Assembly: GCA_947632405.1 (NCBI GenBank)
Contig: CANRPE010000011.1
Location: 1 to 38,607, forward strand
Origin: an uncultured Bacilli bacterium
GTDB lineage: Bacteria; Bacillota_I; Bacilli_A; RF39; UBA660
DNA length: 38,607 nucleotides
Direction: 5' to 3'
Positions 1 to 38,607 of the stretch are shown one piece after another. Position 1 is the stretch's first letter, and each line of letters begins with the position of its first letter. The notes beneath the pieces were generated by a model. It searched no databases. It was not told the DNA's origin and saw only the letters and a program-made list of their open reading frames with translations. The position numbers and the translations under genes were made by a program.

Positions 1-17
1 TTTATTTATCTAAGATT

Positions 18-48
18 ATTATACCCCCCCCCGTTTGTGATTTTGCAA
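18..48 (-). promoter_or_regulatory. Promoter with G9 spacer tract, copy 1 (drives a gene beyond the left edge)
   Basis: On the minus strand there is a -35 TTGCAA (43-48) and a -10 TATAAT (18-23) with a 19-bp spacer whose last nine bases are all G (C run 24-32 on the plus strand). A long G run is out of place in this AT-rich sequence. The gene it would drive is outside the window. Confidence 0.65.
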
Positions 49-74
49 GAAAAAATTACACCGAAGTGCAATTT
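47..74 (-). terminator. Rho-independent terminator of 73-1071
   Basis: On the minus strand, the stem AAATTGCAC / GTGTAATTT (66-74 with 53-61) closes a TTCG loop (62-65) and is followed by TTTTTTCTT. The gene's TAA stop overlaps the foot of the stem. A C(UUCG)G loop is unusually stable. Confidence 0.8.
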
Positions 75-1071
75 ATGATTTGTTTATTTCTACGACTGCT
101 CGTGCACCAACTCCAATATCAGTAGTGTTGTAGAAGTGCAAGTGACCTACACCGTGCACACCCCAAGCACGAGCAGTGTTATCAGAGTAAGCCGACATTG
201 TCCAATAACAACGATCATATACTCCATTTTCATTTACTGTGTAGTTATTATAACTTCCTCCATGACTTGTAGATTGCCATAAATAATTATGCATCCAATC
301 TGGACAGGAACCTTGGTTATATGCATTTATACTTGTTCCGAGAACTCTATTATCAGTATCTCCGTCTTTATATACTAAGCATCCAGTATTACTTGCTTCT
401 AGTGCTGTTATCATTCTTGCTCTTGCTTTTCTTGTTCCTAATACTGTACTTGTATAGGTATTTGTTTCGCATCTTACCTTATAATCAGAAGTTGTACTTT
501 CTGTATATGTACAACCTGTATAGGCATTTTCATATAGTGTTGTTACTCCTGGTGTATACTCTAAGACATTTACATTTACCCAAGTTGAAGTTGCTGCTTC
601 TAGTTGTGGCAAGATTGTATCTGGTCCTTTGCTGTTATCTAGTGTTCCTGCATGCCATGCTATATTTCTTATTGTATTTTCTCGTTGCTGCATCGTTATC
701 TTAGTTCCATCATCTCGTAAAACATAGAAATAATGATATTCATTTTCTTTGACATAATATTTTATAACTGTTCCTTGTTTACATGTTTTTCCTTTTTTGT
801 AGCAATCTGTTTTTACACAGTTTTTTTCTTCTCCATTTATACATTTTGGTTCTTGTTCACTATATTCATAGGCTGTTATTAAGTCTTTATTAAAACTTTT
901 ATCATATACTTCATCTATTGCATCTTGAACATTATCTGCTACTAACTTGGAGTTTTCATTACTATAACCTACATTTATACTTGATATTATAGCTGCCGCA
1001 TATACTGTTGTTCCTGCTATTAAAAGTCCAACCATTATTCCTACTATCAATTTATAATTTCTCTTTATCAT
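73..1071 (-). CDS. Secreted or membrane-anchored surface protein, tandem paralog A
   Basis: This is a 332-residue protein with a basic start (MIKRN) and one hydrophobic segment at about residues 8-28, which reads as a signal anchor or pilin-like leader. The segment after it contains VADNVQDAID, a motif I associate with exported proteins of uncultured Bacilli. The middle has paired cysteines (around CINGEEKNCVKTDC). The C-terminal half is rich in W, G and Y and ends in CYWTMSA followed by GARAVVEI, which resembles the ends of lectin-like or DUF6273-like domains. It is about 75-80% identical to its neighbour at 1160-2146, except near the C-terminus. It has its own promoter and terminator, so it is a single-gene unit. 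The start ATG at 1071 follows AGGTGA. Function is not known; surface display is inferred from the leader. Confidence 0.85.
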   Translation of the reverse strand: MIKRNYKLIVGIMVGLLIAGTTVYAAAIISSINVGYSNENSKLVADNVQDAIDEVYDKSFNKDLITAYEYSEQEPKCINGEEKNCVKTDCYKKGKTCKQGTVIKYYVKENEYHYFYVLRDDGTKITMQQRENTIRNIAWHAGTLDNSKGPDTILPQLEAATSTWVNVNVLEYTPGVTTLYENAYTGCTYTESTTSDYKVRCETNTYTSTVLGTRKARARMITALEASNTGCLVYKDGDTDNRVLGTSINAYNQGSCPDWMHNYLWQSTSHGGSYNNYTVNENGVYDRCYWTMSAYSDNTARAWGVHGVGHLHFYNTTDIGVGARAVVEINKS

Positions 1072-1102
1072 CTTAGATCACCTATTTTTATTTATCTAAG
1101 AT
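1070..1102 (-). promoter_or_regulatory. Inverted repeat spanning the 5' leader and start codon of paralog A
   Basis: A perfect 9-bp inverted repeat ATCTTAGAT / ATCTAAGAT has arms at 1094-1102 and 1070-1078. The inner arm takes in the first two bases of the ATG, and AGGTGA lies in the 15-base loop. The same pair occurs before paralog B (2173-2181 and 2145-2153). From the -10 box, transcription should start near 1098, inside the outer arm. It may therefore act as a DNA operator rather than, or as well as, an RNA hairpin. Confidence 0.5.
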
Positions 1103-1104
1103 TT

Positions 1105-1135
1105 ATTATACCCCCCCCCGTTTGTATTTTTGCAA
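1105..1135 (-). promoter_or_regulatory. Promoter with G9 spacer tract, copy 2 (drives 73-1071)
   Basis: The -35 is TTGCAA (1130-1135) and the -10 is TATAAT (1105-1110). The spacer is 19 bp and contains nine Gs (1111-1119). The spacing is 2 bp longer than the usual 17, so loss of two Gs would give an ideal promoter. Slippage-controlled promoters of this design are known from other bacteria, such as Neisseria surface-protein genes; here phase variation is inferred. Confidence 0.7.
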
Positions 1136-1161
1136 GAAAAAATTACACCGAAATGTAATTT
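1134..1161 (-). terminator. Rho-independent terminator of 1160-2146
   Basis: The stem is AAATTACAT / GTGTAATTT (1153-1161 with 1140-1148) with a TTCG loop and a T tract. Compared with the other two copies, two stem bases differ (G to A, C to T), and both keep the pairing: GU becomes AU and CG becomes UG. This supports a selected RNA stem. Confidence 0.8.
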
Positions 1162-2146
1162 ATGGTTTAGTTATTTCTACAACTGCTCGCACACCCGTAT
1201 TATTATTAGTAGTTGAATCCTGACGTAAATTTCCATCTTCCTTTACATACCATGCAAAAGGAGAAGATGGGAATGCAGACATGGTCCAGTAACAATGGTC
1301 ATTTAGTCCACTTTCATTTACTGTATTATTATTATAACTACCACCAAAACTTTTTGATAGATATAAGTAGTTATGCATCCAATCTGGGCATGATCCTTGG
1401 TTGTAAGCATTTATGCTTGGAGGAATAATTTTTTTATCTTTTTCTCCGTCTTTATATACTAAGCATCCTGTTGATGATGCTTCTAATGCTGTTATCATTC
1501 TGGCGCGTGCTTTTCTTGTTCCTAATACTGAACTTGTATATGTATTTGTTTCGCATTTTATTTTATAGTCTTCTGTTGTTGAACAACCTGTATATGCATT
1601 TTCATATAATGTTGTTACTCCAGGTTCATACTCTAAGACATTTACATTTACCCACGTTGAAGTTGCTTGTTCTAAAGCTGGTAATACTGTAGTTGGACCT
1701 TCACTATTATCATTTTTCCCTGCATGCCATGCTATATTTCTTATTGTATTTTCTCTTTGTTGCATTGTTATCTTTGTGCCATCATCTCTTAATACATAAA
1801 AATAATAGAATTCATGATTATTGACATAATATTTTATTACTGTTCCTTGTTTACATGTTTTACCCTTTTTGTAACAATCTGTTTTTACACACGTCTTTTC
1901 TTCGCCATTTATACATTTATTTGGTTCTTGTTCGTGATATTCATATGCTACTATTGAAGATTTTGAAAAACTTTTATCATATACTTCATCTATCGCAGCT
2001 TGAACATTATCTGCTACTAATTTAGAACTCTCATTACTATATCCTACATTTATACTTGATATTATAGTTGCTGCATATACTGTTGTTCCTGCTATTAAAA
2101 GTCCAACTATTATTCCTAACATAAATTTATAATTTCGCTTTATCAT
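1160..2146 (-). CDS. Secreted or membrane-anchored surface protein, tandem paralog B
   Basis: This is a 328-residue paralog of the gene at 73-1071, with the same anchor segment (residues about 8-28), VADNVQAAID motif, cysteine cluster and CYWTMSA ... GVRAVVEI ending. The about 30 residues between CYWTMSA and the final VRAVVEI share almost nothing with paralog A, whereas the rest of the protein is closely similar. The stop codon lies at the foot of the terminator stem of the intergenic repeat. The start ATG at 2146 follows AGGTGAGTGATCTAAG. A duplicated gene family with a diversified tip is the plain reading; the ligand is unknown. Confidence 0.85.
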   Translation of the reverse strand: MIKRNYKFMLGIIVGLLIAGTTVYAATIISSINVGYSNESSKLVADNVQAAIDEVYDKSFSKSSIVAYEYHEQEPNKCINGEEKTCVKTDCYKKGKTCKQGTVIKYYVNNHEFYYFYVLRDDGTKITMQQRENTIRNIAWHAGKNDNSEGPTTVLPALEQATSTWVNVNVLEYEPGVTTLYENAYTGCSTTEDYKIKCETNTYTSSVLGTRKARARMITALEASSTGCLVYKDGEKDKKIIPPSINAYNQGSCPDWMHNYLYLSKSFGGSYNNNTVNESGLNDHCYWTMSAFPSSPFAWYVKEDGNLRQDSTTNNNTGVRAVVEITKP

Positions 2147-2182
2147 CTTAGATCACTCACCTATTTTTATTTATCTAAGATT

Positions 2183-2213
2183 ATTATACCCCCCCCCGTT
2201 TGTATTTTTGCAA
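2183..2213 (-). promoter_or_regulatory. Promoter with G9 spacer tract, copy 3 (drives 1160-2146)
   Basis: The -35 TTGCAA is at 2208-2213 and the -10 TATAAT at 2183-2188, with a 19-bp spacer that includes nine Gs (2189-2197). It has the same architecture as the other two copies. Confidence 0.7.
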
Positions 2214-2239
2214 GAAAAAATTACACCGAAGTGCAATTT
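2212..2239 (-). terminator. Rho-independent terminator of the XRE gene 2242-2595
   Basis: The sequence is identical in the stem to the copy at 47-74. It lies directly after the stop codon of the XRE gene, so the array's boundary spacer also closes the neighbouring regulator gene. Confidence 0.75.
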
Positions 2240-2241
2240 TC

Positions 2242-2595
2242 TTAACGCATTTTCATATCAATTAACTCTACAAATCTTTTAGGATTTTCAATCATTCTTT
2301 TATAAAGAGCAGTATGTTTTCTAATTTCTTTAATAAAATCTATTTCTTCTTGAGCTACTGAAATACCATATTTTTCATTATTTTCAGATACTAAATATTC
2401 ATCACTTCCTAAGAAATAGTTAATATCTACTTTAAAAATGTCAGCTAAAGCTAATAAAGTTTCTAAAGTAGGGATTCTTGTTTCTTTTTCGTAGCAGCAA
2501 ATACTTACTTTTGTAACATTAATTAAATTTCCTAATTCCTGTTGAGTCATACCGTTTTGTTTTCGTAAAGATTTAATTCTTTTTCCTAAAAGCAT
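2242..2595 (-). CDS. XRE-family transcriptional regulator
   Basis: This 117-residue protein has an N-terminal Cro/CI-type helix-turn-helix at about residues 5-62 (GKRIKSLRKQNGMTQQELG, then a recognition helix around VTKVSICCYE and the usual TLETLLALADIFKVDINYF). A short C-terminal tail of about 50 residues follows, with no recognised effector domain. It stands as a single gene between the surface-protein array and ssb. A perfect palindrome lies 20 bp upstream of its start and may be its own operator. It could be a local regulator of the array, but nothing in the sequence proves this. Confidence 0.85.
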   Translation of the reverse strand: MLLGKRIKSLRKQNGMTQQELGNLINVTKVSICCYEKETRIPTLETLLALADIFKVDINYFLGSDEYLVSENNEKYGISVAQEEIDFIKEIRKHTALYKRMIENPKRFVELIDMKMR

Positions 2596-2614
2596 TACTT
2601 CACCTCTAATCTTT

Positions 2615-2629
2615 ACAAATAGTATTTGT
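2615..2629. promoter_or_regulatory. Perfect 15-bp palindrome upstream of the XRE gene
   Basis: ACAAATA-G-TATTTGT is a perfect inverted repeat just upstream of the XRE start codon. A TATAAT-like -10 lies just beyond it on the minus strand. Position and symmetry fit an autoregulatory operator; this is inferred. Confidence 0.45.
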
Positions 2630-2686
2630 TAGTCTAATTATAATTATTACGATTATTTTTTTGGTGAAAGTTAACTAATAATAAAC

Positions 2687-3019
2687 TTACGTTTCTTTTT
2701 GAATTCCTTTTGAAGTTAAAAATGTTACTTTTTCTGCTACTACTTCTAAAATATTTTTCTTATTTTCTTCTTCAATTGCACGTGATTGTACTCGACCTTT
2801 AATTCCTACAATGTCACCCTTATGACAATATTCTGATGTATTAGTTGCTGTTGTTTCCCATAAAATACAATCAACAAAATCAGTATCATATATACCATCC
2901 ATATTTTTAAAACTTCTTGGAATAGCTAAACTTAAAGTTGCAATTTTTTTACCACTTTCTGTTTTATTAATTTTAACATCTCGTGTTAATCTTCCCACTA
3001 ATATAATCTGATTTAGCAT
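2687..3019 (-). CDS. ssb: Single-stranded DNA-binding protein, short form
   Basis: This 110-residue protein is an OB-fold SSB: it opens with MLNQIILVGRLTRDVK and has the typical VDCILWE strand and GDIVGIKGRVQSR segment. SSB coats single-stranded DNA during replication, repair and recombination. It lacks the long glycine/glutamine linker and the acidic DDDIPF-type tip that recruits partner proteins, so it is about 50-60 residues shorter than a standard bacterial SSB. A short SSB is often a second copy or a mobile-element copy. It has a strong AAAGGAGG ribosome binding site and no obvious partner gene. Confidence 0.9.
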   Translation of the reverse strand: MLNQIILVGRLTRDVKINKTESGKKIATLSLAIPRSFKNMDGIYDTDFVDCILWETTATNTSEYCHKGDIVGIKGRVQSRAIEEENKKNILEVVAEKVTFLTSKGIQKET

Positions 3020-3109
3020 AATATACCTCCTTTCTATTGAGGTATATTACCTAGTCTTTTTAAATATGGCAAATAATAGTTTTTTCTTTTTCTTTTAACA
3101 TTAATTTTC

Positions 3110-3147
3110 AAAAAAAATAATTCACTAAGTGAAATTATTTTTTTTAG
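3110..3147 (-). terminator. Terminator at the end of the suf operon
   Basis: A hairpin (AATAATT-CAC, loop TAA, GTG-AAATTATT with one bulged A) is flanked by A and T runs on both sides, just after the sufB stop. It could work in both directions. Confidence 0.6.
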
Positions 3148-3173
3148 AATTTTTTTTCTTTGAAAAATTTAGT

Positions 3174-4487
3174 TTATAAGTTTCTTTTAATTAACTGATT
3201 TAATTCAACTGCATATTCCATTGGTAATTCTTCTCTAAATTTATCTAAGAAACCTAAAACAATTAGTTCTGTTGCTTGTTCTTTGCTAATTCCTCTACTC
3301 ATAAGATAGAATAAAGTTTCTTCACTTATTTTAGAAACTGTTGCTTCATGTTCAATATTACTAGAAATATTTCTACATATATTAACAGGAATAGTATCGC
3401 TTTTTGAATCTTGATCTAATATTAGAGTATCACATTTAACTATAGCTTCACTAGAAGTAGCACTTTCTTTTATATCTACTTTTCCACGATAAGTAGCATT
3501 TCCACCATGTTGAGAAATACTTTTTGAAATTATATTACTTTTAGTATTTTTACCTAAATGAATCATTCTTGCTCCCGTATCTTGAATTTGATTTCTTTTT
3601 GCAACACTAATTGTGACACAAGTTCCCTTAGCATTATCGCCTTTTAAAATGCAACAAGGATATTTCATAGTTATCTTTGAACCAATATTTCCATCAATCC
3701 ATTCCATTTGACCATTTTCTTCTACTAAACTTCTTTTAGTTACTAAATTATATACATTTGTTGCCCAATTTTGAATTGTAGAATATCTACACTTACTATT
3801 TTTACCAACATATATTTCAACAACAGCAGCATGTAACGAAGATTCACTATAAGTAGGAGCTGTACAACCTTCTACATAATGTAAAGAAGAATTATCATCG
3901 ACAATAATTAAAGTTCTTTCAAATTGCCCCATGTTTTTACTATTAATTCTAAAATAGCTTTGTAAAGGTCGTTCTAAAGTTGTATTAGGTGGAACATAAA
4001 TAAAACTACCACCACTAAAAACAGCAGAATTTAAAGCTGCAAATTTATTTTCATTCATATTTACAATCTTTCCAAAATATTTTTCCACTATATCTTTATG
4101 ATTTTTCATTGCTTGTTCAATAGAAGTAAATATTACTTTTTTCTTTTCTAATTCTTCTAACATATTATGATAAATAACTTCACTTTCATATTGAACTCCC
4201 ATACCACCTAGATGTTTTTCACTTTCTAGAACACCTAAATCATCTAATTCATCTACGACTGGTTTTAAAACATTATTCCAATCATTTTCTATTTTTTGAT
4301 CAACTTCATTACTCTTATAATAAATAATATCATTGAAATTTAAATCAATCTTAGGCCCAAATTTTGGCATTTCTTGATTTATAAATGATTGATATGCTTT
4401 TAGTCTAAAATTTTTTATCCAAGAATCTTCTTGTTTAATTTTGGAAATTTTTTCTACATTTTCTTTAGTTATTCCTACTATTTCCAT
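3174..4487 (-). CDS. sufB: Fe-S cluster assembly scaffold protein SufB
   Basis: At 437 residues this is near the usual SufB length (about 465). The C-terminal block HEATVSKISEETLFYLMSRG is diagnostic for SufB/SufD. The core beta-helix region and a cysteine in the KCDTLILDQD strand, where SufB has its scaffold Cys, are present. SufB builds the Fe-S cluster in the SufBC2D complex with SufC ATPase and SufD, using sulfur from SufS/SufU. It is the last gene of the operon, 14 bp after sufU. An unusual CC pair occurs in YPCCILKGDNAKG, where most relatives have no cysteine. Confidence 0.96.
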   Translation of the reverse strand: MEIVGITKENVEKISKIKQEDSWIKNFRLKAYQSFINQEMPKFGPKIDLNFNDIIYYKSNEVDQKIENDWNNVLKPVVDELDDLGVLESEKHLGGMGVQYESEVIYHNMLEELEKKKVIFTSIEQAMKNHKDIVEKYFGKIVNMNENKFAALNSAVFSGGSFIYVPPNTTLERPLQSYFRINSKNMGQFERTLIIVDDNSSLHYVEGCTAPTYSESSLHAAVVEIYVGKNSKCRYSTIQNWATNVYNLVTKRSLVEENGQMEWIDGNIGSKITMKYPCCILKGDNAKGTCVTISVAKRNQIQDTGARMIHLGKNTKSNIISKSISQHGGNATYRGKVDIKESATSSEAIVKCDTLILDQDSKSDTIPVNICRNISSNIEHEATVSKISEETLFYLMSRGISKEQATELIVLGFLDKFREELPMEYAVELNQLIKRNL

Positions 4488-4501
4488 TTTTTCACCATTT
4501 T

Positions 4502-4930
4502 CTATTTTTCATTATATTCTTTAATAATATTAATTACTGCATTACTTGGAAGTAAAGCACAAGTTTTACGATTTGGCTGCATATAAATTTCATCATATAC
4601 ATTTAATTGTCCTAATAAATCTTTATCATATGGTTTTTCATTAATCATATTCTGATAATTTCTTATAATATTTTCTACTTCTTTTATGTTTTTTCCAATT
4701 AAAGTTTTAATTAAAACACTAGTAGCCGATGTACAAATAGCACATGCTTCTCCATCAAAGACAATATTTTTTACTATATCATTTTCTATTTTCATCATCA
4801 TATCAATATTATCAATACAAGATTCATTATTTGTATTTTTTAAGATATAGCTATCATCATCTACTAATCCTCTATTAATTGGATTTTGATAATTATCTAA
4901 TATAATTTCTCTCCTAATTTCTTTATCCAT
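4502..4930 (-). CDS. sufU: Sulfur-relay protein SufU
   Basis: This 142-residue protein is a zinc-dependent sulfur acceptor that takes sulfur from the SufS cysteine persulfide. The expected zinc ligands are all present: Cys38 and Asp40 in SCID, Cys63 in GEACAIC and Cys124 in RKTCALL. An extra Cys66 sits close to the second ligand. It directly abuts sufS, which fits tight pairing of the two products. It is SufU rather than a scaffold IscU by context and by the Cys-x-Asp motif. Confidence 0.93.
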   Translation of the reverse strand: MDKEIRREIILDNYQNPINRGLVDDDSYILKNTNNESCIDNIDMMMKIENDIVKNIVFDGEACAICTSATSVLIKTLIGKNIKEVENIIRNYQNMINEKPYDKDLLGQLNVYDEIYMQPNRKTCALLPSNAVINIIKEYNEK

Positions 4931-6127
4931 TTATATCACCACTTTAAATATATCTTCGCTTTTTTCTAAAGCATCTATTAAAACGTCTATTTCTTCTTTT
5001 GTATTATATAAATGAAGACTAATTCGACAAGTATTTTTAATATTTAGTTCATCTTTTAAAATCTTAGCACAATGATTACCTGCACGTATTGCAATATTAT
5101 AAGTATTTAGATAAATTGAAGTATCTTGAGGAAAAACATCTTTTATATTAAAAGATATTATCCCGCTTTTACTATTTTTATTATATAAAATAATATTTGG
5201 TATTTTTTCTAATTTAGAAATTAAATATTTTTTTAATTCATATTCATGTTCATGAATTTTAGAAACTCCGATTTTTTCAATATAACGAATAGCTTCTCCT
5301 AACCCAATAACTTCAGCAATTGGTGGTGTTCCAGCTTCAAATTTAATAGGAATTTCTTTTAAAATGTAATTACCATCTATTTCAAAACTTTGATTCATTC
5401 CTCCACCATATTTTAATGGTTTCATTTGATTTAATAATTCTTCTTTACCATATAATATTCCTACTCCAGTTGGACCAAGCATTTTATGAGCAGAAAAGGC
5501 TAAAAATGAAACATTACTTTTTAAAACATTAACCTCAATATGTGAAACACTTTGTGAAGCATCAACAACAAAATAAATATTAGATTCAGCACAGATTTTA
5601 CCAATTGCTTCAATATCTCTAATATCACCTATTACATTTGAAATATGAGCAATAGAAATGACTTTTGTTTTAGACGTAATTGCTTTTTTTACATTTTCTA
5701 CTACTAATTCATGATTTTCATCTAAATCTATATATTTTACTTTACCATGTCCTTCTTTTTCTAATACTAACCATGGTAAAACATTAGATGCATGTTCTGC
5801 TTTACTAATTAAAATCTCATCATCTTTTCCTAGTATTTCTTTAAAAAAACCAAATGCAATCATATTTAAAGATTCAGTAGCACCACTAGTATAAACAATT
5901 TCTTCTTCCTTTTCAGCATGAATAAAATTTTTAACTAAAGTTCTTACTTGATCATATTCCTTATTAGTAATAATCGCATTACTATAATCTCCTCTATGAA
6001 TATTTGACGTATAATTAGTATAATAATCGACCATTTTATCTATAACACATTTTGGTTTTAAAGTAGTTGCGCCATTATCAAAATAAATTAGATTATTTTT
6101 CAAAATCATAAAGTCATCACGATTCAT
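4931..6127 (-). CDS. sufS: Cysteine desulfurase SufS
   Basis: From the ATG at 6127 this is 398 residues. That start is preferred over the GTG 9 bp upstream because GAGGTG lies at the right distance. It is a fold-type I PLP enzyme that takes sulfur from cysteine as an enzyme persulfide. The PLP lysine is in AFSAHKMLGPTG (Lys215), the active-site cysteine is in RAGNHCA (Cys353), and the N-terminal FDNGATTLKP is typical. Length matches the family. It works with SufU, encoded by the adjoining gene. Confidence 0.95.
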   Translation of the reverse strand: MNRDDFMILKNNLIYFDNGATTLKPKCVIDKMVDYYTNYTSNIHRGDYSNAIITNKEYDQVRTLVKNFIHAEKEEEIVYTSGATESLNMIAFGFFKEILGKDDEILISKAEHASNVLPWLVLEKEGHGKVKYIDLDENHELVVENVKKAITSKTKVISIAHISNVIGDIRDIEAIGKICAESNIYFVVDASQSVSHIEVNVLKSNVSFLAFSAHKMLGPTGVGILYGKEELLNQMKPLKYGGGMNQSFEIDGNYILKEIPIKFEAGTPPIAEVIGLGEAIRYIEKIGVSKIHEHEYELKKYLISKLEKIPNIILYNKNSKSGIISFNIKDVFPQDTSIYLNTYNIAIRAGNHCAKILKDELNIKNTCRISLHLYNTKEEIDVLIDALEKSEDIFKVVI

Positions 6128-6138
6128 ATTTCTCACCT

Positions 6139-6780
6139 CTATATTTTACTAATTTCTTTTTCTAAATTAATTAAATCTTCTTGTTTATTTGAATTATTAA
6201 TTAAAAAGCTTTTTATTAATAATTCATATCCTCTTTTCTTTGAAATTCCTCTACTCATTAAATAAAATAATATATCATCTTTAAATTTACCAATATATGC
6301 AGAATGATTAGATACTACTTCATATTGATCAATTAATAAATTAGGTAAAATAGTACTATTTCCATTTTTTAAATTAATAATTTGATTTTCTTGATTACAA
6401 ATACAATTTTTACTTTTTTTTGGAACTTTACCTACTATATTAAAATCCATTTTATTATTTAAAACATTAAGTCCATGATTATAAATATTACTCTTAGTAT
6501 TATTTGCATTATGTAATACTAAAATATTATATTGTGTATTTTGATGACCTATTAAACTATAATGATACTCTACTTCAGAATTTTCTCCATTTAATTGAAT
6601 TTCTATATTATTATTAATATCAAAACCATATTGATAAACTATAAGCTTAGAGTTTTTTTCTAATGAATATATAATATTTTTATTTTCTTTATCAAAAAGG
6701 TGTAATTCTATTTCTTGGTTTTTAGAAATAGTTATAAATTTTTCTTTTCTTTCTATTTTATTCATTTTTTTCTTTCCCAT
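6139..6780 (-). CDS. sufD: Fe-S cluster assembly protein SufD, short form
   Basis: This 213-residue protein shows the SufB/SufD C-terminal signature (HSAYIGKFKDDILFYLMSRG) and a weak beta-helix core. It is only about half the length of typical SufD (about 400). The helical N-terminal region and part of the beta-helix appear to be missing, with no sign of a frameshift at either end. It sits in the normal SufD place, overlapping sufC by 23 bp and 11 bp before sufS. The start at 6780 is not strongly supported; an ATG at 6765 is possible. Confidence 0.82.
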   Translation of the reverse strand: MGKKKMNKIERKEKFITISKNQEIELHLFDKENKNIIYSLEKNSKLIVYQYGFDINNNIEIQLNGENSEVEYHYSLIGHQNTQYNILVLHNANNTKSNIYNHGLNVLNNKMDFNIVGKVPKKSKNCICNQENQIINLKNGNSTILPNLLIDQYEVVSNHSAYIGKFKDDILFYLMSRGISKKRGYELLIKSFLINNSNKQEDLINLEKEISKI

Positions 6781-7522
6781 TCATTTTATTTATACTATTA
6801 TATCCACTTTTTTCTGTTTCTAAAGCTAAAGTAATATCACCTGTTTTTTCTATTTTTCCATTATTCATAATATGGACATAGTCTGGTTTAATGTATTCTA
6901 AAATTCTTGGATAGTGAGTAATTATCAGAATAGAAGTATCTTTATTTTCTTTTAAGTAAGAAGAAATATTTTTACATACAATTTTTAAACTATCAACGTC
7001 TAAACCAGAATCAATTTCATCTAAAATAATAAATTTTGGTTTTAATATTTGAATTTGTAATATTTCATTTTTTTTCTTTTCACCACCAGAAAAGTTTTTA
7101 TTAACATGGCGATGAATCATACTATAATCAAAATTTAAAGAATCTAATGATTTTTCAATGCTTTTAATAAAATCAAAATAATCTAGAGGTTCATTAGTTA
7201 ATTCTCTTTTTGCTGTTTTTAAAAATTCACTATTTGTAACACCATTAATAACAGTAGGATCTTGCATTGCTAAAAATATACCACATTTAGCTCGCTCATC
7301 AACTTCTAAATTTTTTATAGATTTACCATTAAATAAAATATCTCCCTTTGTTAATTCATATTTATAATAACCCATGAGTGTTTTTGATAATGTAGATTTA
7401 CCAGTACCATTTGGTCCCATGATAGCATGGACTTCTCCCTTACCAATTTTAAGAGATAAATTTTTAATAATTTCTTTATCTGTATCTTTTACCTTAACAT
7501 AAATATTTTTTAATTCTAACAT
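6758..7522 (-). CDS. sufC: Fe-S assembly ATPase SufC
   Basis: This 254-residue ABC-type ATPase has Walker A GPNGTGKST (residues 36-44), the signature SGGEKKK (145-151), and Walker B IILDE followed by IDSGLDVD, the SufC hallmark. It powers the SufBCD scaffold in the cytoplasm. It is the first gene of the operon, with a GGAGG site 8 bp before the ATG. No Fur or SufR box was recognised upstream. Confidence 0.95.
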   Translation of the reverse strand: MLELKNIYVKVKDTDKEIIKNLSLKIGKGEVHAIMGPNGTGKSTLSKTLMGYYKYELTKGDILFNGKSIKNLEVDERAKCGIFLAMQDPTVINGVTNSEFLKTAKRELTNEPLDYFDFIKSIEKSLDSLNFDYSMIHRHVNKNFSGGEKKKNEILQIQILKPKFIILDEIDSGLDVDSLKIVCKNISSYLKENKDTSILIITHYPRILEYIKPDYVHIMNNGKIEKTGDITLALETEKSGYNSINKMNGKEKNE

Positions 7523-7589
7523 ATTTCTACCTCCAGACTTAATATATACTATAATTTATAAAAAATTTGCTAGTTTTTGAAACTACTAA

Positions 7590-8456
7590 TTAATTAGAAA
7601 TTGCTTTATTTAACATTTTTACTAATGATTTACTTTTATTAATATTTTTATATTTCATAAAATTAGAATCAAGACAATATGATAATTCAGGATAAGCTTT
7701 AAATAAAATTTCATCAGTTTCATCTTTTAAAATAAATACTGTTTTTTCAATATCAATGTCTTTATTATTTTCTAAAATATTTTTAAAAGCTGTTAATTTA
7801 TTTATTTCTCTTTGATAAAAACAAGGACTTTTATTTTGTGTATATCCAATAATAGATGGATTTTTTTGTTCAACTTCTTTAATAACTAAATCATTAAAAT
7901 AAGATTTTCTACTACCACATTGTATTCCATATACTTGATCATTAATTTCAGTAGTAATTGTTTTTGGTGTATAAAATTTATACAGATCATTTAAAGTATA
8001 ATTACTATTATTATTTATTCTATCTATTAAAGGAATAGGATCATTATATGATATATAACCATGTTCTTTTAATGTTTTTATTATATTTTCTAAAATTGAT
8101 TTTTCTATAAATGGTCCTTGATAAATTGAATTATTTTTAGAATCTAATATAGAAATTCCATTTCCTAAAATAATAAAATTTGGAGTTATATTAATTGTAT
8201 TTAATATTTTATTATCATATAAAATATAATTTATACCATAATTTGTTCCTTCTAAAAAATCTAAGGAACGATAATATGTTTTTGTTTTTAAAGGTACATA
8301 TATTCCTACTTGATGCAAATAATATTCTGGTTTATCTGATAAGATAATTAACTTATCTCCTTTATTTTGTCTATATTTTAAGTAATTTAAACCTTCTAAT
8401 GTATCTTGATAATCTATACCAATAAGTGCAGTATCACTAATTACGATTGTTTTCAT
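7590..8456 (-). CDS. HAD-superfamily-like protein, probably without phosphatase activity
   Basis: This protein is 288 residues from the ATG at 8456, which has AAGGGAG 11 bp upstream; a TTG 21 bp earlier would put that site inside the gene. The opening MKTIVISDTALIG and the later LIILSDKP look like HAD motifs I and II. The C-terminal LKDETDEILFKAYPELSYCL looks like a worn HAD motif IV. The second aspartate of the catalytic DxD is replaced (DTA), so hydrolase activity is doubtful. It lies between the suf operon and the tRNA thiolase gene on the same strand. Assignment to HAD is by motif pattern only; the substrate is unknown. Confidence 0.7.
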   Translation of the reverse strand: MKTIVISDTALIGIDYQDTLEGLNYLKYRQNKGDKLIILSDKPEYYLHQVGIYVPLKTKTYYRSLDFLEGTNYGINYILYDNKILNTINITPNFIILGNGISILDSKNNSIYQGPFIEKSILENIIKTLKEHGYISYNDPIPLIDRINNNSNYTLNDLYKFYTPKTITTEINDQVYGIQCGSRKSYFNDLVIKEVEQKNPSIIGYTQNKSPCFYQREINKLTAFKNILENNKDIDIEKTVFILKDETDEILFKAYPELSYCLDSNFMKYKNINKSKSLVKMLNKAISN

Positions 8457-8501
8457 AAATATTAGAACTCCCTTCAAAATACTTTTATTAGTTTAATAAT
8501 T

Positions 8502-9323
8502 TTATAAATTATATTCATCTAAAAAATTATATTTTTTATTATTTTTTTTATATCCTAAAACACAATCTAAATTAATATTATCCATGCTTTTAAAAATATT
8601 ATCATCTATTCTAGAATTTAATGTTCTTAATTTTTTGATTAAATCTTTTATTTGGTTTCTTTTACTAATATCATTTTTTAATAATGTTTGTTTTGTTAAA
8701 CGACAAGCACAATTTATAAATGTCATATCATTATAATCTTTCCAAGAAATAATATCTTCTTCTTTAATCAAATACATTGGTCTTATTAATTGCATATTTT
8801 CAAAATTTTCACTATGTAATTTAGGCATCATAGTTTTGGTTTCAGCTCCATAAAATATTGATAATAATGTTGTTTCAATAACATCATCGAAATGATGACC
8901 TAAAGCTATTTTATTGCACCCTAATTCTTGGGCTTGTTTATATAAACAGCCTCTGCGCATTCTTGCGCACAAATAACATGGACTTTTTTCAACAGTTTCT
9001 ACAACATCAAAAATATTAGTTTCAAATATTTTTATGGGCAAATTCAAAATTTTAGCGTTTTCAATAATCATATTTAAATGTTCTTCACTATAGCCAGGAT
9101 TCATAACAACATATTCTAAATCAAAATAAAACTTACCATGACGTTTCAATTCTTCCATACATTTAGCTAGTAAAAATGAATCTTTACCTCCACTAATGCA
9201 AACCATAATTTTATCGTTTTCCTCTACTAATTGATATTCTTGAACTGCTTTTACAAATTTTGACCAAATTTTTTTTCTATATTTTTTTATAATGCTTTTT
9301 TCTATTTCTTTATATTTTTGCAT
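8502..9323 (-). CDS. ttcA: TtcA-family tRNA thiolation protein
   Basis: This 273-residue PP-loop ATP pyrophosphatase has SGGKDS at residues 44-49, PCYLCARMRRG (Cys116, Cys119) and HHFDDVIET at about 143-151. The third region FINCACRL (Cys205, Cys207) could complete an Fe-S site. TtcA-type enzymes use an Fe-S cluster to add sulfur to cytidine 32 of tRNA. Its place next to the suf operon fits a client of that pathway. Other members of this branch thiolate other positions, so the exact tRNA target is not proven. Confidence 0.75.
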   Translation of the reverse strand: MQKYKEIEKSIIKKYRKKIWSKFVKAVQEYQLVEENDKIMVCISGGKDSFLLAKCMEELKRHGKFYFDLEYVVMNPGYSEEHLNMIIENAKILNLPIKIFETNIFDVVETVEKSPCYLCARMRRGCLYKQAQELGCNKIALGHHFDDVIETTLLSIFYGAETKTMMPKLHSENFENMQLIRPMYLIKEEDIISWKDYNDMTFINCACRLTKQTLLKNDISKRNQIKDLIKKLRTLNSRIDDNIFKSMDNINLDCVLGYKKNNKKYNFLDEYNL

Positions 9324-9365
9324 TATTAAACACTCCTTGTAATAACCAAATACTCTAATTTTTTA

Positions 9366-9599
9366 TTATATTTCTTTTATTTCTTGGACTTGATAACCTA
9401 AACTTTCAATTTTCTCTTTTAATAAATTATCATCTAACTTACTATTAGAATAAATAATTGCTATTTTCTTAGTTAAGTTTACTTTTACTTTTTTTATATT
9501 ATCTAATTCTAATAAACTACTTTCAACTTTTTTTGCACAATGATTACAACTCATACCTTCTATTTTTACTTGAATTTTTGTATTATGAAATAATTTCAT
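9366..9599 (-). CDS. copZ: Copper chaperone CopZ
   Basis: This 77-residue heavy-metal-associated domain protein has GMSCNHC with metal-binding Cys18 and Cys21 and a ferredoxin-like pattern to the end. It carries Cu(I) in the cytoplasm and hands it to CopA. It lies 15 bp downstream of copA, as the last gene of the csoR-copA-copZ operon. Confidence 0.92.
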   Translation of the reverse strand: MKLFHNTKIQVKIEGMSCNHCAKKVESSLLELDNIKKVKVNLTKKIAIIYSNSKLDDNLLKEKIESLGYQVQEIKEI

Positions 9600-9614
9600 T
9601 TTATCACCTTTCCT

Positions 9615-11816
9615 TTACTTTATTTTCTTTAATCTTAAAGCATTAAATGCAACTGTTAAACTACTAATAGTCATTGCTATACTAGCAAGCATTGGATTCA
9701 TTGAAATATTAAATGGTTTTAAAAATCCAATTGAAATGGGAATCATACAAATATTATAAAAAAATGCCCAAAATAAATTTTGCTTAATATTTGTAATTGT
9801 TTTTTTACTTATATAAATTAAATCTATAATTTTTTCTAAATTATCATGTAGTAAAATAACATCCGCAGAATTTAAAGCTATATCTGTACCACTATTTATG
9901 CCCACTCCAATATCTGCAGTTGCTAAACTTGGGGCATCATTAATTCCATCACCTACCATCATAGTAGTATTTCCTTTTGCCATTAACTCTTTTATTATTT
10001 TTGTTTTTTCCTGAGGTAAAACATTAGCTATAACTTCATTTATTCCTACTGAATTTGCAATAATATGAGCTGTTTCTCTATTATCGCCTGTTAATAAAAT
10101 CATATTTATACCCATGGTTTTTAATTTTAAAATAGTTGTATATGCATTATTTCTGATAACATCCTTTACACCTATTAAACCTAGTACTTTTTTATTTCCT
10201 ATAACATAAACAATACTATGACCAGTTTTAGTTAAATAGTCTTCATCTTGTTGATAAGAATTACGTATATTTAATTTTGTTAATAATTTATTATTTCCAA
10301 TATAAATAGTTAAATTATCTATTTTTGCTTTTAATCCTATTCCTTCAATATTTTTAAAATCTTGTGTATCTTTTAGTTTCAATTTATGATCAGCTACATA
10401 TAAATTAAAAGCATTACTAATTGGATGTGATGATTTTTTCTCAACACTAGCAGCTAATGTAATTAATTCTTGATCTTGATAATTACTATAATTAAAAATT
10501 TTTGATATTTTTAAATTACCATAAGTAATAGTTCCTGTTTTATCAAATATAATTGTATCTACTGTATGAGCTTTTTCTAAAATTTCTGAACTTTTTACTA
10601 AGATACCTTTTTTAGCACATATTCCTTCACTAATAACTATAGCAAGAGGGGTTGCAAGACCTAAAGCACATGGACATGCTACTACAAGTACTGTAATAAA
10701 TGATACTAATGCATCTTTAAAACTAAACCCAAGTATCAAATAAGAAATAAAAGTTATAACAGCAATTATCATAATACTTGGTACAAAATATTCACATACT
10801 TTATCTGCTATCTTAGCAATAGGAGCTTTAGTATTTGTAGCTTCCACCACTAACCTAACAATTTCAGAAATTGTTGAATTTTTCCCAATTTTTTCTGCTT
10901 TATATTCAATATATCCATCTTGATTAATACTTCCTGCTACTACTTTATCATTAACTGTTTTTTTAATAGGAATAGCTTCACCAGTAATAAAAGATTCATC
11001 AAGGTGTGTTGTTCCCTCTACAATCTTACCATCAACTGCAATTTTCATACCTGGTTTAGCAATCAATATATCATTTGTTTTTATAGAATCAATAGAAACC
11101 TCTTTTATATTATTTTTTATCTTTAAAAAAGCCGTACTAGGAGTAATCTGTACTAATTCTTTTATTGCCTCTTTTGTTTTTTCTTTACTTCTAGAATCAA
11201 TATATCTACCTACACTAATAAAATAAATAATAGTTGCACAACTTTCAAAATATAAATGATTTACATATTTAGTATTTCCTAAAATAATTAAAATCATATG
11301 AAAGATACTATATAAATAGCTTGAAAAAACACCTATAGTTACTAAAGTATCCATATTAGGACTTTTATGAAGTAAATTTTTAATACCCGATTTAATTATA
11401 TTTAAACCATATATTAAAAATATAGTAGTTAAAATAAATAAGCATATTGTATATGTAATTGGATATTTTGCCATATTTAAAAAGAAGATTGGTGGTAAAT
11501 TTAACATATGTCCCATGGAAATGTAAAGTATAAAAACTAATAATATTCCAAAAATAGTTAATTTTATAGATTCTATTTTTTTATTTTGTTGTTCTTCTTT
11601 TCCATCATATACACCTAAGCTTTTAAAACCTGCTTCTTTTATAAATTCTTCTAAATCTTTTATTGATAAGGTATCATTATATTCAATATAAGCTTGAGCA
11701 AGAACAAGATTTACATTAGCCTGACAAATACCAGCTTGTTTATTTAAATATTTTTCAAGACTTAAAGAACAAGCACTACAGCTCATTCCTTCAATTTTTA
11801 GTATAATTGTATTCAT
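9615..11816 (-). CDS. copA: Copper-exporting P1B-type ATPase CopA
   Basis: This protein is 733 residues from the ATG at 11816, which follows CGAGGTG; a GTG 9 bp upstream is part of that site. It has a single N-terminal metal domain (GMSCSACS), the TGEAIP dephosphorylation loop, the CPCALGLATP transmembrane metal site at about residue 380, DKTGTIT phosphorylation motif at about 425, SSHPIS, and MVGDGINDAP near residue 625. CPC and the HP motif define Cu(I) export. Eight membrane helices are expected. Expression should be controlled by CsoR. Confidence 0.95.
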   Translation of the reverse strand: MNTIILKIEGMSCSACSLSLEKYLNKQAGICQANVNLVLAQAYIEYNDTLSIKDLEEFIKEAGFKSLGVYDGKEEQQNKKIESIKLTIFGILLVFILYISMGHMLNLPPIFFLNMAKYPITYTICLFILTTIFLIYGLNIIKSGIKNLLHKSPNMDTLVTIGVFSSYLYSIFHMILIILGNTKYVNHLYFESCATIIYFISVGRYIDSRSKEKTKEAIKELVQITPSTAFLKIKNNIKEVSIDSIKTNDILIAKPGMKIAVDGKIVEGTTHLDESFITGEAIPIKKTVNDKVVAGSINQDGYIEYKAEKIGKNSTISEIVRLVVEATNTKAPIAKIADKVCEYFVPSIMIIAVITFISYLILGFSFKDALVSFITVLVVACPCALGLATPLAIVISEGICAKKGILVKSSEILEKAHTVDTIIFDKTGTITYGNLKISKIFNYSNYQDQELITLAASVEKKSSHPISNAFNLYVADHKLKLKDTQDFKNIEGIGLKAKIDNLTIYIGNNKLLTKLNIRNSYQQDEDYLTKTGHSIVYVIGNKKVLGLIGVKDVIRNNAYTTILKLKTMGINMILLTGDNRETAHIIANSVGINEVIANVLPQEKTKIIKELMAKGNTTMMVGDGINDAPSLATADIGVGINSGTDIALNSADVILLHDNLEKIIDLIYISKKTITNIKQNLFWAFFYNICMIPISIGFLKPFNISMNPMLASIAMTISSLTVAFNALRLKKIK

Positions 11817-11851
11817 ATTATTCACCTCGTATTTAATAGAAACTAAATTAA

Positions 11852-12151
11852 CTAATCCAATCTACGAAATAAATCCATCACATCATCTATTACTTCTAAA
11901 TTATCGTGTTTAATATCTTTAACAACACATGTAGACAAATGATTTTTTAACATAAAATTTCCAAAACTTTTTAAGGATTTAGTAGCGGCTGAAACCTGAA
12001 TTAATACATCATCACAATAACGATCATCTTCTATCATTTGCTTAATCCCTTTGATTTGACCTTCAATTATATTTAATCTTTTCATTAAATCTTTTTTTTC
12101 TTTTTGATTTCTATGTTTTGAATGAATACATTGATCACAGTTCATTTTCAT
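11852..12151 (-). CDS. csoR: Copper-sensing repressor CsoR
   Basis: This 99-residue all-helical CsoR/RcnR-family protein has a Cu(I) site of Cys46, His71 and Cys75 (DDRYCDD, KNHLSTC). An additional N-terminal CDQC motif is common in Bacillota CsoR. Without copper it binds its operator; Cu(I) binding releases it. It is the first gene of the operon it should control, and a palindromic operator lies in its promoter. Confidence 0.93.
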   Translation of the reverse strand: MKMNCDQCIHSKHRNQKEKKDLMKRLNIIEGQIKGIKQMIEDDRYCDDVLIQVSAATKSLKSFGNFMLKNHLSTCVVKDIKHDNLEVIDDVMDLFRRLD

Positions 12152-12167
12152 CTAAATCACCAAACAT

Positions 12168-12196
12168 ATTATACACCCCCAGGGGGTGTATGTAAA
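12168..12196 (-). promoter_or_regulatory. csoR-copA-copZ promoter with CsoR operator in the spacer
   Basis: On the minus strand there is a -35 TTTACA (12191-12196), a 17-bp spacer and a -10 TATAAT (12168-12173). The spacer is filled by the perfect palindrome ATACACCCCC-A-GGGGGTGTAT (12171-12191). G/C-rich palindromes of this kind are typical CsoR sites. Bound CsoR would block RNA polymerase directly. Confidence 0.88.
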
Positions 12197-12199
12197 GAA

Positions 12200-12226
12200 A
12201 AAAATAGAAACCAAATTCTATTTTTC
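12200..12226 (-). terminator. Terminator of the sortase-adhesin operon
   Basis: The stem AAAATAGAA / TTCTATTTT (12201-12209 with 12216-12224), with a 6-base loop and a T tract on the minus strand, lies right after the stop codon of the gene at 12233-13201. Confidence 0.7.
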
Positions 12227-12232
12227 ATAACA

Positions 12233-13201
12233 TTAAATACTTTTATATAAATTTAGTAATTCTTCTAATTTTGGTTGAGGAATTTCTTCATCTTTATCTT
12301 TTACTTCTAGATTATCTTCTTGACTACTTGATTCAATAATATCAGCTTTTTTATTATCACATTCTGTTTCATAAAAATCTTGTTGTTCAGAAGATTTTAA
12401 AATTTTAACCATTCTTTTATAATCATCTAAAGTAAACATAGATTCATATTTACTTAACTCATCTTGTTGCTCATTAATTTTATAAAAATCAAGCAAATTA
12501 GATTCAATATAAGTACCCTGTACTTTACCAGGAATACCTATTAATGTTTTAGGAACTTCTTTAGACTTATAATTTTCTGGAAGTTTTTTCTTATATCTAA
12601 TTACTCGCCTTATTGGTACTTTTACTTTTTGATGTTTTTTCTGGTTTTTTCTAATTATATTATAAACTGTTATAAATATAATCCAAACAATAAAAATTGT
12701 ACTAGATAATCCTATTAAAGCAGCGATATTTGTATTTTTATAAACTGAAATTTGATCAAAAACATCAATATTATTTTTAGCTACTATATTTAATATTAAA
12801 ATTAATAAATAATGTAATATACAATAAATAATTGTATTTATATACTTTAATATCTTATCTATTTTAAAATTAAAAATAGTTTTCCAAAGAATAATATTTG
12901 TTATAATAATTGCTGCTAAATAAATAGCTAAATTTGGGAAATAAAATCCAATAAAGAAATTATTCATCATATAATCAAACATATTAGATAATGAAGAATA
13001 ATATTGTATTACTATAATAATTAATAAGATTATATATATACTTATATATAATTTTTTACTACTTACTGCATTTTTCTTATTAGTCGTTATAAATAAGTAA
13101 GCCATAAATATAAGTAAGAATATTGATGCAATACAAATTCCTGAAGATGATGATACATCTACAAGAATCTTTAGTTTTTCAGAAAATGATGTCTGTATCA
13201 T
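12233..13201 (-). CDS. Multi-pass membrane protein with charged tail, unknown function
   Basis: This protein is 322 residues from the ATG at 13201, chosen because AAGGGGG lies 9 bp before it; a TTG at 13210 abuts that site. About five hydrophobic segments occupy the first 200 residues. A basic stretch (RRVIRYKKKLPENYK) follows, then an acidic, probably cytoplasmic tail of about 100 residues. No family was recognised. It is the third gene of the adhesin-sortase operon, 23 bp after the sortase, so a role in surface-protein export, anchoring or signalling is inferred from context only. Confidence 0.7.
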   Translation of the reverse strand: MIQTSFSEKLKILVDVSSSSGICIASIFLLIFMAYLFITTNKKNAVSSKKLYISIYIILLIIIVIQYYSSLSNMFDYMMNNFFIGFYFPNLAIYLAAIIITNIILWKTIFNFKIDKILKYINTIIYCILHYLLILILNIVAKNNIDVFDQISVYKNTNIAALIGLSSTIFIVWIIFITVYNIIRKNQKKHQKVKVPIRRVIRYKKKLPENYKSKEVPKTLIGIPGKVQGTYIESNLLDFYKINEQQDELSKYESMFTLDDYKRMVKILKSSEQQDFYETECDNKKADIIESSSQEDNLEVKDKDEEIPQPKLEELLNLYKSI

Positions 13202-13224
13202 TATCTTCAACCCCCTTATAAATT

Positions 13225-13893
13225 TTATTCAACCGAGTCTAACTCACCTATGTAAATTGTTTGTGTTTTACTATCATGATTAGTACAGGTTACAAGTGTT
13301 AAAGTAGTTCTATTAGAATTACGATAAATTGCAATTGTACCTGTTTTAGATACTTTATAAATATTAACGAATTTATAAGTATATGTTTTTCCTTGAAATT
13401 TTACTTTAGCAATATCACCAACTGCTAATTTATATAAATTATCAAAGAAAGAATTCCAAGCATCTCCTGAATGTCCAGCAATAATTAAATTTCCTTTAGC
13501 AATATTAGGATAACTTGCTTCTTTAACAAGTAATAAGTTTTTATCTACATCATTTTGTTTTGAATCTTTTGGATAAAATCCCTTATTAAAATCAATTTTT
13601 GGAATTTCTAAGTATCCTACATATTTATTTGGATCATAAGTTGCTTCTTTTGCTTCATCTTGATTTTCTGAAATTAAATTTTCTGTTACTTCTGTTTGAA
13701 CACTTTCTCCAGTACTATTAAAAACATTATTCATATAATCATAAGTCATAACTTTCTTAGACATAATATAATTATATGAAAGAAAGAATCCCCCTACTAA
13801 TATGATAGCGGTTCCTATAAAAGCAACAACACTAGGAGAGATTCTTTTTTTATTTTTATTATTTATTTTCCTTTTTATTATTTGCATAAACAT
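13225..13893 (-). CDS. Sortase
   Basis: This is a membrane-anchored transpeptidase that links surface proteins to the cell wall. It has one N-terminal membrane segment, a conserved IIAGHSG containing the catalytic His, and TLTLVTCTN with the catalytic Cys. After the Cys the sequence runs NHDSKTQTIYIGEL, with no arginine where most sortases have the third catalytic residue. The start is uncertain: ATGs at 13893 and 13887 lie inside the end of the adhesin gene and are preferred to the upstream TTG. The gene follows a VPNTG-bearing adhesin, its likely substrate. Class is not assigned. Confidence 0.88.
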   Translation of the reverse strand: MFMQIIKRKINNKNKKRISPSVVAFIGTAIILVGGFFLSYNYIMSKKVMTYDYMNNVFNSTGESVQTEVTENLISENQDEAKEATYDPNKYVGYLEIPKIDFNKGFYPKDSKQNDVDKNLLLVKEASYPNIAKGNLIIAGHSGDAWNSFFDNLYKLAVGDIAKVKFQGKTYTYKFVNIYKVSKTGTIAIYRNSNRTTLTLVTCTNHDSKTQTIYIGELDSVE

Positions 13894-15721
13894 AGAATAT
13901 ACCTGATGCCATAACAGCAATTCCTAATAAAGATAATAATGTAGGATTTGTTCCTGTATTAGGAACATCTACTGAACATTCATCTTCATCTAATCCACCG
14001 TTTTCACATGTTTTAGGAATATTTTTAATAGTTACTTGAGCTGATAAATGTTCTGAATCAATAGTAAATGTTTGTTTTTCTTCATTTAAGAAATAACCTT
14101 CTGGTGCAGATATTTCTTCTACTGTATAAGTTCCTGGAGTTAAATCTTTTAATGTATAACTATCAGTTGTAGATGTAAATCTAGCTACTTCTGAACCATT
14201 TTCATTAGTTACTAAAATTTCTGCTCCTGAAATATTTTTTAATGTTACACTATCTATTTTATTGATAATAACAACTGGACTAATAGGTTCATTATAAATA
14301 CTAACTGTTGCACTTGTTTGATTATCAGAAATTGTAAATGATACTGGTTCACTATTTAATTTATATCCTGCAGGTGCTTCTACTTCTTCTACTGTGTAAG
14401 TACCATTTGATAGATTTTTAATTTCATAACCATTAACTGTAGAAGTAAATGACTTAATTATATTTTTATTAGCATCTTTTACTACTAATTTTGCTCCTGC
14501 TATATTGTTTCCAGTCACTTTATCTATTTTATTAATAATAACTCCTGTTTCAGTTCTTTCATTATATACTTTTACTTCTTGTGTAGAATTATCATTTGGT
14601 AACGTGAAAGTAACTTTTTCACTATTTAATTTATATCCTGCAGGTGCTACAGTTTCTTCTACTGTATAAGTACCTGGTGCCAAATCAGTAAACTTATTAC
14701 CTGATACAGATGATGTAAATGTTTTTACTACTTGACCACTTGCATTTTTAATAACTAAAGTTGCTCCTGATACTGCTAGATTTGTAGCTTTATCAACTTT
14801 AATAATATTAACAGATGGTTTTGGTGAATTTGGCTTAGTTGCTGTTAATTTAATATTATCTTCTACAACATAATTAAATGGTGCTAAAACAGTTACTGGT
14901 TGCATAGATTCGTTTGTTGGTTGATATTTATATGCTTTATTAAGTTTACGATAAGCTCCAACCTTAGCCTTAACTGTTACAGTTTGACCTTCTGAAATAC
15001 TATTAGCTGGAACTTTTATTAAAAATTTTTCATTACTTGCAAATTTAGTTTGAGCATTTCCATTTATATCAGTAATAATAGTTCCTGTTGGAGCAGATAC
15101 TAGTTTTACTGTATATTTATCAGTAATATTTTTAGCATTAGCATCAATTTTTTTAGAAACATAATATGTTCCATCACTTGATAAATCCATTTTAGAATCT
15201 GATACTTTGACATTTAATTTAGGTTTATAATAACCTTTTTCTTTTGCCTTTTTAGCATCGCTTACTAATTTTTTAACATATGATCTTAACTTATAACTAT
15301 CTGTTCCTGTTGATTTATATCCATTTCCTAAGTTACTACCACCTTGTGTATCATCTAAATACCAAAATAGTGCCCCTTGTGTAATATAATAATCTTTCTT
15401 TTTATTTCCTGTAAAAGATTTGTTAGGATAACCATTTTCTAAAATATAAGCAACTCCTGCATCCATTGTTCCTACTAAATTAGCAGTTACATTTTTAGCA
15501 GTTGATTTATGAATATTTGTACAATATGCATATCCTCCACTTTTTACAGTCTTAATATTGTACTTAGTTCCTGAAATATATCCAGGTAATAAAGTTGCAT
15601 CACCTAACTTTATAGATGATTTAGCATCTGCATTAACACTACTTAAATCTGCAAAAAGAACCAATGCAGCTACTACAATAATAGATAAAATTTTCTTTAA
15701 TTTAACAATTGTTTGTTTCAT
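13859..15721 (-). CDS. Cell-wall-anchored adhesin with thioester domain and three Cna-B repeats
   Basis: This protein is 620 residues from the ATG at 15721, which has GGAGGGGG upstream. A signal peptide covers residues 1-32. A thioester domain follows: Cys67 in YAYCTN and Gln115 in YYITQGALFW are the pair expected to form a Cys-Gln thioester that can bind host amines covalently. Three Cna-B/SpaA domains at about 303-388, 394-478 and 484-568 keep the Lys-Asn isopeptide residues (Lys308/Asn387, Lys398/Asn477, Lys488/Asn567) with Glu355, Glu445 and Glu535. The end is VPNTG (586-590), a membrane segment and a basic tail: a sorting signal with V in place of L. Host attachment is inferred from the family. 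Confidence 0.93.
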   Translation of the reverse strand: MKQTIVKLKKILSIIVVAALVLFADLSSVNADAKSSIKLGDATLLPGYISGTKYNIKTVKSGGYAYCTNIHKSTAKNVTANLVGTMDAGVAYILENGYPNKSFTGNKKKDYYITQGALFWYLDDTQGGSNLGNGYKSTGTDSYKLRSYVKKLVSDAKKAKEKGYYKPKLNVKVSDSKMDLSSDGTYYVSKKIDANAKNITDKYTVKLVSAPTGTIITDINGNAQTKFASNEKFLIKVPANSISEGQTVTVKAKVGAYRKLNKAYKYQPTNESMQPVTVLAPFNYVVEDNIKLTATKPNSPKPSVNIIKVDKATNLAVSGATLVIKNASGQVVKTFTSSVSGNKFTDLAPGTYTVEETVAPAGYKLNSEKVTFTLPNDNSTQEVKVYNERTETGVIINKIDKVTGNNIAGAKLVVKDANKNIIKSFTSTVNGYEIKNLSNGTYTVEEVEAPAGYKLNSEPVSFTISDNQTSATVSIYNEPISPVVIINKIDSVTLKNISGAEILVTNENGSEVARFTSTTDSYTLKDLTPGTYTVEEISAPEGYFLNEEKQTFTIDSEHLSAQVTIKNIPKTCENGGLDEDECSVDVPNTGTNPTLLSLLGIAVMASGIFYVYANNKKENK

Positions 15722-15750
15722 ATAGATTCCCCCTCCAAACTTGTTTCTAT

Positions 15751-15779
15751 ATTGTACCATATTTTTCTATTTTTTGCAA
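15751..15779 (-). promoter_or_regulatory. Promoter of the adhesin-sortase operon
   Basis: There is a -35 TTGCAA (15774-15779), a 17-bp spacer and a -10 TACAAT (15751-15756), with TGG just upstream of the -10 (extended -10). The -35 box and its flank (TTCTTGCAAAAA) match the G9 promoters, but here the spacing is the ideal 17 bp. This makes it a useful internal comparison for the 19-bp G9 spacers. Confidence 0.75.
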
Positions 15780-15887
15780 GAAAAAACAAAGACTCCTAAA
15801 AATTTGTACAAATACAGTTAATTATTATACTACAAATCAAAAATTTTTCAATACATTTTGCTTTCATATTATGACTATTTTTAATTA

Positions 15888-15924
15888 GATATTCATTAAT
15901 ATCAAAAAATAAGACTTGTATAAT
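15888..15924 (+). promoter_or_regulatory. Putative promoter and inverted repeat before the importer operon
   Basis: A TATAAT -10 lies at 15919-15924. A weak -35 (TTAATA, 15896-15901) is 17 bp upstream and overlaps a perfect inverted repeat GATATT-CATT-AATATC (15888-15903) that could be an operator. The rest of 15780-15985 is AT-rich with no gene, and no riboswitch fold was recognised. Confidence 0.4.
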
Positions 15925-15985
15925 GACAATTAATTAACACGAATAAAAATTATTACATATAATATTTTGATTGAAAGGAGAATAT

Positions 15986-16978
15986 ATGAAAAAAATTATT
16001 ACTTATATAGTAAGTGGACTTATTATTTTATTTCTAGCTTGTATGGTTTTATTTGACTTTAATAGCAATAAAAAAACTAATAAAAGTCTAGAAAAAGTTA
16101 CTTTAGCAGAAGTAGCTCATACTATCTTTTATGCACCTCAATATGTAGCAATTGAAAAAGGATACTTTGAAGATTATGGAATTAATCTTGAATTAACTCT
16201 TACAGCTGGAGCTGATAAAGTAACAGCTGCTGTGTTATCAAAAGATGCTGATATAGGTTTTTGTGGAAGTGAAGCTACAATTTATGTTTATAATAATGGT
16301 GAAAAAGATTATTTGAAAACTTTTGCTCAATTAACTCAAAAAGATGGTGCCTTTATTGTATCAAGAAAAAAAATCGAAAACTTTACTTTAGATGATTTAA
16401 AGGGAAAAACTGTAATTGGAGGGCGTGCTGGTGGTATGCCTGAAATGGTGTTCGAATGGGTATTAAAGGAACATGGAATTGATCCAACTAAAGATTTAAA
16501 TATTGATACTAGTGTTGCATTTGCTGCCATGGGTGGTGCCTTTATTGGTGGAGATAGTGACTTTGTTACCTTATTTGAACCTAGTGCTTTAGAAATAGAA
16601 CAACAAGGTTATGGATATGTAGTAGAAAGTGTAGGAAAATTAGGTGGAGTTGTTCCATATACTTCATATTCTGCAAGAAAAAGTTATATTAATGATCATA
16701 AAGATTTAATTGAAAACTTTACAAAAGCAATTCAAAAAGGACTAGATTATGTGCATAATCATAGTGATAAAGAAGTAGCTAAAACTATTTTAAATCAATT
16801 TCCTGATACTTCTTTAAATGATCTAGAAAAATTAGTAAAAAGATACCGTGAAATAGATGCATGGCCAAAAACAACTGATTTTACAGAAGAATCATTTAAT
16901 CACTTACAAGAGATTATGCAAAATTCTAATCAATTAGATAAAAAAGTTCCATTTAAAGATTTAATGTATGAAAGATAA
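15986..16978 (+). CDS. ABC importer substrate-binding protein, NMT1/THI5-like
   Basis: This protein is 330 residues from the ATG at 15986, which has AAAGGAG just upstream; a TTG at 15971 would overlap that site. An N-terminal membrane segment contains a weak lipobox-like LAC. The mature part reads as a NitT/TauT or ThiY-type binding protein: HTIFYAPQYVAIEKGYF, then a region around ADIGFCGSEA and GGRAGGMPEM. It should catch a small solute outside the cell for the permease at 34917-35723. The solute could be a pyrimidine, a sulfonate or similar; the sequence does not decide. Confidence 0.88.
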   Translation: MKKIITYIVSGLIILFLACMVLFDFNSNKKTNKSLEKVTLAEVAHTIFYAPQYVAIEKGYFEDYGINLELTLTAGADKVTAAVLSKDADIGFCGSEATIYVYNNGEKDYLKTFAQLTQKDGAFIVSRKKIENFTLDDLKGKTVIGGRAGGMPEMVFEWVLKEHGIDPTKDLNIDTSVAFAAMGGAFIGGDSDFVTLFEPSALEIEQQGYGYVVESVGKLGGVVPYTSYSARKSYINDHKDLIENFTKAIQKGLDYVHNHSDKEVAKTILNQFPDTSLNDLEKLVKRYREIDAWPKTTDFTEESFNHLQEIMQNSNQLDKKVPFKDLMYER

Positions 16979-17591
16979 AATATTAGAAATTACCCACTTA
17001 AAAAAAACATATCATGATAAAACAGGTGAAGTAAAAGCATTAGATGATATTTCATTTGATGTATACAATCAAGAGTTTTTATCAATTGTTGGACCAAGTG
17101 GTTGTGGAAAGTCAACAATACTTTCCATTCTTTCATGTTTAATAAATTCTTCGGGCGGATATATCAAATTTAATAAAGAAAATTGTGTTTTAGGATATAT
17201 GTTACAAAAAGATTCTCTTTTTCCATGGAGAACTATTTTAGATAATTGTTTAATAGGTTTAGAAATTACTAATAATTTGACTGAAGAAAATAAAAATTAT
17301 GTAATTCATTTACTAGATACTTACGGATTAGGTGATTTTAAAAATAAATATCCTTCTAGTTTATCAGGAGGAATGCGTCAGCGTGTTGCTTTAATTAGAA
17401 CCTTAGCAATCAAACCTGATATTTTATTATTAGATGAAGCCTTTTCTGCTCTTGATTATCAAACTAAACTTGCATTAAGTGATGATATATATAAAATTAT
17501 AAAAAAAGAAGGTAAAACTGCCATTATGGTAACACATGATCTAGCAGAAGCAATCAGTTTAATAAACATGAAAATTTTAAAAATATTGTAA
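16968..17591 (+). CDS. ABC importer ATPase, 5' portion, interrupted by a mobile element
   Basis: This is the N-terminal part of a NitT/TauT-type ABC ATPase: Walker A GPSGCGKST (42-50), Q-loop near residue 80, signature LSGGM (132-136), Walker B with Asp156-Glu157, and the H-loop His190. After residue 194 it runs into foreign sequence and stops as a 207-residue protein. The missing end is at 34762-34930. Joining 16968-17551 to 34762-34930 gives 753 bp, exactly 251 codons, with an uninterrupted VTHDLAEAISLSDRIIVL. The start overlaps the end of the binding-protein gene by 11 bp. The chimeric tail (INMKILKIL) is probably not a working substitute. Confidence 0.9.
   Translation: MKDKILEITHLKKTYHDKTGEVKALDDISFDVYNQEFLSIVGPSGCGKSTILSILSCLINSSGGYIKFNKENCVLGYMLQKDSLFPWRTILDNCLIGLEITNNLTEENKNYVIHLLDTYGLGDFKNKYPSSLSGGMRQRVALIRTLAIKPDILLLDEAFSALDYQTKLALSDDIYKIIKKEGKTAIMVTHDLAEAISLINMKILKIL
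17541..17561. other. Left attachment junction (attL)
   Basis: The host ATPase reading frame is normal up to GAAGC (17547-17551). This block and the right junction share GAAGCNATNAGNTTA, 12 of 15 bases. Short, imperfect identity between ends is what serine recombinases leave. The exact crossover dinucleotide cannot be chosen from one copy. Confidence 0.7.
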
Positions 17592-17660
17592 TATAAAGAA
17601 ATTATAGTAATGAAATTAATTAGTTTAATAAATATAACTAGATTTTTTGCTTAAAAATTA

Positions 17661-17689
17661 TATAAAAAAAGAAAGTATATATCTTTCTA
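17661..17689 (-). terminator. Terminator of the recombinase gene
   Basis: The hairpin AGAAAG-TATATAT-CTTTCT (17670-17688) is followed on the minus strand by a run of seven Ts. It overlaps the recombinase stop codon. Confidence 0.65.
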
Positions 17690-19258
17690 ATCTTCATAAA
17701 ATTTAATATCAATTATCTCTGGTTTTCCATTAACTTTATCTTTATCTTTATTTACTATTATAATTTTCTCTACAAATTCTGTTAAAAATTCAAATTTTTC
17801 TTTATTAGTTAAATATGACCAGTGTTCTTTGATACTTTTAGTAATTTTTGATTTTGTTTTTTTTATGTTTTTTTGAATAGTAAGTAATTCAAATTTTTTT
17901 ATTTCTTTTTCCAATCCTTTATAATCTTTTTCTAAATTTTCTTTCATTATAATATAATCACTATATTCTAACTTATCATCCATAAACAATTTCATTATTT
18001 CTCTTAATTTATTATTTTTTTGAGCTGCCCTTTTTTTTAAACTTATCAATTCTAAATTATTTTCATTTGATTCTTCATTAGCTGGCTCATCAATATCTGT
18101 AAAGTCTTCTATTCTTTCTATATAATCTAAAAAAGCCTTTTCAACTTTTTTATGACTCATTCCTAAAGCTGTACATAATTTTTTTTCTCTATTAATACAT
18201 CTATATCCATTATGAACTAATGTATTACCATCTTTGTTTTTTTTAATAGTTCGATTTGTTGTTAAGGTATTACTACATAATCCACAAATTAATTTACCAC
18301 AATAATATACATCTTCTTTAGGTAGATTAGTTCTATGTGTTCTTTTTATTTTACTAAGTCTTTTTTGAGCTTTATCCCATGTTTTTATATCTATTATAGC
18401 CTCATGTAATCCTTTTGTAATAAATCCTTTTTTCCTATTATTATAGTCTGCAGCTTCTTCTATAGTTACTTGCTCTCTATTCATTCCATATCTGACATTA
18501 CCTATATAATTTACATTAGATAAAATAAGTCTTATCGTTTTTGGCATCCAAATACTATTTACTGTATAATATTCATTACTACCTCTTTTCTTTAATTTTT
18601 TTCCATGATTTTTAGTTGGAATATTTTCAGTATTTAAAATATTACATATTTCTGTAAGGTTTTTTCCATTATTATATAAAGAAAATATCCTTCTTACAAC
18701 CTTTGCCTCTGCTTCATTAATAGTTTGTATTTCTTGATGCTTTGGCCTGTCATATCCATAAGAAGGGGTAGAGCTACATAAAGAGTATCCTTTTTTTACT
18801 TTTTTAATAAATCCATCTACTACCCTATCTATTGTCGTTTCTCTTTCGAATTGTGCAGCTGCTCCTAAAATTCTTGTATTAAATCTTCCTGAAGGTGTGG
18901 ATACATCAACCATACCACCAGATAATGTATAAACCATAATTCCATATTCTTGTATCAATTCAATAAAATCTTCTGTATCTCTAGAATCTCTTGTCAATCT
19001 ATCAAACTTGTATAAAACTACAACATCAATCTTTTTTAATTTTATATCTTCTATTAACCGTTTAACCTCAGGTCTGTTTTCAACATTTTTACCACTTATT
19101 CCTTCATCAGCATAACTATCAAATATATTCCACCCTTGAGATAATGCAAAATTAGCTAGATTTTCTTTTTGAGCCTCTAATGAAAAACCTTGTAAAACTT
19201 GTTTTTCAGTAGAAACACGTACATATAATGCTGCATTAATAACTTTAACATTTTGCAA
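17687..19258 (-). CDS. Large serine recombinase (integrase of the element)
   Basis: This 523-residue protein has an N-terminal resolvase domain with the catalytic serine in YVRVSTEKQ (Ser16), the DRLTRDSRD helix, and ILGAAAQFERE. A recombinase domain follows (GYDRPKHQEI through NVNYIGNVRYG). Next come a zinc ribbon (CGKLICGLC ... RCINREKKLC) and a lysine-rich coiled coil before the C-terminus. Such enzymes integrate and excise DNA at attP/attB without homology. It starts at TTG 19258 after GAGGAGGG. Its place 136 bp from attL is standard for the integrase of an element. Confidence 0.95.
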   Translation of the reverse strand: MQNVKVINAALYVRVSTEKQVLQGFSLEAQKENLANFALSQGWNIFDSYADEGISGKNVENRPEVKRLIEDIKLKKIDVVVLYKFDRLTRDSRDTEDFIELIQEYGIMVYTLSGGMVDVSTPSGRFNTRILGAAAQFERETTIDRVVDGFIKKVKKGYSLCSSTPSYGYDRPKHQEIQTINEAEAKVVRRIFSLYNNGKNLTEICNILNTENIPTKNHGKKLKKRGSNEYYTVNSIWMPKTIRLILSNVNYIGNVRYGMNREQVTIEEAADYNNRKKGFITKGLHEAIIDIKTWDKAQKRLSKIKRTHRTNLPKEDVYYCGKLICGLCSNTLTTNRTIKKNKDGNTLVHNGYRCINREKKLCTALGMSHKKVEKAFLDYIERIEDFTDIDEPANEESNENNLELISLKKRAAQKNNKLREIMKLFMDDKLEYSDYIIMKENLEKDYKGLEKEIKKFELLTIQKNIKKTKSKITKSIKEHWSYLTNKEKFEFLTEFVEKIIIVNKDKDKVNGKPEIIDIKFYED

Positions 19259-19277
19259 ATTATCCCTCCTCTATTAT

Positions 19278-19379
19278 TTATTTTTCTTTTAGCATTCTAG
19301 GTATTGATGTCTTCCAAAAAAATGCTACCATCTTCTGTTGTATTTTTTTTGGAAGTACAATTTTATTTGTATTATTCAT
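19278..19379 (-). CDS. Small protein (33 aa) upstream of the recombinase
   Basis: A 33-codon open frame begins with MNNTNKIVLPKKIQQKMVAF and ends RMLKEK. It has a strong AGGAGG site 7 bp before the ATG and ends 19 bp before the recombinase start, so the two should be co-transcribed. It is basic and short. A recombination directionality factor, or a small regulator of the integrase, is possible from position alone. No family is recognised. Confidence 0.6.
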   Translation of the reverse strand: MNNTNKIVLPKKIQQKMVAFFWKTSIPRMLKEK

Positions 19380-19477
19380 TGCTATACCTCCTATTTAATT
19401 TTATTAAACCAAATTAATAAAATTACAAAACCATAAAAATAAATTAGAAATATAACAACTTCATACTACATATATTT

Positions 19478-19717
19478 CTATATTTTTACGATTCTGCAAA
19501 TTTTAATATTACATACTTGACTTTTATTTTTTTTAATAAATTCAACACTGTATTTAAAAAAAGTATCTTGATTAAAAATTTTTTCAAAACTAACTTTGTT
19601 TTTTTCACATTTTTTCATCAAATCATCTACCTTTGCTATAACATCATCTTTATTTTTACCGTCTACCATCATACTTATTATTTGTTGTCTTTTAACTGTA
19701 ACTAAATATTTTTTCAT
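19478..19717 (-). CDS. Small hypothetical protein (79 aa)
   Basis: This open frame begins MKKYLVTVKRQQIISMMVDG, is lysine-rich and has a good GGAGGAAG site. It is the second small gene upstream of the recombinase on the same strand. It shows no membrane segment, metal motif or helix-turn-helix that I can recognise. The N-terminal beta-strand pattern and the phrase MMVDGKNKDD suggest a small alpha/beta protein. It might be an excision or regulatory factor of the element. Confidence 0.6.
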   Translation of the reverse strand: MKKYLVTVKRQQIISMMVDGKNKDDVIAKVDDLMKKCEKNKVSFEKIFNQDTFFKYSVEFIKKNKSQVCNIKICRIVKI

Positions 19718-19743
19718 CTTCTTCCTCCAATTTATAAAAAACT

Positions 19744-19866
19744 TTAATCTTTTATCAAACGACTATTTGCTAAATAGTTCCATAGGAATTTCACCTTTTT
19801 GTGGTTCTCACAAAACTGTTCCCATTGCTTTAGTCTGTGGCTAAGCAGAAGTATCATTATCCTCAT
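19744..19866 (-). CDS. Possible small ORF (40 aa)
   Basis: A 40-codon frame containing LLLSHRLKQWEQFCENHKK lies just before the 79-residue gene. Its composition is protein-like, but no ribosome binding site precedes the ATG, and 19867-20071 is otherwise empty. It may be a remnant. Confidence 0.25.
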   Translation of the reverse strand: MRIMILLLSHRLKQWEQFCENHKKVKFLWNYLANSRLIKD

Positions 19867-20071
19867 TACTAATCATCGCAATATTGAAAGCAATTCAATA
19901 TTTATAGTCAGATATTATTCACATGCGTATCTACTAACGTGCTCAAAATAATAAGAATGTATTTGATAAATTTATATATAAATTTCAAAGAACATTCTGT
20001 TTTAAACAAAAACAGTTGAGAAGAAAATTATCCTCTCAACTATTTCCTAAGTTATGAACAAAATAGCAACC

Positions 20072-20552
20072 CTATTTATAAACTTTTTCTAAAATATTTT
20101 TTAATTTAATCTTTGCTGATACTAACGGCTTGTGCACTTCTTGATGACTTGCGTTTTTTTCTAGTGCAATTTGATATTCGTTTTTTTCATTAAAATAGTA
20201 TTTTTTTATTCTTCTTTGCTACACTTCTGAAAGTATCTTAATAGTATTCATCAATTTATTATAATTCTCTTTTCTAATTATATAGTCATCTATGCTTTTT
20301 GGCTTATTTATTGATTTTCTATATAAAGTTTTCTAACAAATTTTAGAATGTTCAATATGATTGTCATATTCATTCAATTCAGATAAATCTCTTAATTCAA
20401 AAGAATTAAAAGCCGCATATATTTTTTTTGTTTACTTCTATCTCTCTAAGGATATTATTTCCATCTCTAAATAAAATAATATATTTATTATCAATAGTAC
20501 ATATTAAAGTATAAGGATTATCCCTATGTTTTCGTCTCTTTGGTCTATCCAC
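20072..20552 (-). pseudogene. Broken sigma-70-like regulator of the conjugative-element type
   Basis: Two joined frames read RPKRRKHRDNPYTL ... GNNILREIEVNKK, then AAFNSFELRDLSELNEYDNH and IEHSKI, and finally QRRIKKYYFNEKNEYQIAL with a region-4-like end. This is the pattern of small sigma-70-family proteins found in Gram-positive integrative elements. The frame shifts at a run of eight Ts (minus-strand A8) near 20425. In-frame TAG codons occur after HSKIC and after ILSEV. The gene is therefore inactive. It is evidence that a larger conjugative-type element once stood here. Confidence 0.7.
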
Positions 20553-20610
20553 AAATTTACATCCAATCTTTCAAGAAAAAGATTGAATGGGTGGTGACCT
20601 ACATTTTTCA

Positions 20611-20660
20611 AATAAAAAAAAAGACAAGTAAATTCATAAGTTGAACGTACTTGTCTATAT
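20611..20660 (-). terminator. Strong terminator upstream of the sigma-like pseudogene
   Basis: The perfect 9-bp stem AGACAAGTA / TACTTGTCT (20622-20630 and 20648-20656) is followed by about eight Ts on the minus strand. It would stop transcription entering the pseudogene, so it may be part of an attenuator leader. The stretch 20661-21036 holds no gene that I can support. Confidence 0.6.
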
Positions 20661-21036
20661 ATATAATTAATATATTTAGTCTTATAAATTAAATTTAATA
20701 ATTCGCAATTAGATACTAAATATCTCATTAACATCGCACCAGTCTATACAATGCACAATTGTTAGAATGGTACTGTTTAATATCTAACTTATATATACTG
20801 AGGAATAATTAATTGTAAAATAAAACTTGTTAAAACAAATAATTAGACCCCAGTAAGCATTGATTTATTGGCGCATATTATATCATATATTTCCACCAAT
20901 GTTAATATTTATTGCAATAATAACTACACGGATGTTTTAGATAATGTTAAATAATCTGTTATATATAAAGCTTATTGAAAAGGCTATAAAAAAAATTAAA
21001 TCACAAATATAAAGATAAATTTATTAGTTATATTCT

Positions 21037-21070
21037 AAAAAAGAAGCAATGTAATATTGCGTTCTTTCTT
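21037..21070. terminator. Hairpin terminator, possibly bidirectional
   Basis: The stem AAGAA-GCAAT pairs with ATTGC-(G)-TTCTT around a GTAAT loop, flanked by A and T runs on both sides. It lies in the gene-poor stretch 20553-21304, which otherwise shows only AT-rich sequence. Confidence 0.5.
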
Positions 21071-21304
21071 ATATAATCATTTTGTCTTTGATAATATTTA
21101 TATACAAAATCTACGATAATAAATCACTTACTTACTTTTTATAATTTTCCTCCATATACTTTATAAATTTCATTACATAAATTTTCAATATCCTATTTTA
21201 TATGTATACCTAAAATTATAATTTTTTTTCTTTTTTATTTTTTATCATCAAAGGATAAAAGTAATTACTATATCAAAATGAAAAATTTATCAATCTTGCT
21301 TTAT

Positions 21305-21592
21305 TTATTTTATTATATTTTTACTATCCATTTTATTTTCACTGTTATTTTCATAATGTATTATATCTTCTAATTTACAATTTAATACAAAACATATTCT
21401 AGATAATATATCTAAGTCAGTCCTATACAAACTGCCTTTTACATATTTCTTGATAACACTCCAATTAATACCCGTTAATACACTTAATCTATATATATTC
21501 ATTTTTCTTTTTTTTCAAAATATCATCTAGAGTAAACACTATTTTTCCATAATTCTTATAGATTTTATCATATACAAATTTTTCTTGTTTCA
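21305..21592 (-). pseudogene. XRE-like regulator split by a frameshift
   Basis: The downstream frame (21305-21502, 65 aa) carries a compact helix-turn-helix: RLSVLTGINWSVIKKYVKG then DLDILSRICFVLNCKLEDI. Just upstream, in another frame from 21592, the sequence reads MKQEKFVYDKIYKNYGKIVF and TLDDILKKKK, the expected N-terminal helix. Removing one A from the run AAAAAAAAGAAAAATG would join them into a protein of about 95 residues. Either the gene is broken, or the 65-residue form starts at its own ATG and is a short repressor. Confidence 0.6.
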
Positions 21593-21613
21593 TACTATTT
21601 ATCAATCCCTTAA

Positions 21614-21652
21614 CAAAAAAAGCAATACAAACATATGTTACGTACTGCTTTA
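21614..21652 (-). terminator. Terminator hairpin
   Basis: The long stem AAAGCAGTACGTAAC / GTTTGTATTGCTTT has an ATAT loop and a T tract on the minus strand. The stretch 21653-22061 upstream holds decayed coding traces (for example an open stretch with VFSLKHDKDVDKIIRKII near 21900-21970, closed by stops) but no intact gene. Confidence 0.55.
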
Positions 21653-22061
21653 TTATATAATAATTTTAGTATTAATATATATCATTTATATTATTATACT
21701 ACATTTTAATTATATATCAAATTAACACATTATTTCTAATTTTTTTTTAAATTAGAAACTTTGGTTTTTTTGTAATGTCTATAATATCACAAAATTTTAC
21801 TTTATTTTGATAATACATTTTGTAATACATACTATAATTATTGAATAGTTTATCTTCAACATTCTAACGAAGCATTAGTAATTTCTTCTAAATTATTTTC
21901 AGTTATTCTTTAAATAATTTTTCGAATTATTTTATCAACATCTTTGTCATGTTTTAAGGAAAAAACTAAAACTCCTAACATTAACTAAATGTATGTTGAT
22001 AATTTTTTCACTAACCTATCAATTCACATTTCCACATCAAATATAACAGTAAATAGTAGGA

Positions 22062-22529
22062 TTATTCTTCTTCAGTATAATACCATTTATCTTTCAACTT
22101 CTTTTTTTTATCTACTCTATGTCTAAATTCATAATCATCATAATTATTTAAATATGCTATATTCTGTGCAAAATTAATTTGGGAATTAAAATTTATTATT
22201 ATATTATTTTTTTCCTTCTGAATATATTCTACATCAAATTTTTCTATGAAAATGGCAATATTTTTATAGTTTTTCTTAAATTCATTAGCACTGATAACAG
22301 AGTGGTCTTTATTAATATCCAGTTCATATAGAGAATTATTATTTCTTAAAATTATAGACTTATAATCTTGATTTAATAATTCATCTTTTAAATTATTAAA
22401 TTCATTTTGATTCATATAATAATACATCATAATTTTAAAAGAATTTTCTTTTGCTGAGGGAAGAAGCATAATAATTATAATAATACTAAATATAACAGCA
22501 AATAGAGTTAATAAAAAATTTTTTTTCAT
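22062..22529 (-). CDS. Putative membrane-anchored immunity protein for the orphan RHS tip
   Basis: This 155-residue protein has one N-terminal membrane segment (about residues 4-24) and a charged body rich in N, K and Y outside it. No family was recognised. It lies directly downstream of the decayed RHS tip with a type-44 toxin-like domain, where immunity genes normally sit. It has its own AGGTG site. The open frame is intact although the toxin gene before it is broken, which fits an immunity gene kept after its toxin was lost. Function is inferred from position. Confidence 0.55.
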   Translation of the reverse strand: MKKNFLLTLFAVIFSIIIIIMLLPSAKENSFKIMMYYYMNQNEFNNLKDELLNQDYKSIILRNNNSLYELDINKDHSVISANEFKKNYKNIAIFIEKFDVEYIQKEKNNIIINFNSQINFAQNIAYLNNYDDYEFRHRVDKKKKLKDKWYYTEEE

Positions 22530-22554
22530 AAACTAACACCTCATATAACTAAAA

Positions 22555-23566
22555 TTATTGTCTTTGCCACATTTCTATTCCTTTTTTAATTGCCTTATTA
22601 GTATGGTCCTATTAAAACCTTAAGATTCTTACCACAATGAGCATATCCTCCACCCATATATAATAATTCATCAGAAAATCCCATTGCTTTTCCAACATAA
22701 CCATAATGTATATTGCCAAAATCTTCTGTAGTAATAACTTCACCATTAAATATAAATTTTCCTTTTACTCCTAAATATGGAACATCAAACTCTTTCTCCC
22801 ATATTTCTTCCCATTTATAATCCCATTCTTGCTTATGATTAACTTGATTTTTAAAATAATCTAATGCTGCAGACTCACTCAAAGTTCTACTATAATAACT
22901 AGCTTCAGTAGCATTTTGATGTAATACTTTATTCAGTTCGTTACTATAATCGGGCAAATTATTACTGGTTGTTTTTTTAGTAGTTTTTGTGGTTTTATTT
23001 TTATTGGTAATGTTGCTTACCACTTTAGCAATTTTCTTTACAACTTTTTTAACAACAGATTTTACTTTTTTAAGTATTGATTTTAAACTAGCACCATTAT
23101 TGTCATAATTATTAATAGGATTATTACTTACATATGCATACAAATTACATGACATTATATCTTGATTTGAACCTAATATAACATCTGGACTAATAAATCT
23201 GCCCTATTTAGGATTATACTATCTATTGTTCAAATAATATAATCCTGTTTCTTCATCATAATAATAACTTCTATATCTAATTGGATTTATTTTACCTATA
23301 TGGTTATTGTCAATAATTTCACTACCATTTGAATCTTTTATTGAAATTAAGTCACCCCAACTGTCATATTCATAAGTTACTATCTTTTCTCCATTTTCAT
23401 TCAATATTCCTATTACATCATCTTGCATATTTTTTAAATAAAAATATACATTTTCATTATATTTGAATCCTAGTACCCCATCAATATCATATATATAGTA
23501 TATAATATCATTATTTCTTTTTTCAAATATAATATCATAAAAATACAAGATATTAGGTATTAACAC
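22555..23566 (-). pseudogene. Decayed orphan RHS tip with type-44 toxin-like domain
   Basis: A promoterless-looking fragment begins in the RHS core (IIYYIYDIDGVLGFKY, KNMQDDVIGIL, YRSYYYDEETGLYYL) at about 70% identity to the full RHS protein. It then switches to a different C-terminal domain with WDYKWEEIWEK, FGNIHYGYVGKAMGF and a YAHCG end, matching the pattern of polymorphic toxin type 44. Two in-frame TAG stops replace the Tyr and Trp of the RHS motif R-Y-x-N-P-x-W-G. A frameshift after IGPY hides a final NKAIKKGIEMWQRQ. It is a spare toxin cassette, now inactive. Confidence 0.8.
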
Positions 23567-23595
23567 AAAAAAAAGAAAAAGTTCTTTTCTTTAAA
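23567..23595 (-). terminator. Terminator after the 258-residue putative immunity gene
   Basis: AAAGAAAAG pairs with CTTTTTCTTT around a short loop, then a long T run on the minus strand. It separates the main RHS locus from the orphan cassette. Confidence 0.5.
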
Positions 23596-23615
23596 TTAAA
23601 GCTTAATTATAAATA

Positions 23616-24392
23616 TTATGTAGTTGTAGTTTCTTTACCAACATTATTAGCTATTTCACTTAATTCTACGGTTAATTTTTTCCATTCAGTAGCTAATGAT
23701 GTATTTTTGAAAATTATCACTTGATTATTTTGATCATATGTTATTGATTTATCATTTTCTTGTAAGAAAAGTAACATTTGATCTAATTTATCTAAGTAAG
23801 TATTTATTTGTGTTTCAAGTGAATTTGCTTGTTCTTTTAATTTTTTTATATCCTTTTTATCATCTTTTGTATATATTAATTTCAAATAAAAATCATAATA
23901 GTATTCAGCATCATCCCCATCATCAAATCTTTCTTTATCCAATAAACCTTTTATTGTTTTTTCTTCACATAGTTTATTAATATTTTTAATTGCTTTACTA
24001 ACATCATTTCTAGTATTCTTGATAGTAGTATGATTAAATATAAAATCAGGTCTGTCACTTTCTAAATTTACTGTTGAAAAAATTGTGACAATTTTTTCAT
24101 TATTTAATGCAGTGTATATTAATTTTAAATTATCTGATAAACCTTTATAATACTGTTTTATTGCTTGTTCTACATAAGCATAATCACCTTTTGTTTTAAT
24201 CTTTATAGAAAAATCATCATTTCTTAAATCTTTATTGTAATAATCTAATATTTCTGTTTTCAATTTTTCTTCCTGTTTTAAATCATCAATAACTAACATA
24301 AAGATAAACCCTATAAACATAATAACTAATACTAAAATAGTAATAATAATAAACTTAATACTTTTTTTTATATTTTTATTTTGCTTTTTCAT
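23616..24392 (-). CDS. Putative immunity protein, membrane-anchored, next to the RHS toxin
   Basis: This 258-residue protein has a lysine-rich N-terminus, one hydrophobic segment (about residues 13-35) and a long helical, probably extracytoplasmic body with a KQEEKLKTEILDYY start and coiled-coil stretches around DKKDIKKLKEQANSLETQIN. It lies directly after the 2074-residue RHS gene, the normal place for immunity. A hydrophobic toxin tip would need a membrane-located protector. The family resembles small anchored proteins seen near mobile elements. The immunity role is inferred from position. Confidence 0.6.
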   Translation of the reverse strand: MKKQNKNIKKSIKFIIITILVLVIMFIGFIFMLVIDDLKQEEKLKTEILDYYNKDLRNDDFSIKIKTKGDYAYVEQAIKQYYKGLSDNLKLIYTALNNEKIVTIFSTVNLESDRPDFIFNHTTIKNTRNDVSKAIKNINKLCEEKTIKGLLDKERFDDGDDAEYYYDFYLKLIYTKDDKKDIKKLKEQANSLETQINTYLDKLDQMLLFLQENDKSITYDQNNQVIIFKNTSLATEWKKLTVELSEIANNVGKETTTT

Positions 24393-24456
24393 AAATTATA
24401 CTCCTTTACACCAACACTATATCATTTTTTATTATTTTTATCAAACATAAATATAT

Positions 24457-24500
24457 AAAAAGAGAAGAAAGATCAAATATTAAATCTTTTTCTCTTTTAT
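24457..24500 (-). terminator. Terminator of the RHS gene
   Basis: A long stem (AAAAGAGAA..AAAGAT with ATCTTT..TTCTCTTTT) follows the RHS stop on the minus strand and is followed by T-rich sequence. The gene at 23616-24392 must then have its own promoter. Confidence 0.65.
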
Positions 24501-24530
24501 TTATAAATAATGTCAATATTATTTTAGTTT

Positions 24531-27500
24531 TTATACAAAAGCAAATGAACCTATAGCATTTAAAGCACCTGAAGCAGCGCCTGCAACAGTGCTTGCAGCA
24601 GAAGTTACTGCAGCTGGGACAGGCACATGAACTGTAGCCATAACAACAATAGCTAATACTGGTAGTGAATTAACATTAAATTTATGAGTATCACTAATGT
24701 CAACATTTTCATTAATTGAATCTTTAACTTCAAAACCAAAATATAAAAATATTCCATCTAAACCACTTATAATACTATATGTATAATTATTTATATTAAT
24801 TCCACTAGAGGCTTTAAATTTAGCTCCACCAAACTCAATCTTTGAATTAGTATATGGTGTATTAAATTCTATTTGTTGATTTTGCACAGATGAATATTTA
24901 ATAAAACTATCACTACTTCCGACTACAGGTTCACTATAATTAGATGAAGTAGCATGCTCATAATTAAAGATACCATTACCAGTAAAAGACTTATAAATAT
25001 CTTTTGAAGAATTAACATTATAACTAAATAATGAAGATACTTTTTCCCTAACAGCAGTTACTACATCATTAACAAAATTTGTTATTGCTTTCTTTGCTTG
25101 CTTTACTAATTTTTTAGCTTTTTTTACTAAATTAGATAAAAATCCTTGCCCTAATGGATCTGCATACATTATTGGATTGTTACTAACGTAAGTAAATAGA
25201 TTGAAAGATAATACATCTTGATTTGAACATATTAACATATCTGGATTAATAAACCTTGACCAATCTGGATTATAATACCTATAATTAAGATAATATAGTC
25301 CTGTTTCTATATCATAGTAATAACTTCTATATCTAAAAGGATTTATATATCCAATATTATTATTATCAGTAATAGCATTACCATTTTCATCTTTTACACT
25401 CAATAATTTTCCCCAACTATCATATTCATATGAAACAATCTGCTTACCAGTACTATCTAAAATTCCAATTATATCATCTTGCATATTTTTAACATAATAA
25501 TAATAACTGTTTTTATATTTTAAACCAATCAATTCTGATGAATCATATAAATAATAAATCAAATCATTTTTCCTATTTTCATATATAATTTGATTACCTT
25601 CAAGAAAGTAATCTATTTTAGTATCATTAACAATTTTAGTAGTTCTTATTCCTTCGTGATTATATTTATAATCAATATTTAAATTCTTTGAAGTATTTGA
25701 ATAAGTTTTTAAATTTCTTCCTGAAGTCCAAGTAAGATTAATATCATTACCAATAGATATAGGATTGCCAATTTCATCATATGCTATATTAATATCATTA
25801 TATTGAGTTAACAAATTGTTCCAACTTAAATCATTGTATTGATATGAATCTGTTTTAATTATAGAATTATCAATCAAATTTCTAATTGTTTTAGATAAAA
25901 TATTTCCTGAATTATCATATAAATATTCTATTCTTTGATTTAAACTATAATTTTCTTCTTTGACTAACTGATTTAAATCATCATAATAGTATTTATTAGT
26001 TATATTATTATTATAATATACTTCTGAAAGATTTTCTAATTCATCATATTTATAGTTAAATATATTACCATTATTTTCTATACTTTTTATTAAATCAGTT
26101 GTTCTTTTTCCATTCAAAACATATGTAAATTTTGTAACATAATTATTTGGTAATAAAATTGAAGATACTCTATTTAAACTATCATATTCATAATTTATCT
26201 CATTATTATCAAATAATATTTTACTAATGCAATCATTATCATCAATATTATTTTGTATATAATTATAATTTTCATTTAGCTTATATTTTTGATATACAAG
26301 ATTATTATCATTATCATAAGTATAATTTATCTTAAATTCATCATATGTATAGTTAATTAATCTATTTGCCATATCAAATTCATTTTTTAGTATATGGTCA
26401 TTAGAAATTATTTTTGCTATATTACCATTATTATCATAATTATATTGAAATAAATCATCAACAAAATTGGCTGATACTAAACGGTTAAATATATCATATT
26501 CATATGTGATTTCTTGATTATTACCAAATATTGTTTTAATTAAATTACCAGTATTATAATCATACTTATTACTAATATAATTATTAATACTATCACCAAT
26601 TTTAACTGATGATACATTAAAAAAATCATCATATGTATATTTATAGTCAAGATTATTTTGTGATACTTTGTATAATAAATTATTATCATTATAGCTATAT
26701 TCAACTGTTCTATTACCTCTTGAAATGGATAATAATTGATTTTTATCATTGTAATTATATACTACTTTATTGCCATTATTATCAGTAATAGATTTTATTA
26801 AACCAGTTACAGGGTCAGTATCATATGAAATTGTACCTAGGCTTGATTTAGTAATTTTGTTAACAAAATTATTATTTATATCATATTCTGCATCATTTTC
26901 AAAAAATTCATCTATTATAGTTTCAAAATAAAATTCAAATGCAGGATTATCTTTTTCAAGTGGGCATATACTAATACCATCATTATCAGCTTTTAAATAT
27001 TCTGTAGATGTTTTTATATAATAGCTTCCATTTTCATTTTGTTCGAGTGTAAATACATTAGAAGAATCATCATCTGTCATAACAATAACATTATTTTTAT
27101 ATGCTAATGAAAAATCTGGTATTATAGAATGAATAAATTTGAAACTTTCATTCGTTTTTTTAATATCCCAAACAGTATTACTACATGCATTTTCTTCAAC
27201 TACTATTTCCCTATATTTTGCTTTTATAAATTTTTTTGTACCTTTACATCTTATTCTATATTTTCCATTTCCTATTTCCTTATTCCTACTACGATAAATA
27301 TTTGTCCTTATAGGATTTCCTTTTTCATCATAGTCTATCGTATTAGATATTCCATCATATGATATAGCATTTATTAATCGAGTAGAAATTTCGTTATCAT
27401 ATTCAAATCTAAATTTTCTTCCAACTGGAGTAGTTGCAGAAAGTAATTGATTTTTATCATCAAATTTAAACACACTTTCAATATCAGACTCACTTTTTAT

Positions 27501-30500
27501 AGATACAAGATTCCCATTATTATCATATTCATACTCACCACTTGTTACATTTTTATAAAATGATATATTAGTTATATAAAAAGTATTAGCATTAAGATAT
27601 TGAGAGAAATCTAGGTAAATAGATGTAAAATCTTCAAGTGCTCTACCTCTATATGAAAAAAATTGCCATTTATCAGAATCATAATTTAATTGAATTTCTG
27701 GAATACATCCTTCACTTGGATAGAAAAATAAACTCATATTATTACCTGCATGAGGTAAGCAACCTTCTACTCCTTCATTTTTATACCAAAATGATAATGT
27801 GAAAAGTTCATCTTTTTTACCTTTAATTTGATATTTTTTACCAAATCTCGTAGTATAATTAGGATTCATATTTACTTTTAATGCAATATTTTTATCATTA
27901 TTTAATTTTACAATTTCAAAAAATTTAGATATATCCGATACTTCAGTATCATCATCAATATTGAATACTTTAAATTCCCAATCCTTAAAACCATCAGAAA
28001 AATCAGAATTTTCTATTATATTATATGAATTAACTACTTTACCTTTTTCCAATTGAATATCATCTATATAAACAACACCTGATAAACAAAGTTCTAATTT
28101 TATTTTTAAATCAGTTTTAGCATTTTCATCATAATAGATTGTAACATCATTTCTTCCAAATGTTTCAGAAATATCTACTGTTTGGCTTTCATATACATTT
28201 GTTCCATCTTCTTTTGAATAACTTAATGAAATTATAACAGGAATATTATTTTTCAAATAACAACTAAAAGTATAGTAATTTCCTTTTGGAACTGATATTA
28301 ACTGATATATTGATTGATTAGTATCTGTTGTAGAAATTTTTAATGAACGATTTCCTAAGTTTGCTGATTCTTCAGAAAAAGATTTAACTAAATTATTTGT
28401 TTCATTATAGTCATATTTAAAATAATCTTCATCATTTTCAAAGCTTGTATTTTTTAAATAATTTTTTACATATTTCATAGGAATAGTATTTGAAGTAATT
28501 TTATTTTGATCCATTCCATAATATCCCATACCGTACTCATTAGTTAGAGAGTAAGCCTCACTAATATCATCATCATCGCCTAATGTACTTATAGAAAGTA
28601 AATTTCCACTTTCGTTAAATAATAGAGTTCGCTTTCTATTATTATTGTCAACAATTGTTGTTGCTCCATGGCCATATTCAAATGTAATATATCTTCCTAA
28701 AGTATTATTTAATCCATATTGAATTACTTTCTTTATTTTATATGGACTATTTTCGTAGTACTCATATTCCATTTTTAATTTATTAATATCAACAATAGAA
28801 GAAATTAATTTATTATTGTATTTAAATACCATATTGCCTTTAAAAGTTTGAATCTGATTTATTGAATTTTCAGAAATATCTAATACTATACTTTCACTAG
28901 GACTTTCTATAATTATAGTAGAATCATTATAAATTAATGATATTTCTTTATTATTAGAATCTATTACTTTAATTATTCTATTATTAGAATCTAATTGTAT
29001 ATTTATTTCATTATTAATACTGTCACAAATTTTAGTTAAATGATATTCATTTCCAATTTTTGAAAATACTTTTTTATTATGTTCTTTATCAGTCATTATA
29101 TATTGATTATCTTGTATTTCAATTTCTAGACCTAATCCATCTTCATCACAATATAAATTATCAGGTATATCTTGTAATGGATATTGATAACTTTTTTTAT
29201 AAAAATAATGTATAGTACCATCATCATCTTCGTATTCTAAATAATCTATATTATTAATAGTAATTGTTTTAATAGTTTGTTCTAAATTTAATTTAAAACC
29301 TTCACCAAAAAAAGTCGATTTTTTCAATATAACATCATTTGTATTATATATTAAAGACACCTCTGCAGGTAATTGACTACATACTGTATTACCAATATTA
29401 AATATCCCTACCAAATTACCATTATATGTATTAACATATGTTGAACCTATTTCAAATTTCTGTGATTTATAATTTAAATAATATTCTAAACCATTTTGGT
29501 TTCTATATGTCACTGAAAAAATTGGTTTAGGATTGCTATTCCCAGCAACAGTATTATTTTTTGAATAAAACGCAGGAAAATCATCATCAATATAATTTTC
29601 TTTTGTAGATTTAAGCATTATACCATAATTTTTAGTATCTTTATACCACTTTTTTACTAACTCAGTAATCCTAAAACCAAATATTCTATATACTATAGAT
29701 GAACCTGACACATAACTTCTTTCAAAATCTGAAATTGCTTCAACGCGTTTATCATATTTATCGTTCATTTGGTTCCAATTTGCAGTTGATTCATTCCAAT
29801 CTTGTGTAATACGGTGAGCTGTAATATAGTAAGTTTTTGGACTTTTATTATTGCTTGGAGATATGTATGGGATTAAATTTAATTCAGCATAAATTATTTC
29901 ACTTCCTGTACCAATTTCTGGTAAATCAAATTTTATCAATGCCCTATTAATTCTAGAATTACCATTAACTTTTTCTGCTCCCACTTTTAAAATATCCTTA
30001 GTACCATTATTTGAACCTGTATCATCTGGATAAATATAAGTATCATATAAATTTACATTTTGATTTTCATTTGTAATTGTCGGATCAACATATACAGGGA
30101 AAACTCTTTCTATAGAATTAAGCCACTCGTCATCTAATAGTAATGTTAATATATATCCATCACTAAAACTATCAAGAGAATAATAAATAGTATCATTTCT
30201 TTGATTATTAGAATCTACCATAAAAGGTTTCTCAAGTCTAAATATAATTTTATGATTGTTATCTTTACAAATTATTTCTCCATTTTCTTCTATTAATTTT
30301 AGATCCGTATTAACTTCAAAACTAAACTCAGAATAATTAGCATTTTGTAAAATTATAGTTTCTTTTACCTTATTTGCTAATGTCTGGTATTCAATTTTAA
30401 TATCATCTGTAATACTATTATAAGTAACATTTTTCAATTCTTTAGATATCATTCTTTCCTGGAACTTAGTACTATTAAATTTAAAGTTTCTAAGTTTAAA

Positions 30501-30755
30501 ATTAAGATAATGATTATCTTTTATCATCTTTAATAATGAATTCTGAAAATCATCATTAAATTCTGCTTTATAATCATTACTTTTATTGACTAAAGAATTG
30601 TTTACTCTTATAAGGGTATTATCAATATCTTCATATTTACCATTTTTTAAATAATGCACATCTGTATCATAAATTTTTGCAACAATAGTACCATCTTCTT
30701 GTAAGAAATGTTTTTCTCTGGGTTTTCTTTTTGCTATTAATTCAACTTGTTTCAT
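24531..30755 (-). CDS. Large RHS/YD-repeat polymorphic toxin with DNRLRE, CBM-like and ricin-like domains
   Basis: This 2074-residue protein starts WapA-like (DVHYLKNGKYEDIDNTLI). A DNRLRE-type domain lies at about 235-420 (TYIYPDDTGSN, RALIKFDLPEI). YD repeats fill most of 430-1830 (YEYD, YNYNDKNQLLS). Two jelly-roll, carbohydrate-binding-like stretches at about 765-1065 and a ricin-type beta-trefoil-like stretch at about 1160-1280 interrupt the repeats. The RHS core ends in LYYLNYRYYNPDWSRF and DPLGQG (about 1868). The last about 200 residues form a variable tip with a very hydrophobic Ala/Val-rich end. RHS proteins form a shell holding a toxin tip. The tip activity is unknown; a membrane-active toxin is a guess. 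It lies 17 bp after the collar gene, with an AGGAGG site. Confidence 0.93.
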   Translation of the reverse strand: MKQVELIAKRKPREKHFLQEDGTIVAKIYDTDVHYLKNGKYEDIDNTLIRVNNSLVNKSNDYKAEFNDDFQNSLLKMIKDNHYLNFKLRNFKFNSTKFQERMISKELKNVTYNSITDDIKIEYQTLANKVKETIILQNANYSEFSFEVNTDLKLIEENGEIICKDNNHKIIFRLEKPFMVDSNNQRNDTIYYSLDSFSDGYILTLLLDDEWLNSIERVFPVYVDPTITNENQNVNLYDTYIYPDDTGSNNGTKDILKVGAEKVNGNSRINRALIKFDLPEIGTGSEIIYAELNLIPYISPSNNKSPKTYYITAHRITQDWNESTANWNQMNDKYDKRVEAISDFERSYVSGSSIVYRIFGFRITELVKKWYKDTKNYGIMLKSTKENYIDDDFPAFYSKNNTVAGNSNPKPIFSVTYRNQNGLEYYLNYKSQKFEIGSTYVNTYNGNLVGIFNIGNTVCSQLPAEVSLIYNTNDVILKKSTFFGEGFKLNLEQTIKTITINNIDYLEYEDDDGTIHYFYKKSYQYPLQDIPDNLYCDEDGLGLEIEIQDNQYIMTDKEHNKKVFSKIGNEYHLTKICDSINNEINIQLDSNNRIIKVIDSNNKEISLIYNDSTIIIESPSESIVLDISENSINQIQTFKGNMVFKYNNKLISSIVDINKLKMEYEYYENSPYKIKKVIQYGLNNTLGRYITFEYGHGATTIVDNNNRKRTLLFNESGNLLSISTLGDDDDISEAYSLTNEYGMGYYGMDQNKITSNTIPMKYVKNYLKNTSFENDEDYFKYDYNETNNLVKSFSEESANLGNRSLKISTTDTNQSIYQLISVPKGNYYTFSCYLKNNIPVIISLSYSKEDGTNVYESQTVDISETFGRNDVTIYYDENAKTDLKIKLELCLSGVVYIDDIQLEKGKVVNSYNIIENSDFSDGFKDWEFKVFNIDDDTEVSDISKFFEIVKLNNDKNIALKVNMNPNYTTRFGKKYQIKGKKDELFTLSFWYKNEGVEGCLPHAGNNMSLFFYPSEGCIPEIQLNYDSDKWQFFSYRGRALEDFTSIYLDFSQYLNANTFYITNISFYKNVTSGEYEYDNNGNLVSIKSESDIESVFKFDDKNQLLSATTPVGRKFRFEYDNEISTRLINAISYDGISNTIDYDEKGNPIRTNIYRSRNKEIGNGKYRIRCKGTKKFIKAKYREIVVEENACSNTVWDIKKTNESFKFIHSIIPDFSLAYKNNVIVMTDDDSSNVFTLEQNENGSYYIKTSTEYLKADNDGISICPLEKDNPAFEFYFETIIDEFFENDAEYDINNNFVNKITKSSLGTISYDTDPVTGLIKSITDNNGNKVVYNYNDKNQLLSISRGNRTVEYSYNDNNLLYKVSQNNLDYKYTYDDFFNVSSVKIGDSINNYISNKYDYNTGNLIKTIFGNNQEITYEYDIFNRLVSANFVDDLFQYNYDNNGNIAKIISNDHILKNEFDMANRLINYTYDEFKINYTYDNDNNLVYQKYKLNENYNYIQNNIDDNDCISKILFDNNEINYEYDSLNRVSSILLPNNYVTKFTYVLNGKRTTDLIKSIENNGNIFNYKYDELENLSEVYYNNNITNKYYYDDLNQLVKEENYSLNQRIEYLYDNSGNILSKTIRNLIDNSIIKTDSYQYNDLSWNNLLTQYNDINIAYDEIGNPISIGNDINLTWTSGRNLKTYSNTSKNLNIDYKYNHEGIRTTKIVNDTKIDYFLEGNQIIYENRKNDLIYYLYDSSELIGLKYKNSYYYYVKNMQDDIIGILDSTGKQIVSYEYDSWGKLLSVKDENGNAITDNNNIGYINPFRYRSYYYDIETGLYYLNYRYYNPDWSRFINPDMLICSNQDVLSFNLFTYVSNNPIMYADPLGQGFLSNLVKKAKKLVKQAKKAITNFVNDVVTAVREKVSSLFSYNVNSSKDIYKSFTGNGIFNYEHATSSNYSEPVVGSSDSFIKYSSVQNQQIEFNTPYTNSKIEFGGAKFKASSGININNYTYSIISGLDGIFLYFGFEVKDSINENVDISDTHKFNVNSLPVLAIVVMATVHVPVPAAVTSAASTVAGAASGALNAIGSFAFV

Positions 30756-30772
30756 AATAATTTTTTCCTCCT

Positions 30773-31336
30773 CTAACTAGTTCTTTTCCACATATAAACA
30801 ACTAAGTATGGTGGCATATTATTATGAGCACCATCTCCACCAGTAAAATTAACAACATCCTTAGTATTTGTACTATGATATGATTTAGCATTTGAATTAG
30901 GTACTCCTGTATAATCTGCACCAGCTACAAATGGGTAAATTGTATTAACAGTATGTCGGTGTTTTGGCATTTCATCAACCGTTAACTTATGTGTAGCTTC
31001 GCCACCAGTTTTACCATTAACGTATGTAGAACCAGCACCAAGTAAAAATCTGTCTTTAAGTTGTACCCATGTACCTCCAAATAATGTACTTGGATTTGTT
31101 TCATTTACAGACATGTAGATAGATCCTACTGGATATACAAAATTTAGCATAGTTTCTTTATCAATATTATTATTATTTTTTACTGTTAAACTTTGTACTG
31201 TTAAATTTCCATTACTATCTAATTCAAATTTATTTTCTTTCGAAGTAATACAAGATACATTTAAATTGTTTACTTCTAGGTTTGTATTTTCTCCTTCCTT
31301 TGTGAAGGCATCTATTATATAGTCATATTCATTCAT
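30773..31336 (-). CDS. Phage tail-collar or baseplate-like protein
   Basis: At 187 residues, the C-terminal two thirds show the tail-collar pattern: YPVGSIYMSVNETNPSTLFG then GTWVQLKDRFLLGAG, MPKHRHTV and MPPYLVVYMWKRT. The N-terminal third is a short repeat-like beta region (LDSNGNLTVQSLTVKNNN). In phages such proteins sit at the tail tip or fibre. Here it is the first gene of a two-gene unit with the RHS toxin, so it may help attach or display that protein. No other tail gene is present. Confidence 0.85.
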   Translation of the reverse strand: MNEYDYIIDAFTKEGENTNLEVNNLNVSCITSKENKFELDSNGNLTVQSLTVKNNNNIDKETMLNFVYPVGSIYMSVNETNPSTLFGGTWVQLKDRFLLGAGSTYVNGKTGGEATHKLTVDEMPKHRHTVNTIYPFVAGADYTGVPNSNAKSYHSTNTKDVVNFTGGDGAHNNMPPYLVVYMWKRTS

Positions 31337-31576
31337 TTTTATTTCCTTCTTTCTTTAATTATTTTCAATTTTTTGTATGGAAAACGCCATTTTAAGTGAG
31401 TATTATATATTTGCTACGTTTTCCTTCTTTAATCAATCATAGTAACCATCTCACTTTCTAAAAATAATTTCTCATAGAAAATGAACATTTAACAGTATAT
31501 TAGGAGTACTATAACTGTACAATTAATATATAAAGAATTTAGCTTACTGAATTTAAGTCTTTATTATATAATCATC

Positions 31577-31614
31577 AAAAAAATAGTACATCAAACGTAC
31601 TATTTGAAAAAAAA
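31577..31614. terminator. Bidirectional terminator hairpin
   Basis: The perfect stem AAATAGTAC / GTACTATTT (31581-31589 with 31597-31605) and 7-base loop are flanked by A and T runs on both strands. Confidence 0.65.
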
Positions 31615-31634
31615 TTTATATCTAAATTTTTCAA

Positions 31635-31686
31635 AATACAATAAAATACAGTGTATATTTCTTTACACACTGTATTTTATTGTATT
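31635..31686 (-). terminator. Perfect 20-bp stem-loop downstream of the endolysin gene
   Basis: The arms at 31635-31654 and 31667-31686 (AATACAATAAAATACAGTGT and its exact complement) enclose a 12-base loop. On the minus strand it is followed by TTTTG. It most simply ends the lysis operon, but its length is unusual for a terminator. Confidence 0.6.
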
Positions 31687-31862
31687 ATTGTTCATCAATT
31701 ATATTTTAGAATCACTTGATATATAAATTTTTTTCTTGAAATTTACACTTATATTATCAAATTCAGGATAGGAGTTATTATATTCATTTCTACATTCTTC
31801 ATTATCAAAATATACATTATTATATAAAAATATTAAAATTTCATTAATATTATTTTTTATAA

Positions 31863-32819
31863 TTATGTCTCATATAGAAATGTACTATATATCCATATAT
31901 CTTTTCCATTTAAAATCAATTTGGCAGAATTAGTTTTTACATCAATTGCTTTAACTTCATAGATATTCTTGTTTAAAACATAAGACTCTCCTCCCAATAT
32001 AATATCGTCTTGATTTATGGAAGAACCAAATTTATCAACTTCAATGAAATCATCTAAAGGAATCCAATGATAACTTTTAACATTTTCACTTTTATAATCG
32101 TTTAAAGTACATCCTGTCAATTGGCAACAGCCAAATAAATTACTAGAAATTGGACTTTTTAATATATCAACTTTAAAAATACCATCAAATTTAACTTTGG
32201 ATCCTATATGTAATATTTGATCAACACTTTCATTAGAAACATTATTATTAATTTCAATGTTTGTTGATCCTGTAATTTTCCAATTTCCACTCATTCCTTT
32301 TAAAATGTTAGTATTATCTACAAAATAACAGTCATCTAAATCATATTCATTATTAAAGTGATAGTTTCCATATTTGTTTTTTGTCCATGTTGAGTCATTT
32401 GATTGAGATACTTCTATGTGGCAATGGATACCTGTAATATTAGAAAAACCCTTATTTCCCATATTTCCTAATTTATTACCCTGAGGTACAATTAATCCTA
32501 CTGTAGCATCCATCGTATTATCATGTGCTGTCATAAATGTAGCATAATCAATTCTTCCATTAGCAAATCTTACTTTATTAACTGATTGCCACATCACTTG
32601 ACCTGTTTTTGGATATAATTTTAAGCACTTACATGTGCAAGGAGCATAATATGGATACCTTATTCCTGCTACTTTACCTCTAACATCATTAGCCATTATT
32701 CCTTTATGAGAATAAGATCCATTAGAACCCTGAGAAATATACATATCAGTAAATGGACATAAAAAATTTTCTATCCCATTTTTAACAGACTTTTGACCTT
32801 TAATCATTTCTTTTTCCAT
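31863..32819 (-). CDS. M23-type endolysin
   Basis: At 318 residues, the N-terminal half carries a zinc peptidase pattern of the M23 (LytM) kind: YSHKGIMANDV with His38 and Asp45, His99 in MTAHDN, and GIHCHIEVS with His132 and His134. The C-terminal part (LHIGSKVKFDGIFKVDIL, repeated beta strands) looks like an SH3-like wall-binding region. It would cut peptidoglycan cross-links. It overlaps the holin gene by 16 bp, the usual holin-endolysin coupling. Confidence 0.85.
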   Translation of the reverse strand: MEKEMIKGQKSVKNGIENFLCPFTDMYISQGSNGSYSHKGIMANDVRGKVAGIRYPYYAPCTCKCLKLYPKTGQVMWQSVNKVRFANGRIDYATFMTAHDNTMDATVGLIVPQGNKLGNMGNKGFSNITGIHCHIEVSQSNDSTWTKNKYGNYHFNNEYDLDDCYFVDNTNILKGMSGNWKITGSTNIEINNNVSNESVDQILHIGSKVKFDGIFKVDILKSPISSNLFGCCQLTGCTLNDYKSENVKSYHWIPLDDFIEVDKFGSSINQDDIILGGESYVLNKNIYEVKAIDVKTNSAKLILNGKDIWIYSTFLYET

Positions 32820-33034
32820 TCATTAATAAGCTTTAAAGCTAAATTCAATACTGCACTAATTCCACTTGCAATAGCACCAAAAAATACACTTTTTATTAAT
32901 GTAACATCATAACTGGTAGTAGAATTTAATCTAACTATTATACTTGTTAAAAATCCTTCAATAAACGTTATTATCATCCTTTGAACAATATCATTTTTTA
33001 AAAAAAAATTTATTTTATATAGTTTATAACTCAT
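32804..33034 (-). CDS. Holin
   Basis: This protein is 76 residues from the ATG at 33034, which has AGAGGTGA upstream; the longer frame from 33124 lacks a site. It has two hydrophobic segments (IITFIEGFLTSIIVRL and VFFGAIASGISAVLNLALKL), a short turn and a lysine-rich end. This is the usual layout of small phage holins that open the membrane to endolysin. The assignment rests on size, topology and position. Confidence 0.7.
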   Translation of the reverse strand: MSYKLYKINFFLKNDIVQRMIITFIEGFLTSIIVRLNSTTSYDVTLIKSVFFGAIASGISAVLNLALKLINEWKKK

Positions 33035-33044
33035 AAAATCACCT

Positions 33045-33350
33045 CTACTTAAATTTATTTTCAATTTTATCAATTCTTTCGTGCGCATAATTAGTATTTT
33101 CTTCACATCTTGCAACACGTTCACTCATAGAATCAAACTTATCATCAATATTTTTAATATCGTTTTTTAACTCTATATTTCCAGTAATTACCATATCTAA
33201 TTTTGTTGATATCGTTGTATCTCTTTTTACTCTATCCTTTATTTCTTCATTATTTTTATTACTTATACAATTTTTATATGTCAAGACTGCTATAATGCAA
33301 GTGATTAATGTACAAATAATAGATATAATTAATGAATAATTAACACTCAT
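33045..33350 (-). CDS. XhlA-like lysis accessory protein
   Basis: This protein is 101 residues from the ATG at 33350, preceded by AAGGG; the TTG at 33368 is too early. It has one N-terminal membrane segment (IISIICTLITCIIAVLTY) followed by a long charged, helical coil (NIDDKFDSMSERVARCEENT). This resembles XhlA-type proteins that act with holins. It is the first gene of a three-gene lysis cassette, only 10 bp before the holin start. Confidence 0.65.
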   Translation of the reverse strand: MSVNYSLIISIICTLITCIIAVLTYKNCISNKNNEEIKDRVKRDTTISTKLDMVITGNIELKNDIKNIDDKFDSMSERVARCEENTNYAHERIDKIENKFK

Positions 33351-33459
33351 AAAAATCCCTTCTCTCAAATTAAAATGTTAAAAAATAATTGAATTTATAA
33401 TAGTAAATGTGAAAAATCCATATCATATAACACCTCCGTTTCTATGAATAATTTCTCAT

Positions 33460-33494
33460 AAAAAAAAAGGTACTAACAGTATGTCCAATGTACC
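33460..33494 (-). terminator. Terminator of the XRE gene at 33497-33958
   Basis: The stem GGTAC / GTACC (33490-33494 with 33469-33473) is followed by a run of nine Ts on the minus strand, directly after the stop codon. Confidence 0.55.
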
Positions 33495-33496
33495 AT

Positions 33497-33958
33497 TTAC
33501 TTATCTATTGATACTGGTTGAATATTATTTGCTAATAAAAAATCATTTATTTCATCAATATCACAATTATACATATTTCTTAAAATAAAGCAATAAATAC
33601 AATTTTTTTCTGTGCTATTATTTTCTATATTGAAACCGGCACTACTTAATAATTCAAAACTAAATTCTGGTGGTAAGTTCATACCAATACATAAAGCAAT
33701 GATTGTTTCTAGCGAATATCCTCTATTATTATTTGTTTCAATTTCCTTAATTGTTTGAACACTAATATGGGAATTTTCTTCTAATTTTTCTCTTGTCTTA
33801 CCAGAACATTCTCTTAAATATCTTAATTTTCTTCTAAAATTATAAGGTAAATCATTACATATAATCATGATTTTATTATAATATTTATCAAATATTTCAG
33901 GTTTTAATCTTATATTATCAATTGTTTCTAAATTACTAATATTATTTATTTTATTCAT
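33497..33958 (-). CDS. XRE-family regulator of the element
   Basis: This 153-residue protein has a helix-turn-helix at about residues 40-90 (FRRKLRYLRECSGKTREKLE, then ISVQTIKEIETNN), followed by LETIIALCIGMNLPPEFSFE and a C-terminal helical region containing NCIYCFILRNMYNCD with three cysteines. It stands alone, upstream of the lysis cassette on the same strand, with its own terminator. It is a candidate repressor or activator of the lysis and toxin genes. Confidence 0.8.
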   Translation of the reverse strand: MNKINNISNLETIDNIRLKPEIFDKYYNKIMIICNDLPYNFRRKLRYLRECSGKTREKLEENSHISVQTIKEIETNNNRGYSLETIIALCIGMNLPPEFSFELLSSAGFNIENNSTEKNCIYCFILRNMYNCDIDEINDFLLANNIQPVSIDK

Positions 33959-33967
33959 ATAATTTTA

Positions 33968-33986
33968 AGTATGATTTTGTCGTACT
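33968..33986. promoter_or_regulatory. Inverted repeat upstream of the XRE gene
   Basis: AGTATGA-TTTTG-TCGTACT matches at 6 of 7 arm positions and lies 10 bp upstream of the start codon. It is a possible operator for the adjoining regulator. The rest of 33987-34265 is AT-rich with no gene. Confidence 0.35.
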
Positions 33987-34265
33987 TTACGCTCCCTTTT
34001 TAATATGCTATATAATAACAAAAAAAAAGAGAAAAATATATCTCTATATATAAATTATAATCAAATAGAAATAATTCATTTTATTATAATTTATATGTGT
34101 AATACTCCTCCAATTACCAACATAATAATACTTTTTTACAACAGTATAAAAGACATTCCTATATCAGCAAATGTCATACTGTATCAATTATACTTCTATA
34201 CTACCCAACTAACACCTTGAATATATCAAATATGTCTGATAAAGTCAAGATTAATTTAGGTTTTA

Positions 34266-34720
34266 TCATTTCCTAATACTTTCAACTTTAGTATCTGCAA
34301 CCCAATATTGACTTCCTGGAATATCTCCAAGAAATTCTACTGTAATATAATAACCTAAATCTAAATATTGTTTTATTAATACTAATTTTTATCTCTAATA
34401 AATCCATTATTTAAAATTGTAAAACCATCATTTTTTTGTATTTGCACTTGTCTCTCATGTTCATACATATTTACATTACTTTCTATTTTATTGCATTAAA
34501 AAAGCGTCATAATTAGATGCATTTTTATAGTAATTTTGACCTTCATAGCTACTAGTATAATTCTTATCATAAAATTAGGTTCTTTTTTATTAAATTTACG
34601 AAAATATTTTTTATTTCTTTAACGGAACTATTATTTTTCTCATCAATAAGTAAATTATCCAACATACGTAACTTCACAACCTAATTTCTCACATAAATTA
34701 TATTTTTTCCTTATAAATCA
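34266..34720 (-). pseudogene. Heavily decayed gene near the right end of the element
   Basis: Protein-like stretches are scattered over three frames: LCEKLGCEVTYV, LLIDEKNNSSVKEIKNIF, NYTSSYEGQNYYKNASNYDA, NVNMYEHERQVQIQKNDGFT and YYITVEFLGDIPGSQYW before a TGA. At least four frame changes or stops separate them. The original function is not recognised. Confidence 0.5.
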
Positions 34721-34750
34721 ACGATTTTAACAATCATGCCTATTTTCTTT

Positions 34751-34771
34751 ATTAGCGAAGCTATTAGCTTA
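34751..34771. other. Right attachment junction (attR)
   Basis: From GAAGC (34757-34761) onward the sequence TATTAGCTTATCAGATCG resumes the ATPase frame (AISLSDR). Upstream of it the sequence belongs to the element. Confidence 0.7.
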
Positions 34772-34930
34772 TCAGATCGTATTATTGTATTAACTAAAAG
34801 ACCTGCTAAAATTAAAAATATATATGAAATTAAATTAACAAACAAATCAACACCAATCAATAACCGTAAGTGTAAAGAATTTTCTGAATATTATGATGAA
34901 ATTTGGAGTGATTTAGATGTCCACATATAG
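34757..34930 (+). pseudogene. ABC importer ATPase, 3' portion, cut off by the element
   Basis: The frame from GAAGC reads EAISLSDRIIVLTKRPAKI and ends IWSDLDVHI, the normal C-terminal region of a NitT/TauT-type ATPase. It has no start of its own and completes the gene whose first 194 codons lie at 16968-17551. Its end overlaps the permease start by 14 bp, as in an intact operon. Confidence 0.9.
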
Positions 34931-35723
34931 TAAAGAACATCAACAATTTTTAAAGAAAATTAGAAAAGATAAAATAATTGTACTATTTTTTCAAATTTTG
35001 ATAATTGCAAGTTTTCTCATTATTTGGGAATTACTTGTAAAATATAAACTTATTAATACATTTTTATCTTCATCGCCTAGTCAAGTATTTGAAACAATTA
35101 TTTCTTTATTAAAAGACAATTCACTTTTTCACCATATTTGGATTACTACTTATGAAACTATAGTTAGTTTTCTCATTGCATCTATTATAGGATTAACATT
35201 TGGGGCTATTTTATGGTGGAATAAGCTCCTTGCAAGAATTATGGATCCATATATTACGGTATTAAATTCCTTACCAAAAGTCGCTTTAGGACCACTTATA
35301 ATTATTTGGGTAGGAGCTAGTACAAATTCTATAATTTTTATGGCACTGTTAATTACTGTATTTGTGGCAATTATTAATACATATAATGGATTTAATTCAA
35401 CCGAAGAAAATTATATAACTCTATTAAAATCATTTAAAGCTACTAAATTTCAGATTTTTTTTAAAGTTATTTTACCAAGCAATTATTCAAATATTATTAA
35501 TACATTAAAAATTAATGTCAGTATGAGTTTAATTGGAGTTATTATGGGAGAATTATTAGTATCAAAGAGTGGACTTGGTTATTTAATTATGTATGGATCT
35601 CAAGTATTTAATATAAATCTAGTCATCACCTCTGTAATTATTCTTGGATTACTTTCACTCTTAATGTACTTTACAGTTTCTCGATTAAATCATTTTAATA
35701 AAAAAAGAAATCTTCATAAATGA
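34917..35723 (+). CDS. ABC importer permease, NitT/TauT type
   Basis: At 268 residues with about six membrane segments, it shows the ABC coupling motif in LLKSFKATKFQIFFKVILPS and the family features around LNSLPKVALGPLIIIWVGAS. It should form the channel for the solute captured by the protein at 15986-16978. The insertion separates it from the operon promoter, so it is now expressed only from a promoter inside the element or not at all. Confidence 0.92.
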   Translation: MSTYSKEHQQFLKKIRKDKIIVLFFQILIIASFLIIWELLVKYKLINTFLSSSPSQVFETIISLLKDNSLFHHIWITTYETIVSFLIASIIGLTFGAILWWNKLLARIMDPYITVLNSLPKVALGPLIIIWVGASTNSIIFMALLITVFVAIINTYNGFNSTEENYITLLKSFKATKFQIFFKVILPSNYSNIINTLKINVSMSLIGVIMGELLVSKSGLGYLIMYGSQVFNINLVITSVIILGLLSLLMYFTVSRLNHFNKKRNLHK

Positions 35724-35734
35724 TTTCTTTTTTT
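35700..35734. terminator. Bidirectional terminator between permease and tsaD
   Basis: The 13-bp stem AAAAAAAGAAATC / GATTTCTTTTTTT (35700-35712 with 35722-35734) and 9-base loop lie at the convergent ends of the two genes and overlap the end of the permease coding region. Confidence 0.75.
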
Positions 35735-36737
35735 AATTTAATGTGTCATTTGATTTGCTATTTAGATATAAATCTGCATTTCTTCCTAATTTATAAGCAT
35801 AATATCCTGCTGCCGCTATCATAGTGGCATTATCAGTACAATATTTAATGGAAGGAATAGTAATATTTAAAGTAAGTTCATTACTAAGTTTTTCTATTTC
35901 TTCTCTTAATCCCCTATTTGCTGCAACACCACCAGCAATAATCAAGTTTTTAATATTATAATCAATTAATGCTTTTTTTGTCTTACTTATTATTGAAGCA
36001 ATTGCAACTTTTTGAAATGAAGCTGCCAAATCTTTTTTATTTAGTGATTCATTTCGTTGACTATATTTATGATTCAAATTAATTACAGCACTTTTTAAAC
36101 CACTAAAAGAAAAATTATAACTTTGATCTTGCAAAGGAATTGGTAATGAATATATAGCATTACCTTCATGAGCCAAAGCATCCAATTTTGGTCCTCCTGG
36201 ATATTCTAAATCAAGAACTCTAGCAACTTTATCATAACATTCTCCAATTGCATCATCTAATGTTCCTCCTAATTTTTCAAATTTAAAATGGTCCTTCATT
36301 ACTACCAGTTCTGTATGTCCACCACTTACTACTAAAGCAAGTAATGGAAATTTCATTTCTTTTTCTAAGCTATTAGCATAAATATGACCTGCTATATGAT
36401 GAATAGGAATTAAAGGCTTATTATAAATAAATGATATTGTCTTTGCTGCTTCTAAGCCAATTAATAAAGAACCAATTAATCCTGGACCATACGTAATAGC
36501 AATCGCATCAATATCATCAATTTTCATTTTAGCTTTTCTTATACATTCTTCCATAACAAATGTAATATTTTTTACATGTTCTCTACTAGCTATTTCTGGA
36601 ACAACTCCACCATAAGATTTATGAATATCAATTTGAGAAGAAACTACAGTAGCAATATCTTCTTTACCATTTTTTACAATAGACACACTTGTTTCGTCAC
36701 AGCTACTTTCAATTCCTAATATATATACATCTTTCAT
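35733..36737 (-). CDS. tsaD: tRNA t6A synthase subunit TsaD
   Basis: This 334-residue ASKHA-fold protein transfers the threonylcarbamoyl group to adenosine 37 of ANN-decoding tRNAs. It has the opening GIESSCDETSVSIV, the GGVVPEIASREH block, the metal-binding HHIAGH, the FSGLKSA segment, and the C-terminal metal ligand in YCTDNATMIA. It works with TsaB and TsaE, encoded just upstream. It is universal and probably essential. Confidence 0.96.
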   Translation of the reverse strand: MKDVYILGIESSCDETSVSIVKNGKEDIATVVSSQIDIHKSYGGVVPEIASREHVKNITFVMEECIRKAKMKIDDIDAIAITYGPGLIGSLLIGLEAAKTISFIYNKPLIPIHHIAGHIYANSLEKEMKFPLLALVVSGGHTELVVMKDHFKFEKLGGTLDDAIGECYDKVARVLDLEYPGGPKLDALAHEGNAIYSLPIPLQDQSYNFSFSGLKSAVINLNHKYSQRNESLNKKDLAASFQKVAIASIISKTKKALIDYNIKNLIIAGGVAANRGLREEIEKLSNELTLNITIPSIKYCTDNATMIAAAGYYAYKLGRNADLYLNSKSNDTLN

Positions 36738-36756
36738 TAATATAACACTTCCTATT

Positions 36757-37152
36757 TTAATTTTTCCTTTCCATTAATACCGCATCAATCCCATTGTAAT
36801 ATCCTTTTCTAATTCCTATTTGTTTAAATTTAAATTTTTGATATAAATGAATTGCTATAACATTATCTATTTTGACTTCTAATGTTATATTTTTTTGAAC
36901 TGTTGTTATCATTATTTCTAAAAGTTTAGAAGCTATTTTTTGATTTCTATAAGAAGCACACACTTCAAGTTGATTTATTTCAGCTCGCTCATAAATATCA
37001 CTATAATATAAAAATCCAAGAATATTATTATTTTCTATATATGCCAAATAGTGACCAAAAGGATTTTCATTTAAATCTTTTCTTACTATTTCTAACGATA
37101 AGAAAGAAGATTTTAATACCGCCAAATCTTCTTTATTAATTTCCTGTATCAC
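36757..37152 (-). CDS. rimI: GNAT acetyltransferase, RimI-like
   Basis: This 131-residue GNAT-fold protein has the acetyl-CoA segment VCASYRNQKIASKLLEIMI, an ENNILGFLYYSD strand, and an N-terminal helix. RimI acetylates the N-terminus of ribosomal protein S18 in E. coli. In many Bacillota it is linked to tsaB/tsaD, as here. It overlaps tsaB by 17 bp and lies 19 bp before tsaD. Confidence 0.85.
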   Translation of the reverse strand: MIQEINKEDLAVLKSSFLSLEIVRKDLNENPFGHYLAYIENNNILGFLYYSDIYERAEINQLEVCASYRNQKIASKLLEIMITTVQKNITLEVKIDNVIAIHLYQKFKFKQIGIRKGYYNGIDAVLMERKN

Positions 37153-37771
37153 TAATTTTATTTTCCTCAGCTTCCGTTAATTTTAAATATTCAGGATTTA
37201 TTAAATGGGGATTTATATTTTCTTTTTCAACATATTTTTTAACAATAGTTAAAATATTTGGATTATATTCACATTTTTTCCCTTTTAAAGAAATGTCATC
37301 ATTTGTCACTATAACGTATGAATCTAATGTATCTAATATAGAAGTTAATTCTTCATTTTTAATATACTGAGGTTTCAATAAACATTTATCACCATCGTAA
37401 ATCGCAGCATATGAATAATTTCTTCTAGCATCAATTATAGGTATAACTATTCCATTTAAATCACATGAATCTTTCATAGCTTCTAAACTTGTTATTGTTG
37501 TAATTGGTATTTTTAAACTCCAGGCATATACCTTAGCAATCGTTAATCCAACACGTATTCCTGTAAATGATCCTGGTCCATTTACTACAATAATTTTATC
37601 AATTTCATTTGGTTGTAATTTTGTTTTTTCAAACATAGAGGCAATTTTTGGCATTGCATCACGAGATAAATCTTGCCCAAGATTATCTTTTATAGAACAT
37701 AATAATTTATTATTAGAAACTATACCAGTATATAGATAACTAGATGAAGTATCTATATAAAGTATATTCAT
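37136..37771 (-). CDS. tsaB: tRNA t6A synthase subunit TsaB
   Basis: At 211 residues it has the opening MNILYIDTSSSYLYTGI and the NGPGSFTGIRVGLTIAK motif of the ASKHA fold, without the metal site of TsaD. TsaB forms the dimer that supports TsaD. It overlaps tsaE by 4 bp and rimI by 17 bp, so translation of the cluster is coupled. Confidence 0.94.
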   Translation of the reverse strand: MNILYIDTSSSYLYTGIVSNNKLLCSIKDNLGQDLSRDAMPKIASMFEKTKLQPNEIDKIIVVNGPGSFTGIRVGLTIAKVYAWSLKIPITTITSLEAMKDSCDLNGIVIPIIDARRNYSYAAIYDGDKCLLKPQYIKNEELTSILDTLDSYVIVTNDDISLKGKKCEYNPNILTIVKKYVEKENINPHLINPEYLKLTEAEENKISDTGN

Positions 37772-38226
37772 AATACAGCCTCACATAAATCTTCGTATTT
37801 TTTACCATGAGGTGTTATAATAAATACTCGTTTATTCTCATCTTCATCAGAATTTTTAATCTTAATATCTAATCTTTTATCAGGTAAATAATCAGAAATC
37901 ATATCAGACCATTCAATAATAGTAACTCCTTTTTTTGTATAATATTCTTCTATACCCAATTCTTCAACTTTACCATCTAAACGATAAACATCCATGTGGT
38001 ATAAAGGCATCTCTCCAGAAGTATATTCTTTTATAATATTAAACGTTGGTGAAGTTACTTCTTCCGTAACTTCTAAAGCTTGTGCAAAACCCTTAGTAAA
38101 TACTGTTTTACCACTACCTAAATCACCTTCAAGACAAATAACCATATTAGGAAATTTTTCAGATTCAATATTTTGCGCTAACTCAATTGTTTCATTTTCT
38201 GAATATGTTGTCACTTTATAATTCAT
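37768..38226 (-). CDS. tsaE: tRNA t6A synthase ATPase TsaE
   Basis: This protein is 152 residues from the ATG at 38226; AGGTGATAAAA lies just upstream, and the GTG at 38235 is part of that site. Walker A GDLGSGKTVFTKG and TSPTFNIIKEY are the hallmarks of TsaE. It hydrolyses ATP to reset the TsaBDE complex. It is the first gene of the cluster. A TATAAT box (38244-38249) with a weak TTGTAT at 38266-38271 lies upstream. Confidence 0.94.
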   Translation of the reverse strand: MNYKVTTYSENETIELAQNIESEKFPNMVICLEGDLGSGKTVFTKGFAQALEVTEEVTSPTFNIIKEYTSGEMPLYHMDVYRLDGKVEELGIEEYYTKKGVTIIEWSDMISDYLPDKRLDIKIKNSDEDENKRVFIITPHGKKYEDLCEAVL

Positions 38227-38425
38227 TTTTATCACCTGTTTATATTATATCAAAAAAAAAAGGTTATACAATGTCTTTTTTAGTAATTATACATTATTTA
38301 CATAATAATTTCTAAATAGTTAAAAGTTATTATTTAGTTAGTGCACTATTATTGAAATTAAACAGTTCTATTATTAATTTTAAAATAATTTAAAATTAAT
38401 AAAACCATGGCACTTAGCGAGACAC

Positions 38426-38468
38426 CTAAAAAAAAAAGACTAATTTTAATCATTTAGCCTTTAACAAA
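38426..38468 (-). terminator. Terminator downstream of the 5S-like sequence
   Basis: The stem AAAGGCTAA / TTAGTCTTT (38454-38462 with 38435-38443, one G-U pair) is followed by a long T run on the minus strand. Apart from this and the promoter of tsaE, 38272-38425 holds no gene I can support. Confidence 0.6.
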
Positions 38469-38478
38469 CAAAAAAAAT

Positions 38479-38590
38479 TCTTGGCGGCTTCCTATTTTCG
38501 CATACACTATCGTCGGCGTTAAGTGGCTTAACTTCTGTGTTCGGGATGGACAATTATGTTTATTATCATATATTATTTTCCCTTATTTTA
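38479..38590 (-). rRNA. 5S ribosomal RNA, possibly degenerate at the 5' part
   Basis: On the minus strand the conserved stretches CATCCCGAACACAGAAGTTAAG, split here as CATCCCGAACAC and AGAAGTTAAG, ACGCCGACGATAGTG and GGAAGCCGCCAAG match 5S rRNA. They cover about 75 bases at 38479-38552. The expected 5' strand of helix I, which should pair with CCGCCAAG, is not seen; that part is AT-rich. It is either a diverged or a decayed copy. Read on the minus strand, 23S would lie beyond the right edge. Confidence 0.55.
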
Positions 38591-38607
38591 TCGTACTTTT
38601 TTATTAT

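What the first reader, a model, noticed from the sequence alone, without database searches (positions are those of the whole stretch)
24531..33350. RHS toxin coupled to a phage lysis cassette and tail-collar protein, with no virion genes
The element keeps an XhlA-like protein, holin, endolysin, collar protein and a giant RHS protein, but no head, terminase, portal, tube or sheath genes. One reading is a worn prophage. The other is a dedicated toxin-release island: lysis of a few cells would free a large RHS toxin carrying sugar-binding domains and a collar-like adaptor, while immunity genes protect kin. The RHS gene is a 2074-codon intact frame amid decayed neighbours, which favours continued use.
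Basis: partly seen in the sequence, partly recalled or inferred. Interest (0 to 1): 0.75.

Follow-up and report, generated by a model that had tools for sequence, protein, structure and literature searches.

The report
Self-lysis cassette that releases RHS toxin
A gut-type Bacilli genome carries a compact mobile cassette that joins phage-type cell-bursting genes to a giant, changeable-tip RHS toxin and a phage-tail-like partner protein; the same unit recurs without virus-particle genes in related bacteria, so it is probably a dedicated way to free a toxin that cannot be exported normally rather than a dead virus.

Summary
Window 24531-33958 (minus strand) encodes a HTH regulator, XhlA-like membrane protein, holin, M23-type endolysin, Gp10_C ("collar") protein and an intact 2074-aa RHS protein. 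No virion gene was found in the 17.2-kb element, which carries a CcrB-like serine recombinase and sits inside an ABC-ATPase gene; the empty site is seen in a sister genome.

It is not a worn prophage. The same order without virion genes occurs in six other genomes, in unrelated contexts, within one RHS clade. The genes are under purifying selection; only the toxin tip is free. The lysis operon and the collar-RHS operon carry the same leader element, found exactly twice in the genome.

Wider: collar is adjacent to RHS in 73 of 74 loci; no RHS of this family has a Sec signal, whereas most relatives in other families do; non-homologous holin/lysin sets sit beside collar-RHS in at least 17 of 28 fully visible loci. 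One clade adds a headless phage tail.

Best reading: a T10SS/TcdE-like, lysis-cassette-based release system for a polymorphic RHS toxin. Release, killing and the collar's role are inferred. Lysis genes are missing at some sister loci, so lysis may not be obligatory.

The parts
17541..17556 (+). left junction of the mobile element inside the ABC-transporter ATPase gene (AEAISL codons)
   Evidence: left flank aligns to the intact gene of sister genome G002 up to L105:3087; right flank starts at L105:3073; 15-bp overlap TTAGCAGAAGCAATC
34752..34767 (+). right junction of the mobile element; ATPase gene resumes
   Evidence: C-terminal ATPase fragment 34736-34930, permease 34917-35723
17687..19258 (-). 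large serine recombinase (integrase), 523 aa, CcrB-like
   Evidence: phrog_95 integrase 3.7e-109; NCBIfam CcrB 4.8e-48, below equivalog cut-off
22062..22529 (-). putative immunity protein next to the orphan Ntox44 tip; membrane-anchored, 155 aa
   Evidence: homologue directly after an Ntox44-like RHS end in G248 (L083:8659-9171, E 5.2e-10); role inferred
22598..23566 (-). orphan RHS end (broken core fragment plus Ntox44 tip 22598-23155)
   Evidence: Ntox44 PF15607 6.3e-16; 46% identity to RHS 1720-1970 with two in-frame TAG
23616..24392 (-). putative immunity protein directly after the RHS gene; one membrane segment, 258 aa
   Evidence: position; homologue directly after an RHS gene in G042 (L037:7822-8604, E 1.3e-90), but that RHS has a different tip, so pairing is uncertain
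24531..30755 (-). RHS polymorphic toxin, 2074 aa (about 230 kDa), no Sec signal
   Evidence: core dN/dS 0.28 against G007
24534..25157 (-). variable toxin tip (residues 1867-2074), C-terminal hydrophobic stretch 2026-2053, no known family
   Evidence: alignment conservation falls from 0.49 to under 0.1 after residue 1900; tip dN/dS about 1.0; TM-like segment
26904..27281 (-). beta-trefoil (ricin/HA33-like) lectin domain within RHS, residues 1159-1284
   Evidence: AlphaFold model; HA33 and mosquitocidal-toxin trefoils Z about 19, rmsd 1.4-2.0
28041..28469 (-). CBM16/22-like carbohydrate-binding module in RHS, residues 763-905
   Evidence: Z 17.5, rmsd 2.0 over 136 residues to CBM16 2zey
29502..30695 (-). 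N-terminal polysaccharide-lyase-type CBM / DNRLRE region of RHS, residues 21-418
   Evidence: DNRLRE 237-409 E 4.3e-25; Z 16.4 to 8wab chondroitin-sulfate CBM
30773..31336 (-). Gp10_C / tail-collar-like partner protein, 187 aa
   Evidence: Gp10_C 1.6e-25; T4 gp10 structure 2fkk 1.1e-11; adjacent to RHS in 73 of 74 loci
31447..31476 (-). leader element copy 2, before the collar-RHS operon, preceded by GTAC...GTAC palindromes at about 31488-31605
   Evidence: 0-mismatch pattern match, expected 0.01; conserved in type-A loci
31635..31686 (-). long A+T-rich hairpin between the lysis operon and the collar-RHS operon
   Evidence: z-score -6.3
31863..32819 (-). endolysin, M23-type with H..D / HxH motifs, 318 aa
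   Evidence: 72% DNA identity to the C14 prophage lysis genes
32804..33034 (-). holin, two hydrophobic segments, 76 aa from ATG
   Evidence: homologues in the other type-A cassettes
33045..33350 (-). XhlA-like membrane-anchored coiled-coil protein (phrog_1863)
   Evidence: dN/dS 0.04 against G007
33431..33460 (-). leader element copy 1, before the lysis operon; hairpin plus T-run just upstream at about 33460-33494
33497..33958 (-). Cro/C1-type HTH regulator, first gene of the cassette
   Evidence: HTH_3 2.2e-05, phrog_4031 2.7e-20; dN/dS 0.10

Best explanation
A mobile toxin-release cassette. A large-serine-recombinase element inserted into an ABC-ATPase gene carries two co-controlled minus-strand operons: (1) XhlA-like protein, holin and endolysin behind a HTH regulator; (2) a phage short-tail-fibre-like collar protein and a 230-kDa RHS polymorphic toxin without a Sec signal. 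SHOWN by sequence: gene content, absence of detectable virion genes, recurrence of the unit in seven genomes, selection, the shared leader element, loss of the Sec signal in the family, co-localisation of lysis genes with the RHS gene. INFERRED: on a signal, through the HTH regulator and/or an event at the shared leader, a cell makes folded RHS cages and collar in its cytoplasm; holin and endolysin then open membrane and wall, by lysis or by leaky holin transport, and free the large folded toxin, as type 10 secretion does for Tc toxins and as TcdE does for clostridial toxins. The collar and the sugar-binding modules (CBM, trefoil) bind target surfaces, the polymorphic tip damages competing bacteria, and immunity proteins protect kin.
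For: (1) The same HTH-XhlA-holin-lysin-collar-RHS order without virion genes occurs in G007 (behind conjugative ICE genes), G008 (beside the S10 ribosomal operon), G180 and three more genomes; on the RHS tree these lie in one clade (support 99). (2) Purifying selection against G007: HTH 0.10, XhlA 0.04, holin 0.50, lysin 0.19, collar 0.33, RHS core 0.28; tip 1.0. (3) The leader TATGAGAAATTANNNNTAGAAANNGAG sits before both operons, with no other exact copy in 1.35 Mb; two copies in 6 of 7 type-A cassettes, one in the seventh, no comparable hit in other loci. (4) None of 76 RHS N-termini of the family has a hydrophobic signal, while most relatives in other families do. (5) Endolysins co-localise with RHS: 8 of 17 within about 12 kb, 0.43 expected, p 3e-9. 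(6) Non-homologous lysis sets flank collar-RHS elsewhere: LLH holin + CHAP, holin_4_1 + M23, GH25, Amidase_2, Hol44-like + CW_7. (7) The endolysin metal-binding motifs are intact. (8) The RHS model is a T6SS-Rhs/TcC-type shell with three kinds of lectin/CBM.
Against: About 10 of the 28 fully visible sister loci show no lysis gene next to collar-RHS, including one genome (L160/G138) inside the type-A clade, so lysis is not obligatory. The lysis and toxin operons are separate, probably not one transcript. Lysin and collar of window and G007 are much more diverged (dS about 1) than the rest (dS 0.1-0.3), so parts are swapped by recombination. No spanin-like function was identified. No experiment; nearly all relatives are metagenome-assembled genomes.
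Confidence: 0.64

Rival explanations
1. Worn prophage: a phage lost its virion genes and kept integrase, lysis genes and an RHS moron by chance.
For: Integrase at one end and lysis genes towards the other is a prophage-like layout; lysis genes are 72% identical in DNA to those of the tailed prophage on contig C14; decayed DNA lies between the RHS end and the integrase.
Against: The same unit recurs in unrelated contexts (ICE, chromosome) within one RHS clade without virion genes; every gene is under purifying selection; duplicated control leader; the recombinase is CcrB-like, and no related integrase was found in the DNA read around the G007 and G008 copies.
Confidence: 0.07
2. Reduced tailocin or satellite: the collar-RHS pair is mounted on a phage tail (its own in relatives, or a tail supplied by the C14 prophage here), and the lysis genes release that particle.
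For: One RHS clade has a headless siphovirus-type tail module directly before XhlA-holin-lysin-collar-RHS, in five contigs, with the same chromosomal flanks in the three viewed in full; the collar protein is a tail-fibre-type domain; a complete tail module exists in the same genome on C14.
Against: The tail clade is one separate branch, not ancestral to type A on the tree; the other collar-RHS loci of the census have no tail gene detected in the flanks; holin and XhlA-like genes differ between the two clades.
Confidence: 0.12
3. Collar-RHS is an independent toxin pair freed by general autolysis or another route; the lysis genes beside it are a separate phage-derived hitch-hiker with its own role.
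For: About 10 of 28 visible sister loci lack adjacent lysis genes; lysis and toxin operons are separated by a strong hairpin.
Against: Co-localisation p about 3e-9; several unrelated lysis sets at the same spot; a leader shared by exactly these two operons.
Confidence: 0.17

Closest known systems
Type 10 secretion of Yersinia Tc toxins (YenLC/YenTc and lysis cassettes embedded in Tc operons; PMC10847048)
   Same: Phage-type holin and endolysin outside a phage, linked to a very large cytoplasmically folded toxin that contains an RHS shell; co-control of lysis and toxin
   Different: Here a Bacilli host, no spanin identified, no TcA/TcB; a polymorphic RHS tip and a collar protein instead; lytic release not shown
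Large clostridial toxin loci with holin (TcdE; PMC12150058, reviewed in PMC9527704)
   Same: Giant toxin without signal peptide beside a holin; in other members of this family also a sigma-70-like gene upstream, as in LCT loci
   Different: No glucosyltransferase toxin; the full endolysin is kept; collar partner; the window copy uses a HTH regulator, not a sigma factor
Clostridial bacteriocin with UviB holin and endolysin (Bcn5 loci; PMC9527704)
   Same: Signal-less antibacterial protein strictly linked to holin and endolysin in a Firmicute
   Different: Here an RHS polymorphic toxin with orphan tip and collar, much larger
WapA/Rhs of Gram-positives (e.g. Streptococcus suis WapA, PMC12704120)
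   Same: YD/RHS repeats, variable C-terminal toxin, DNRLRE-type region
   Different: WapA has a Sec signal and wall-binding domain; this family has none and carries a collar gene and often lysis genes
F-type tailocins (monocin-like headless siphovirus tails; from memory)
   Same: Headless tail plus lysis genes in the G149/L236/L237 relatives
   Different: The window has no tail genes; in the relatives an RHS toxin ends the operon

Membership tests
Prophage / phage element | virion genes (terminase, portal, capsid, tape measure, tube) | tested here: not met
   no hit among the element's ORFs with PHROGs
RHS polymorphic toxin | YD/RHS repeats and Rhs-associated core | tested here: met
   Rhs shell structure, Z up to 29.6
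RHS polymorphic toxin | conserved core with an exchangeable C-terminal tip | tested here: met
   conservation drops at about residue 1900; tip dN/dS 1.0 against core 0.28; tips with GIY-YIG- and HNH-like motifs by eye, Ntox44 by Pfam
RHS polymorphic toxin | cognate immunity gene downstream | tested here: inconclusive
   membrane proteins follow both tips, but the homologue of the first one follows a different tip in G042
WapA (Sec-exported wall-associated RHS) | N-terminal Sec signal and wall anchor | tested here: not met
   no hydrophobic N-terminus
Type 10 secretion system | holin plus endolysin outside a phage, linked to a cargo | tested here: met
Type 10 secretion system | spanin (diderm hosts) | tested here: inconclusive
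   only a weak Rz-like match for the XhlA-like protein (phrog_739, E 0.036)
Type 10 secretion system | demonstrated holin/endolysin-dependent release | not testable with these tools
   needs deletion and supernatant assay
Tc toxin complex | TcA translocon and TcB (SpvB plus propeller) | tested here: not met
   no SpvB or TcA/TcB domain among the cassette's proteins by Pfam; the RHS shell fold is similar (4igl Z 24)
Large clostridial toxin locus | glucosyltransferase toxin | tested here: not met
   no such domain in Pfam or NCBIfam
Tailocin | tail tube, tape measure and baseplate genes | tested here: not met
   absent in the window element; present in relatives G149, L236, L237
SCC-type recombinase element | CcrA/B/C recombinase above family cut-off | tested here: not met
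   CcrB score 164 against cut-off 900; inserted in an ABC ATPase gene

The most novel reading that the evidence does not exclude
Collar and RHS form a two-part free toxin: a phage short-tail-fibre-like receptor binder carries an RHS cage, released by co-regulated self-lysis through one leader shared by both operons. This unit has repeatedly captured unrelated lysis modules after losing the Sec signal and in one lineage became the end of a headless phage tail: a contact-independent RHS delivery route distinct from T6SS, WapA/Sec and Tc complexes.
Probability: 0.3. Interest if true: 0.88.

Novelty: new variant of a known kind. Interest (0 to 1): 0.74.

Why it matters
How Gram-positive RHS/WapA toxins of more than 200 kDa leave the producer is an open question (stated for WapA in PMC12704120). 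Here a whole family of signal-less RHS toxins is tied to phage-type lysis genes many times over, which makes a lysis-release route directly testable. It would extend holin/endolysin-based toxin release from insecticidal and clostridial toxins to polymorphic, probably antibacterial RHS toxins of uncultured Bacilli, and give a handle (collar, shared leader, headless-tail relatives) on how such toxins are aimed and controlled.

Tried and rejected
Phage records with RHS matches as evidence for a phage origin: the best one (MT835902) has a Sec-signal RHS among ordinary bacterial genes, and MT835475 a Sec-signal N-domain among housekeeping genes, both probably bacterial DNA; the Anaeroplasmataceae phage PV036447 has a different RHS protein (match over 15% of the query only). 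Viral contigs: of four loci, two are the headless-tail locus with bacterial flanks; one (L235) has the same RHS sequence in the tree as a bacterial contig (L207) and carries a TerL-like match (1e-16) about 2.5 kb past the RHS, not followed up; the fourth (L238) is a short, weak match. Known toxin family for the window tip: none in Pfam or NCBIfam. TcdR-type sigma factor as equivalog: only a general sigma-70 match. Rfam: no RNA family explains the shared leader. Portal search in the tail-bearing genomes was empty, but without a positive control. Structure searches list only matching folds; absence there was not used as evidence.
Full report
OBSERVATION. The window is contig C11 of a 1.35-Mb genome assembly (G000, 54 contigs, 96% complete). 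On the minus strand it reads, in transcription order: Cro/C1-type regulator (33497-33958), XhlA-like membrane/coiled-coil protein (33045-33350), holin (32804-33034), endolysin (31863-32819), Gp10_C "collar" protein (30773-31336), RHS (24531-30755, 2074 aa, no stop). No virion gene was found in the element.

THE ELEMENT. The window's ABC-transporter ATPase gene is split: its start is at 16968-17591 and its end at 34736-34930. In sister genome G002 the gene is whole; the two window flanks meet there with a 15-bp overlap (TTAGCAGAAGCAATC), so about 17.2 kb were inserted. At the left end lies a 523-aa large serine recombinase, phage-integrase/CcrB-like. So the cassette is cargo of a recombinase element, with the broken second RHS end (Ntox44 tip) and putative immunity genes behind the main RHS gene.

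NOT A WORN PROPHAGE. In the same genus, G007 has the same order with an RHS 83% identical, placed behind ICE conjugation genes (relaxase, VirD4-like, VirB4-like by sequence reading); G008 has it (RHS 53%) between a DNA polymerase IV-like gene and the S10 ribosomal operon; G180 and three more genomes of a named collection also have it. None shows virion genes in the DNA read. On an RHS tree of 79 rows these seven fall in one clade (support 99) with two unlabelled rows, one a short contig (L158) and one a true absence (L160). Between window and G007, dN/dS is 0.10 (HTH), 0.04 (XhlA-like), 0.50 (holin), 0.19 (lysin), 0.33 (collar), 0.28 (RHS core) and 1.0 (RHS tip): genes in use, with a fast-changing toxin end. 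Lysin and collar have dS near 1 against 0.1-0.3 for the others, so they are exchanged by recombination.

SHARED CONTROL. Aligning the gaps HTH-to-XhlA and lysin-to-collar of type-A loci showed one conserved leader, TATGAGAAATTANNNNTAGAAANNGAG, after a GTAC...GTAC palindrome. In the window it matches with no mismatch at 33434-33460 and 31450-31476, where 0.01 matches are expected with up to three mismatches; in the whole genome these two are the only exact sites. By weight matrix, six of seven type-A loci have two copies and the seventh has one; no comparable hit lies in the other census loci or in 110 kb of other sequence from this genome (the matrix was built from these instances, so the presence score is partly by construction, the absence elsewhere is not). 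A long hairpin (z -6.3) separates the two operons in the window. This ties lysis and toxin operons together in control, though not in one transcript.

THE WIDER FAMILY. In 291 genomes of the taxonomic family, 42 have the RHS, most of the full-length copies intact and diverging only in about the last 200 residues. In 80 named loci (uncultured Bacilli, Bacillales, Tenericutes, Candidatus Scybalousia and Caccenecus records) plus viral contigs, the collar gene lies directly before RHS in 73 of 74 usable loci. None of 76 N-termini has a hydrophobic signal, while relatives in other families of the class mostly start with one. Exceptions outside the family exist (f18 genomes G440 and G570, without signal, with a conserved membrane protein upstream). 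Endolysin homologues in 25 RHS-bearing genomes: 17 places, 8 of them within about 12 kb of RHS against 0.43 expected (binomial p 3e-9). In the 28 loci with wide flanks at least 17 have lysis genes; one Amidase_2 gene turned up among the neighbours of 16 loci first scored as lacking them. The sets are not homologous to each other: M23-type lysins with three or more holin kinds, LLH holin with CHAP, GH25, Amidase_2, and a Hol44-like holin with a CW_7 lysin, upstream or downstream of collar-RHS. Many of these loci have a sigma-70 region-4 gene before the collar, a layout like that of large clostridial toxin loci (PMC9527704).

HEADLESS TAIL RELATIVES. One RHS clade (G149/L210, L186, L190, L236, L237; support 100) has a siphovirus-type tail module (major tail protein, tape measure, Dit, Tal, fibre with Gp10_C end) leading into XhlA-like, holin, lysin, collar and RHS. 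In the three read in full it starts at a LexA-like repressor and has ordinary chromosomal genes before it; no head, portal or terminase gene was found. This looks like an F-type tailocin with an RHS toxin at its end, or a stable tail remnant; it keeps the tailocin rival alive.

STRUCTURE. AlphaFold models (mean pLDDT 85 for residues 1-1150; 73 for the rest, tip poor) give a polysaccharide-lyase-type CBM at 21-418, an RHS shell closest to T6SS Rhs proteins and also to Tc components (Z about 20-30), a CBM16/22-like module at 763-905 and a ricin/HA33-like trefoil at about 1159-1284. The collar profile finds T4 gp10 structures. The endolysin keeps both metal-binding motifs.

MECHANISM. The best reading is release of a folded, signal-less RHS toxin through holin and endolysin, as shown for Yersinia Tc toxins (PMC10847048: lytic T10SS) and reported as non-lytic for TcdE (PMC12150058). 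Which mode applies here cannot be told; a complete holin-endolysin pair and a 230-kDa folded cargo favour lysis. The collar as receptor binder and the tip as antibacterial are inference from domain types and from nuclease-type tips elsewhere in the family.

LIMITS. Nearly all genomes are metagenome assemblies; flanks are often cut; virion genes were sought with PHROGs in the window and selected relatives, and with single-sequence profiles elsewhere, so distant virion genes could be missed at some loci. Signal peptides were judged by hydropathy, not by a trained predictor. The literature library holds open-access papers only; no report of a collar-RHS pair was found, which does not prove absence.

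Noticed in passing
window 15971-17591 and 34736-35723; G001, G003-G008 equivalents, L051:12220-17452: The ABC transporter (NMT1/ThiY-like binding protein, ATPase, permease) is an insertion hotspot: in most sister genomes the genes are split into pieces far apart, in G198 with two serine recombinases inside the binding-protein gene.
   Followed up: partly
window 19780-19860 (-): Rfam pemK RNA motif (60.6 bits, gathering 34.8) with no PemK gene recognised behind it; the next ORF is an unknown 79-aa protein at 19478-19717.
   Followed up: no
L068:7001-19999, L239-L242: Headless siphovirus-type tail locus with LexA-like start, lysis genes, collar and RHS, with conserved chromosomal flanks: a possible F-type tailocin carrying an RHS toxin.
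   Followed up: partly
L056:2924-3412, L059:16971-17474, L062:16456-16932 and others: A sigma-70 region-4 gene lies directly before the collar in roughly twenty loci, several with lysis genes after the RHS, a layout like the clostridial toxin locus.
   Followed up: partly
L141, L149, L152-L154 (G440, G570): Another family (f18) has signal-less RHS proteins with a conserved 153-174-aa membrane protein and a small HTH gene upstream, perhaps a parallel solution.
   Followed up: no
L011/L012 (G000:C14): A tailed prophage with terminase, portal, capsid, tape measure and a lysis module related to the window's.
   Followed up: partly
L013:6034-6846 (G000:C23): A solitary endolysin gene among housekeeping genes.
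   Followed up: no
L083, L093, L210: Arrays of orphan RHS ends with putative immunity genes behind the main RHS gene.
   Followed up: no
L235:9551-11272 (IMG/VR contig): A terminase-like gene about 2.5 kb after an RHS gene without a visible collar, whose sequence matches bacterial contig L207; the only RHS relative seen near a possible head-packaging gene.
   Followed up: no
window 73-2146: Two tandem paralogous surface-type proteins (332 and 328 aa) with N-terminal hydrophobic segments.
   Followed up: no
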